DNA from: Sphingobacteriia bacterium
GTDB taxonomy: Bacteria > Bacteroidota > Bacteroidia > Bacteroidales > UBA7960
NCBI GenBank assembly: GCA_011390785.1
Contig: JAABRR010000015.1
Coordinates: 1-51,149, forward strand
Direction of reading: 5' to 3'
Length of the DNA stretch: 51,149 bases
Shown in pieces: positions 1 through 51,149 of this stretch; the stretch's first letter is position 1, and each line of letters opens with the position of its first letter. Made by a program: the position numbers and the translations under genes. The notes beneath the pieces were generated by a model that saw only the letters and a list, made by a program, of their open reading frames with translations, did not search any database and was not told where the DNA came from.

Positions 1-318
1 TTTTGGAAATGGAACAATTGGGATTTCACAGAAAAAGGTCAGGTCTTAGAAGCAAATGGAAAAGACATAATATCATTTACCTTTGGTTCGGGTGGTATCG
101 TTACTGTCAGACTTAAAGAAGTAAACGGCAACACTGAAGTTGAGTTGACACAAAGCGATATTCCAACTGACGAAAAGAGCAAGATGGAAATTTTTGTCGG
201 CTGTATAACAGGTTGGACTTTTTGGCTAACTAACCTTAAAGCATACCTGGAACATAATATCACTTTACACGCCAAAGGATTAAAACAGGATGAAACGATG
301 GATTTGGTTAATAGCTGA
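1..318 (+). CDS. SRPBCC / AHSA1-like domain protein, C-terminal part
   Basis: The frame is open from the first base and stops at TGA 316-318, so only the last 105 residues are present. The end of the protein contains GWTFWLTNLKAYLEHNI, which is the typical last-helix signature of the SRPBCC/AHSA1 (START-like, Hsp90-ATPase-activator-related) domain, where the long C-terminal helix closes a hydrophobic cavity. Such stand-alone proteins are common in Bacteroidota and mostly have no defined substrate. Beta-strand-like segments (IISFTFGSGGIVTVRLKE) precede the helix, as expected. The start and promoter lie outside the window. The gene is followed by an imperfect inverted repeat, the first of several such elements in this accessory stretch. 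Family assignment is fairly sure; function is unknown. Confidence 0.75.
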   Translation, partial: FWKWNNWDFTEKGQVLEANGKDIISFTFGSGGIVTVRLKEVNGNTEVELTQSDIPTDEKSKMEIFVGCITGWTFWLTNLKAYLEHNITLHAKGLKQDETMDLVNS

Positions 319-336
319 TTTTAAAAAGAAACGAAC

Positions 337-466
337 GCACAACATTTTATAAACGTAATGCGGGTGAAAATGCAGATATGAAAGTAATTACATTAAAGAA
401 GCTAACAGCTAAATGAAAATGAAGTGCTTTCAAACCCGCACTATACTCCTATATAACCGTTGTGGC
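337..466. repeat. Imperfect inverted repeat, attC-like
   Basis: GCACAAC at 337-343 and TAATGCGGGT at 356-365 are answered by ACCCGCACTA at 434-443 and GTTGTGGC at 459-466, so the two ends can fold onto each other with a variable centre of about 70 bases. The layout of paired outer and inner boxes around a non-conserved middle is that of a folded integron attC site, but the outer box does not fit the strict GTTRRRY consensus. It sits between two unrelated short genes. Recombination activity is only inferred. Confidence 0.45.
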
Positions 467-553
467 TAATTTGAAATGACACAGAATTCCAAAGACATAC
501 AGAAGTTGAATATTTCTATCTAAAAGTAGATAATGAAAAAACGGAAGTAAAAA

Positions 554-1594
554 ATGATAAAAAACAAAAAAGCTAAATGGACTGTAAGGGTATTATTGCT
601 CATTGGTACAATAGTATCGATGTTTTTCGTACCCTGGCTTCTACTAAAGGCATGGATACTACCGCTACCAGATACGGTTCAGGAACAGTTAGATGAAGCC
701 ATAGGTCATGGATTTGACGGGATGATTGTCTATATAGACCAAGCTGGCAAAACGCCTCAGTATTATGCTGCAGGCTGGCACAATCGAGAATCCAAGATCC
801 CTGCCAAACCTCAGGCACTATTTAAGATTGCCAGCATTAGCAAGTTATATGATGCTGTGGCTGTTACCAAATTGGTAAGTACTGGACGGCTTTCTTTAGA
901 TAAAACTATCGCTGATTATTTACCGGAACTTGTGGGAATAATCGAAAACGCTGAGAAAATTACTTTGAGGTTGATGATACAGCATAGAAGTGGAATTCCG
1001 AATTTCACTGATGCTCCGAATTTTTGGGTAGCTCCAACAGAGACCTATGATGAAAGTCTTGCATTGATTCAAGGTAAGCCGGCCAACTTTGAACCCGGTG
1101 AGGACTATGAATATTGTAATACAAATTACCTGTTAATCAATAAGATAATGGATAATACCCTGGGTTATGATAACTTTCTATTCATTCAGGAAGAAATACT
1201 AATGCCGTTAAACCTCAACAACACCTTCAGTTCGCTAAGTGAAGTGAATATAGAGGATGTGATGAGTGGCTATCATGTAGGACATCCCTTTGATTTAAAG
1301 GAAAACGATTATGGTATGCATGCCACAGCAGAAGATGTGGGTACTTTCCTAAGGGCATTGAACGATGGAACATTGTTTGAACAGGGAGAACAGGAAATAT
1401 ATTCTTCCATATATGAATATGAACATTCTGGTTGGGTACCGGGATACCAGAGTTTCGCAAAATATAACAAAGACCTTGATGCTGTTCTTATTCAGTTCTA
1501 CAGCACAACCGATCCTAAACTGTACAATTGGAACTTGTCAGAAATCATAAATAATAGAATTGTTAAAATACTGAAAAGGCAAAAAAGCTCATAA
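554..1594 (+). CDS. Serine beta-lactamase-like hydrolase (class C / PBP fold), membrane anchored
   Basis: This 346-residue protein belongs to the beta-lactamase/transpeptidase-like superfamily (Pfam Beta-lactamase). The catalytic SxxK motif is S94-I-S-K97, the second motif is Y187-C-N189, and the third is H291-S-G293, the order and spacing seen in class C-like esterases, D-aminopeptidases and penicillin-binding proteins. The HRSG block near 144-147 is also typical. An uncleaved N-terminal membrane segment lies at about residues 12-35, so the enzyme should be anchored with its catalytic domain outside the cytoplasm. These family members often hydrolyse esters or D-amino-acid peptides rather than antibiotics, so a resistance role should not be assumed. 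It stands alone, bounded on both sides by attC-like inverted repeats; the downstream one begins at its stop codon, which suggests a mobile-cassette style arrangement. Confidence 0.85.
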   Translation: MIKNKKAKWTVRVLLLIGTIVSMFFVPWLLLKAWILPLPDTVQEQLDEAIGHGFDGMIVYIDQAGKTPQYYAAGWHNRESKIPAKPQALFKIASISKLYDAVAVTKLVSTGRLSLDKTIADYLPELVGIIENAEKITLRLMIQHRSGIPNFTDAPNFWVAPTETYDESLALIQGKPANFEPGEDYEYCNTNYLLINKIMDNTLGYDNFLFIQEEILMPLNLNNTFSSLSEVNIEDVMSGYHVGHPFDLKENDYGMHATAEDVGTFLRALNDGTLFEQGEQEIYSSIYEYEHSGWVPGYQSFAKYNKDLDAVLIQFYSTTDPKLYNWNLSEIINNRIVKILKRQKSS

Positions 1595-1719
1595 CATTGT
1601 AAATAAAAAATAGTGGTTTTAGTGCTTAAATTAAAGATAAATAGAAAAATACAGGTCAGTTTTAAACCGAAAAGTCACTGCTTTAGATCTGCAACTTTTC
1701 ATATACAGGACCGTTAGGC
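1591..1719. repeat. attC-like imperfect repeat ending in GTTAGGC
   Basis: The element starts at the stop codon of the beta-lactamase-like gene (ATAAC at 1591-1595) and ends with GTTAGGC at 1713-1719, which matches the integron core consensus GTTRRRY. Inside it, AGTGGTTTT at 1612-1620 is loosely answered by AAACCGAAAAGTCACT around 1665-1680, and AAAAGT/ACTTTT form a short hairpin near 1670-1700. Overlap of the repeat with the stop codon is typical of gene cassettes. The left box is only a partial match to RYYYAAC, so the assignment is tentative. The rest of the gap, up to 1931, shows no gene. Confidence 0.4.
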
Positions 1720-1931
1720 CAACCTTAAAAAAACAGCGCATTGCATAATTAGCAGAAAATATTTTGATATCTTCGGAATTGTTTCTACACTTGGAAACAT
1801 ATTGATTTTTACAGACAAATACGGATAAACCTATCGAAGTAATATTCCTGAAATTAGCAGTAGAATTTACAAACTAAATTGAAAATGTCTTGTCCTGAAA
1901 TAGGTTTTCACTAAATGAGGAGGAAATTTCG

Positions 1932-1939
1932 TAAATTTG
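1932..1939 (+). promoter_or_regulatory. Bacteroidota -7 element (TAAATTTG)
   Basis: TAAATTTG matches the TAnnTTTG consensus. It ends four bases before the ATG of the small lipoprotein gene, which would make the transcript nearly leaderless. A GAGGAGG run at 1918-1924 lies too far upstream (about 20 bases) to act as a normal ribosome site for that ATG. Confidence 0.4.
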
Positions 1940-1943
1940 ATGT

Positions 1944-2402
1944 ATGAATTCATTTCGCTATACCCTTATTTTTTTATGCATTATTGCAATTGCGGCTTGT
2001 GAAAAAGATACGCTGGAAGGAGAAATGTCAATTCTGATCGGTACATGGAACTGGACAGAGACTTATGAGGTTAGCAACTATTGCGACGCCGATTCGCTCT
2101 GGAACTACCAACTGATTGATTCGGCTCAAACAGAGAATAATTATGCATTAGAATTTCTGGAAAAGGGAAAGGTGATCTTTTACACTAACGATGCTGTTAT
2201 TTGGAATAAGAGAGTCGTCTTCGAATCTATAAACGTAATTGGAAACGGATCCTATGATTATCATTTTGTGATTCTGCTAAATAACAATTACGATGATAAA
2301 ATGGATGTTTGGGTAGGGCAGGACTCCTTATTATTGAACGATTTCCCAAAGGACACGGACGAAATTTGTTTCGAGATGTTTAATCATTTCATTAGGCAAT
2401 AG
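1944..2402 (+). CDS. Small lipoprotein, lipocalin-like hypothetical
   Basis: The 152-residue product begins with a lipoprotein signal, a hydrophobic stretch ending in AIAAC, so C19 is the likely lipidated residue. The mature part contains IGTWNW near its start followed by alternating beta-strand segments (ALEFLEKGKVIFYT, DKMDVWVGQDSLLLND), the pattern of lipocalin-like domains common in Bacteroidota lipoproteins. An in-frame stop directly upstream fixes this as the first possible start. I do not recognise a specific family and cannot assign a ligand. It is a single gene between two repeat-bearing gaps. Confidence 0.7.
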   Translation: MNSFRYTLIFLCIIAIAACEKDTLEGEMSILIGTWNWTETYEVSNYCDADSLWNYQLIDSAQTENNYALEFLEKGKVIFYTNDAVIWNKRVVFESINVIGNGSYDYHFVILLNNNYDDKMDVWVGQDSLLLNDFPKDTDEICFEMFNHFIRQ

Positions 2403-2777
2403 TCTGTTAATATCCAGTTATTTTACATAAAAACTAGAACCTTTTTTTTCGTCTTGTGATCATTTCTATCAAATAAATGAACTAATAAAGTTTTTTTGTT
2501 GCATTTATCCGACCTGTATAAAATTCAACGTTTCCCATTATTTTTGTCCGACCCAATAATCAAAGATTGAGTAATCTGGTTTTATGATGCTGGTAATTTA
2601 AAGATTTATTTTTGTAAAAGTTTCAACGGCTTGATATGTTGTGAGTTATAAAACCCTGCAAGAGTACAGGGCCAACCGTTATGTGTATCTTATAGTAAAA
2701 CAGATGTTCTTTTGTAGTTTTTTTGAAGATTTACAGACTAACTAGTTGTATTGTCAAATTTTCAAAAAATAAGTAAA
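2403..2777. other. Intergenic stretch with a hairpin
   Basis: No convincing gene is visible. A perfect hairpin CCCTG-(8)-CAGGG lies at 2654-2671, followed by CCAACCGTTATGTG, which resembles the right-hand boxes of the two attC-like repeats upstream. The left-hand partner is not clear. The remainder is AT-rich. Confidence 0.4.
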
Positions 2778-3068
2778 ATGAAAAATTCAAAAAGCATTAA
2801 CCCAGGGACCTTAAAAGGAACAGGTTACATCATTGGAGCCATAATTGGCATTGTTGCAGCCATTACAGCATTTGTTTTCACAGAAAATATTGCCATTTCC
2901 ATACCATTGCTTGCAGGACTCAGCATTCCGTTAGGGATGATTTTTGAACAAAAATTTCAGGTTCAAGCCAAAGAGAAAAGTCAGCGTACGACGAAATTAT
3001 TGATTACATTTTTTACGGTTGGCGTTTTGTTATTTTTCTTAATTTTTTTTATTGCAAAATTCATATAG
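2778..3068 (+). CDS. Small three-helix membrane protein of sigma-factor operon
   Basis: The 96-residue protein starts at ATG 2778; a TTG nine codons earlier is possible but less likely. It has hydrophobic segments at roughly 14-36, 38-55 and 72-95 and a charged loop (QKFQVQAKEKSQRTTK) between the second and third. It lies six bases upstream of an ECF-type sigma gene and should be co-transcribed with it. It resembles small membrane proteins of unknown function that recur in Bacteroidota; I recall no characterised member. A role in sensing or in holding the anti-sigma complex is speculation from position alone. Confidence 0.65.
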   Translation: MKNSKSINPGTLKGTGYIIGAIIGIVAAITAFVFTENIAISIPLLAGLSIPLGMIFEQKFQVQAKEKSQRTTKLLITFFTVGVLLFFLIFFIAKFI

Positions 3069-3074
3069 TACAAT

Positions 3075-3575
3075 TTGCCGAAGATAAACAGAGATATTAA
3101 AACGGAATTTCTGGATGAACTGGACAAACATCAGGGTATATTGCAAAAAATAAGCTTTGTTTATTCCAGGAATAGTGTTGAAAAGGAGGATTTATGCCAG
3201 GAGATTATTCTTCAACTCTGGAAATCCTATCCCTCATTTAAACGCGAATGTGCTTTTTCTACGTGGATGTATCGTGTTGCATTAAATACGGCTCTGAGTT
3301 TAACCAAAAAGCCAAAATTGTTTATAAATACAGAAGAAATCCCTGATAGTTTTTTTGATGTGGAATATTCAATGAATAAATCAGAAAGCATAAAGATTTT
3401 GTACCAGGCTATTTCCCATTTAAATAAAGTAGAGAAAGCAATCATTTTACTCTGGCTGGAAGATAAATCCTATGAAGAAATTTCGGACAATATTGGTTTG
3501 ACGGTTAAGAATATAAGTGTTCGATTAGTAAGGATCAAGGCAAAACTTAAGGAGTTGATAAAGAAATTCCAATAA
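3075..3575 (+). CDS. ECF-type RNA polymerase sigma factor
   Basis: This 166-residue protein shows sigma-70 region 2 (EDLCQEIILQLWKSYPSF then FSTWMYRVALNTAL, about residues 37-77) and region 4 with a helix-turn-helix (LEDKSYEEISDNIGLTVKNI, about residues 128-149). There is no region 1 or 3, as expected for the extracytoplasmic-function group, which redirects RNA polymerase in response to an envelope signal. The start is TTG at 3075 because no ATG or GTG lies in frame after the preceding stop. It sits in a three-gene operon with a small membrane protein 6 bases before it and a multi-spanning membrane protein 3 bases after it; the latter is the likely anti-sigma partner. Family call is sure; the regulon is unknown. 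Confidence 0.9.
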   Translation: MPKINRDIKTEFLDELDKHQGILQKISFVYSRNSVEKEDLCQEIILQLWKSYPSFKRECAFSTWMYRVALNTALSLTKKPKLFINTEEIPDSFFDVEYSMNKSESIKILYQAISHLNKVEKAIILLWLEDKSYEEISDNIGLTVKNISVRLVRIKAKLKELIKKFQ

Positions 3576-3578
3576 AAT

Positions 3579-4304
3579 ATGGAAGAAATAAATTTAGAAA
3601 AATATAAGTCAGCATGGAAAAAAGAACAAAGTTTTTTTGAAGAGAAACTTTCCAGGGATAGAATTCTGAAATTCATGCAATTGACATCAAAAAACATTAG
3701 TGGGCTTTTTAAAAAAAGTCTTATCATTGATATTATTATTAAAATATTGGTGTCCTTCTCATTTGGTGTACTATTAATTTTGTATTCAAGTCAAAACAGA
3801 ATCCTATTAATTACTGCGTTGCTCTTTCTTCTTACGATCCTTTGTATTATAATTCAAATAAAAATATATAAAAAGATACCCGATGTAAAAAATGGTGATC
3901 AAAACATTAAAATGTTGCTTTATTCATATATTGATTTTTACAACAGAAAGTTTGTTTTATCACTTTTAGTAGCTTCATTTTCAGGCACACTATTTTTTAT
4001 TAGTGGATCATTCTATTATTTCTATTACAAATATGGAACGATTCGTTCTTTTCAATATGATGACTATTTAGTTTTCGGTATCATCATTGTTTTTAGTTTT
4101 TTATTGAGTGCATTTATTCAATTCAGAAATTTCAGTTTTCATATCCGTCAATTGGAGAACAGTTTGGCAGACATTGAACAAGATTCAATAAATGAGAGTA
4201 AATTGAAACACTACAAAAAACTCAACAGGAGAAACTCAATCATTTACAGTATTATTCTTTTTGCCGGTTTATTGTTATTAGTTTTATTTCTTTTTGTGAT
4301 ATAA
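3579..4304 (+). CDS. Putative membrane anti-sigma protein, five helices
   Basis: The 241-residue product starts three bases after the sigma gene stop, so translation is probably coupled. The first 45 residues are cytoplasmic-looking and charged (LEKYKSAWKKEQSFFEEKLS), the normal place for a sigma-binding segment. Five hydrophobic spans follow at about 48-70, 75-95, 125-150, 163-182 and 220-241, with a charged helix at 190-215. No zinc-binding HxxxCxxC (ZAS) motif is present. Position directly after an ECF sigma factor is the main argument for an anti-sigma role; the sequence alone gives no recognised domain. Confidence 0.6.
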   Translation: MEEINLEKYKSAWKKEQSFFEEKLSRDRILKFMQLTSKNISGLFKKSLIIDIIIKILVSFSFGVLLILYSSQNRILLITALLFLLTILCIIIQIKIYKKIPDVKNGDQNIKMLLYSYIDFYNRKFVLSLLVASFSGTLFFISGSFYYFYYKYGTIRSFQYDDYLVFGIIIVFSFLLSAFIQFRNFSFHIRQLENSLADIEQDSINESKLKHYKKLNRRNSIIYSIILFAGLLLLVLFLFVI

Positions 4305-4369
4305 TAATGTTTTAAAACTAGTATCATTATCAGTGGATAAAAAAAGCTACACACAATATACAGGAATAT

Positions 4370-4420
4370 GAGCGGCGCGCAGCGGAGGCGTAGCCCTAGC
4401 GGAACGGAGCGCAGGGGAAG
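4370..4420. repeat. GC-rich repeat-like insert in AT-rich gap
   Basis: This segment is strikingly GC-rich inside a very AT-rich gap. AGCGG occurs three times (4371, 4381 and 4398), a small GGC-gta-GCC hairpin lies in the middle, and GCGC tetramers flank it. It looks like a short interspersed element and marks the right-hand end of the accessory stretch. Function is unknown. The remaining sequence up to 4555 shows no gene. Confidence 0.4.
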
Positions 4421-4555
4421 TGTTCAACAAAACTAATTTCTAATTAAAATGAAAATTGTCTACTTTTAAGGTGTACTAAAAAGGGGAAGCCTTCAGTTCA
4501 GGTGATCAAAGCTGAACACCAACATCAGCCGCTTAATAGTTTGCTAATTGGTTTG

Positions 4556-5707
4556 TCAATTTGCATCAATCCCAAATACCATTTTAGTTACCTGGCGGTA
4601 GGTTTCGCCTGGTAAGAGCAGAGTTGATGGAAAATTGGGCTGGTTGGGGCTATCAGGAAAATGCTGCGTTTCAAGGCAAAATGAACTGCGATATGTATAA
4701 TTTTCGCCTCGTTTACCCACTTCTGAACCATCAAGGAAATTGCCACTATAAAACTGAATACCGGGTTCAGTTGTATATATCTCCATTTTTCTACCCGACA
4801 GTGGTTCAATAACAGTAGCAGCTAATTGTGGTTCTTCTGAATCGTCAGCTGTTTTGTTTAGCACATAGTTGTGATCATATCCCTGGCCAAAACCTATTTG
4901 TGGATGGCTGTCATTGATTCTCTCTCCAATAGGGGTAAAATTACGAAAGTCTAAGGGTGTACCCGCTAAAGAAGCAATTTCTCCGGTAGGGATCAGATCG
5001 GCATCAACAGGAGTATAATGGTCGGCATTAATCATGAGCAAATGTTCGCTTATGGGGCGGTCTCCTTCACCAGCCAGGTTGTAGAAAGCATGATTGGTAA
5101 GATTTAACACGGTAGCTTTATCGGTAGTTGCTTCATATTCAATAACGAGCTCATTGTTTTTAGTAAGAGAATAAATCACGGTTACTTCCAGATTGCCTGG
5201 GTAACCCTCTTCGCCATCGGCAGAAAGGTATGACAATTCCAGCGTATTATCTGCCACCATCTGTGCATCCCACACCACGTTGTGAAAGCCACCGGGGCCA
5301 CCATGCAGGTGGTTGGGATCATTGTTAATGGCAAGTTGATATTCCGTATCTTCAATGGCAAAACGTCCTTTGGCAATACGGTTTCCATATCGGCCAATAA
5401 GGGAACCAAAGTAGGGTTCGTTTGTTACAAGATACTCATCGATTGAAGGGTAGCCTGTTACTACATCATCAAAAATTCCGTTTCGGTCGGGCACCAGTAT
5501 GGTTACAATACGTCCGCCATGGTTTGTGATATCTACCCTCATACCTGATTCGTTTTCAAGAGTGAATAAATCTGTCATTTTGCCACCTGTTTCAGCAGAA
5601 AAATTTTCAGGCTGGGGCAAAAGTACTCCGTCTGCCAGATTTTTTTGGGGTGTGGAACAACGAACCACGAGAATTGTAATAACAATCATTAGAAGGTATC
5701 TTTTCAT
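4556..5707 (-). CDS. galM: Aldose 1-epimerase (mutarotase), exported
   Basis: The enzyme interconverts alpha and beta anomers of hexoses, feeding galactose or glucose catabolism. The 383-residue chain contains the family's conserved blocks: GRYGNRIAKG (105-114), NHLHGG with H133 and H135, LTNHAFYNL with the catalytic acid H206, GYDHNY with D278, and the catalytic base E346 in CLETQHFPDSPNQ. A signal segment precedes the domain and ends in VVRC (C17), a lipobox-like site with an unusual arginine before the cysteine, so the enzyme is probably exported and perhaps lipid-anchored. Bacteroidota frequently export their mutarotases. It is a single gene ahead of an unrelated FAD oxidoreductase on the same strand. 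Anomer specificity cannot be read from the sequence. Confidence 0.92.
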   Translation of the reverse strand: MKRYLLMIVITILVVRCSTPQKNLADGVLLPQPENFSAETGGKMTDLFTLENESGMRVDITNHGGRIVTILVPDRNGIFDDVVTGYPSIDEYLVTNEPYFGSLIGRYGNRIAKGRFAIEDTEYQLAINNDPNHLHGGPGGFHNVVWDAQMVADNTLELSYLSADGEEGYPGNLEVTVIYSLTKNNELVIEYEATTDKATVLNLTNHAFYNLAGEGDRPISEHLLMINADHYTPVDADLIPTGEIASLAGTPLDFRNFTPIGERINDSHPQIGFGQGYDHNYVLNKTADDSEEPQLAATVIEPLSGRKMEIYTTEPGIQFYSGNFLDGSEVGKRGENYTYRSSFCLETQHFPDSPNQPNFPSTLLLPGETYRQVTKMVFGIDAN

Positions 5708-5766
5708 GATATTAGTATTTAATAGTTAGGTAATTATATATTATAAATATATTTATAAATGCATTT

Positions 5767-7299
5767 TTAGCTGACCAATCGCATAGCATTTTTCACCCCA
5801 TCGGCTCCACTTGAGATGATACCACCTGCATAACCACTTCCTTCACCAACAATAAACAAATTTTCCAAACCTGTGCATAGGCCGTTTTCATTGCGTAAAA
5901 CCTGTATAGGAGCTGAAGTTTTGCTTTCCAGTCCTAAAAGATTTCCGGTTTCAAAGCCTCTTATTTTGCGCGAAAAATCCTTGAGTCCATCCCGCATGGC
6001 TACCACTACTTTATTAGGAAGAATCTCCCACATTGGTGCAGGGGCAAGCCCTAACGGATAACTCGAAGCAGGAATATGGTCAAACCTTGATTTGGCGTTC
6101 AAAAAATCGGTGATACTACAAAAGGGTGCTTTATAATTTCCTGAAAAGTTGAAAAAGGATTTTTCTAATTCTTCTACCATAGTAAGTGTTTCGAGAGCTG
6201 TAACTTCTTTTCCTGCCAATTCTGAAGGGTGTAAACCTGCTACACAGGCTGCATTGGCAAAATCACCATCACGTTTGTAAAAGCTCATGCCATTTACAAT
6301 ATTGGTGTTGGGATATCCTGCTGCGGGCACTACCATTCCACCCGGACACATACAAAAAGAATACACCTGATGTTTTCCGTCACCGGGTGAGGTAAGCCGA
6401 TATTCAGCCGCTTTCACTCCCGGAAGGCTTTCAACCCCCCATTGTGCTAAGTTAATGAGGCTTTGTGGGTGCTCCATCCGGCTACCAATGGCGAAATTTT
6501 TAGGCCGGAACAAAACGCCCCGTTTTATTAACATGCGGTAGGTTTCGTATGCCGAATGACCGGGAGCAATAAAATAGGAATCAGCGGTAATATTTCCCTG
6601 CGAAGTTATGGCTGCTTTTACTGTCCCATTGCTTACTATAATGTCTTCCAACATTGTTTCAAATAAAATTTCTCCACCGAGCTCCTGGTATTGCCGGCGC
6701 AGAGTTTTTACAATCCTTATAAGGTTATCTGTACCCAGATGCGGATGGGCGAGAAATCCAATTTCGGCAGGTGCGCCTGCATCAATGTAGCTTTGCAGTA
6801 TAAATTGCCTTTCGGCAGAAATGTGTTTGGAGCGTGATGTAAGTTTACCGTCAGAAAAAGTACCGGCACCTCCTTCCCCAAAGGCATAATTATTTTGGGG
6901 ATCAAAAATTCCTTCGCGCTCAAAGGCTTGAATAGAATGATTCCGTTTGATAACATCAGAGCCACGGTCAATAAGGGTTGTCTGATAGCCAGCTTTTTGC
7001 AAAACAAATGCACAGAAAAATCCTGCCGGACCGCTTCCTGTTACCAGTATTTTGCGGTTGCGTTTACGGTAAGGTATTTCCAAATTAAGCTGAGCCGGGG
7101 TATTACATCCTTTTATCTCGTCAGAAAATACTGCTATTCTTAGCAGCCAGTGAATATTACGCTTGTTGCGCGCATCAAGACTTTTCCCTTCTGTTTGAAA
7201 TGAAAACTGCCTTATGCGAAGATGTTTGGCTATCTCCAGCTGTAGCAATTCATCACTGTAAACAGTTGGAACTTTCAGCGAAATTTGCTTGTAACCCAT
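5767..7299 (-). CDS. FAD-dependent oxidoreductase of the COG2509 type
   Basis: The 510-residue protein carries a dinucleotide-binding motif ILVTGSGPAGFFCAFVLQ at about 85-102, followed by a second FAD contact LIDRG. Further conserved blocks are NYAFGEGGAGTFSDGKLTSR and the C-terminal GEGSGYAGGIISSGADG, which together define the uncharacterised FAD-dependent dehydrogenase group COG2509. An N-terminal segment of about 80 residues precedes the FAD fold, as is usual in this group. No signal peptide is present, so it is cytoplasmic. The substrate of the family is not established. It lies 59 bases upstream of the mutarotase gene on the same strand, but co-transcription is uncertain because the gap is AT-rich and promoter-like. 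Confidence 0.85.
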   Translation of the reverse strand: MGYKQISLKVPTVYSDELLQLEIAKHLRIRQFSFQTEGKSLDARNKRNIHWLLRIAVFSDEIKGCNTPAQLNLEIPYRKRNRKILVTGSGPAGFFCAFVLQKAGYQTTLIDRGSDVIKRNHSIQAFEREGIFDPQNNYAFGEGGAGTFSDGKLTSRSKHISAERQFILQSYIDAGAPAEIGFLAHPHLGTDNLIRIVKTLRRQYQELGGEILFETMLEDIIVSNGTVKAAITSQGNITADSYFIAPGHSAYETYRMLIKRGVLFRPKNFAIGSRMEHPQSLINLAQWGVESLPGVKAAEYRLTSPGDGKHQVYSFCMCPGGMVVPAAGYPNTNIVNGMSFYKRDGDFANAACVAGLHPSELAGKEVTALETLTMVEELEKSFFNFSGNYKAPFCSITDFLNAKSRFDHIPASSYPLGLAPAPMWEILPNKVVVAMRDGLKDFSRKIRGFETGNLLGLESKTSAPIQVLRNENGLCTGLENLFIVGEGSGYAGGIISSGADGVKNAMRLVS

Positions 7300-7427
7300 C
7301 CTTTAAAAATCTATGAAGTATTATTTTGTAAATATAGGGTTTTAACTTAAATGAGATGTGAATAAAATTGGATTGCCGCTATCTGAAAAATTGTTTTTTT
7401 AAGTCATTCCTCTGGTTTTAATAATTT

Positions 7428-8096
7428 ATGAGAGTAAAAATGCATGCCTTAATTCAAAAAACTGTAGGTTTGCAAAAAAAAATACTTATGAGCTTAACAT
7501 TAATACTTATTATCGTAACAGCCGGAGTTTCCATACTTGCTTTCAGCAATGCTGAAGCCTTTTATAAATTAAAGTTCAATCCATGGTTAATACATCATAA
7601 CCAGCAATACTATCGGTTTTTTAGTTATGCATTTGTTCATGCTGACTGGATGCACTTACTGGTAAATATGTTCGTTTTATTCTCTTTTGGTACCAATGTA
7701 GAGAGCTATTTTTCACAAATTTTTGGCATAAAAGCACCTTACTATTTCTTACTTCTTTATGCAGGAGGGATTGTTTTCTCCACCCTGGTTTCTTATGGAA
7801 AACATAAGAACAATGATTTGTATAATGCTGTAGGTGCCAGTGGGGCTGTTTCTGCAGTATTATTTTCTTCCATTGTAATGAACCCGCAAATGTCGATTAT
7901 ATTTCTATTACTTCCCATACCCATACCAGCGTGGATTTTCGGTATACTTTACCTGGTGTATTCTGCCTACATGGCAAAAAAAGGAAATGACAATATAGGT
8001 CATGATGCCCATTTTTGGGGTGCTGTTTTTGGTGTTGTTTTTACCATTGCCTTAAATCCGGCTTTTATAACATCTTTTTTTGGTCAGATATTTTAA
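7428..8096 (+). CDS. Rhomboid family intramembrane serine protease
   Basis: Rhomboids cleave membrane-spanning substrates within the bilayer using a Ser-His dyad. Here the nucleophile is S138 in GASG (136-139) and the histidine is H195 in GHDAHFWGAVFG. The structural motif HADWMHLLVNMF (71-82) is the helix-2 signature. Six hydrophobic spans can be drawn over 222 residues, matching small bacterial rhomboids. Homologues of this type usually begin near SLTLILIIVTAGVSILAF, so the true start may be ATG 7488 (residue 21); a promoter-like TAGGTTTG inside the longer frame supports this. It is 14 bases upstream of an aminotransferase gene and probably co-transcribed with it. Family assignment is sure; substrate is unknown. 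Confidence 0.9.
   Translation: MRVKMHALIQKTVGLQKKILMSLTLILIIVTAGVSILAFSNAEAFYKLKFNPWLIHHNQQYYRFFSYAFVHADWMHLLVNMFVLFSFGTNVESYFSQIFGIKAPYYFLLLYAGGIVFSTLVSYGKHKNNDLYNAVGASGAVSAVLFSSIVMNPQMSIIFLLLPIPIPAWIFGILYLVYSAYMAKKGNDNIGHDAHFWGAVFGVVFTIALNPAFITSFFGQIF
7465..7472 (+). promoter_or_regulatory. Possible -7 element (TAGGTTTG) before rhomboid gene
   Basis: TAGGTTTG fits TAnnTTTG and lies 15 bases upstream of an in-frame ATG at 7488. If used, the rhomboid protein starts there rather than at 7428. Confidence 0.35.
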
Positions 8097-8110
8097 TCTG
8101 AATTATCTCT

Positions 8111-8950
8111 ATGATTGATTTTATTATCTATAACGGAAATTTACTATCTGTTGAACAATTTGGATTACCGGTTCAAAACAGGTCCTTTCGATATGGCGAT
8201 GGCGTTTTTGAAAGTATTCGCTGTAACAATGGGGTTTCATTGTGGATAGAGAAACACTGTGAGAGACTCGTTAGTTCTGCTAAAACCTTAAAAATTGATT
8301 TTCCGGACAATCTTAATCCGGAAAATCTTAAGGTTTTAATTCGTCAATTGTTAAAAGCCAACAATCATTTGTTGGGAGCAAGGGTAAGACTATCGTTGTT
8401 TCGCGAAGATGGTGGTCTTTACAGGCCTAAGGGGAATAATGGATATTTTTTGATTGAATCGTCTGCTTTGGAGCATAATAACTACCTGCTTAATAACATT
8501 GGGCTGAAAACGGGTTTTTATAATGAGCTTACCAAATCTGTAAACAGAATTAGTTTTCTTAAAAGTTCCAGTTCCCTTCTATATGTAATGGCCGGTTTGT
8601 ATGGTGTTGAAAAGGGCTGGGATGAAGTTATCATTCTTAACGAAAACGGCTATGTGGCAGAGGCCGGAAATTCGAATCTTTTTGTGGTTGAAAAGGATCA
8701 ATTGTTAACCCCGGCACTTGATCAGGGCTGTGTTGATGGCGTTATGAGACGGGTTATCCTTGATTTGGCCGTAAAAGCTAACATTAAGGTTTCAGAATGT
8801 GCTTTGCTTCCGAAAGATCTGCTTCATGCTGATGAGGTATTCCTGACAAATGCCATTAGAGGAATTCAATGGGTTAAAGGGATTCAGAATAAAAGGTATT
8901 ACCATAAAATGGCGTCTGATTTAATGCTTGAAATCCAGAAGATTACTTAA
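8111..8950 (+). CDS. Class IV PLP aminotransferase (BCAT / aminodeoxychorismate lyase type)
   Basis: The 279-residue protein is a fold-type IV PLP enzyme. It has the N-terminal FRYGDGVFESIR block (26-37), a probable PLP-binding lysine K151 in FLKSSSSLLYVMAG, and AEAGNSNLFVV, which corresponds to the phosphate-binding region of branched-chain aminotransferases and 4-amino-4-deoxychorismate lyase. LTNAIRGI near the C terminus is also typical. Length fits both BCAT and PabC; the short size and divergent substrate loops favour a PabC-like or D-amino-acid-type member, but this is not decisive. No other folate or branched-chain gene is nearby. It probably shares a transcript with the rhomboid gene in front of it. 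Confidence 0.85.
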   Translation: MIDFIIYNGNLLSVEQFGLPVQNRSFRYGDGVFESIRCNNGVSLWIEKHCERLVSSAKTLKIDFPDNLNPENLKVLIRQLLKANNHLLGARVRLSLFREDGGLYRPKGNNGYFLIESSALEHNNYLLNNIGLKTGFYNELTKSVNRISFLKSSSSLLYVMAGLYGVEKGWDEVIILNENGYVAEAGNSNLFVVEKDQLLTPALDQGCVDGVMRRVILDLAVKANIKVSECALLPKDLLHADEVFLTNAIRGIQWVKGIQNKRYYHKMASDLMLEIQKIT

Positions 8951-9062
8951 ATAAGACAATGAAATATTTTGTTCGCAATACAAATTGGTGGGTGAAATAT
9001 TTTGATATGGAAAAAATATTCTGCAATTTTTCTAAAATTATGCTTAAAATAAATCATTTGGG

Positions 9063-9070
9063 TAAGTTTG
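9063..9070 (+). promoter_or_regulatory. -7 promoter element (TAAGTTTG) with adjoining repeats
   Basis: TAAGTTTG matches TAnnTTTG and lies about 70 bases before the TPR-SPOR gene start. Immediately after it, TGGCTAAT occurs twice (9071-9078 and 9083-9090), bracketed by GTTTG (9066-9070) and CAAAC (9091-9095), which could be a regulator site in the transcript start region. Confidence 0.4.
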
Positions 9071-9141
9071 TGGCTAATTAAATGGCTAATCAAACAGGCA
9101 TAAATCATACTCAAAGTTTAATCATCTAAAAAAAATACACC

Positions 9142-10494
9142 ATGTTTCGTACAGTTACTTTTTTTCTAATATTAACTATATTATGTTTTAGTTCTTCAAC
9201 GCAGCCTCCCAATGATGAGAAAATTAATTTATCGCGCACACATTTTAATGATGGTGTAAAAAAAGGAATTGATCAGGAGTTTGAATCAGCTATTGCCGGG
9301 TTTGAAATGGCCATTGAGTTAAATCCCCTTTTTGCCGAAGCTTTTCTGTACAAGGGTTTGGCCGAAATTGAAATGCAAAATTTTGATCAGGCAATTAAAG
9401 ATTTTACCATCACCATAGAACTTGATCCTTCATTTACTGATCAGGCGCATTACTTCAGGGGTTTGGCATATTACTTTAAAAATGAAAATGAACTAGCCAT
9501 AGATGATTTTAGTGTTGCCATACTTATGAATCCGGATTTTGTTTCCTTTTATCAAAGAGGAAAAGCCAGTTTAAAAATCAAAGAATTTCGCAGGGCTCTG
9601 CAGGATTTCGACATTGCTCTAAGGCTAAAGGAAGATTTTTACGAAGCCAATTTATACAGAGGAATAAATCTTTACTACCTGGAAATGTATGATGCAGCTC
9701 TTCAAGATCTGGAAATTGCCACAACCTGGTTGCCTCACAGCGCCGATGCTCATTATTACAAAGGATTGTCTAAAATTGCCCTGAATAACAATTCTGCAGG
9801 TATTGAAGATTTGGATAGGGTTTTGCAACTTGATCCCGGGTATACACAGGCAGCCCAGGCAAGGGAAGAAGTACTGGCAAGCAACGCGCGTCCATCAAGA
9901 AGAAACAATCAGCGGGTATCAATGCAGACCAGACAAACAGTGGCAGGACAAAACCATGATAATCAACAGCAATCATCTGTTGCAGATCGTAAAGTTGAAT
10001 CAACCGATATAAATTTTTCCGAGTTATTTTCAGCTTCCCGCTTTGCTGAAACTTCTGATGAAGCAATATCTGAAGTTATCGGCGTGCCGGAATCGCAGGC
10101 ACTGCATGCTGCCTTGCCGCAAAGAGACACACCATCAAAAAACGACCAGTCAGTTTTAGTAGAAAATATTTCATCATCAAAACCTGTATACAACTCCATT
10201 GAAGATGCCCAACCCGGTTTTTATAACAAGAGCCTTGAAAGCAATCCATTAACAGGGTTTGGTGTTCAGGTTGCAAGCTACTCAAATACAAATAATCTGT
10301 TAAGCCTTGCTGATGCATATAGCGAAAGATATACTCTCCCCGTATTTTTTAATATCGCCATTGTAAACGGACGCAAACTTTACAAGCTTATAATAGGTCA
10401 GTTTAATAGCCGTGAGGAAGCAGAAGGTTTTCGTGATAAGCTTAGAAATGAAAGTTTTCCTGACAGTTTTTTGGTGGTTTTTGAAAACCTCTGA
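9142..10494 (+). CDS. TPR-repeat protein with C-terminal SPOR domain
   Basis: The 450-residue protein starts with a signal-like hydrophobic segment (FFLILTILCFSSS), so it is exported to the periplasm or held in the membrane. Residues about 28-245 consist of tandem TPR helices, recognisable by repeats such as AEAFLYKGLAEIEMQNFDQA and ADAHYYKGLSKIALNNNSAG. A low-complexity polar linker (about 250-365) leads to a C-terminal SPOR domain from about residue 372 (FGVQVASYSN to FLVVFENL). SPOR domains bind peptidoglycan strands stripped of stem peptides, usually at division sites, while TPRs hold partner proteins. The combination suggests a cell-wall-associated scaffold. It is flanked by gaps of about 190 bases and is probably monocistronic. 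Confidence 0.85.
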   Translation: MFRTVTFFLILTILCFSSSTQPPNDEKINLSRTHFNDGVKKGIDQEFESAIAGFEMAIELNPLFAEAFLYKGLAEIEMQNFDQAIKDFTITIELDPSFTDQAHYFRGLAYYFKNENELAIDDFSVAILMNPDFVSFYQRGKASLKIKEFRRALQDFDIALRLKEDFYEANLYRGINLYYLEMYDAALQDLEIATTWLPHSADAHYYKGLSKIALNNNSAGIEDLDRVLQLDPGYTQAAQAREEVLASNARPSRRNNQRVSMQTRQTVAGQNHDNQQQSSVADRKVESTDINFSELFSASRFAETSDEAISEVIGVPESQALHAALPQRDTPSKNDQSVLVENISSSKPVYNSIEDAQPGFYNKSLESNPLTGFGVQVASYSNTNNLLSLADAYSERYTLPVFFNIAIVNGRKLYKLIIGQFNSREEAEGFRDKLRNESFPDSFLVVFENL

Positions 10495-10625
10495 TCATTA
10501 TTTGATTGAGTAATTTCTTTTCTGACTTGCTATATTTAATTGATCTTTATAAGATGCTAAATAAATATACGTTAATTTTCCTATAATTTGTTTTGCGGTT
10601 AATAATTTAACACAAAAAAAAAGAG

Positions 10626-10633
10626 TAATTTTG
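10626..10633 (+). promoter_or_regulatory. -7 promoter element (TAATTTTG) of the glycogen cluster
   Basis: TAATTTTG fits TAnnTTTG and lies 57 bases ahead of the debranching-enzyme start, the first gene of the cluster. A short inverted repeat GTTAA-taat-TTAAC lies just upstream near 10597-10611. Confidence 0.4.
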
Positions 10634-10690
10634 ACATCTACCTGATATTTAAAAAAGTGACGTTAAACCACCTGTTTTAATAAATATTTT

Positions 10691-12634
10691 ATGGGATTAA
10701 TAAAATTTGATAAAAATCAACTTATAAATCTTGAATATTCCCTCGGCAAAGAAATGCTAAGAAGCAACAGAGCAGGATCTTTTTCCTGTACTACCATAAT
10801 TGGCTGCAATACCCGAAAATATCACGGTTTGTTGGTTTGTCCGCAGCCGAACCTAGACAATACGATTCATGTTCTTCTGTCAAAAATTGATGAAACAATT
10901 ATTCAACGAGATGCTGAGTTTAACATAGGTATCAGTAAATATCCTAACGCCTATTTTCCTAAAGGACATAAATATGTAAGAGATTTTTCAGCGGATATTA
11001 TTCCTAAACTTACCTACAGGGTAGGAGGGGTTGTTCTAACAAAAGAAACTCTTTTTGTTACTGAAGAACAAAAGGTTATGATTAGATACACGCTGGTAGA
11101 AGCTCAGTCTCCCACCACGATAAGGGTAAAACCATTTCTGGCCTTCAGAAATATTCATGCCCTAAGCAAAAAGAATATGTATCTTGATACAAAATACCAG
11201 TCTGTTCCCAATGGTATAAAAACAAGAATGTACGATGGTTATTCTGACCTTTATCTGCAATTTTCGAAATCTAAAGTTGAGTATGTGCATTTCCCCGACT
11301 GGTACGACAATATAGAGTATTTTCACGAAGAGCAACGTGGTTATGAGTTCAGGGAAGATCTTTATGTTCCGGGGTTTTTTGAATTCCCAATAAAAAAAGG
11401 CGAAAGTATAATATTTTATGCAGGAACTGACCAGGTTAATCCAACATTGATAAGCCGGATGTTTCAGAAGGAGTTGAAAGCACGCACTCCACGAAACAGT
11501 TTTGAAAATAGTCTGAGAAACTCAGCGGAGCAATTCTTTTATAAACATGCCGAAGGAACTGATATTGTAGCCGGTTATCCATGGCATGACCGCAATGGCA
11601 GATTTACCTTTATCTCGTTACCTGGCTTAGCACATTCCAACTACTCTGAAGAGGCATGTAGTGAAGTTTTTTCTACCATGATTGACCAAATGCAGGGGCC
11701 TTTATTTCCTGAAACCGGAAGAGGTGCTACCGCCAATTATTTATCTGCCGATACATCACTATGGTTTATATGGGCATTGCAACAATGTTGTTGCAAAAAA
11801 ACAGAAACTGCATCAACCTGGAAAAACTACGGTGCAATTATTACCAATATTCTTGAATCTTTTGCAAAAGGGACCGGTTTTCTGAAAATGCGTAATAATA
11901 ATTTGCTTTATATTGACTCTGAATATCCATCCCTCACCTGGATGAATTCGGTTGTTAATGGATTGCCTGTTACACCAAGGTTTGGTTATGTGGTTGAAGT
12001 AAACGCTTTATGGTATAACGCTATTGTTTTTGCTCTAAAAGCTGCATCCAAAGCCAAAGATTCTAAATTTGTAGAAACATGGCAACCCATTGCCAATGGA
12101 ATTAAAGAGAACTTCTCAAATATTTTCTGGAGACAGGAAATTGGTTGTTTAGCCGATTATGTTACCGATGATTTTACCGAGTTATCTATAAGGCCTAATC
12201 AAATAATTTCAATATCAGTTCCTTATAGTCCGCTATCGGAAGAATATGCTCGCAAAGTTGTTGATATGGTTAATAAAAGGCTGGTTACAAAGCGCGGTCT
12301 TCGAACATTATCTCCCGAAAACCGATTCTATAAAGGAAGGTATCTGGGCAATGAAAAAGAGCGTAATCTGGCTTTACATCAGGGTACCGTTCATCCCTGG
12401 TTATTCGGGCATTTTGCCGAAGCATATCTTAAGATTTTTCAAAAACAGGGAGTTAAGTATATTCAGGAGCTGTACAGAGGTTTTCAGGATGATATGATTG
12501 AAGATGGTATAGGCACCATATCAGAAATTTATGAAGGTGATCCTCCTCATTCAGGCCGTGGTGCCATTTCGTTTGCAGCCAATGTTGCTGAATTAATAAG
12601 GGTAAAGTCGATGATCGATCAATATGAAGGTTAA
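10691..12634 (+). CDS. Glycogen debranching enzyme (amylo-alpha-1,6-glucosidase, GH133 type)
   Basis: The 647-residue protein has the bacterial GDE layout: an N-terminal beta-sandwich domain (GDE_N) with SFSCTTIIGCNTRKYHGLLV at about residues 32-51, then an alpha/alpha-barrel GDE_C domain. In the barrel, FPETGRGATANYLSADTSLW (about 337-356) supplies an acidic cluster and EGDPPHSGRGAISFAANVAE near the C terminus is the family's closing motif. The enzyme removes alpha-1,6-linked glucose stubs from limit dextrins, which lets phosphorylase continue. There is no signal peptide, so it acts in the cytoplasm on stored glycogen. It is followed after 42 bases by a GT4 glycosyltransferase and then by GH57 and synthase-phosphorylase genes, all consistent with one glycogen metabolism unit. 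Confidence 0.9.
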   Translation: MGLIKFDKNQLINLEYSLGKEMLRSNRAGSFSCTTIIGCNTRKYHGLLVCPQPNLDNTIHVLLSKIDETIIQRDAEFNIGISKYPNAYFPKGHKYVRDFSADIIPKLTYRVGGVVLTKETLFVTEEQKVMIRYTLVEAQSPTTIRVKPFLAFRNIHALSKKNMYLDTKYQSVPNGIKTRMYDGYSDLYLQFSKSKVEYVHFPDWYDNIEYFHEEQRGYEFREDLYVPGFFEFPIKKGESIIFYAGTDQVNPTLISRMFQKELKARTPRNSFENSLRNSAEQFFYKHAEGTDIVAGYPWHDRNGRFTFISLPGLAHSNYSEEACSEVFSTMIDQMQGPLFPETGRGATANYLSADTSLWFIWALQQCCCKKTETASTWKNYGAIITNILESFAKGTGFLKMRNNNLLYIDSEYPSLTWMNSVVNGLPVTPRFGYVVEVNALWYNAIVFALKAASKAKDSKFVETWQPIANGIKENFSNIFWRQEIGCLADYVTDDFTELSIRPNQIISISVPYSPLSEEYARKVVDMVNKRLVTKRGLRTLSPENRFYKGRYLGNEKERNLALHQGTVHPWLFGHFAEAYLKIFQKQGVKYIQELYRGFQDDMIEDGIGTISEIYEGDPPHSGRGAISFAANVAELIRVKSMIDQYEG

Positions 12635-12676
12635 TAGAAAGAGTGTTGAATTTAATTGGGTAATCAATAGTAATTT

Positions 12677-13963
12677 ATGAAGGTTCTAATGTTTGGATGG
12701 GAGTTCCCACCACATATTTCCGGCGGATTGGGAACAGCATGTTATGGTTTAACCAAGGCATTACTAAAATGCGATGTTGAACTAATATTTGTTGTACCGA
12801 AAGCCTGGGGCGATGAGCAACCTGGCACCATCAGGCTTGTGAATGCAAGTGATGTATCTATTAATGTTCAGGATGATATTTTTAAGGACTACATAAACAA
12901 AGTTTCTTTTGTTGAAATAGATTCCAAACTTGTACCTTATGCTACTGATGAGCAGTATTATAATATTATTAATACTGTTGAAACAGGCACTGAACATACA
13001 AAGGGAGATCTTCATTCGCAGAAGTTTTCTTTTGCTGGTGGCTATGGGAAAAACCTGATGGAAGAAGTGCGACGTTATGCCATGATTGCTCTTGAAATTG
13101 CCAGAACCAATGATTTTGATCTTATTCATGCTCACGACTGGTTAACCTACCTGGCAGGGAAAGAAGCAAAAAGAATATCCGGAAAACCTCTGATTGTGCA
13201 TATGCATGCTACTGAATTTGATCGTACAGGCGAAAACGTTAATACTCTTGTTTATGATGTTGAAAAAGAAGGTATGGAAGCGGCTGATACGGTTATTGCA
13301 GTTAGTCATCTTACCAGGAATGTAGTAATAAACCGTTACGGAATTGATCCCGAAAAAGTGGTAACGGTTCATAATGGTGTAGAACCCTCTGAAAAAGAAA
13401 ATGAAAACAAAATTGAACGGCATTTGCCTGAAAAGATAGTTACTTTCCTTGGAAGAATAACCTTTCAGAAAGGTCCGGAATATTTTATTGAAGCTGCCCA
13501 TAAAGTTCTGCAACGCGACGATAATATTAGATTCGTTATGGCTGGAAGCGGTGATATGCTTCCTAAAATGATACGAAGAGTTGCCCGATTAGGAATTGCT
13601 CATAAGTTTCATTTTACAGGTTTTTTAAAGGGTGATGATGTTGACAAAATGTTTGGATTGTCTGATGTGTATGTTATGCCTTCAGTTTCTGAACCATTTG
13701 GTATTTCGCCGCTGGAAGCTATGAGAAGCAATGTGCCTGTTATTATTTCCAAGCAATCTGGTGTAGCAGAAGTTTTAAAACATGCTATTAAGGTTGATTT
13801 TTGGGATATCGACGCTATGGCTGATGCAATATATGCTCTTACTCATTACAATGCACTGCCCGAAACATTTAAACGCCATGGAAAAGAAGAAGTAGATAAT
13901 ATTAAGTGGGACCAGGCCGGATTGAAAGTAAAAGAGATTTACGAGAAATATCTGAAACCATAA
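12677..13963 (+). CDS. GT4-type glycosyltransferase of glycogen cluster
   Basis: The 428-residue enzyme is a GT-B fold glycosyltransferase. Its N terminus MKVLMFGWEFPPHISGGLG carries the GG loop of nucleotide-sugar transferases, FDLIHAHDWLT lies in the first domain, and the second domain contains VTFLGRITFQKGPEYFIEA and VSEPFGISPLEAM, the E-x7-E motif that contacts the donor. These features fit GT4 enzymes resembling archaeal-type glycogen synthases. Its place between a debranching enzyme and a GH57 gene suggests it elongates or primes alpha-glucan; the donor (UDP- or ADP-glucose, or another) cannot be read from the sequence. A strong hairpin 20 bases after its stop may end or attenuate transcription before the GH57 gene. 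The cluster thus encodes two potential synthases, this one and a GT3 module downstream. Confidence 0.85.
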   Translation: MKVLMFGWEFPPHISGGLGTACYGLTKALLKCDVELIFVVPKAWGDEQPGTIRLVNASDVSINVQDDIFKDYINKVSFVEIDSKLVPYATDEQYYNIINTVETGTEHTKGDLHSQKFSFAGGYGKNLMEEVRRYAMIALEIARTNDFDLIHAHDWLTYLAGKEAKRISGKPLIVHMHATEFDRTGENVNTLVYDVEKEGMEAADTVIAVSHLTRNVVINRYGIDPEKVVTVHNGVEPSEKENENKIERHLPEKIVTFLGRITFQKGPEYFIEAAHKVLQRDDNIRFVMAGSGDMLPKMIRRVARLGIAHKFHFTGFLKGDDVDKMFGLSDVYVMPSVSEPFGISPLEAMRSNVPVIISKQSGVAEVLKHAIKVDFWDIDAMADAIYALTHYNALPETFKRHGKEEVDNIKWDQAGLKVKEIYEKYLKP

Positions 13964-13981
13964 TTGCTAAAAAGACTTTAT

Positions 13982-14011
13982 TGTTTTCTTATTTAATCAA
14001 ATAAGAAAACA
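13982..14011 (+). terminator. 13-bp hairpin after GT4 gene
   Basis: TGTTTTCTTATTT and AAATAAGAAAACA form a perfect 13-bp stem around AATC. No uridine run follows, so it may be an attenuator or mRNA-stability element rather than a classic terminator. The remaining sequence to 14250 is AT-rich with no visible gene. Confidence 0.5.
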
Positions 14012-14250
14012 TACTTTAAGACAACAAAATAAAATGTTTTTTACCAAATCAAACTCTATTATAACTAAAAAAACATCATGTGGGTTCCTTTATAAAAATA
14101 AGGTAGGCCATTATACAACTAAAATCAATTTTTTTATGATCACATATATATGATACTGATCTAATAAAATATGAAGGATTAGAATCAATGGGTGTTACTT
14201 CATAAATCAATCTAAATCGTATCTGACCGAATTACTAAAATATTAGACAC

Positions 14251-15570
14251 ATGAAATCAATATGTATTTATTTTCAGGTTCACCAACCTTATAGATTAAG
14301 AACTTACAGATTTTTTGATATAGGCCATCAACACGACTATTTCGATGAATATGCCAATAGATATTTAACGAAGCAGTTAGCAGATAAGTGTTACTTACCG
14401 GCCAATAAGATTCTTTTTGATCTTTTAAAAAAGGCTAATAGTGAATTTAAAGTTACTTTTAGCATTTCCGGAATGGCTCTGGAACAATTTGAATTGTATG
14501 CCCCCGAGGTAATAGAAAGCTTTAAAAAGCTGGTTAAAACCGGAAACGTTGAATTTCTGGCAGAAACCTATTCTCATAGTCTGGCATCTCTTAAAAGTAA
14601 AGCCGAGTTTTTCAGACAAGTTAAACTTCAGGAAGAAAAAATACAGGATTTGTTTGGTGTTAAACCGTTAGCCTTTAGAAATACTGAATTGATTTATAAT
14701 GATGAAATAGGTAATCTGATTTATGAATTAGGATACAATACCGTATTAACCGAAGGGCCAAAGCATATTTTGGGTTGGAAGAGTCCCAATTTACTATATT
14801 GCAGCGCATCCAATCCAAAGCTTAAACTGATGATGAAAAACTTTCAGTTGTCTGATGATATTGCATTTAGATTTTCAGTTCAACAATGGAGTGAATGGCC
14901 CCTTACCGCTGATAAATACGCAGAATGGATTAATGAACTTGATCCTAAAACTGAAGTGGTTAACCTGTTTTTGGATTATGAAACATTTGGCCAGAATCAG
15001 GCTGAAAATACCGGTATTTTTGATTTTCTGAAGGCATTGCCTAAAGCAATAATGTCAAAAACAGAATATAACTTTCAAACCCCTTCATACCTTTCAAAAA
15101 ACCTTCAGGTTGCCTCTCCACTGCATGTTCCTTATCCCATTTCATGGGCCGATGAAGAAAGAGATATTACTGCCTGGCTTGGAAATGAGATGCAAAATGA
15201 AGCTTTTTCTAAGCTTTATGAATTACAACCCTACATTGTAAATTGTCAAAACCCCGATATTATTAAAGATTGGAATCGTCTGCAAAATAGTGATCATTTC
15301 TATTATATGTCAACCAAGTGGTTTTCTGAAGGGGTGGTTAAAACAAGGTTAAACCCCTTTAATTCTCCATATGATGCATTTATTAATTATATGAATGTGC
15401 TCGTTGATTTTGAAATCAGAGTAAAAAGCGAATGCGAAAAAGTTGATAATGTTGACGCTTTCATACCTAAACCTAAAGCAATTGCTAGAAAGACCAATTC
15501 GACAGAAAAAACAACAACGAAAAAATCTTTAACCACTCCCAAGAAAAGCAAACCTAAAACGAAAAATTAA
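14251..15570 (+). CDS. GH57 alpha-glucan hydrolase or transferase
   Basis: The 439-residue protein has the GH57 signature regions in order: YFQVHQP (7-13), GNVEFLAETYSHS (98-110), LAFRNTEL with the predicted nucleophile E146, and LFLDYETFG with the predicted acid/base D242. GH57 includes alpha-amylases, 4-alpha-glucanotransferases and branching enzymes; this short form without extra C-terminal domains is annotated as alpha-amylase in Bacteroidota glycogen clusters. No signal peptide is present, so it works on intracellular alpha-glucan. Since no GH13 branching enzyme is seen in the window, a branching or disproportionating role remains possible. The last 35 residues are a Lys/Thr/Pro-rich, probably disordered tail (KTTTKKSLTTPKKSKPKTK), which is unusual for the catalytic fold and may bind polyanions or partners. 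Confidence 0.88.
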   Translation: MKSICIYFQVHQPYRLRTYRFFDIGHQHDYFDEYANRYLTKQLADKCYLPANKILFDLLKKANSEFKVTFSISGMALEQFELYAPEVIESFKKLVKTGNVEFLAETYSHSLASLKSKAEFFRQVKLQEEKIQDLFGVKPLAFRNTELIYNDEIGNLIYELGYNTVLTEGPKHILGWKSPNLLYCSASNPKLKLMMKNFQLSDDIAFRFSVQQWSEWPLTADKYAEWINELDPKTEVVNLFLDYETFGQNQAENTGIFDFLKALPKAIMSKTEYNFQTPSYLSKNLQVASPLHVPYPISWADEERDITAWLGNEMQNEAFSKLYELQPYIVNCQNPDIIKDWNRLQNSDHFYYMSTKWFSEGVVKTRLNPFNSPYDAFINYMNVLVDFEIRVKSECEKVDNVDAFIPKPKAIARKTNSTEKTTTKKSLTTPKKSKPKTKN

Positions 15571-15911
15571 CCTAAACCTCCTGAGACTGGTTCTGATAAA
15601 AATCACCTTATTTTAAAGTTATTTTGCTTTAAAACACCTTGAAAATACTTCCTTCAAAAGTAAAAATGAGTAGGAAAAGATCTTTTCTGAAAGAAACCGA
15701 CTGATTTTTACTGTTTAATTATGTTTTATTATAATTAAACACTACTCAACTCTCTTTCCTTTTATAAGGTGTTATTAACTGGAATACAGTTTTTTAAGTG
15801 TTTGTAATTGAATATTTCGTATCAATTCGTGCTCAAAACATTATTGGAAATTTTTGTAAATTCGTGCGTTTTTTGGAAATTAAGGATTTAACTAAATAAT
15901 ATATTATTACT
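15571..15911. other. Intergenic stretch between GH57 and synthase-phosphorylase genes
   Basis: No gene is visible. It holds the hairpin at 15712-15741 and, nearer the next gene, two copies of AATTCGTGC (15824-15832 and 15859-15867) spaced 35 bases apart, which could be a regulator-binding pair. The rest is AT-rich leader. Confidence 0.4.
15712..15741 (+). terminator. 11-bp hairpin after GH57 gene
   Basis: TGTTTAATTAT and ATAATTAAACA pair around an eight-base loop. The stem is AT-only apart from one GC pair and no clean T-run follows directly, so termination may be partial. Confidence 0.4.
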
Positions 15912-18900
15912 ATGACAGAAAGTTTAAAGAAACCTGACTATTTGTTCGAAGTTAGCTGGGAAGTATGTAACAAAATAGGAGGTATTCATACCGTTATAAC
16001 CACCAAAGCAATGTTATTGTCTAAAAGCTTAAACGACAATTATATATGCATTGGTCCGGATGTTTGGAAAGAAACTCATGGAAATCCAGAATTTATTGAA
16101 GATAAATACTTATATAGATCCTGGAGAAAGCAGGCACAAAAAAATGGCCTGCATTTCCGTATCGGCCGTTGGAATATTCCTGGTGAGCCTATTGTTATCC
16201 TTGTTGATTTTACGCCTCTATTTGCTGAAAAAGACACCATTTTTACCGGGTTATGGGAAAAATTTGGTCTCAACTCTTTAAATGGTCAATGGGACTATAC
16301 CGAACCTGCTCTGTTTGGGTATGCTGCCGGTAAGGTTATTGAAAGCTTCTATGATTATCATCTTTCTTCAAGTGATTCTTTTTTGGCCCATTTTCATGAG
16401 TGGATGACAGGTGCAGGCATTATGTATCTTAAAGATCACGTGCCCCAGGCAGGTACCATTTTTACAACTCATGCTACCATTTTGGGCAGAACAATAGCAG
16501 GGGTAGGTCAAAATCTTTACTCAGACCTTGGAACTTTCAATCCAGATGATAAGGCAAGAGAGCTGGATATTGTATCTAAGCATAGCATGGAAAAGAATGC
16601 CGCAGCACATGCGGATATTTTTACTTCTATTAGCAAATTATCAGCCAGGGAATGCCATAAACTTGTTGAAAAAGAAGTTGATGTAATTACTTTAAATGGA
16701 TTTAATGATGCTTTTGTTCCTAAGGAAGAAGAATTTATTCAAAAAAGAAAAATTGCCCGAAGCAGGCTTCTGCAGGTGGCATCAGGATTGTTGAATGAAC
16801 AAATGCCCGACGATAGTTTGCTACTTATTAATAGTGGTAGGTACGAATTTAAAAATAAAGGTATTGATGTTTTTATCGAAGCACTTGCTAAATTAAATAA
16901 ACAGAAGCAAGATAAAACTTTTATTGCCTTCATTATGATTCCTGCTAATCAAACAGGGGTAAGGCCGGAACTAATTTCCCGTATGAATTCGCAGAAATAC
17001 ACACAATCTGTAACAGGAGAATATACTACACACAAACTGGTTGATCCAGCCGGAGATTTAATACTTAACAAAATAAAAGAATTAGGGTTAACTAATTCCC
17101 CCGATGATAAAGTGAAGGTAGTTTTTGTACCTTCTTATTTAAATGGTAGAGATGGTGCCGTTAATCTTGATTATTACGAAGCTCTCATCGGTATGGATTT
17201 AAGTGTTTTCCCATCTTACTATGAGCCCTGGGGATACACGCCGGTAGAAAGCTTGTCTTTCCACGTACCGTCAATTACCAGTTCTCTTGCTGGTTTTGGT
17301 GTTTGGATAAAAGAACAATTTCCCGAACAGAAACATGGAATTTCTGTTATTGACAGAGATGATCAAAATTATGCTGACGTGAGCGATTCCATTTTTTCTG
17401 TTTTCAAAGATTTATTTATTGATAACCCATTAGGCGAATTTAAAGTTGATAACAGTGGTTACAATAGCTATTCTTATGAGGGCTTGTCTGAATTCAGAAA
17501 CACTGCTGCTAAAATTGCTGAAACGGTATTATGGGAAAAACTCATAGGGAATTATTACCAGGCCTATTCAAGCGCTTTAGATAAAGTTTTGGGACGTGAA
17601 CATTTATACCAATCCAAGAAACAATCTGTTAAACCCCAGGAGCTTCTAAAAACCAAAGTTTCTAAACCAAAATGGAAAAAAGTTCTTATCGAAATCAGTG
17701 TTCCTGATGAATTAAAAGATTTACAGAGATTATCAAAAAACCTTTGGTGGACATGGAACTATGAAGCTATTGATCTTTTCAAAAGAATTGATTCCAATTT
17801 ATGGGCAAAGGCAGAACAAAGTCCACCACGTTTGCTCGATAGTTTAACATTAGAGCACTACAACGGCTTAATAGCCAATAAAGATTTCATGACTGAATAC
17901 AGGCATGTAGTAGAAAAGTTTGATACCTACATGAAGGCCGGTGAGAAGAAAACCAGCGATTCTATTGCTTATTTTAGTATGGAATATGGCTTACACACTT
18001 CAGTTAAGATCTATTCTGGCGGACTGGGCGTGTTGGCAGGTGACTACCTTAAACAAGCCAGTGATAACAATATTGATCTTGTGGGTATTGGTTTGTTATA
18101 TCGTTATGGTTACTTTTCTCAAAATCTTGCATTAAATGGGGAGCAATTAGCCAACTATACAGCTCATAACTTTACCTATATGTCGGCACAACCAGTTCGA
18201 AATGAAATGGGCGAATGGTTAAAGATTATTATTGCTTTTCCCGGACGTAATCTTTATGCAAAGGTTTGGAAAATTGATGTGGGCCGTATTCCGTTGTATT
18301 TACTAGATACAGATATTCCGGAAAATATATCTGTAGATAAAGTAGTTACCCATCAGCTTTATGGTGGAGATTGGGAAAACCGGTTTAAGCAGGAATTTTT
18401 ATTGGGGATTGGTGGTATTCGTTTGCTGGAAGCTCTAGGGAAAGATCCAAAGGTTTTCCATCTTAACGAAGGCCATGCAGCATTTGCCGGTTTGGAAAGA
18501 CTCAGACGATTTGTGCAGGAAGAAAAGCTTAGTTTCGAAGAAGCTCTTGAAGCAGTAAGATCAAGCAGTTTGTTTACAACACACACTCCAGTGCCAGCCG
18601 GGCACGACTTCTTTAGCGAAGACATGCTACGTACCTACATGCCACATTATGCTGATCGTTTAGGTGTTAGTTGGGAAACATTTATGTCATTAGGTAAAAT
18701 GCATCCTGAACTGACAGATGACCGCTACTCAATGAGTGTATTGGCAACCAAACTTTCAAGCGAAGTAAATGGGGTTAGTAAAATCCATGGTAGTGTGTCG
18801 CGTGATATGTTTAAGGATTTATATCCAGGTTATTTTACCAATGAAGTGCATATTGGTCACGTAACCAATGGTGTGCATTATGGCACATGGTGTGCTCCTG

Positions 18901-20201
18901 AATGGCAGAAGTTTTACTTAGAAACTTTTGGTGACGATTTTCTCAATGATGTATCTAATCCAGTACAATGGGAAAAAATTTACAATGTACCCGATGCTAA
19001 AATATGGGAAATGCGTCAAATACAGCGTAAAAAGCTGATGGATTATATCAAGAAACGCTTACTATCCAATCTTGCGCGCAGACAGGAAACACCTAAAAAA
19101 GTTTATCAGATACTGGAAGGCCTGAACGAAAAAACCCTTACTATTGGTTTTGCCCGCAGGTTTGCTACATATAAACGAGCTCATTTGCTTTTTAATGATC
19201 TTGAAAAACTGGCTCGTATTGTTAATAATCCTGATATGCCTGTTCAGTTTCTTTATGCTGGCAAAGCCCATCCGGCCGATAAAGCAGGTCAGGAACTTAT
19301 TAAAAACATAGTTGAAATTTCGAAGAAAAAGGAATTTCGTGGTAAGGTTATTTTTCTTGAAGATTATGATATGGAGTTAGGTGAAGCTCTGGTAAAAGGT
19401 GTTGATATTTGGCTCAATACACCTACCAGGCCACTGGAAGCTTCTGGTACCTCAGGCCAGAAGGCATCAATAAATGGTGTTCTTAATTTCAGCGTTTTAG
19501 ATGGATGGTGGGCAGAAGGATACACCCCTGAAGCCGGCTGGGCAATTAAAGAGGAGAAAACTTATGAAAATCAGGCTTATCAGGACGAACTCGATGCTGA
19601 AATTATCTATAATACTTTTGAAAATGAAATTGCTCCTATCTTCTACGATAGAAATGCAGATGGAGTTCCTGAAGAATGGGTAAGATGGATAAAAAATAAC
19701 ATAGCCCGAATTGCGCCACACTATACCAATAAGCGCATGATTGATGATTATTTCAAACTTTTTTACAACAAACTTTTCAAGAATGCTGATACCATTAGAG
19801 CCAATTCTTACCAAATGGCCAAAGAACTTGCCCGATGGAAAAAGAACATGATTCTCAGATGGGAAGATATTGAGCTTAGTTCATTAGATGTTATTGATAC
19901 TTCTGATAACTCATTACTGCTCGGTGACAATTTTACAGCAAAACTGGTTGTAGATATAAACGATTTTGATGAAGAAGATGTAGGGATGGAAATTGTTTTT
20001 ATTCAAAAAACTTTTGAAGGCGAAGAGGTCGTTATTTCTGTTTATGAAATGGAACAGGTTAGCCGTGAAAAGGAACTCGTTACTTTTAAATGTGAAGTGC
20101 CGACCAGAAGTGTGGGTATTTACAACTATGCGTTTCGATTGTTCCCGAAACATCCATTGTTACCTCATCGGCAAGACCTTAATCTTGTGAAATGGTTCTG
20201 A
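15912..20201 (+). CDS. Glycogen synthase (GT3) - alpha-glucan phosphorylase (GT35) fusion
   Basis: The 1429-residue chain joins opposite activities. Residues about 1-565 are a GT3 synthase of the eukaryotic type: VSWEVCNKIGGIHTVI near the start and the donor-binding E438-x7-E446 motif in YEPWGYTPVESL. After a linker of about 30 residues, the DUF3417 segment (LSKNLWWTWN, about 608-617) opens a phosphorylase of the alpha-glucan family, with SMEYGLHTSVKIYSGGLG near 688 and the PLP lysine K1184 in EASGTSGQKASING. The usual residue before that lysine is methionine; here it is glutamine. A beta-rich C-terminal extension of about 110 residues follows. The synthase half should add glucose from UDP-glucose and the phosphorylase half release glucose-1-phosphate. 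Such fusions occur in Bacteroidota. It is the last glycogen gene of the cluster. Confidence 0.93.
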   Translation: MTESLKKPDYLFEVSWEVCNKIGGIHTVITTKAMLLSKSLNDNYICIGPDVWKETHGNPEFIEDKYLYRSWRKQAQKNGLHFRIGRWNIPGEPIVILVDFTPLFAEKDTIFTGLWEKFGLNSLNGQWDYTEPALFGYAAGKVIESFYDYHLSSSDSFLAHFHEWMTGAGIMYLKDHVPQAGTIFTTHATILGRTIAGVGQNLYSDLGTFNPDDKARELDIVSKHSMEKNAAAHADIFTSISKLSARECHKLVEKEVDVITLNGFNDAFVPKEEEFIQKRKIARSRLLQVASGLLNEQMPDDSLLLINSGRYEFKNKGIDVFIEALAKLNKQKQDKTFIAFIMIPANQTGVRPELISRMNSQKYTQSVTGEYTTHKLVDPAGDLILNKIKELGLTNSPDDKVKVVFVPSYLNGRDGAVNLDYYEALIGMDLSVFPSYYEPWGYTPVESLSFHVPSITSSLAGFGVWIKEQFPEQKHGISVIDRDDQNYADVSDSIFSVFKDLFIDNPLGEFKVDNSGYNSYSYEGLSEFRNTAAKIAETVLWEKLIGNYYQAYSSALDKVLGREHLYQSKKQSVKPQELLKTKVSKPKWKKVLIEISVPDELKDLQRLSKNLWWTWNYEAIDLFKRIDSNLWAKAEQSPPRLLDSLTLEHYNGLIANKDFMTEYRHVVEKFDTYMKAGEKKTSDSIAYFSMEYGLHTSVKIYSGGLGVLAGDYLKQASDNNIDLVGIGLLYRYGYFSQNLALNGEQLANYTAHNFTYMSAQPVRNEMGEWLKIIIAFPGRNLYAKVWKIDVGRIPLYLLDTDIPENISVDKVVTHQLYGGDWENRFKQEFLLGIGGIRLLEALGKDPKVFHLNEGHAAFAGLERLRRFVQEEKLSFEEALEAVRSSSLFTTHTPVPAGHDFFSEDMLRTYMPHYADRLGVSWETFMSLGKMHPELTDDRYSMSVLATKLSSEVNGVSKIHGSVSRDMFKDLYPGYFTNEVHIGHVTNGVHYGTWCAPEWQKFYLETFGDDFLNDVSNPVQWEKIYNVPDAKIWEMRQIQRKKLMDYIKKRLLSNLARRQETPKKVYQILEGLNEKTLTIGFARRFATYKRAHLLFNDLEKLARIVNNPDMPVQFLYAGKAHPADKAGQELIKNIVEISKKKEFRGKVIFLEDYDMELGEALVKGVDIWLNTPTRPLEASGTSGQKASINGVLNFSVLDGWWAEGYTPEAGWAIKEEKTYENQAYQDELDAEIIYNTFENEIAPIFYDRNADGVPEEWVRWIKNNIARIAPHYTNKRMIDDYFKLFYNKLFKNADTIRANSYQMAKELARWKKNMILRWEDIELSSLDVIDTSDNSLLLGDNFTAKLVVDINDFDEEDVGMEIVFIQKTFEGEEVVISVYEMEQVSREKELVTFKCEVPTRSVGIYNYAFRLFPKHPLLPHRQDLNLVKWF

Positions 20202-20277
20202 TTTGAAACTTAAATTCAAATTCCTGCTTTGGATAAGAGTGGGGATTTGCTTATTTTTTATAACTAAAATTTTTTTT

Positions 20278-21024
20278 ATGAAGCTTTTAGAAGGAAAAAC
20301 AGCGCTGGTAACTGGTGGCGCCCGTGGTATCGGGCGAGCTCTTGTGTTGGCTTTTGCTGCGCAGGGTGCAAACGTAGCTTTTTCTGATCTGCGTTACGAT
20401 GATCAGGCAAAAGAACTGGAAGAAGAAATTCGTAAGCAAGGTGTTAAAGGAAAAGGCTATGCTTCTGATGCAAGCAGTTTTGCTGATAGTGAAAAATTAA
20501 TCGATGCCATTATTGATGACTTCGGAAGCCTGGAAATACTTGTTAACAACGCAGGTATTACTAAAGATACTTTACTCATGCGTATGTCTGAAGATCAATG
20601 GGATGATGTTATAAGAATAAATCTGAAGTCAGTTTTTAATCTTACCAAAGCAGCACAAAAATATATGTTGAAACAGCGCAACGGGAGTATCATTAATATG
20701 AGTTCTGTTGTGGGTCTTGGCGGTAATGCCGGACAAGCTAATTATGCTGCATCAAAAGCAGGTATGATTGGATTTACCAAATCTGTAGCTCAGGAATTAG
20801 GTGCCCGTAAGGTAAGATGTAATGCTATTGCTCCAGGTTTTATTGAAACTGAGATGACTGCTGGCCTTCCGGAAGAAGTAAAAAAAGGATGGGCTGAGAA
20901 AATTCCCTTAAGAAGAGCCGGACTGCCTGAAGATGTTGCAAATGTTGCTGTTTTTCTTGCATCTGATCTGTCTTCTTATGTTACCGGACAGGTAATACCT
21001 GTTTGTGGTGGTATGACAAAATAA
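20278..21024 (+). CDS. fabG: SDR-family 3-oxoacyl-ACP reductase (FabG-like)
   Basis: The 248-residue protein is a classical short-chain dehydrogenase. The cofactor motif TGGARGIG is at 12-19, NNAG at 90-93, N115 follows, and the catalytic S143-Y156-K160 set lies in MSSVVGLGGNAGQANYAASK. FabG reduces 3-oxoacyl-ACP with NADPH in fatty-acid elongation; length and motifs fit closely, including GFIETEMTAGLP. A longer frame beginning at TTG 20203 would add 25 hydrophobic residues that no FabG needs, so ATG 20278 is chosen. The gene follows the synthase-phosphorylase fusion by 76 bases and ends at a strong bidirectional hairpin. Other SDR reductases look alike, so the precise substrate is moderately certain. 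Confidence 0.88.
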   Translation: MKLLEGKTALVTGGARGIGRALVLAFAAQGANVAFSDLRYDDQAKELEEEIRKQGVKGKGYASDASSFADSEKLIDAIIDDFGSLEILVNNAGITKDTLLMRMSEDQWDDVIRINLKSVFNLTKAAQKYMLKQRNGSIINMSSVVGLGGNAGQANYAASKAGMIGFTKSVAQELGARKVRCNAIAPGFIETEMTAGLPEEVKKGWAEKIPLRRAGLPEDVANVAVFLASDLSSYVTGQVIPVCGGMTK

Positions 21025-21066
21025 AACCTGCCTTGTCATCAACTTTTCGAAATCGTTTATTAATCA

Positions 21067-21109
21067 ATATATGTCAAAAGCCTCTTTTTAAGGGGCTTTT
21101 GACATATAT
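21067..21109. terminator. Strong bidirectional terminator
   Basis: A 19-bp stem (ATATATGTCAAAAGCC with its complement, plus extra inner pairs) closes on a five-base loop. It lies between the converging fabG-like gene and the lipoprotein operon and can stop both transcripts. Confidence 0.75.
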
Positions 21110-21152
21110 ATCCTTCTAACTTATTGAAGTCTGCGAAAATAACCAAATTGAT

Positions 21153-21647
21153 TTATTCAAATGCTAATTCTTCTAAATAGCTATAGATATGCCTAAAGTT
21201 ATAAGCAATAAAAGGGTTATTTAGACACTCTCCATCAAGGGCTACTAAAAATGTAACATCTTCAATTTCCGAACTATTAGCCATTTCGCCAGCTGTAAAG
21301 AAATGAACTTTTGATAGTTTATTTTCACTTCCTGACAGGGAAAGGTATGGTTCAAATATAATATCAAAACCTTCTGTATTTTCGAGAAGCTCTTTTAGCT
21401 CGCCTTCTTCGAAAAAGCGGCGTGTGGGCTCTGACTCTGAAAATAGTTCAATAACCTTAGTAATTATTCTGTCTTTTTCCTCCGCAGGGGGTATTTTGCT
21501 TACCTTCTCATCAAAAGTATGGATATTGAAAACAATGCTTTGATTTTCCATACGATTATTGATTTGCTCTTGATTATTATTGACGGAGAACCTGCAGGCG
21601 ACGATAGAATGAGTCAATAACAGAAGAAAGATGAATTTTAAATGCAT
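21153..21647 (-). CDS. Small lipoprotein downstream of peptidase-like gene
   Basis: The 164-residue product starts with a lipoprotein signal ending in SIVAC, so C18 should be lipidated after export. The mature domain mixes charged helices (RRFFEEGELKELLENTEGFD) and strands (SKVHFFTAGEM, VTFLVALDGEC). I do not recognise the family. It begins 11 bases after the stop of the 691-residue caspase-fold-like lipoprotein on the same strand, so the two are almost certainly co-transcribed and may act together, for example as a peptidase and its partner or inhibitor; that pairing is inference from position only. The gene ends 43 bases from the shared terminator. Confidence 0.65.
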   Translation of the reverse strand: MHLKFIFLLLLTHSIVACRFSVNNNQEQINNRMENQSIVFNIHTFDEKVSKIPPAEEKDRIITKVIELFSESEPTRRFFEEGELKELLENTEGFDIIFEPYLSLSGSENKLSKVHFFTAGEMANSSEIEDVTFLVALDGECLNNPFIAYNFRHIYSYLEELAFE

Positions 21648-21658
21648 AATTTTAAGAA

Positions 21659-23734
21659 TTATTTAATTTCAATATCGTCAAGTAATACAGCCGTATCATA
21701 TATACTATCTCCAACATCGGTGCAACGAAGAATGAGGGTTACACATTTTCCTTTGTATGCTGAAATATTAAACTCTGATGATTGCCACCCAGTCATGTAA
21801 ACCCCTCCGCGATCAAAAACTATATCAGGAGAAACAGCAATTAAATCCCCTGGAATACCATCAGGATAATCATCAGAAGGGCGCGAAGCACCAAATTCGC
21901 TGGCAATAATATCTATACTCTTGTTCATGAGAATCTCTTCTCCGGTTTCATCATTCTTCAACACCAGCTGAAATCTGTCCTGGAATCCCGAACCAATATA
22001 TTCAAGAAATTCTTCTGATAAGAAATTCCATTTTAGTGATAGTGTGGATGCATTGCTTGGGACTTTAAACGACTGGGAGATGTTTCCGGTTTGGGTTGTA
22101 TACCCCAGTCCGGTTGAAATAATACCCATATAATTACCTCCTGTTGGATTCAGATAACCCAACTGGGTAATGATCCTGCCATCTCCATCTTTTGTCCAAC
22201 CTAACATAACATCTTCAAAATTTCCATTTACAAGATCCATACTATATTTCATATCTGATGAACCCCTTATTTTGAAAGTAGGATTGGGGGCAGAAGGCCA
22301 GGTAGTGTTTATTTTGCTCACTTCTCCTGTTTTTTTACCTTCTTTGGCAAGGGTTAAAAATACATCGCGTGATACAGCTACAGAAAATTGTCCTCCAACC
22401 GATTCGGAAAAGCCGTAATAGGTTTTTGCCCCTTTACCCAAAAAGGCATCTCTGAGTGCTGATGTTTTATCGCTCTGACAGGAATTATTGAGAATAACAC
22501 TTTGTGGGAAAGTTCCTGGTATGGCCGATATAAAGGTATTATAAACCTTGTAAACATTGGCCTTTGTTATAGCTGTTCCGGTTTTACTGATGGTCATATT
22601 GGTTGAAATACCAATTTTGGGATTTGCCCCCTGCATCATTGGTTTATAGGTTTTGTAGGCCTGAGATGTGGTATCAACAATTTCACCGGTAAGGATAACT
22701 TTTCCCCTTGCCCCGTGGGTTGCAAATACTACCATACCATAACTGGTTATTTCATAGAGTCTGGCAATAGTTGCCTGTTGGTTTGTATAGGCTGTTACCT
22801 GGAAATCGCCGCACGAGACACTATCAAGAATGTTGATAATGTGTGGGCGTTCATTATTTTTCCAGCTGGCCTCATAGGCAGCATATATAAAGACGTTTCT
22901 GTTTCCAATCGTTTTTGCATCAAAGGCCTGGGTGCTCTTGGTGTTTTCGTAATTGATTCCCCTGGTTTGACGGTATAAGGGTATCTCCGGAGTTTTGTCT
23001 GGCCTTGGGATGTTATTAACTGTTTCAAGGTTAAAGCCACCTCTCATGTCAACATAACCTTCATCATCAAGCAAAGAAATGATGATTCCGCCCATAAGGC
23101 CCGATTTGTATTTTATTTCTATAGCTGAAGTACCATCAAATTCTACCGATTCTATGTCAGGTTGAGAATCTAACCATTCAACGAGTTGATTTACAGCATT
23201 GGATGTATTGTTAACGTTTCCATTCAGAAATTCATTTAGCTTACTGGTTGCATTATTCTGAATGGTTAAAACAGTGCTCATTTCACCAGGTGCCAGATCA
23301 TTAAATACATAGAATATGGCGGTTTCAGAAGATACTTCCTTATTGTTATCTTCTGGAAGTTTAGCAACTGCTTTGAACTTTACTTCTCCCTGTGAGCTTT
23401 CATTCAGAGTGAATTTACAACTAAACACTCCGTCTCCTTTTATTTCATCGCCAGTTGCAGAAAGGTTGCCATCATCAAGAAGGAAGCCTACTTCAGTTGT
23501 ATTTCCGTTTGTTGAAATCTTAATCAAAAGTATAGAATCGCTGACATTAATCCCGGGAGGGACATTTATGTGTGCCGACAATTGAGTATCTATATTAATA
23601 AGCGTTTCCTGGGGCGTAATTATCAATTGGCCCAATGGAGGATTTTCATTTTTTTCTTTTTCACATTGAGTGAACAAAGCTAGAACGGTAAGTAGAAAAA
23701 ACAAAACCTTACCTCTGTGAATGAAATTTTTCAT
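21659..23734 (-). CDS. Lipoprotein with predicted clan CD (CHAT/gingipain-like) peptidase domain
   Basis: The 691-residue protein has an export signal ending at C24 (LALFTQC), so it is a likely lipoprotein. Residues about 35-145 form an Ig-like domain with FLLDDGNLSATGDEIKGDG, similar to the GDG loop of choice-of-anchor domains. The central part (about 275-470) has the strand order of a caspase-like fold: VFIYAAYE, FQVTAYTN, then MVVFATHG with H340-G341, and SVILNNSC with C419, followed by DAFLGKGAKTYYGFSESV, which resembles the segment after the catalytic cysteine in CHAT and C25 peptidases. The C-terminal 180 residues form a jelly-roll-like domain with WNFLSEEFLEYIGSGFQDRF, ending in LLDDIEIK. 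The His/Cys dyad is my reading; peptidase activity is not proven. It leads a two-gene operon. Confidence 0.6.
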   Translation of the reverse strand: MKNFIHRGKVLFFLLTVLALFTQCEKEKNENPPLGQLIITPQETLINIDTQLSAHINVPPGINVSDSILLIKISTNGNTTEVGFLLDDGNLSATGDEIKGDGVFSCKFTLNESSQGEVKFKAVAKLPEDNNKEVSSETAIFYVFNDLAPGEMSTVLTIQNNATSKLNEFLNGNVNNTSNAVNQLVEWLDSQPDIESVEFDGTSAIEIKYKSGLMGGIIISLLDDEGYVDMRGGFNLETVNNIPRPDKTPEIPLYRQTRGINYENTKSTQAFDAKTIGNRNVFIYAAYEASWKNNERPHIINILDSVSCGDFQVTAYTNQQATIARLYEITSYGMVVFATHGARGKVILTGEIVDTTSQAYKTYKPMMQGANPKIGISTNMTISKTGTAITKANVYKVYNTFISAIPGTFPQSVILNNSCQSDKTSALRDAFLGKGAKTYYGFSESVGGQFSVAVSRDVFLTLAKEGKKTGEVSKINTTWPSAPNPTFKIRGSSDMKYSMDLVNGNFEDVMLGWTKDGDGRIITQLGYLNPTGGNYMGIISTGLGYTTQTGNISQSFKVPSNASTLSLKWNFLSEEFLEYIGSGFQDRFQLVLKNDETGEEILMNKSIDIIASEFGASRPSDDYPDGIPGDLIAVSPDIVFDRGGVYMTGWQSSEFNISAYKGKCVTLILRCTDVGDSIYDTAVLLDDIEIK

Positions 23735-24138
23735 ATCTCTGATATTTAGTTGTTAAGAAGGTTGTAATAGTGATCTAAACCAAAGATTCTTACAGGCGGG
23801 ATAGCCTTTTGTTTTCCTTAAGAAAGCATCTCCGTATTTATTTTTTTCATCCGTTTAATGGTAATTTTTAGCAGATGATTCCTTGCAATAATAGCGAGAT
23901 ACTGATATAATCAGATATAATCAGGCAACTAACAAAAAAAATATTTATCAAAAGTAATGCAAAAAACATTAATTAAGATAAAAAAAAGTGTTTTTTATCA
24001 GTAATATTTTAAATTAATATTTTCTTGTAATGATATTTTGGTTTTTCAGGTGTCATTTTTTGTGCAATAAAAAAGGTTAAAAGGATTTGAATCAAATCCT
24101 TTTAACCTTAATAAATTATAGAGAAAATAAAATTTATA
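23735..24138. other. Intergenic stretch, 404 bp
   Basis: No gene is seen. It contains a short tandem repeat (GATATAATCA twice at 23904-23923), an AT-only hairpin GATAAAAAA/TTTTTTATC at 23977-23999, and the dipeptidase terminator. The part next to 23734 should hold the promoter of the peptidase-like lipoprotein operon, but no clear TAnnTTTG box stands out. Confidence 0.4.
24073..24109 (-). terminator. Rho-independent terminator of dipeptidase gene
   Basis: A 17-bp stem (AAGGTTAAAAGGATTTG and its complement) lies 30 bases after the dipeptidase stop. On the - strand it is followed by a run of seven T, the classic intrinsic terminator form. Confidence 0.8.
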
Positions 24139-25365
24139 CTATTTCCCCTCTACCGACGCTGCGATATTAGCTTCAAAAACACGCATAAAGTTACCCGACC
24201 AAATTTTTTCTATTTCTTTTTCAGTATAGCCCCTCAGAAGCATTTCTGCCGTTAAATTGTGCATCTGACTAACATCATAACAATCTTTTAACTGGCCTCC
24301 ACCATCAAAATCACTTCCAATACCCACATGATCAATACCTACCAGATTTACGATATGATCAAGGTGATCAATTAGATCAGAAACCGTTGGTAATTCAGGT
24401 GGAAATTTCTCATTGACAGCATACCATTCTTCTCTGGCAAGAGCCAACTGCGCATCACTTAAATCCTGGAAATTATTGAACTTTTCCCTTACCGCTACCC
24501 TGGCAGAATCACGCTCAGGAAATGGCGGCATTTTTTTTACATACAAAAAACATAACTGAATTACACCGCCATTTTGGGCTATTGCCTTTATCATATCATC
24601 GTCCATGTTACGTGGATCCTTGTTAACTGCCCTGGCATTTGAATGTGATGCAATAACCGGAGTTTGGGTAAGCTCAATAACTTCATAAAAAGCAGCATCC
24701 GAGATATGACTCACATCTATCATTATACCCATTCTGTTCATTAACTCAACCAGTTCGCGGCCTTGTTCTGACAATCCGCCATGTATAGGGCCTTCAGGAT
24801 CATTTGAACTATCGCAGAAATGATTATTACGGGTGTGTGCCAGGGTAATATAACGGGCTCCCAGCTCGTAAAACTTCTCTGTTATGGATAAATCCAAACC
24901 AATAGGATAGGCATTTTCAAGGCCTATAAAAACTGCACGCTTACCTTCTTTCTTTAAGAGATAAGCATCTTTGGGTGTTAAAGCCATGCCCGCTTGTTCT
25001 TTATTATTTTCGAGTGTTTTATGAAGCTGATCAAAAATTGATAAGGCTTTCTTTGCTGCAATATCGTATGCTTGTGGGCTGCTTTCGCCTTGTCCCAAAA
25101 AAACTGCAAAAAATACCGCATCAAGACCTCCATGTTTCATTCTTGGGAAATCAATTTTTCCAATATCATTTTTTTCTGAAATATTGAAGCCAGTGCGATC
25201 AAGCATAAGAGGAGTGTCTGTGTGGCTGTCGAGAGTTAAAATACGTTTATGTATTTCTCGCGCCTGATTAAGATGATCAAGATAAGCCTGTGCCGAAAGG
25301 GAATTATTGCAAGTTGCTGAAAAAATTAAAATGAGCGACAAAACAAGACGGTAGTTTAAATTCAT
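24139..25365 (-). CDS. Membrane dipeptidase, peptidase family M19
   Basis: M19 enzymes are zinc dipeptidases related to renal dipeptidase and hydrolyse dipeptides, including ones with a D-residue. The 408-residue protein shows the metal-binding set: H48-T-D50 in LDSHTDTP, the bridging glutamate in FIGLENAYPIG, histidines in DVSHIS and IASHSNARA, and the aspartate in GIGSDFDGGG. ITLAHTRNNHFCDSS is another family block. A signal sequence of about 27 residues precedes the domain, so it is exported; a cysteine in SATC might be lipidated but the lipobox is poor. The gene is monocistronic, bounded by its own terminator and a divergent gene upstream. Confidence 0.92.
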   Translation of the reverse strand: MNLNYRLVLSLILIFSATCNNSLSAQAYLDHLNQAREIHKRILTLDSHTDTPLMLDRTGFNISEKNDIGKIDFPRMKHGGLDAVFFAVFLGQGESSPQAYDIAAKKALSIFDQLHKTLENNKEQAGMALTPKDAYLLKKEGKRAVFIGLENAYPIGLDLSITEKFYELGARYITLAHTRNNHFCDSSNDPEGPIHGGLSEQGRELVELMNRMGIMIDVSHISDAAFYEVIELTQTPVIASHSNARAVNKDPRNMDDDMIKAIAQNGGVIQLCFLYVKKMPPFPERDSARVAVREKFNNFQDLSDAQLALAREEWYAVNEKFPPELPTVSDLIDHLDHIVNLVGIDHVGIGSDFDGGGQLKDCYDVSQMHNLTAEMLLRGYTEKEIEKIWSGNFMRVFEANIAASVEGK

Positions 25366-25478
25366 AAGAAGAAATATTTAAGAATAATTTGATGGTTACA
25401 ATTTTAGCGATTTATACCGGATAATTATGAGATGAAAGCAAAATTGTCTTATTTTTAATAAATTTTTTGTAACTCAGG

Positions 25479-25486
25479 CAAAGATA
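25479..25486 (-). promoter_or_regulatory. Possible -7 element (TATCTTTG) for dipeptidase gene
   Basis: On the - strand TATCTTTG fits TAnnTTTG. It lies about 113 bases before the dipeptidase start and just upstream of the divergent 1015-residue gene, so it would give a long leader. Confidence 0.3.
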
Positions 25487-25494
25487 CAAAAGCA

Positions 25495-28400
25495 ATGTCA
25501 GAAATATTTAATGATGAAGTATTAAAAAACTTCAGAAGTTCAGTTCATGAGCTGTATGGTGATGATTTAAAAGGAGAAATTTTAAATTCTTTGAATGCTT
25601 TATCTGTATTAACAGAGCATTATACAAAGGATAGTGAAAAGTTTGTCAAGCTTTTATCACGGTTCAAAAATGCCGATGACAGAATTCGATTGTTGCATGA
25701 GTATATAACTTTTCGTAAAATTATTATTTCCAGGCTTGATTTATGGATTGATAAGCGATATAAAGTTAATGCCAGTGAAGTTTTTTTACGTTTTGTTAAT
25801 GATTTTGATCAATTTGTCAATTCCCTGCCATCATTTTGGATAACCGACCAACCATCAGAAAGATTTGCAAAACTACCCAACGATTCGTTAAAGATTTCTT
25901 TTTTTAAATTATTGAAAAGAACAGGTTTCAATGTAACTGCTTTGCCGGTGCGCCTGGCAAATTTATTTAGAAAACTATTTAAAAAGAAATTATTACCCGA
26001 TCCTGTCTGGAAGCAGCGCATTCCTATAAAAAAATTGTCGGATTGGTATTACAAAAACTATTTTATTGAGCATTTTCTGGAATTCAAAGACCAGACAATG
26101 AAAGAAACTGCACTTTTGGCATACGAGTTATGGACTATTGATAACCGTTTTTTTAAAACTGTTAATGAATTTTTTTCTGGCGCTGTCTCCTTTGAAGCGA
26201 TTTTACAAGATTGGGAAAAAGAATTCCAACCTTTGCTTTTTACTTTATATAAAAAGATAGGGGATAAACAAGAGCAGCAAAAGGGCAGTATTGGAGCTAT
26301 ATTGAAAATTATTGATAATGAATTTGAAAAACAAATAGTTATAGCCGGCACACTTGAGTTTCGAACATGGCATCATAGAGAAGTAAATAAAAGACAATTC
26401 CGACAAAGGGTATTCAATCATTATTCATTAAAAATAACTCGTCGGAATAATACTCTCTTTGCATTAGCAGATGACTGGAAGTTCAATCAGGAGATTTATA
26501 TTTTAAAAACGAGTGCCAGGAAAAGTTCACTTCAGCTTAAGTTGCGTTTACAATCAAGGGCATCAATTATGAATGAAGCCCTGGATAAATTGCCTGATGC
26601 TATTAATGAAGCATGGGAGTTTGTAAAAAAGGGTGAACAGCATGAATTACGAAAAAATCTTTCACAGGCCAAATATGCTGCCAATAAATTGCTCAATAAC
26701 CTTATTATCCCTCAGATATCGGATTTGCTTTTAGAGCAGGGGTTTCCTGTTATAATTGATGAAACCGAGCAAACTATGTTGGCAGAACTTTCATCAATGA
26801 CGGGAAAACGTATTCTGATTGATGGGTTTGACCCTTCATTAGATTATTCAGACAAGGCTATGCAATTTGTTATTCCTCTTGAACTGGTTGAATTTGAAAT
26901 GATGAACCAGTTTAAAAAAGTTATTTTAACGGCCAAAACAGAAACGATTGAAAAGCTTGAAACGATTAAATCTGATCTTGAAAGTTTAGGGCGGATGGTT
27001 GTTTTTAGTCTCGATTCTGCTATAGTACTATTTGATGAAAAGGAGGAGAACGCTTCTGAACAGGTTGTTGCTGAAGCAGAGCTTTCTATAAAAAGGGCGT
27101 TTGAAAATTATGATTTGCTGAAACTTTTTTTTGAAAACTTTATCATCGAACTTGTTAAATCTATTGAAAATGCCACAGGAAAATATGCTGGTCAGCTCAC
27201 ACAATTAACTGATAATAGTAGGGTAGCGGATATTCGCTACAGCATAACAAAGGCCAGGGCGATAAAGAGAAGTAGCCTGGTGTTAAACAATATTGTTGCT
27301 TTTTTACGGAAAAATACCCTTATTATTAAAACGTGGTATTTTTCATCAAAAAAACAAATTGATACTGGTATCAAGGTTCTTAAAGATCAGCTAGGCATTC
27401 AGAAAATGTCCGGAGATATAAGTTTTGAGATAAGCGACTATCTTGTTTCCGGAGATTTATCTGTAAAAAATCTGCCGTTTGTTTACAGAAGACTTTTTCT
27501 TAACGAACCACTCAAGGAAACTACTTTTTATCATAGGCGGGTTGAAGAAATTACAAAACTTGACAGAGCCTGGAATAAATGGCAAGAAGGGTCATTTACA
27601 CCCGTTTTGCTGCAAGGCGAAAGGGGTAGTGGTTTAAGCACTTTTTTACAATTATTCGTAAAGGAGAAAATTCGTCAGAATCCGGTTGTGTATTCTGTGT
27701 TTCCAGTAAAAAGAATTCTTACAGAAGAAGAATTGCTCGCTTTGCTGGGAATTAGTTTTCAGGGAGTCGCATTTTTAAGACTTCAGGAATTAATTGAATT
27801 TGTTGAAAAGCAGGAGCGATTTGTAGTAGTTGTAGATAAGTTACAATTATTCTACCTGAGAGTTCCGGGTGGATTTAATGTTTTGAAAAGACTTTTTGAA
27901 ATTATTAGTCAAACAAGCCGCAAAATATTTTGGATTTGCTCATCAGAATTGTATGCCAGTAACTATTTGCAAAAAACCATAGGATTACACGATTATTTTC
28001 CGGTATTGATTTCTATGAAAAATCTTAGTCATGATGATGTACGACATATAATCATGCTAAGGCATAAAGCCAGTGGTTATGAGCTTGTTTTTAAACCATC
28101 GGTTAATGACTTGAAAGATAGGTCTTATGAAAAAAGAAATGCTGAAATGAAGCAGATCTGGCTGCGGAAAAAATATTTTGAGACCTTAAATCAACTTACA
28201 CAATCCAATATATCTTTCGCCTTGCAAATATGGTTGAGAAGCTCACAAAAGGAACAGGGAAGTCAAATAAAACTTAATTCATTGGATGATCTGAATTTTA
28301 GCTTCATGTTTAATTTACCCAAAGAGGTAGTTTTTGGATTACACGCACTTCTTCTTCATGAGCGATTAGATGTTTTTCAACTTTCGCAGGTGCTTAGTAT

Positions 28401-28542
28401 CAGTAAAAGGCAAGCCTACTTGTTATTGATGCGCCTTTCTGACCGTGGAATTGTTTCCGAAGAAAACGGGCAATATTCAATTCACAGGCTTCTTTACCGT
28501 CAGGCAGTTATGCTATTACAGGAACGAAATATAATTCATTAA
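25495..28542 (+). CDS. Large P-loop-like protein with degenerate Walker A and C-terminal winged helix
   Basis: This 1015-residue cytoplasmic protein has no signal or membrane segment. The first about 680 residues are helical and charged, without a domain I recognise. From about residue 700 a P-loop NTPase-like module appears: VLLQGERGSGLSTFLQLF, where G708-x4-G713 is followed by L714 instead of the lysine, then S715; a Walker B-like FVVVVDKLQ with D781 but lysine where glutamate is usual. The C terminus (about 945-1010) looks like a winged helix: LDVFQLSQVLSISKRQAYLL then a turn and YSIHRLLYRQ. The layout resembles STAND or AAA+ signalling ATPases that have lost catalysis. It lies 33 bases before an MscS channel gene, in an apparent operon. 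Function is unknown. Confidence 0.7.
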   Translation: MSEIFNDEVLKNFRSSVHELYGDDLKGEILNSLNALSVLTEHYTKDSEKFVKLLSRFKNADDRIRLLHEYITFRKIIISRLDLWIDKRYKVNASEVFLRFVNDFDQFVNSLPSFWITDQPSERFAKLPNDSLKISFFKLLKRTGFNVTALPVRLANLFRKLFKKKLLPDPVWKQRIPIKKLSDWYYKNYFIEHFLEFKDQTMKETALLAYELWTIDNRFFKTVNEFFSGAVSFEAILQDWEKEFQPLLFTLYKKIGDKQEQQKGSIGAILKIIDNEFEKQIVIAGTLEFRTWHHREVNKRQFRQRVFNHYSLKITRRNNTLFALADDWKFNQEIYILKTSARKSSLQLKLRLQSRASIMNEALDKLPDAINEAWEFVKKGEQHELRKNLSQAKYAANKLLNNLIIPQISDLLLEQGFPVIIDETEQTMLAELSSMTGKRILIDGFDPSLDYSDKAMQFVIPLELVEFEMMNQFKKVILTAKTETIEKLETIKSDLESLGRMVVFSLDSAIVLFDEKEENASEQVVAEAELSIKRAFENYDLLKLFFENFIIELVKSIENATGKYAGQLTQLTDNSRVADIRYSITKARAIKRSSLVLNNIVAFLRKNTLIIKTWYFSSKKQIDTGIKVLKDQLGIQKMSGDISFEISDYLVSGDLSVKNLPFVYRRLFLNEPLKETTFYHRRVEEITKLDRAWNKWQEGSFTPVLLQGERGSGLSTFLQLFVKEKIRQNPVVYSVFPVKRILTEEELLALLGISFQGVAFLRLQELIEFVEKQERFVVVVDKLQLFYLRVPGGFNVLKRLFEIISQTSRKIFWICSSELYASNYLQKTIGLHDYFPVLISMKNLSHDDVRHIIMLRHKASGYELVFKPSVNDLKDRSYEKRNAEMKQIWLRKKYFETLNQLTQSNISFALQIWLRSSQKEQGSQIKLNSLDDLNFSFMFNLPKEVVFGLHALLLHERLDVFQLSQVLSISKRQAYLLLMRLSDRGIVSEENGQYSIHRLLYRQAVMLLQERNIIH

Positions 28543-28575
28543 CTTTTTTTATTTCATGCAAAATACTTTATCGTA

Positions 28576-29697
28576 ATGCTTAGAACTAAAAAATATTTAA
28601 GAATCCTTTTTTGGTCATTAATATCCTTTCTGTTGTTGGGGTATTTGCCAGTTGCACCTGCCAGGGCAGTCATGCAGATGGATTCTCTGCAACAAAAAAT
28701 TGCATCAGATACCTTCTCTAAGCAAACTACTGGTGTTTCTTTAAGATTTTCTGATACTTTGTCAAATAATCTTGACGATTCTTCGGCGCTTTCCATTCCC
28801 GGATTCAGGAATTTACCTGAAATTGTGACGGATTCTTCCGAACTAGCTCATGCTTCTCAAAAAGATAGTGTACAAAGCCCGAATGAACGAACTGCAGGTT
28901 TTCGTGATGAGATTTCTCAGGCACCAGATATAAGGCAGATTATTTCATTATCAAAAATTTTCTGGTCAATAATTTTTATTGTTATCGGTTATTTCATTAT
29001 CAGGGCCATAAACGGTATTCTTAGCATTATATCCGAAAGAAAAGTTAGATACAAAGCAGCCATCAGGAGACTTTTACCCATCGTGAGAATTGCAGGTTGG
29101 TCTTTGGTGGTATATATTATTATTAATGGTATATTTCAACCACCTGCCGAAACTATCTTTGCTTTTTTTGCTTCTGTGGGCGTGGCCATAGGTTTTGCCT
29201 CTCAGGATTTACTGAAAAATATTTTTGGTGGTTTAATGATCCTTTTTGATAAGCCTTTCCAGATAGGAGATAAGATAGAATCTGGCAAATATTACGGCGA
29301 AGTTTTGGAAATTGGGTTGCGTTCTACCAGGGTAGTTACCCCTGATGACAGTGTTGTAACCATACCCAACTCGGAAATGATGAATCAATCTATTTCCAAT
29401 GCTAATTCGGGTGAGAACAACTGCCAGGTTGTGGCAGAATTCTATTTTCCTGTAACAATAGATACAAGAAGAGTGAGACAAATTGCTGTTGAAGCTGCAC
29501 AAATTTCTCAATATGTTTATTTGAATAAACCAATTGTAGTAGTTTTCTCAAATGTTATCAATCAGGGAGGTACCTTTTTAAAGATGAAATTAAAGGCCTA
29601 TGTAAATGATGTGAGATACGAATTTCCTTTTCAGAGTGAAATGACTGAAATTGTTCTCAGAGAATTGAATAAAGAAGGACTACTGAATGGGCTTTAG
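28576..29697 (+). CDS. MscS-family mechanosensitive channel
   Basis: The 373-residue protein has a signal segment (about 1-31), a polar periplasmic stretch of some 90 residues, then three membrane helices (about 132-152, 170-190 and 193-215). The pore-lining helix and hinge are visible in FASVGVAIGFASQDLLKNIFGG, split here as VGVAIGFASQ and LLKNIFGG, followed by FQIGDKIE and the beta domain (VTIPNSEMMNQSISN). MscS channels open under membrane tension and release solutes on osmotic downshock. The N-terminal periplasmic extension is longer than in the minimal E. coli form. It overlaps the convergent methyltransferase gene by four bases (TTAG shared) and probably shares a transcript with the large P-loop-like protein before it. 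Confidence 0.9.
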   Translation: MLRTKKYLRILFWSLISFLLLGYLPVAPARAVMQMDSLQQKIASDTFSKQTTGVSLRFSDTLSNNLDDSSALSIPGFRNLPEIVTDSSELAHASQKDSVQSPNERTAGFRDEISQAPDIRQIISLSKIFWSIIFIVIGYFIIRAINGILSIISERKVRYKAAIRRLLPIVRIAGWSLVVYIIINGIFQPPAETIFAFFASVGVAIGFASQDLLKNIFGGLMILFDKPFQIGDKIESGKYYGEVLEIGLRSTRVVTPDDSVVTIPNSEMMNQSISNANSGENNCQVVAEFYFPVTIDTRRVRQIAVEAAQISQYVYLNKPIVVVFSNVINQGGTFLKMKLKAYVNDVRYEFPFQSEMTEIVLRELNKEGLLNGL

Positions 29698-30530
29698 TTT
29701 TTTTCAAAGACAATAATATCCTGAAAATCATTGATGGTCTCTTTAGATTCAATTCCTGTCCAATGGCCAGGGATAAATATTTTAAGTTTCATTCCCTTAC
29801 TTAAGGTTTTTTCAATGTAATTGTAATCATATGCTACATTAGCTGATTGTACTTTGGGGTCAAGAAGCTTGTAATAACCTTTATCTACAGGGAATGTAAA
29901 AAAGGGTTTTGTGATAATTTTATCGGACATATTTATACCATAGACAAAGAAAGTGGCAAAACATGTTCCTCCTTTCTTTAAGGTGCGATAAATTTCCGAC
30001 ATGTAATTCTCAACTTCGTCGGGCAACATGTGGGTAAAAACGGATGTTAGAAAAATAAAATCAAATTCTTCATTATCATAAGGAAATTGAAACAATTTAG
30101 CTAATTGACCATCAGATGAGTAAAGATCATTTTTAAGATGCATTAACCTGAAGTGGAAATTTGGATATTTGGTAGAAATATTTCTTTTGCACCAATTTAT
30201 GCCCGTTTCCACAATATCAAATCCTTCGTAACTTCCTTCTGTGTTTAAATACTGTGTAAGGGGCAATGCCATTCTCCCTATACCACTGCCCACATCAAGC
30301 ACACGATGATTAGGTTTAATGTCGCCATATTTTCTGAAAAAACTGAGATAAAGGTTCCCAGCCTTTACAAAACTGCCGGCTCCTGTATAAATCATTCCAC
30401 GTGGAGGAATATCTTTGCTTCTTTTTCCGGTAATAGTTTCCCAAAAATCAACAGGAAGAAATGCTATACGACGCGCCCAAAGTCTTTGTGAAGGGCTTAT
30501 AGAATAATATATTTTTCTTAGGGTGGACAA
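29694..30530 (-). CDS. Class I SAM-dependent methyltransferase
   Basis: The 278-residue protein contains motif I VLDVGSGIGRMALPL (77-91) with a following acidic residue in EGFDIV, motif II-like FDFIFLTSVFTHM and the post-motif RTLKKGGTCFATFF, the Rossmann methyltransferase pattern of the Methyltransf_11/25 type. The start is TTG at 30530 because a stop lies two codons upstream and the next ATG would remove about 45 residues. The N-terminal 45 residues are basic and aromatic. No adjacent gene indicates a substrate; sugar or small-molecule methylation is common for this type. It converges on the MscS gene with a four-base overlap. Confidence 0.85.
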   Translation of the reverse strand: MSTLRKIYYSISPSQRLWARRIAFLPVDFWETITGKRSKDIPPRGMIYTGAGSFVKAGNLYLSFFRKYGDIKPNHRVLDVGSGIGRMALPLTQYLNTEGSYEGFDIVETGINWCKRNISTKYPNFHFRLMHLKNDLYSSDGQLAKLFQFPYDNEEFDFIFLTSVFTHMLPDEVENYMSEIYRTLKKGGTCFATFFVYGINMSDKIITKPFFTFPVDKGYYKLLDPKVQSANVAYDYNYIEKTLSKGMKLKIFIPGHWTGIESKETINDFQDIIVFEKN

Positions 30531-30578
30531 GGCTTATGAATAGGTTTGTTAGATGATTAAGAATTAATTATACCTGGA

Positions 30579-32762
30579 TTACTGAATAATTACTTTATGA
30601 GTTCGAGAGCCTTTTTCCCATGATAATTTTACGAAAAATACCCCGGTTTCTTCATCTGAAAGATTAACCATAAACGGTTGATCGTATTGAGTAACCATTA
30701 CAGAATGTTGCTGAACAATTTGTCCTGTTATATTATAGATGTCAATGGTTACATTTCCGGCTGTGGGAGTCATCACCACATTAAATTGCTTTTTTGAAGG
30801 GTTTGGGAATACATCAGACAGAAATTTCTCTTCCCAACGGGGAATGTTCGTAACGTTCTGTTGGAAAACAGCTTTTGCTGAAATATCTTCCAGAATAATT
30901 AAATCAACTTCGGATTGGGTTAATTCGTTTTCATTAATAATCCATTTTTCGAAAAGCCATCCGGGAGCCGGTTCTGCTGATATTGTTACTTCCTTATTTT
31001 CATCTAACCGGTAAATGCCTGACACAGGATAAGTTGTGCCCAGCCCTTGTGACGTTACCGTTAATGCGAAGGTAGGTTTTGTAGAAACTGTAATAAAATT
31101 GGCGCGAATAATTTCCATACCGTCAATGGCAAGGGAGATGGTTTTATTTCCAGATGTTGAATAGCTTACTTGCACTTCATCAAGTCCGTTATAGCTGGCA
31201 GGAGTAGCTCCTTCATCAAAATTCCAGAGCACATTGTTAAAACTGCCGTTCTCTAAGCATCCGGTATAAGAGAATGTTACAGGCTGGCCAATCTCTACAA
31301 TTGTTTCGTTGGCTGTAAAATTAACAGCATCTCCATTCACATCAACGCTCCATGGGCCATTAGCTCCGGGAAAAGGTTTTGTAATGGTTTTATTTTCATT
31401 GGATGCGCTGATAAAATACTCCAGGGTTGTATTACATGTTTGGGGCGGAATTTCAGCAAAATAATTATCGCCATTGGCAATCATGGCAATCTCTGTAAAA
31501 TCTGCACTGCCAGAAGATCGGTAAAAAACGCACGCAGATGTTATTCCCAGGTTGTTCTTAATGATAGCGTCAACAGGATAAGAATCTTTATACCCGTCAA
31601 TAGACCGAAATGGTGCATGAGAAATGAAAATAGGATCGTTAGCAGCAATTTCTTTCGATATGCAATGTATTGCCCCGCTTGCTCCTATAACATTTTCCAT
31701 ATTAATACCTATAATTTCATAACCCGGCATGGCTGCTTCATAAATAGCAAGAGCTTCCTGGTTTAAGGCACTGTTGTTATAGGTTGGTACAAGTATAAGA
31801 TCATTCAAAATAATAGAATTGGTAAAGGTACGGTAATGGCTGTAAGGTGGATAACCGCCGGAATTATTAGGAACCATAGGTACTCTGACAATTTTATAAT
31901 CACGATCATAACACGTGGGGTAGTTATCCAATACATACTCTATATTATTCTCAATAAATGGTCCGTCTGAAACTCCGTCAGGGAAATTGCCTATCAGAAT
32001 GGTTTCTTCATCAAGAAGTTTCATATGCATATCAATATGGCTGATATTATCGTAGGGTAACTCATCCATTTTTATGTAGCGATCAATTCCCATAAAATTG
32101 TAAACGATTTCATCGATTTGGGAAATTGAAAGGTTTGAGTTTTCGTTAACTATCAGATTAGATGAAAAAGCTGTTCCATGTCCATCTGTCATAAAATTAC
32201 CCCCGGTTGCTACCAGGCGATTAGGATTGGTGGTTATCTGATAAATTGGGACATTTAGAAAACCGGCCATATTAAAGGGAATTTGATTATCCTGTGGACG
32301 GGGGCGGTTATAAACCCAATCAATAAAGGCCAGTTCATCTGTTTCATTGAGGTAAATACTTTGAGGGCCAAAATCACGAACCCAGACCGAATTAAAATTA
32401 AAGTCAACAAAGGTTATATTTTCCAATGAAATGTTGCCTTGTGCAAGATATGTCTGAACATAGATAGCATCGTTTGTAACAATGTAAACGGGTACGCGCT
32501 GGCTGGCATATCTTATGATTTCTCTCAATTCTGCCTGGTAAGATGTCCAGGTAATTATTATTCCTCCGGCTTCTTCAAATTCTGCAGGAGTGCGTGGGAT
32601 AGATGCAGGGGGTTGTATATTTTTATATCCGTATTCAAGGTTTTGAAGGTAGTCTTCAAAGATAATTTTTTCTTTTTCGGTTAGTCCTTTGGGCAGATTT
32701 TGCTGTGTAAAAGCAGTTAATGTAATAAAGAGCAAAGAAAAAGCTATAAAGTGTCTTGGCAT
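30579..32762 (-). CDS. Secreted peptidylarginine-deiminase-like enzyme with T9SS sorting domain
   Basis: The 727-residue protein belongs to the PAD_porph/agmatine-deiminase family (guanidino-modifying superfamily). A signal peptide (about 1-19) is followed by the catalytic domain to about residue 385, with D130 in WVRDFGP, H242-I-D244 in SHIDMHMK, N315 in TFTNS and the nucleophile C367 in GASGAIHC. These match the order and nearly the spacing of Porphyromonas PPAD (D130, H236, D238, N297, C351). R153-P-R155 lies where PPAD has the two arginines that hold a C-terminal arginine. A PKD-like segment, a bacterial-repeat segment and a type A T9SS C-terminal domain (PNPSKKQFNV to the end) follow. 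The enzyme should convert arginine to citrulline outside the cell; peptide versus agmatine specificity is inferred. Confidence 0.85.
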   Translation of the reverse strand: MPRHFIAFSLLFITLTAFTQQNLPKGLTEKEKIIFEDYLQNLEYGYKNIQPPASIPRTPAEFEEAGGIIITWTSYQAELREIIRYASQRVPVYIVTNDAIYVQTYLAQGNISLENITFVDFNFNSVWVRDFGPQSIYLNETDELAFIDWVYNRPRPQDNQIPFNMAGFLNVPIYQITTNPNRLVATGGNFMTDGHGTAFSSNLIVNENSNLSISQIDEIVYNFMGIDRYIKMDELPYDNISHIDMHMKLLDEETILIGNFPDGVSDGPFIENNIEYVLDNYPTCYDRDYKIVRVPMVPNNSGGYPPYSHYRTFTNSIILNDLILVPTYNNSALNQEALAIYEAAMPGYEIIGINMENVIGASGAIHCISKEIAANDPIFISHAPFRSIDGYKDSYPVDAIIKNNLGITSACVFYRSSGSADFTEIAMIANGDNYFAEIPPQTCNTTLEYFISASNENKTITKPFPGANGPWSVDVNGDAVNFTANETIVEIGQPVTFSYTGCLENGSFNNVLWNFDEGATPASYNGLDEVQVSYSTSGNKTISLAIDGMEIIRANFITVSTKPTFALTVTSQGLGTTYPVSGIYRLDENKEVTISAEPAPGWLFEKWIINENELTQSEVDLIILEDISAKAVFQQNVTNIPRWEEKFLSDVFPNPSKKQFNVVMTPTAGNVTIDIYNITGQIVQQHSVMVTQYDQPFMVNLSDEETGVFFVKLSWEKGSRTHKVIIQ

Positions 32763-33180
32763 TTTTGTTGGTATTACAAAGATATTTTTCAGCAGATGTT
32801 TTTGTAAATTTATCTTTATCTGGGAAATTTAAGTTGTTTACAATCTTATTTCAAAGTTAATTGTTTAATTGCATCACGAATTGATAAAGTTAGTTTTTTT
32901 GAGATAGGAATAAGAATCATTACATTAAGTAAGTGTTAATACTTATAAAATAATAAGTAATAAACAATAAAAAATATTTATTTACACTTATAATATAAAT
33001 TAGTAACTATACTTATTGCATTATTCGGAAAATGGGCGTAATTTTCGATGAGTTTATAAATAGTTGCGATAATTTGTTATTTAACTGATTTTTAAGTTGT
33101 ATTAAAAATTTGTAAATCAAGTGTAAAATGATATCAGATTAACTAATTATTGCAATTTGCCACTGATAATGTAAAACTAT
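32763..33180. other. Divergent intergenic region, 418 bp
   Basis: The region is very AT-rich and separates the divergently transcribed deiminase and beta-helix genes. Apart from the deiminase promoter box at 32777-32784 I see no gene and no structured RNA. Several long AT runs (for example around 32950-33000) could form a DNA-bending segment. Confidence 0.4.
32777..32784 (-). promoter_or_regulatory. -7 promoter element (TATCTTTG) of deiminase gene
   Basis: TATCTTTG on the - strand fits TAnnTTTG and lies 14 bases ahead of the deiminase start codon, giving a short leader. Confidence 0.5.
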
Positions 33181-34227
33181 ATGAAAAGATATTTACTGTT
33201 ATTATTTCTTTTATTGATTAGTTCTTTGCACGTTTCTGGTGCTTACTACGTAGTGTCGAACCAGCCAGAGGTAGAGAAAGATTTTAGTAGTATTCAATCT
33301 GCCATTGAGCGGGCATCTTCTTACGATACTATTTTTGTGAAGGGTTCGCCCATGAACTATGGCAACGTGCTTTTAGAGAAACCCCTGGTCTTAATTGGTG
33401 AAGGCTTCTCGGCTGATATTAACACCGGTCATACAGCAAAAATCACCCGTATTCTTTTTACAGCCAATCCATACCGCCGAACAATTTCATCTGGAAGTAT
33501 TATTATTGGTTTTGAGTTTCCTTATTTTCCGGGGCAGCGGGCAAATCTTATAACAGTTGCCAACGAAAATATAAAAATTGAAAATGTTACTATTGAGCGC
33601 AACTGGTTGTGGTTTGTTGAAATTGCAGGAAGTGCCGAAGGATGGGTGTTTAGAAATAACATTATAAGAGGCTGGATAAAAGGGGGTAAAAAGGAAGGTA
33701 ACAATATGGCAGGTGCATCAGGGTTTGTTATGCAAAATAATATTTTGAATTCCCTTATGGATTTTCATCAGGATCAAATAATGATTGAAAATAATATTAT
33801 ACTGGGAAGGCTAAAAAATATTAAAGGAGCGTTGCTGGTTAATAATATTTTCACCCGTGACAAATATTTTCTAGAAGATGTTTTTGATAGCCGCTTTAAT
33901 AATAACCTTGCAGTTAGCAAACAAGTGGGCAAGGAAATATGCTATGAAAATCCTGAACTGTTTGAATCTGCCTATTTATGTTCAAAAGGTGCCAATACGG
34001 GTTCGTCTAACTTAACAGGTGTTGAGCCAGGGTTTGTGTTTTGGCCCACCGATGATATTATGGGTGGGACCGTTTTTAAGCTTAGCGAAGGTTCTGTTGG
34101 TCATACTGCCGGGCAAAACGGTGATGAGATGGGTATTTTTGGAGGAGAATACCCTTTTCCTGCAAACGCTTTTCTAAATCCAGAAATCGACGATCCATTT
34201 CCTTCATTTGTTACAAGCATTTACTGA
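33181..34227 (+). CDS. Exported right-handed beta-helix protein
   Basis: The 348-residue protein starts with a cleavable signal (LLLLFLLLISSLHVSGA). The mature chain begins with FSSIQSAIERASSYDTIFV, the usual opening of pectate-lyase-like parallel beta-helices, and continues with coils marked by short hydrophobic strands and asparagine ladders (IKIENVTIERN, WVFRNNIIRGW, FVMQNNILNS, IMIENNIILG). No catalytic set for pectate or alginate lyase is obvious, so it may bind rather than cleave polysaccharide. It is a single gene; its stop is 14 bases from the convergent nuclease gene. Confidence 0.75.
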   Translation: MKRYLLLLFLLLISSLHVSGAYYVVSNQPEVEKDFSSIQSAIERASSYDTIFVKGSPMNYGNVLLEKPLVLIGEGFSADINTGHTAKITRILFTANPYRRTISSGSIIIGFEFPYFPGQRANLITVANENIKIENVTIERNWLWFVEIAGSAEGWVFRNNIIRGWIKGGKKEGNNMAGASGFVMQNNILNSLMDFHQDQIMIENNIILGRLKNIKGALLVNNIFTRDKYFLEDVFDSRFNNNLAVSKQVGKEICYENPELFESAYLCSKGANTGSSNLTGVEPGFVFWPTDDIMGGTVFKLSEGSVGHTAGQNGDEMGIFGGEYPFPANAFLNPEIDDPFPSFVTSIY

Positions 34228-34241
34228 ATAGAATATATCCA

Positions 34242-35630
34242 TTATTTGTAATCATCAACTGTGTAAGTAATTCGTTTTCCGGTTCTTTTGTTTCTTAGAA
34301 ATCCGGATATAATAACTCTTGCATCGCGCGAGTCAGCTGCAGGAATCAGCAGCTCCTTAAAGTCATTTGGGTTTTCCAGTGTTTGGTCTCTTTCGGCAAA
34401 GCCATAACCTAAGTATCTTCCGTTTTCCAGTATTACAAAAGAACTTTCTGATGGGGTTCTGCCATGATCAAGCACAATTAGATTTTCTTTAAGATATCCT
34501 GCATAATCAAGGGCTTGTTGTACCCTTTCATTATAGGAATCAGGAGATTCTTTACCAATACAAGCTCCGTAGCACCTGTTCAAAGCAAATTGAAAACAGG
34601 CAGAACTGGTTGCATATAAACCTGTTAGGTTCTGGCAAAGATTGTACTTTTCGGTTAGACTAAATAAAAATTCCTTCCCTTTTTCGAGAGATGAAAAGCT
34701 TGTATGGGGTATTTTGCCATTGGTAAACTTATCGATTTTTATGCACAGATAACCTTTCTCATCTAAAAAACTAAAAAGGCCGTAATTGTAAGAAGAATTC
34801 TTTTTTGCTTTGTTGAAAACCGGATTATGATTTTTAATTTCTTCCGATTCGCGCAAAAGAGCAATGAGTTCACTCCCGGTAATTTCAAAATGGATATCAG
34901 AAATTTTCTCAATCATTTCTGCCCCCTTTTTGGTTTTAACGCTGCTTAAATGAGATAGAACACGTTGTTTTATATCATTACTTTTCCCTATGTAAATAAT
35001 TTCTGCTTTTTCATTTAAAAAGTAGTAGATTCCTGTTTTTTGAGGAAGTTTATCAATGACCTTTCGTGTAATGGCCTGGTTTACCATATTATTATTGAAC
35101 TGAAGATTCAGTATCTGATCAAAAACACTTCCGGAATTTTTCCTCAATAGAAGTTCAAAAAGCTTTACTGTTGCCAAAGCGTCTCCTTTGGCTCTGTGCC
35201 TGTCAGAAATTATTATTCCTAACTCATTACAGAGTTTTCCGAGGCTATATGATTTTTTACCTGGAATGATTTTTCTACTCAGTTTTACCGTGCACAATAT
35301 ATCCCGCTGATAATAATATCCAAGGTTTTTGAATTCCGTTTTAATAAAGTTGTAATCGAAACTGGCATTGTGTGCTACAAAAATGCTGTTTTCGGTTAAT
35401 TCAACAATTTTTTTTGCCACTTCATAAAATTTAGGTGCCCGGGTAACCATATCATCACTTATACCCGTCATCTGGCTTATAAAATAGGGGATTTTACGCT
35501 CAGGGTTGATAAGTGAATGAAATTCATTAATAACTTTTTCACCATTATGAACATAAATAGCGATCTCTGTTATGCGATCGCGATACGGATTGCCGCCGGT
35601 TGTTTCTATGTCGATAATCGTATAATTCAT
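34242..35630 (-). CDS. DnaQ-like 3'-5' exonuclease fused to GIY-YIG (UvrC/Cho-like) nuclease
   Basis: The 462-residue protein has two nuclease modules. Residues 1-170 are a DEDDh exonuclease of the DNA polymerase III epsilon type with D7 and E9 in IIDIETTGG, D92 in HNASFDYNF, and H145 plus D150 in HRAKGD. Residues about 195-280 are a GIY-YIG domain (G200-I-Y, Y213-I-G) with R223 in the catalytic position, like the N-terminal half of UvrC and the Cho nuclease. The remaining region includes CFQFALNRCYGACIGKE, a cysteine cluster seen in Cho-like proteins. This fusion is known in several bacterial phyla and is thought to act in excision repair. It is monocistronic and converges with the beta-helix gene. 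Confidence 0.9.
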   Translation of the reverse strand: MNYTIIDIETTGGNPYRDRITEIAIYVHNGEKVINEFHSLINPERKIPYFISQMTGISDDMVTRAPKFYEVAKKIVELTENSIFVAHNASFDYNFIKTEFKNLGYYYQRDILCTVKLSRKIIPGKKSYSLGKLCNELGIIISDRHRAKGDALATVKLFELLLRKNSGSVFDQILNLQFNNNMVNQAITRKVIDKLPQKTGIYYFLNEKAEIIYIGKSNDIKQRVLSHLSSVKTKKGAEMIEKISDIHFEITGSELIALLRESEEIKNHNPVFNKAKKNSSYNYGLFSFLDEKGYLCIKIDKFTNGKIPHTSFSSLEKGKEFLFSLTEKYNLCQNLTGLYATSSACFQFALNRCYGACIGKESPDSYNERVQQALDYAGYLKENLIVLDHGRTPSESSFVILENGRYLGYGFAERDQTLENPNDFKELLIPAADSRDARVIISGFLRNKRTGKRITYTVDDYK

Positions 35631-35844
35631 TTAATCGTTTTGTAGCCCGGCACATTTTTCAGTAATAATTCCAGGGAAGTTTAGAGTGTAAAATTACTTT
35701 TTCCTTTTATATTTTGCCTGTTGAAAACATTACAAATTATGCACTAGATAACAGAAGAACTATTATTGGTTCATTATTAAAAAAATAAATAAATCATTGG
35801 TGAAATTATTTAACTTTAACCCTAAATTTAAACAAACTAAAACA

Positions 35845-37155
35845 ATGAGAAAGGGTTCCTTACTATTAATTTTAGCATTGGCTATGATTAGCGCTGAAGC
35901 GCAAAATGATTCATTGGTTGCTAAACCAGTAAAGAAAGGATGGACATTTGGCGCTTTACCTGCCATTGCCTATAACACTGATGAAGGTTTTCGTTATGGT
36001 GCTTTGGCGAATTTCTTCAATTATGGTGACGGAAGTACCTATCCTGCCTATATGCACTCACTGTATTTCGAGTGGTCGAGAACTACCAAAGGAAATGGCC
36101 AGAATAACTTTTTCTATGATTCTCCCTATCTGATTCCCAATACGCGAACTACATTTGATCTGATGTATCTTACTGAGCAGGCTCTTGATTTTTATGGATT
36201 TAATGGCTATGAAGCTAATTATAATCGCAATAAGGAAGATGATACCCAGCCAGACGGTTCAAGAATGTATTACAGGTTAGACCGCAAATTACTAAGAGTC
36301 ACAGCTGACTTTCAGCGACGTTTTCTTCATGACGATTATAAATGGTTAGGTGGTGCTGGTTTTTTCGGACTTAATATTGGTACCGTCAACTTTAATTCCA
36401 TTAATGATGGCCTTGATGAAGAAGATCAGGCAAATGTTATCCCAACTCTTTACGATCAATATAAAGATGCGGGTATCATCCCCTCTGATATTGGTGATGG
36501 TGGAAATACCATTTATCTGAAAGCAGGTTTGGTGCATGATACACGCGATCAGCTTGCCAACCCCATGAAAGGTATGTGGACAGAAGGTTTACTGATTGCT
36601 GCTCCCGGATTTTTGGGCAATGGAGATTATGGATATCTGCAAGGGGTTTTTATTCACAGGCATTACTTTACCCTGGTACCCGGAAGGTTATCTATTGCAA
36701 ACAGGTTGGGTTATCAGGGGGTTCTTACAGGGAATATGCCTTATTATATGCTCCCTTTTATTTATAGTTCCTATAAAACAAGTGATGGTTTTGGTGGAGC
36801 AAAAACCATTAGAGGGGTAAAAAGAAACCGAATTCAGGCCAATGGACTAGCCTATGGCAACTTTGAATTGCGCTACAAAGCACTGAAGTTTGCTATTGCA
36901 CGACAGGATTTTTATATCTCTACCAGTGGGTTCCTGGATGTGGGTATGGTAACGCAGAAATACAAAATGGATTATGATAATCCTGCTGTTTCCAGCCTGG
37001 TTACATCTGCTTCAATGAAGCCACATTTAGGCACTGGTATTGGTATTCACATAGTAATGAATGAAAACTTTGTTGTTGCAGTAAATTATGGGGTTGCCCT
37101 AGATGAACAGGATGGCGATAGCGGCGTATATATTGGTTTAAATTTCCTTTATTGA
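35845..37155 (+). CDS. Omp85-type (BamA/TamA-like) outer-membrane beta-barrel
   Basis: From ATG 35845 the 436-residue protein has a clean signal peptide (GSLLLILALAMISAEAQ); a TTG start at 35797 would place 16 polar residues before it and is rejected. The mature chain opens directly into barrel strands (FGALPAIAYNTDEGFRYG) and keeps the bacterial surface antigen pattern: KAGLVHDTRDQLANPMKG, KTIRGVKRNRIQANGLAYGN (the conserved RG loop of Omp85 barrels) and a final strand ending in VYIGLNFLY with a terminal aromatic. There are no POTRA domains, so it is a POTRA-less barrel of the Surface Ag family, with an unknown transport or assembly role. A strong terminator follows. Confidence 0.85.
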   Translation: MRKGSLLLILALAMISAEAQNDSLVAKPVKKGWTFGALPAIAYNTDEGFRYGALANFFNYGDGSTYPAYMHSLYFEWSRTTKGNGQNNFFYDSPYLIPNTRTTFDLMYLTEQALDFYGFNGYEANYNRNKEDDTQPDGSRMYYRLDRKLLRVTADFQRRFLHDDYKWLGGAGFFGLNIGTVNFNSINDGLDEEDQANVIPTLYDQYKDAGIIPSDIGDGGNTIYLKAGLVHDTRDQLANPMKGMWTEGLLIAAPGFLGNGDYGYLQGVFIHRHYFTLVPGRLSIANRLGYQGVLTGNMPYYMLPFIYSSYKTSDGFGGAKTIRGVKRNRIQANGLAYGNFELRYKALKFAIARQDFYISTSGFLDVGMVTQKYKMDYDNPAVSSLVTSASMKPHLGTGIGIHIVMNENFVVAVNYGVALDEQDGDSGVYIGLNFLY

Positions 37156-37175
37156 AAAGTATATACTTTTTAGCT

Positions 37176-37226
37176 AAAAGCCAAAGTTGAACAAATAACG
37201 TTAAACTTTGGCTTTTGGCTTTTTTT
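37176..37226 (+). terminator. Intrinsic terminator after Omp85-type gene
   Basis: AAAAGCCAAAGTT at 37176-37188 pairs with AACTTTGGCTTTT at 37204-37216, followed by GGC and a run of seven T. Confidence 0.8.
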
Positions 37227-37340
37227 ACCTTCATTTATTTAAGGTTATTCTTTATTTTAGCAGCCTGAGCTACTGAAAACATTAGGTTTTATAACAATAC
37301 TTATAAATAATTCAGATAAAATACTTTAACACTTCTTTAG

Positions 37341-39782
37341 ATGAAGCTATTCAGGCTATCAAGTACCCTTTTTATTTTATTGATTGCAGCAACACTCTAT
37401 GCAGGCACACGAAATAGCATCCAGATTGCTTTTACTCAACGTACAGAATTGGTTCCACTAATTGATGGACTAATAGAGCCTGAAGTATGGGGCCTGGCAG
37501 AACCCATTAGTAGTTTCACCCAGTACAATCCTGTTTTTAATGAGAAACCATCACAAAATACAGAAGTAAGGTTATTGTATGACGATAATGCCATCTACAT
37601 TGCTGCCCGGTTATATGACTCTTACCCGGATAGTATTTTAATGCAGTTAGGGGAAAGAGACGCCAGTTTGAATGCAGATGCCTTTGGTATTCGCCTTGAT
37701 ACTTATAATAATCAGTTAGATGCTTATTCGTTTGAAGTTTATGCATCAGGGGTGCAGAAAGATTGGCGCTATGCAGACAGAACTTATGATGGTGTTTGGG
37801 ACAGTGCCGTAAATATTAATGATGATGGCTGGTCAGTGGAAATGCGTATTCCCTATTCTGCAATGCGATTTCCATCAACAGATTGTCAGACCTGGGGCTT
37901 ACAATTGTTTCGAAGTATCAGAAGACACAGAGAAACGAATCAATGGGCGCTGGAAGAAAAGGATGTTTCCAACAGGCTCGTTAATTGGGGGCAATTACAT
38001 GGTATTTGCAACATCAAAGCTCCATTAAGGCTGTCTTTTACTCCTTATATCTCTATGGGGTCAAGTCACTATCCATATAGCATAAAAGGCGTAAATAACT
38101 ATTCCAGATCTTTTGGGGGAGGACTCGACATGAAGTATGGGATTAATGAGAGTTTTACGTTTGATATGACGCTAATGCCTGATTTTAGTCAGGTTCCATC
38201 TGATAATCAGGTAAAAAATCTTTCGGCTTTTGAAACGGTTTATGGTGAACAGCGCCCGTTTTTTAAAGAAAGTATGGACCTTTTTGAACGCGGCGATCTT
38301 TTTTATTCAAGGCGCATAGGGGGTAGGCCAGCAGGTTATAATAACGCTACATCTGATTTAAATGAAAATGAAGTTATTATCGATAATCCACAGCAATCAA
38401 AGCTGATCAATGCTTTTAAGATGAGTGGCCGTAGTGTTAAAGGATTGGCGGTAGGCATCTTCAATGCGATAACCGATAAGACTTATTCCAGTATTGACCA
38501 TATTAGTAACGGAACTACCAGGCAAATTCAAACAGACCCTACTACCAATTACAATATTCTGGTGCTTGATCAGGCTCTTTCTAATAACTCATCAGCATAT
38601 CTCATAAATACAAACGTTTTGAGATCAGGCAATTTCAGACATGCCAATGTAACAGGTGCTGGTACCACGCTGGTTGATGTTTCCAATTCTTACCAGATTA
38701 ATATTTCAGGTGCTATAAATCAGTTATTCAATAAAACCGTTGATCAGAACAATAAAATTGATATTGAAAATGGTAGTCGCTACAATGTATCGATAGCCAA
38801 AATTAGTGGCAACTTTCAATCATCAATAAGTCGCAGGGCAATAAATCCAAAGTATAATGATAATGATATGGGTTTAACCCATCGCAACAATGAAATCAGA
38901 GACAGGGTTGATTTTGAATATAATATATACGAACCCTTCTGGAAATTGAGAAATTGGAACAACAGAATAATTTTTCAAAACCAGGGAAGGTATGATCAAT
39001 ACCAGGTAGAAAATCTCTATCTGGAATATAGAACAAGTGCTTCTACTATTAATTATAGCTATTTAACGCATGGTTTGTTTTATTATCCCAAAGAGCAGAG
39101 AGATTTTTATGAACCACGCCAAACCGGCAGGTACTTCGTCAGGCCAAAGGCCATTGGCGGCTGGGCTGGAATTTCTTCCGATTACCGAAAGCCTTTTGCT
39201 ATTGATATGCAGTTGAGGTATTCACATGCATCGGCCTTTGATAAATCTGATATCTATTACAATTTCTCTCCCCGTTTCAGAGTTTCTGATCAACTGATGT
39301 TGGTTCACAGTCTCAGCTATAGCCTGAAGCAAAACGATATAGGATATGTTGGTACCGGAAATGATCAGATAATCTTTGGTAACCGGGAAGTGAAAACCAT
39401 TGAAAATGTTTTTTCGAGTAATTACATTGTAAGTAGTGATATTTACTTCAGTTTTCGCTTACGTCAGTACTGGTCTAAAGGAGAGTATGACAGGTATTAT
39501 CAGCTACAGGCAAATGGCAGATTAAATAAAGAAGATGTTCCGGAATATTCTGCCAGTGATTTTAATTTTAATTCGTTAAATGTAGATCTGGTTTTTACAT
39601 GGCTTTTTGCTCCTGGTTCAAGCCTAAATCTTGTTTGGAAAAATGCAGTTTTGCATGAGCAAACAGGTGCAGTTGCCAATTATTTTGATAACTTTGGCTT
39701 GCTAAGGGATTCGCCTCAATACAATAGCTTATCTCTTAAGATTTTATACTATCTTGATTATCAATTATTAAGAAGCGCGTAG
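37341..39782 (+). CDS. DUF5916 protein with N-terminal CBM9-like domain
   Basis: The 813-residue protein has a signal peptide (about 1-21), then a CBM9-like domain (about 30-220) with [31 protein letters not shown] and [17 protein letters not shown]. The rest is the DUF5916 region, marked by [17 protein letters not shown] and [13 protein letters not shown], followed by many amphipathic strands with aromatic girdles that look like an outer-membrane barrel, ending near [10 protein letters not shown]. Bacteroidota genomes carry many such proteins; their function is not established, but surface location and carbohydrate or peptide handling are plausible. The next gene, a LolD-type ATPase, starts 2-11 bases after its stop, suggesting a shared transcript. 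Confidence 0.85.
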
Positions 39783-39793
39783 TTTTGGAAAAT

Positions 39794-42574
<2,781 letters not shown>

Positions 42575-42587
42575 GAGAATTGAAAAA

Positions 42588-43439
42588 TTACAATCCTCCA
42601 ATAATAACTCTCAGATCCTGCGCATTTATGCACATAACCGGAATTTTTTCCTGGTTGTATATGATCCTTTCATCTGGCGAACCAAACAGGCTCCATGTAA
42701 TCTTGTCGGGATCGGTGCTTAACATAATTATATCTGCATTGATATTTTTAGTAAACTCGACACATTTCTCCGAAAATTTTCCTTTTAATGGGGAGAAATT
42801 GTCGGTATAAGGGATATTGTGCTTTTCAAGAATTTTTTTCACCTGATTATGGTCAGCTCTAAGTCTTTTTTGAATAAACTCGTCGGGGTAGGAATCAATG
42901 TAAAAGTGTATTTTGGAACCAAACTGTCCATGAAAAGACACTGCCCATTTTATTTTTTGTTTAGAACCTGGATCCATATTTAATGGATATACCACATCTT
43001 TAAAATGTGATTTTCCGGCGGGCTTTTGTACAACAAATACCGGTACCGGGCAGCTTTTTATAAGCTTAATAGCATAGCTTCCCATAAGGAATTGGGCACC
43101 TTTTTTACCATGGGTACCAAAAACCAGGAAATTAGCTCCAATTTCTTTTGATACTTCAGCAATCGCACTGAAAATACTTCCTTTTTTCGACATAAAATCT
43201 GCACCTATATTATGTTCAGATTTTATATTTTCTGCAACATTTTTTAACCTTTCATTGATTGATTCAATTGGCTTATTATCTTTTTTAAGATTTTTAAGAG
43301 AAGTCTTGTTAATAATGTGCAGAATACAAATGTTGTATTTCAGTAATTTAGCCATTGCCACAGCATTTTCTATGGCTATATCGCCTACAGCAGTAAAATC
43401 GTAGGCTACAAGAATTACATTTTTAGTCTCATTTTCCAT
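42588..43439 (-). CDS. Tandem universal stress protein (UspA family)
   Basis: The 283-residue protein has two Usp domains. The first (about 1-145) is complete, with VILVAYDFTAVGDIAIENA at its start and the nucleotide-binding FGTHGKKGAQFLMGSYA followed by CPVPVFVVQ. The second (about 155-283) keeps the fold pattern (VVYPLNMDPGSKQKIKWA, ADIIMLSTDPDK) but its G-2x-G-9x-G(S/T) motif is degraded, so only the first half is likely to bind ATP. Usp proteins support survival in starvation and redox stress by mechanisms that vary. It is a single gene with its own terminator. Confidence 0.88.
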   Translation of the reverse strand: MENETKNVILVAYDFTAVGDIAIENAVAMAKLLKYNICILHIINKTSLKNLKKDNKPIESINERLKNVAENIKSEHNIGADFMSKKGSIFSAIAEVSKEIGANFLVFGTHGKKGAQFLMGSYAIKLIKSCPVPVFVVQKPAGKSHFKDVVYPLNMDPGSKQKIKWAVSFHGQFGSKIHFYIDSYPDEFIQKRLRADHNQVKKILEKHNIPYTDNFSPLKGKFSEKCVEFTKNINADIIMLSTDPDKITWSLFGSPDERIIYNQEKIPVMCINAQDLRVIIGGL

Positions 43440-43600
43440 ACTTAAAAGAGTTTTTGTGGGATACGTTCTTTTTGTGTAAAAGTTTCAGAATAATTATATA
43501 TAGGGAGTCAGAAATATAAGTATTACTTGTAAAACTGAAGTTTGAATGAGTAATAAAAATTATAGTAGCCTATCACAAATCATGAAATTATATCAATATT

Positions 43601-44236
43601 TTATTGAAAAGAGCTGGCAAAGGAACCAAGATGGTCGCTTTTTGTTACATCAAGTAAATTTAGTAATTCTTTTACCTGGTTGAGATTATGTGCTTTTTTA
43701 TCGTTTCTTAAATTTTTTGCGGATTTTGTAAAAAAATCATGATGAATAATAAAACTATGCTGTTTCAGATACCAATCTTTAAAAGTTATTTTCATATTAC
43801 TGTTTTCACTCCACTCTCTATGAAGCCTTAAAGCGGTAATAAAAAAGTCTCCTCTACCAATATAATCAAGATCGGCATCGCAGAGTATCATTGCCAAAAT
43901 ATCATCTGGTTTTTGGGGAATTTGAGTGGCCATGATCATTTTACAGATATGCTCTGTAAATTGATTGGGATAACCATATTCTGGCAGTATTTGTCTGGCA
44001 AAATTACATGCAAGCTCTTCGTTGTTTTCATAACGCCAGATAAATCCTGTATCGTGAAAAATAGCCGCGGTTTGAAGCAGTAATAGATCAGACCCGGTAA
44101 TATTTTCCATTTCTGCTAGTCGATCAACAGATTCACAAACATCAATGGTATGCTGAAAATTATGATAATAGAGATTTGGTTTCAGTTCTTTTTTCAGCTT
44201 ATTTAGCACCAAAACTTTAATGTTATCAAAGTTCAT
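43601..44236 (-). CDS. HD-domain phosphohydrolase
   Basis: The 211-residue protein carries the HD-superfamily metal site: a histidine in YYHNFQHTIDVC (about 24-35), the HD pair in AAIFHDTGFIW, and an acidic set in LCDADLDYIGR. HD proteins of this size hydrolyse nucleotides or other phosphomonoesters; the FHNFQHT-type opening resembles predicted metal-dependent phosphohydrolases in Bacteroidota. No partner domain such as a nucleotidyltransferase is fused. The gene stands alone behind a recognisable promoter box at 44271-44278. Substrate is unknown. Confidence 0.82.
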   Translation of the reverse strand: MNFDNIKVLVLNKLKKELKPNLYYHNFQHTIDVCESVDRLAEMENITGSDLLLLQTAAIFHDTGFIWRYENNEELACNFARQILPEYGYPNQFTEHICKMIMATQIPQKPDDILAMILCDADLDYIGRGDFFITALRLHREWSENSNMKITFKDWYLKQHSFIIHHDFFTKSAKNLRNDKKAHNLNQVKELLNLLDVTKSDHLGSFASSFQ

Positions 44237-44270
44237 TTTAAAAACTGGTCTTTTTAAAAGGCAGAAGCCA

Positions 44271-44278
44271 CAAAGATA
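44271..44278 (-). promoter_or_regulatory. -7 promoter element (TATCTTTG) of HD gene
   Basis: TATCTTTG on the - strand fits TAnnTTTG and lies 34 bases before the start codon of the HD phosphohydrolase gene. Confidence 0.45.
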
Positions 44279-44453
44279 ATTTACTTTTTGATTAATTTGA
44301 TCTTAATATCCCGTTAATTCTTACAATCTTGTAATTCATTACGGAAATTACTTATTATGTAACCATTATGAATTTCGAAATGTTTGTCTTAAAATTAGTT
44401 TTCAAAGTTTTTTTGTTAATAAATATTCATTTTGTTTGCAATATGGTCTTTTA

Positions 44454-45170
44454 TCAGTTGAAATTTAATTTATAGAGAATGTAATAATGTATCATTACGG
44501 GAGCTCTTCTTTTCTCATGTCCGTAGCCCCCAAGATAATAGGGTGTTAATTCAGGATTTCTGGATTCAAAAATACGAACCCGTGTTTTTATCATCCAGCC
44601 CAGGTAAAAATTTTGAAATATTTCTGTTTTTAAGCCACCACTAAACTCAATCCAGTGCAGGTGAAAGTTTGTGCGCTCCAGGTTGCCATCAGAGTCACCC
44701 CAATAATCATTTCGGATAAGAAAATTGGACGCTTCGTGGGTTGATAAACCATATGCGTATCTGATGCCCAGCGAAAGAGAGTTGTTTTTATCTGTTCCGG
44801 TGCGGGGCAAAAGATTATAGTCGGCACCAATTCGCCCGAAATATGTTTGGGCATTATAATCGAAAGGTCGCTCAGTGGCTCTCACATTGGCAAAGCCCCC
44901 TTCAAAAATGGCAAACCAGTTGTAATACACTTCAGAATCAAGAGAAAATTCAAATTGCCTGACCTCGGGTTCAAAAAATTGCCTTGCAACGGCTGACAAG
45001 TCAAAGCCAATTCTGACAAATGAATCAGGCGTAGGCTTTGCCAAAGTGTCCGATACTGCTTCATTCAAGGTCGATTGTGGTTCATCTTCAGAATCGATAT
45101 CATTCTGAGAAATGACCTGTTTACTCATTATCAGCAGGAGTATTATCAGGAAATATCTTGATATGTTCAT
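44454..45170 (-). CDS. DUF6048 family protein, predicted outer-membrane barrel
   Basis: The 238-residue protein has a signal peptide (YFLIILLLIMSKQVISQ) and then a series of alternating hydrophobic and aromatic strands (WFAIFEGGFANVRA, SLSLGIRYAYGLS, FYLGWMIKTRVRIFE) ending in MIHYYILYKLNF, an outer-membrane barrel pattern. It matches the DUF6048 group of Bacteroidota as I recall it, supported by its constant partner DUF6452 directly upstream. The two genes overlap by 50 bases in different frames, so they should be translationally coupled. The function of the pair is unknown. Confidence 0.7.
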   Translation of the reverse strand: MNISRYFLIILLLIMSKQVISQNDIDSEDEPQSTLNEAVSDTLAKPTPDSFVRIGFDLSAVARQFFEPEVRQFEFSLDSEVYYNWFAIFEGGFANVRATERPFDYNAQTYFGRIGADYNLLPRTGTDKNNSLSLGIRYAYGLSTHEASNFLIRNDYWGDSDGNLERTNFHLHWIEFSGGLKTEIFQNFYLGWMIKTRVRIFESRNPELTPYYLGGYGHEKRRAPVMIHYYILYKLNFN

Positions 45171-45642
45171 CTAAAGTGTTTCTTACATTTAAATTATCTA
45201 AAGATATTGAGTCAATTCTATTTTTGCTATAAGAGATGTCATTTAGCTCATAAAAGGTGCTAAAACCACATTCCATACTAATAAGTGTTGCTTTTCTATC
45301 ATAATAAAACCAGATAGTATCTAATTGCAAAAACTCTGAAGGAGCTTGTGGTAAAATGAAAATAAAAGCACAGCTATCTTGCTGAGAATTAAGCGGTAGC
45401 TCTATCTGGGCAACATTTGGCCGGTTGTTGTAAATTAAAGAATCATTGCCCAGACCATAAACTGTAAGGCTATCTAAAGAAACAGCAATTGGATCGTCCG
45501 TATTGTTATCTTCAAAAAAACCTATTCTTACCGGCACAGTGGCAATATCTTCGCACACTTCTTCATTAATGCACGAATATTGTGCAAAAATAAAGAATAA
45601 TAAAAAGGTGGAATTCGCTATATGTAATGCGTATTTTTTCAA
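45121..45642 (-). CDS. DUF6452 family lipoprotein
   Basis: The 173-residue product has a signal ending in AQYSC, so C24 is the likely lipidated residue and is followed by NEEVCEDIATVPVRIGFF, the start of the DUF6452 domain. The rest is beta-rich (LTVYGLGNDSLIYNN, CAFIFILPQAPSEF, DTIWFYYDRK) and may form a sandwich. Its 3' end overlaps the DUF6048 gene by 50 bases. The lipoprotein-barrel pairing suggests an outer-membrane complex, but no function has been established. Confidence 0.75.
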   Translation of the reverse strand: MKKYALHIANSTFLLFFIFAQYSCINEEVCEDIATVPVRIGFFEDNNTDDPIAVSLDSLTVYGLGNDSLIYNNRPNVAQIELPLNSQQDSCAFIFILPQAPSEFLQLDTIWFYYDRKATLISMECGFSTFYELNDISYSKNRIDSISLDNLNVRNTLDEHIKIFPDNTPADNE

Positions 45643-45719
45643 TTTTCAGCGTACTATTCTAATAAAACTGCGAATGTACTGTTTTATTTCTTTCAGTAAA
45701 AAGGAAATTTTTTAGTGAT

Positions 45720-45733
45720 GCCAGAATACTGGC
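45720..45733 (-). terminator. Small hairpin at the end of the radical SAM operon
   Basis: GCCAG-aata-CTGGC lies just past the radical SAM stop codon. No clear T-run follows on the - strand, so it is a weak terminator candidate. Confidence 0.35.
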
Positions 45734-45734
45734 T

Positions 45735-47042
45735 TTAAAAGTATGCTTTGGCTCCCAGTGCATTCAGGCCATCAATGGGTCTGCAATCTGGAGAAAGGAT
45801 ACTTCCGTGGGTGTTCTGTGCTATAGAGCCGCACCCACCGCCACAAACCAGTTGTAAGTTGCAGCTTTTGCACTGTTCTATGTGCAGTACATCTCTTTGT
45901 TCCCAGATTTTTATTTTTTCATCATCGAGCATTACATCCGGATAAAAAGTGCCTAGTTTTTCTCCTGGCTTTCCTACGGTTGCTGTGCATGAATATACGC
46001 TTCCGGTAAAATCCATGGCCCATTCGCTTTTACAGGCTGGACAAGAATCAAATAAGGCATTGGGTAGGTTTCCGTTTTCCGACAGGTATTTCATTACAGA
46101 AAATGCAGGCTTGTGAAATTCCAGTACCTGTGGATGTTTTTTAATGATCTTGAGCAAATGCTGGTACAGAGAAAGACGATCAAATAATTTTGATTGTCCG
46201 TTCTGGCAGTAGTGCAGTTCGTAATTCCGGCCAATCTGGGTTTTAAACAAAGGATTTTTTGTCCAGCCTTTTTCAATAGCCATATCTGCCAGATCAGGCA
46301 AATTATCAATGTTCTCCTTGTCAACCACCATGCGCAGGTTTACCGAAATATTTTTTGCCAAACAGGCATCGATATTTTTTACGATCACATCAAAAGTAGG
46401 ATTGTTGTTCTTTAATCTGCGGCGGCGGTTATGGATATCTTCGGTACCGTCGATGGTAATTTGAATTTCTCTTACAAAAGAGCTGTCGAAAAGGGGCAGA
46501 TACTCGTGAAGCAAATAGCCGTTGGTAACAATAGCAATATCAATATTCTCTTTTTTGGTGGCTTCTATAAAGTATTCGATGCTTTTTTTGTGCTTGGGTG
46601 CAGCCAATAGGGGTTCACCTCCAAAAAGGGTAATATATTTTTTCCTGTCAGCAAATTTATTTTTTATAAAAGAAAAAAATGCGTCAATAATCTCGGGAGA
46701 GAGACTCATTTGCTGTGAAGGATATTCGCTTTGGTAGCAGTAGGAGCAGGTAAAGTTGCAACTATAGGTTGGTACAAAAAATAACTGTACTTCTTCCTTT
46801 TCTCTTTCTTCCAAAAATTCAATATATTTTAGTCTGTAGGAAAGGTCTTCTTCAGCCGGAATGCAAACATATCCTTTTTGAATAAAATCAAAAGGATAAT
46901 CACCGGTGTGATTATCCTTTAAAATTTTGAGTTCTTCATCAGAAAGGATGTCTGCATTTCCTGATAGAATATTTACAATTAAGTGCTTTTTTCCTTCTTC
47001 TAATGTTGAGACAATGTTGTGTTGTGAAGGTTTTAAATTCAT
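45735..47042 (-). CDS. Radical SAM/SPASM peptide-maturase-like enzyme
   Basis: The 435-residue enzyme has the radical SAM cluster C95-x3-C99-x2-C102 (SCNFTCSYCY) and the SAM-binding FGGEP. Its C terminus has a complete SPASM pattern: C-x9-G-x4-C (CKSEWAMDFTGSVYSC), C-x2-C-x5-C-x3-C (CKSCNLQLVCGGGC) and a last cysteine in SPDC, enough for two auxiliary iron-sulfur clusters. SPASM enzymes modify ribosomal peptides or proteins (sactipeptide, PQQ, anSME types). The first 90 residues before the barrel (ILSDEELKILKDN, FIQKGYVCIPAEEDL) resemble the leader-contacting N-terminal region of peptide maturases. The 34-residue Cys peptide gene lies 40 bases upstream and an ArsM-like methyltransferase before that, so the enzyme is the likely modifier of that peptide. 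Chemistry is inferred. Confidence 0.9.
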   Translation of the reverse strand: MNLKPSQHNIVSTLEEGKKHLIVNILSGNADILSDEELKILKDNHTGDYPFDFIQKGYVCIPAEEDLSYRLKYIEFLEEREKEEVQLFFVPTYSCNFTCSYCYQSEYPSQQMSLSPEIIDAFFSFIKNKFADRKKYITLFGGEPLLAAPKHKKSIEYFIEATKKENIDIAIVTNGYLLHEYLPLFDSSFVREIQITIDGTEDIHNRRRRLKNNNPTFDVIVKNIDACLAKNISVNLRMVVDKENIDNLPDLADMAIEKGWTKNPLFKTQIGRNYELHYCQNGQSKLFDRLSLYQHLLKIIKKHPQVLEFHKPAFSVMKYLSENGNLPNALFDSCPACKSEWAMDFTGSVYSCTATVGKPGEKLGTFYPDVMLDDEKIKIWEQRDVLHIEQCKSCNLQLVCGGGCGSIAQNTHGSILSPDCRPIDGLNALGAKAYF

Positions 47043-47082
47043 GTGATGATTGTAAATGAAAATAGGAAATGCAATGAGAATA

Positions 47083-47187
47083 CTAATCGTGACAACCTAC
47101 CTGATTATTAGATAATTTTGCACAACATTGTGCTTGTTTTTTTTCTGATACCTGATTTCTTGTTTCTTTTTTTACGAGAGTTTTCAT
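47083..47187 (-). CDS. 34-residue Cys-containing peptide, putative RiPP precursor
   Basis: A short frame with ATG at 47185-47187 and TAG at 47083-47085 encodes 34 residues. The first 20 are polar and basic (MKTLVKKETRNQVSEKKQ, leader-like), and the last 14 are CCAKLSNNQVGCHD, with cysteines at 21, 22 and 32. It lies between an ArsM-like methyltransferase gene (87 bases upstream) and a radical SAM/SPASM gene (40 bases downstream) on the same strand, the classic position of a ribosomally made, post-translationally modified peptide. Leader and core halves, Cys near the C terminus and the adjacent maturase all fit. It is below the size limit of most gene callers. A chance frame cannot be excluded from one sequence; conservation next to the same enzymes would settle it. 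Confidence 0.65.
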   Translation of the reverse strand: MKTLVKKETRNQVSEKKQAQCCAKLSNNQVGCHD

Positions 47188-47274
47188 AAATTTTTCTATA
47201 ATTATAAGTGAATAAGTTTCTTTTTAAAACGTGACGCAAGTTACGAAAAAATATGCGCCTTTAATGTTAAAATA

Positions 47275-47910
47275 TCAGTGTTTATAGCCTTTTATGGTAA
47301 AACTACACACCTGGATTTCCCCTTTTTCGTATGGGGTTGATTCTTCAATAAATTCAACACCAGGAAAACCTGCATTGTGTATATTTTCAAGATATTTTTC
47401 TTTGGTTTCCGAACCAGCCCAACATTCGGCAACTGCTTCAGGGTCGTTTCTGTAGATATCGGGTACTGTTTCGAGCGAATAAATATCGCTTACCACAAAG
47501 TAACCACCTGGCTTTAGAATCCGGTAAATCTCTTTCCATACAGAAGCCTGATCGAGACTATGATTGATAGTGCAGTTTGAAAGAACAAGATCCAGGCTTT
47601 CATCTTTCAACTGAATGTTTTCCAACTCACTTTTGATAAATGCGGTGTTGGTCTGGTTGATTTTTCGTGCATTTTCCCTTGCTGTTTCCATCATTGCTTC
47701 AGACACATCTATGCCATAGGCAAACCCTGTTTCTGTGGCCATTGTAGCCATTTTTAATACGTCAAATCCTTTACCCGATCCCAGATCGGCACATCGAAAG
47801 CCCGGTTTTATCTCTGCGTAGTTTATAGCTCCTCCACACGACAGGCAGCATGGCTGTCCCGATAATTCGTCGTATCGAAGAGATATGGCTTTGGTAAATG
47901 GTTCACTCAT
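47275..47910 (-). CDS. ArsM-like SAM methyltransferase
   Basis: The 211-residue enzyme (ATG 47910, 32 bases after a promoter box; an upstream ATG at 47961 lies before that box) has motif I ADLGSGKGFDVL (41-52), GIDVSEAMMETAREN and VLSNCTINHSLD, followed by ILKPGGYFVVSDI and AECWAGS. This set is characteristic of arsenite methyltransferases (ArsM), whose metalloid-binding cysteines fall in the N-terminal segment, the SNC motif and the C-(V/W)-AG motif; here they are C21/C22/C25 in QPCCLSCGG, C113 and C163. ArsM converts As(III) to methylated arsenic. No arsR, arsB or arsC is near. Being first in an operon with a Cys peptide and a radical SAM enzyme, it might instead methylate the peptide or a bound metalloid. 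Confidence 0.8.
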   Translation of the reverse strand: MSEPFTKAISLRYDELSGQPCCLSCGGAINYAEIKPGFRCADLGSGKGFDVLKMATMATETGFAYGIDVSEAMMETARENARKINQTNTAFIKSELENIQLKDESLDLVLSNCTINHSLDQASVWKEIYRILKPGGYFVVSDIYSLETVPDIYRNDPEAVAECWAGSETKEKYLENIHNAGFPGVEFIEESTPYEKGEIQVCSFTIKGYKH

Positions 47911-47941
47911 GTTATACTTAGTTATGTTTATATTATAGGTG

Positions 47942-47949
47942 CAAAGGTA
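47942..47949 (-). promoter_or_regulatory. -7 promoter element (TACCTTTG) of the ArsM-peptide-radical SAM operon
   Basis: TACCTTTG on the - strand fits TAnnTTTG and lies 31 bases before the methyltransferase start, giving a leader of about 25 bases. It is the only good box for the three genes and places the true start at 47910. Confidence 0.55.
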
Positions 47950-48126
47950 TGGAATTATCATCTGCCGGGGAAATGTTTGTTGATTTTAACACCGTATCCA
48001 TCTGATTTTGGAGTGTTGTTAAAAAATAACAATTGACACTATTGGTTAAACTTTAAAATTAAGCGCTTGTTTGATAATTACTTAAGCACGTTAATAATGG
48101 TTTTATTCTGTTTAAATTGACGTAAA

Positions 48127-48642
48127 ATGAATAAAAAAATGATTAGTAAAAAATTTGTCAGTTTTGTTTTCTACATGGCTTTTGGGCTGCTTTCGGTTAC
48201 TTATGTAAGTGCCGGTGAACCTAAAAAAATACCCATGTATACATTTAGTGAATTTGAGCATTGGCTTACCAAAGATACTGATTCTGTTTATGTAATAAAT
48301 TTTTGGGCAACCTGGTGTGCACCATGTGTAAAAGAAATACCCGATTTTGAAAAGTTTAATGCCCAATACAAAGATCAAAATATAAAGGTACTATTTGTAA
48401 GTCTTGATTTTCCAAATCAAATTGAAAGCAGGGTAGTTCCCTTTATTGAAAGAATGAACATGCAGGCAGAAGTTATTGTGCTTAACGAACCTAATGCCAA
48501 CAAATGGATTCCGGTGGTAAATGATGACTGGAGTGGTGCCATTCCTGCCACGGTAATCTATGGACGTGGATTTTACGCATTTTTTGAAGAGGAATTAACC
48601 TTCCAGGATTTGGAAGAAACTATATTACCATTAATTCAATAA
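48127..48642 (+). CDS. TlpA-like periplasmic thioredoxin
   Basis: The 171-residue protein has an export signal (about 1-29) and a thioredoxin fold with the redox pair C64-A-P-C67 in NFWATWCAPCVKEIP and the cis-proline region SGAIPATVIYG. WCAPC with this spacing is the TlpA/ResA pattern, whose members reduce disulfides in the periplasm, for example in cytochrome c maturation. It is followed after 28 bases by another thioredoxin-fold gene, probably in one operon, and is divergent from the Cys-peptide operon, 216 bases away. Whether the two units are functionally linked through thiol chemistry is only a possibility. Confidence 0.88.
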   Translation: MNKKMISKKFVSFVFYMAFGLLSVTYVSAGEPKKIPMYTFSEFEHWLTKDTDSVYVINFWATWCAPCVKEIPDFEKFNAQYKDQNIKVLFVSLDFPNQIESRVVPFIERMNMQAEVIVLNEPNANKWIPVVNDDWSGAIPATVIYGRGFYAFFEEELTFQDLEETILPLIQ

Positions 48643-48670
48643 TATTTTACTAACCCAAAACCAATTATTT

Positions 48671-49270
48671 ATGAAAAAGCTATTTGCATTTTTAAGTACC
48701 GTTTTTTTTATATCCACTTCTTTTGCCCAGGGATATAATGTGGGCGATGTTGCTGATGATTTTCGCCTTCTCAATGTTGACGGCAAATATGTATCAATGG
48801 CAGATTATCCTGATGCCAAAGGATTTGTAGTGATTTTTTCATGCAACCACTGTCCCTACGTTGTGGCTTATGAAGACCGTATGATTGAACTACACAATGA
48901 ATTTGCTCCCAAAGGATTTCCCGTAATTGCTATCAATGCCAATGATTCGGTGGTTCAGCCGCAGGATTCCTATACGAATATGAAAAAAAGGGCTAATGAG
49001 AAGAACTTCCCGTTTCCTTACCTTTTGGATGCAGACCAAACGGTGTATCCCAAATATGGTGCTACACGAACTCCACACATTTTCCTTCTTAAAAAAGATG
49101 GCCAGGATTTAAGGGTGGCTTATATAGGGGCTATAGATGATAATTATCAGGATGCATCAAAAGTGGAAGCGAGATATCTCGCTGATGCCATTATCGCCGT
49201 TTCCAATGGCCAGAAACCCAACCCTGAAACCACCAGGGCTATTGGTTGTAGTATTAAGAAAAAGAGATAA
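48671..49270 (+). CDS. Redoxin/AhpC-TSA-like exported protein
   Basis: The 199-residue protein begins with a signal peptide ending in FISTSFAQG. The thioredoxin-fold domain has VIFSCNHCPYVVAYEDR with C58-N-H-C61, a pattern found in the AhpC/TSA-like 'thioredoxin family' group rather than in classical peroxiredoxins, and ATRTPHIFLLKKDG as the cis-proline strand. Residues INANDSVVQPQDSYTNMK match the same group. It is probably an exported thiol oxidoreductase working with the TlpA-like protein encoded just before it. A terminator follows 38 bases after the stop. Confidence 0.85.
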   Translation: MKKLFAFLSTVFFISTSFAQGYNVGDVADDFRLLNVDGKYVSMADYPDAKGFVVIFSCNHCPYVVAYEDRMIELHNEFAPKGFPVIAINANDSVVQPQDSYTNMKKRANEKNFPFPYLLDADQTVYPKYGATRTPHIFLLKKDGQDLRVAYIGAIDDNYQDASKVEARYLADAIIAVSNGQKPNPETTRAIGCSIKKKR

Positions 49271-49308
49271 AGATTTCTTTATGAGGCATTTTTAATCCAT
49301 TATTTTTT

Positions 49309-49346
49309 AAAAGGTTATTTCTGGATGGTGATAACCTTTTTCTTTT
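49309..49346 (+). terminator. Intrinsic terminator after redoxin gene
   Basis: AAAAGGTTAT (49309-49318) and ATAACCTTTT (49331-49340) pair around a 12-base loop, followed by TCTTTTT. Confidence 0.7.
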
Positions 49347-49382
49347 TGGGATTGGATTTATACTGATGATCATTTTAATTGT

Positions 49383-49865
49383 TTAGCTATTATTTTGTTT
49401 GGTTCCGGCTAACCTTTGTATCCCAAGTTTTTCGCAAAGCTGGTTAATGATTACATCCTTGTTTTCTGCGCTTCGAAGCATTCTTAGGGGCACAATGGGT
49501 TTGTTGTTTTCATCAAACAGATATATTTTTTTGTGTTGAGTTTTTATATCCATAGTTTGATTGCTCCTGCTGTAGGTTCTGTAAAGGGTTTTCTCTTGTT
49601 TTACTCCCAACTTCATATCTTTATTTAACGAAATCCATTTTCCGGTTTTTATGAATCCGAACATATTGTTCGAAAATCGGATCATTTTCTTTTCATCATC
49701 AATGGTTGTGCTTGTATTTGTAAATGCCAGAAAGGCACCTATGACAACCAAAACCAATGCCGTAAGTGAATAAAAAGTAGCCAGTAATCCGGCTACAAAG
49801 ATTACTGTCCCTGTAAAAGATGCCGCCGGGCCAAATGATTTCTCAAAGGTGTGGGTTGTTTTCAT
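49383..49865 (-). CDS. Hypothetical two-helix membrane protein
   Basis: The 160-residue protein has two adjacent membrane helices at about 14-32 and 34-50, then a soluble part with strand-rich segments (TIDDEKKMIRFSNN, KIYLFDENNKPIVPLRML) similar to membrane-linked PH-like domains, though I cannot name a family. The topology suggests a cytoplasmic C-terminal domain. It is convergent with the redoxin gene and divergent from the aldehyde dehydrogenase gene. No partner gene gives a clue to function. Confidence 0.6.
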   Translation of the reverse strand: MKTTHTFEKSFGPAASFTGTVIFVAGLLATFYSLTALVLVVIGAFLAFTNTSTTIDDEKKMIRFSNNMFGFIKTGKWISLNKDMKLGVKQEKTLYRTYSRSNQTMDIKTQHKKIYLFDENNKPIVPLRMLRSAENKDVIINQLCEKLGIQRLAGTKQNNS

Positions 49866-49970
49866 GTTTTGAGCAAGTTATAAGGTGGGCTAAAAGTAGT
49901 GGTTTTTGGGGAATAGTATTTCAATTATTATCCACCCCAAATTTAATTTCCTAAATCTCTTTTACCTGTG

Positions 49971-49978
49971 TAACTTTG
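49971..49978 (+). promoter_or_regulatory. -7 promoter element (TAACTTTG) of aldehyde dehydrogenase gene
   Basis: TAACTTTG fits TAnnTTTG and lies 71 bases before the start. Just downstream, ACTAATA-tg-TATTAGT at 49993-50008 is a short palindrome in the leader that could be an operator. Confidence 0.5.
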
Positions 49979-50049
49979 TTTTATATTAAACTACTAATAT
50001 GTATTAGTGTTAAAAATAAAACATTTGTCGAATTATAAATCATTTTTTA

Positions 50050-51149
50050 ATGGAAAACGTATTACAGGTTTTGGGTATAGAACCAATGAATTATGGCGCC
50101 AGCACAGGTGCTCAATGGCTAAAAACTACCGGAAAGGAAAACATATCTGTTTCGCCGGTTGATAATAAACCCATTGCCAGTGTGCAAAGTGCCAGCATTG
50201 ATGATTATAAAAAGGTTATGAAAAAGGCGGAAGAAGCTTTCGAAATTTGGCGCGAAATGCCTGCTCCGAAAAGGGGAGAGGTAGTAAGGCAGATCGGAAA
50301 TGCCCTTCGCGAAAAAAAAGAAAGCTTAGGATACCTGGTTAGTCTGGAAATGGGTAAAATTTACCAGGAAGGCCTGGGCGAAGTACAGGAAATGATTGAT
50401 ATTTGCGATTTTGCCGTAGGTCAAAGCCGAATGCTGAATGGTTTTACCATGCATTCAGAACGAAAACAACACCGTATGTACGATCAATATCAACCCCTGG
50501 GAATAGTAGGGTTGATTACTTCCTTCAATTTTCCGGTGGCTGTTTGGGCGTGGAACGCCATGCTTGCTGCGGTTTGTGGTGATGTGGTTATATGGAAACC
50601 CAGCTCAAAAACCCCACTTACAGCCATAGCGACCCATAATATTATTGCAGATGTACTAAAAAATAATGATGTACCTGAAGGAGTCTTTAATCTTTTGGTT
50701 GCCGGCTCATCTGTGCTTGGCGACAATTTTGTTGCTGATAAGCGGATTCCGCTGTTCTCAATAACCGGATCAACGAAGGTGGGGAAAAGATTATCCGGTA
50801 TTATTGGTGCCCGATTGGGGAGAAGCATTTTGGAATTGGGTGGTAACAATGCCGTAATTGTTGCACCGAGTGCCAATCTGGAAATGGCTGTTAAATCGGT
50901 AGTGTTTGGTGCGGTAGGCACTGCAGGCCAGCGGTGTACTTCAACCCGTCGTATTATTGTTCACGAAAGTGTTTACGATCAGGTGGTTGAGAAACTAAAA
51001 ATGGCCTATAAAAGTGTATCGGAAAGAATTGGCAATCCCCTGAAAAACGATACATTGGTAGGGCCACTCATTAGCGAGGATGCGGTGCATACTTTTCTCA
51101 ATGCCATTATAAAAGTGAAAGAAGAGGGTGGAAACGTTTTGTTTGGCGG
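50050..51149 (+). CDS. Aldehyde dehydrogenase, ALDH7 (aminoadipate semialdehyde) type, 5' part
   Basis: The frame opens at ATG 50050 and runs off the window end, giving about 366 of an expected 500 residues. It has the NAD-binding and catalytic blocks of aldehyde dehydrogenases: PLGIVGLITSFNFPVAVWAW, FSITGSTKVGK, E262 in LELGGNNA and the nucleophile C296 in GQRCTSTRR. The FNFPVAVWAWN and CGDVVIWKPSSKTPL wording is characteristic of the ALDH7 (antiquitin/AmaB) branch, which oxidises alpha-aminoadipate semialdehyde in lysine breakdown. The lysine-catabolism partner would lie beyond the window. The family is sure and the subfamily likely. Confidence 0.88.
   Translation, partial: MENVLQVLGIEPMNYGASTGAQWLKTTGKENISVSPVDNKPIASVQSASIDDYKKVMKKAEEAFEIWREMPAPKRGEVVRQIGNALREKKESLGYLVSLEMGKIYQEGLGEVQEMIDICDFAVGQSRMLNGFTMHSERKQHRMYDQYQPLGIVGLITSFNFPVAVWAWNAMLAAVCGDVVIWKPSSKTPLTAIATHNIIADVLKNNDVPEGVFNLLVAGSSVLGDNFVADKRIPLFSITGSTKVGKRLSGIIGARLGRSILELGGNNAVIVAPSANLEMAVKSVVFGAVGTAGQRCTSTRRIIVHESVYDQVVEKLKMAYKSVSERIGNPLKNDTLVGPLISEDAVHTFLNAIIKVKEEGGNVLFG

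Follow-up and report, generated by a model that had tools for sequence, protein, structure and literature searches.

What is made by a locus that encodes, one beside the other, a short ArsM-type methyltransferase (MT), a 34-residue peptide with three cysteines and a radical SAM/SPASM enzyme (rSAM)? The question arises from a cassette in the window, by which we mean the whole stretch of 51,149 nucleotides analysed here.

Layout of the cassette

The three genes and a putative promoter element are listed in Table 1. As a preliminary description of this DNA had stated, they form a set on the minus strand, and the cysteines of the peptide are C21, C22 and C32. The related loci used for comparison (n = 47) are those with an rSAM identity of at least 50%. 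Peptide and rSAM share a strand in all 47, and a full-size MT (205-217 residues) lies on that strand in 46; the remaining locus, L033, is cut by a contig end, and the last 31 residues of its MT are visible. A thioredoxin (Trx) gene stands between MT and peptide at nine of the 47 loci, two other genes do so at L045 and L047, and at L063 the peptide stop and the rSAM start are separated by 1072 nt and another ORF.

Table 1. Coordinates of the cassette features within the window
Feature	Position	Strand	Description
ArsM-type methyltransferase (MT)	47275..47910	-	211 aa; short ArsM-type SAM methyltransferase
Precursor-like peptide	47083..47187	-	34 aa; K-rich N-terminal part and conserved C-terminal core AQCCAKLSNNQVGCHD
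Radical SAM/SPASM (rSAM) peptide-maturase-like enzyme	45735..47042	-	435 aa; RRE-like N-terminal region
Putative promoter -7 box TACCTTTG	47942..47949	-	read from sequence; TAnnTTTG consensus

The longest ORF for the MT runs from 47961 to 47275 on the minus strand, and an alternative start, ATG 47910, gives a protein beginning MSEPFTK. The latter is most likely the true start, and the longer ORF unlikely, because relatives begin at this position and TACCTTTG lies downstream of ATG 47961. We take TACCTTTG to be a promoter -7 box matching the Bacteroidota consensus TAnnTTTG. Of 45 relatives, 23 have this motif in the 120 nt ahead of the MT and 22 lack it there, against a background of 7% of random 120-mers; in the window and in each of the nine close relatives whose MT start can be read, it is found at -39 to -44. 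Ahead of the peptide itself it appears at six of 47 loci, and a box that precedes the MT and seldom the peptide would fit a single transcript.

A conserved cysteine peptide

The peptide terminates in A[QL]CCAKx[ST]xxxxGCHD in all 49 copies compared, and these 16-residue cores are encoded by 49 distinct DNA sequences, reflecting free synonymous change. Judged by these comparisons, the 34-residue peptide is a genuine and strongly conserved gene. Its core is near-invariant over 28 families, with all three cysteines invariant in a 48-row alignment (A1), while precursor length varies from 30 to 38 residues around a conserved MK[ST]L[IV]KK-like N-terminal part. There is one copy per genome, including the window's own, and NCBIfam and Pfam models gave no match to it. 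Alignment and linkage place beside the enzyme a small conserved precursor that divides into a leader-like and a core-like part, as in SPASM maturase systems. Weak matches in two genomes, G239 and G248 (E 1e-3, 13 positions), were left out of the counts.

The radical SAM/SPASM enzyme

The rSAM carries the CX3CX2C motif at C95/C99/C102, matches Pfam PF04055 (82.8 bits) and has seven SPASM cysteines: C334, C352 (GX4C), C391-X2-C394-X5-C400-X3-C404 and C420. The complete SPASM pattern noted in the preliminary description is, together with CX3CX2C, invariant in 43 aligned sequences (for C420, in all 42 that have a residue at this position). Its best NCBIfam relatives are maturases of cysteine peptides, every one scoring far under its cut-off; for named SPASM equivalogs (among them CefB, TIGR04463, PapB, Clo7bot and ScfB) the scores against cut-offs include 157.6/600, 146.6/525, 133.4/340 and 133/600 bits, and none of the best 25 of 77 families reached its curated cut-off. 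In the predicted model, the RRE-like N-terminus consists of three strands followed by helices. The top three chains in a Foldseek search were CteB, a thioether-forming maturase, superposed at an rmsd near 8 Å. Seven loci with far rSAM relatives (28-32% identity; in G259, G345, G675, G455, G522 and G619) were rejected as members, as the stretches fetched held no adjoining peptide, MT or fusion (see below), and were kept out of all counts.

The ArsM-type methyltransferase

The MT scores 170.7 bits against the arsenite methyltransferase family NF008823, short of the curated cut-off of 263, and the first 13 Foldseek matches in the PDB to its model, which has a Rossmann methyltransferase fold, are all ArsM/AS3MT (rmsd near 8 Å for superposition on ArsM). 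C25, C113 and C163 align with C72, C174 and C224 of CmArsM, an equivalence also obtained by alignment with ten canonical ArsM proteins, and are kept in all 42 aligned MTs; the three cysteines expected of an ArsM are accordingly in place. These CmArsM positions are the cysteine rule for ArsM arsenite methyltransferases (PMC5552862). Two MTs, at L046 and L057, lack the CC pair. Canonical ArsM proteins of the same order have two portions that are absent here, a Cys-rich N-terminal segment of ~45 residues and some 20 residues close to the C-terminus, and the MT has its own CCLSCG, SNCxxNH and ECWAG motifs.

Canonical second ArsM matches occur in 13 of 33 cassette-positive genomes versus 45 of 262 others of the order, whereas 20 of the 33 have none at E 1e-30; such matches sit near this threshold, so the counts are lower bounds. 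The window's genome has a separate run of ArsR-family, ArsC-like (LMWPc), ArsM and ACR3-like (SBF) genes (located at C110), for which reason ordinary ArsM-type detoxification was rejected as the main role of the MT. At one locus of an unrelated lineage, L042, PqqD, rSAM, SPASM and ArsM-type domains are fused in one protein.

A co-inherited thioredoxin-thioredoxin reductase fusion

In the order (295 genomes), the 33 that carry a full-length rSAM are the same 33 that carry the MT ortholog. A further genome, G263, has an rSAM fragment at a contig end and was counted for rSAM and fusion and left out of the judgement of MT and peptide. The order holds 34 genomes with the peptide, 33 of its 34 strong matches lying within rSAM genomes, and 33 with a thioredoxin-thioredoxin reductase (Trx-TrxR) fusion. 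In 395 genomes of the phylum, the six with an rSAM of at least 52% identity (the window's own included) are exactly the six with the fusion. Over all 685 genomes, the fusion is present in 39 of 39 rSAM-positive genomes, one copy being shortened by deletion (about 100 residues lost, in G100). The remaining 646 lack it at an E 1e-100 cut-off, which a less similar fusion in negative genomes could escape. These co-inheritance counts rule out chance co-location of the genes. Nor is one shared ancestry the explanation, because the fusion tracks the rSAM within each of ten families with both positive and negative genomes (f3, f6, f13, f19, f21, f25, f37, f65, f94 and f96). The taxonomic range given here is that of the genomes compared, the scan of genome contigs being limited to close relatives.

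The fusion adjoins the cassette at 31 of 47 loci. It is unlinked yet present in the window's own genome, where it lies on another contig, and in G032, G146, G169, G241 and G262. Across 30 loci the rSAM, MT and fusion distances are correlated (r 0.63-0.74), as shared species history would also yield. The other strong peptide match in the order, in the 99% complete genome G037, is a perfect copy: its best rSAM match (24%, E 7e-5) is no real relative, neither an MT ortholog nor the fusion was found in the genome, and DsrE and Fe-S genes lie by the orphan peptide gene.

The preliminary description had proposed a three-part modified-peptide-type system with an ArsM-like enzyme, to be abandoned if rSAM and MT did not recur together or the peptide frame was not conserved. 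Both the co-occurrence and the frame hold up, and the proposal gains from them; its set of three was incomplete, the Trx-TrxR fusion being an equally faithful fourth member.

Gene neighbourhoods

Neighbours were surveyed as the ten families recurring in at least five of the 47 loci, rarer ones being annotated in part. Redox neighbours are frequent (Trx at 18 loci, DUF6132 at 14, DUF302 at 10 and DUF1847 at 8), and the ten families include no recognisable acr3, arsC, arsB or arsR, no recognisable transporter or protease, and no Pqq or Mft family. At two loci, L059 and L064, an ArsR-family regulator precedes the MT in the same orientation. The G685 cassette is accompanied by a rhodanese, a YgaP-like membrane protein, four Trx genes and a ferredoxin; L074 has Trx and Fer4 genes together with one that by eye is rhodanese-like; and L058 and L089 have a Pyr_redox_2 protein that by eye is sulfide:quinone reductase-like. 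These neighbours point to thiol and sulfur redox no less than to arsenic. The downstream DUF6452/DUF6048 (eight of 47 loci each), HD, Usp and ligase genes were rejected as parts, since only loci from the clade and family of the window share them. A divergent redoxin pair (48127-49270) was likewise set aside, as it is not found in close relatives: nine of ten have DUF456 in its place upstream, and the tenth, L033, is truncated at that point.

Comparison with known systems

With CteB/SCIFF-type, PapB, CefB (NF038107) and TIGR04463 maturases the rSAM shares its fold, the SPASM cysteines, the RRE-like N-terminus and an adjoining small cysteine peptide. It differs from these maturases of Cys-rich RiPPs (ranthipeptide/sactipeptide type) in falling far under every equivalog cut-off given above and in a peptide outside the NCBIfam and Pfam models. 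We know of no such system with a co-inherited ArsM-type MT and Trx-TrxR fusion.

The MT resembles ArsM/AS3MT (NF008823; PDB 4FS8, 5EVJ and 8XT7) in its fold and cysteine equivalents. An ars operon would have arsR, arsC, acr3 or arsB as neighbours; here none of these is among the ten recurring families, and an ArsR-family regulator stands at two loci. In ArsL/ArsM (arsinothricin) and ArsS/ArsM (arsenosugar), an rSAM enzyme is paired with ArsM, and ArsL likely has a single Fe-S cluster (PMC8552651), whereas the enzyme here is a SPASM maturase. Those pairs also have no peptide precursor, and the cassette here has no arsenic resistance genes among its recurring neighbours.

PQQ and mycofactocin are peptide-derived redox cofactors with a near-invariant precursor core, a SPASM rSAM and a partner oxidoreductase. 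The system here shares all three features and differs in its precursor sequence, in its Trx-TrxR partner and in the lack of Pqq or Mft families among the ten recurring neighbours. Mycofactocin is described as an rSAM product (PMC9062424).

Proposed function and alternatives

The reading that we favour, at a probability of about 0.55, is a four-part RiPP-type module that makes and recycles a small, intracellular, cofactor-like thiol peptide. The rSAM/SPASM enzyme would bind the conserved N-terminal part of the precursor and alter the 16-residue core, the likeliest change being a thioether or comparable cross-link that starts from one of the three cysteines, as its relation to CteB suggests; a sactipeptide- or ranthipeptide-type thioether in the product is suggested by a single feature, the CteB-like fold of the model. 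The MT may then methylate a thiophilic atom on the peptide, either a bound trivalent metalloid or the sulfur of a cysteine or persulfide. Because it is co-inherited, the dedicated NADPH-dependent fusion would keep cysteines of the peptide or the MT reduced. By analogy, the product would be more like a redox or metal cofactor or a thiol carrier than a secreted antibiotic, since the core is near-invariant and single-copy, with no recurrent exporter or protease among the surveyed families. Counting against the four-part module are the perfect G037 peptide that has none of the other members, the shortened fusion of G100, the loci where the fusion lies apart or other genes interrupt the cassette, the two MTs without the CC pair and the large rmsd of the superpositions on ArsM and CteB. 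A secreted RiPP antibiotic or signal is very improbable, given the same features of the core and its neighbours, even if sactipeptide and ranthipeptide clusters do place a SPASM maturase beside a small cysteine peptide.

What the peptide would carry divides two tentative readings of similar, low likelihood. Its cysteines may bind trivalent arsenic (or antimony, bismuth or selenium), which the MT would methylate on the peptide, the rSAM furnishing a second group or cross-link and the fusion re-reducing it. The cysteine equivalents in 42 of 42 MTs, the invariant peptide cysteines, the fused L042 protein, the ArsR-family regulators and the frequency of canonical ArsM in positive genomes agree with such metalloid handling, as does the ArsL/ArsM precedent, in which an rSAM enzyme and ArsM work successively on a single arsenic atom (PMC8552651, where ArsS/ArsM is cited as well). 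Against it stand the 20 positive genomes without canonical ArsM at the threshold used, the lack of recognisable acr3, arsC and arsB among the ten recurring families, and the separate ars run of the window's genome. Ordinary arsenic detoxification is an improbable main role, given that the ten recurring families include no recognisable ars gene and that the genome has its own ars gene run. The mature peptide may instead carry or reduce persulfide or polysulfide, with the fusion as its reductase and the MT S-methylating or protecting it; the rhodanese, YgaP-like, Trx, Fer4, ferredoxin and Pyr_redox_2 neighbours, and DsrE and Fe-S genes at the orphan peptide, speak for this. Against it, each of these neighbours turns up sporadically, at few of the 47 loci, Trx genes are common in Bacteroidota, and we know of no ArsM-type site that methylates persulfides.

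Somewhat more speculative is the idea that the peptide acts as scaffold for a thiophile-based cofactor: a single metalloid or persulfide atom, bound through CC...C, would be the target of both rSAM and MT, and the fusion would turn it over, giving a C-As, C-Se or alkylated-persulfide centre for ordinary metabolism rather than detoxification. It is doubtful that the peptide stays unmodified, serving as a small thiol- or metal-binding protein or as a regulatory leader ORF, with the rSAM acting elsewhere. G037, where the peptide persists although no real rSAM relative is present, would suit this, but the confinement of the other 33 strong matches to rSAM genomes, the RRE-like N-terminus and, for a leader ORF, the gap and intervening ORF at L063 argue otherwise.

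Significance

Among the papers that full-text searches of open-access PMC brought up, none presents this gene combination in its title or the opening of its abstract. Few peptide-derived cofactors are known to us, and we know of no earlier case in which an ArsM-type site serves in RiPP tailoring. A near-invariant RiPP-like core, kept over so many families and served by its own reductase, would mark a cofactor or carrier, not a weapon, and by its sequences the system looks like new peptide-based redox or metalloid chemistry. With four small genes it should be tractable in E. coli, and it may offer an entry to what many SPASM enzymes with tiny orphan cysteine peptides make.

Gene layout and promoter

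Four conserved parts are inherited together: a short ArsM-type methyltransferase, a 34-residue cysteine peptide, a radical SAM/SPASM enzyme and a thioredoxin-thioredoxin reductase fusion, with predicted folds and catalytic residues. The three-gene arrangement claimed in the preliminary description is borne out in the window, where box, methyltransferase, peptide and radical SAM genes follow one another over 47949-45735.

Coordinates of the cassette features in the window
Feature	Position	Strand	Basis
Promoter-like box TACCTTTG	47949-47942	-	sequence
Methyltransferase gene	best start ATG 47910, stop 47275	-	
Peptide gene, 34 codons	47187-47083	-	
Radical SAM/SPASM gene	47042-45735	-	

The inner methyltransferase start is probably preferable to ATG 47961, because the frame from the latter opens upstream of the box and relatives use the inner ATG. 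Nine close relatives have a readable methyltransferase start; in all of them, as in the window, the box sits at -39 to -44. It lies within 120 nt upstream of this gene in 23 of 45 relatives (versus 7% of random stretches), and upstream of the peptide in only 6 of the 47 related loci (radical SAM identity at least 50%). The distance from peptide stop to radical SAM start ranges from -8 to 201 nt across 46 of these loci and reaches 1072 nt in L063; a thioredoxin gene separates methyltransferase and peptide in nine. The three cassette genes are likely on a single transcript.

A divergent pair of genes, for a TlpA-like thioredoxin and an AhpC/TSA protein (48127-49270), adjoins the methyltransferase and is absent from close relatives. 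Elsewhere, the window encodes a debranching enzyme (10691-12634) preceding a 1429-aa ORF (15912-20201) in which a glycogen synthase and a glycogen phosphorylase domain share a frame, and a Porphyromonas-type peptidyl-arginine deiminase (30579-32762) whose C-terminus carries a sorting domain of the Por secretion system.

The peptide

We aligned 48 peptides (the window's, 42 from further Bacteroidales or contig loci and five from outside the order). Positions M1, A19, C21, C22, A23, K24, G31, C32, H33 and D34 are invariant. The peptides open with an MK[ST]L[IV]KK-like segment, have a lysine-rich linker that differs between copies, and total 30-38 aa. The earlier proposal would have failed on an unconserved peptide frame; the core A[QL]CCAKx[ST]xxxxGCHD and the stop directly after it are kept in 49 of 49 copies, the last being an orphan in genome G037. 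These 49 cores have 49 different DNA sequences, with the full set of synonymous codons used at each of the nine invariant core residues, and a fiftieth copy, from genome G685, matches the pattern as well. By this coding signature, the gene is real. Each genome that has the peptide carries one copy, and searches against NCBIfam and Pfam returned no match.

The perfect orphan (L122, contig G037:C3, ~8299-8394) lacks the radical SAM gene, a methyltransferase ortholog and the fusion. Directly upstream is an unrelated methyltransferase, whose relatives occur in stretches around the cassette of L061, L089 and L091. The orphan is best read as a remnant left after loss, since G685, a genome of the same family, carries the complete system. 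Its neighbours, however, include this other methyltransferase and a peroxiredoxin as well as a Fur-family regulator and DsrE/Fe-S genes, and the peptide may still be in use without the radical SAM enzyme.

Co-inheritance of the cassette

The radical SAM gene was found in 39 of 685 distinct genomes (G000-G684): 33 full genes and one contig-end fragment (G263) among 295 order genomes, and five more genomes of the 395 in the phylum set, besides the window's own. Methyltransferase matches fall into two clear groups, 33 genomes at 179 bits or above and all others among the matches listed at 130 or below. The co-occurrence expected of the proposed system is thus found elsewhere, full radical SAM and methyltransferase genes occupying the identical 33 of 295 order genomes. 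Strong peptide matches number 34, in those 33 genomes and G037. All five outside-order genomes have methyltransferase, peptide and fusion. In the tree, the radical SAM enzyme of one of them, G454, is placed among order members (fork support 89-94, below the usual mark), which suggests gain by transfer.

A scan of contigs added ten with the peptide (radical SAM identity 68-75%), nine with a full methyltransferase; in L033 that gene is broken by the contig end. The eleventh match, L042 from a Thermodesulfovibrionia MAG, was rejected as a cassette radical SAM enzyme, being a different protein. Its single 804-aa product (4581-6995) combines PqqD, radical SAM, SPASM and ArsM-type methyltransferase domains, reaches 249.8 of 263 bits against NF008823, and provides an independent link between the two chemistries.

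A thioredoxin-thioredoxin reductase fusion as fourth member

Neighbour clustering placed a ~422-aa gene beside the radical SAM gene in 31 of 47 loci; its product joins a CPPC thioredoxin to an NADPH thioredoxin reductase (PF00085 + PF07992). At E <= 1e-100 the fusion occurs in 33 of the 295 genomes from the order and in 6 of the 395 from the phylum set, 38 distinct genomes that are all radical SAM-positive, and in none of the negative genomes among the 685. The sole radical SAM genome missed, G100, has the gene adjoining its cassette with ~100 residues deleted; that of G006 is broken by a contig end. In ten families only some of the genomes carry the radical SAM gene, and the fusion tracks it in every one of these families. 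In the window's genome, the best plain reductase scores 243 bits versus 598 for the fusion.

Fusion and cassette lie on separate contigs in six genomes (the window's, G032, G146, G241, G169 and G262). Around these unlinked copies no other pathway gene was recognised except one in G262, which argues that the link is functional, not merely positional. The G262 gene (L110:7956-8585), immediately upstream of the fusion, encodes a 209-aa methyltransferase-domain protein with CC near its N-terminus, by eye resembling a degenerate ArsM.

Predicted structures of the two enzymes

The AlphaFold model of the radical SAM enzyme (mean pLDDT 91.3) retrieved CteB as its top three Foldseek chains, followed by TigE, anSME and SuiB. 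RREs are expected to show three strands followed by helices, and the modelled N-terminus, with this same order, would fit one. The closest NCBIfam relatives are maturases of cysteine-rich peptides, every score being far below cut-off. An additional invariant cysteine, C279, lies within an H-x-C-Q stretch. Distant relatives (28-30%) in L043, L092 and L093, that of L043 (G259) containing an in-frame TGA, are each followed by a different small cysteine-containing ORF of 50-90 aa and possibly represent other undescribed peptide systems.

For the methyltransferase model (mean pLDDT 93.2), the first 13 Foldseek chains are all ArsM or human AS3MT (query TM-score 0.74-0.82, rmsd mostly ~8 Å). Unlike ten canonical ArsM proteins of the same order, it lacks their cysteine-rich N-terminal insert and ~20 residues near the C-terminus and carries the specific motifs CCLSCG, SNCxxNH and ECWAG; the three arsenite cysteines are retained. 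ArsM turnover requires thiol reductants such as thioredoxin, so the fusion could serve the methyltransferase, the peptide, or both.

Proposed mechanism and role

Radical SAM RiPPs and ArsM are already known kinds. Radical SAM enzymes and ArsM are described as acting on one arsenic atom in arsinothricin (PMC8552651) and, as cited there, in arsenosugars. Among titles and abstract openings retrieved from the open-access PMC literature, we did not find the combination of a RiPP-like precursor, a SPASM radical SAM enzyme, an ArsM-type methyltransferase and a dedicated thioredoxin-thioredoxin reductase fusion. We propose that the radical SAM enzyme would cross-link the peptide core, the methyltransferase would methylate a thiophilic atom on it, and the fusion would supply electrons; a metalloid and a persulfide version of the system are rival readings that carry roughly equal weight.

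Ten families recur in at least five of the 47 loci: thioredoxin (18), DUF6132 (14), DUF302 (10), DUF1847 (8), Crp/Fnr-like (7), the fusion, DUF456, DUF6452, DUF6048 and an IS1595-type zinc ribbon. None is a recognisable exporter or protease. In G685, the cassette is accompanied by four additional thioredoxin genes and by genes for a ferredoxin, a rhodanese and a YgaP-like membrane protein, together with a DUF1847-like gene. Together, the redox neighbours and the lack of a recognisable exporter or protease among these ten families speak for an intracellular thiol/redox role of the system.
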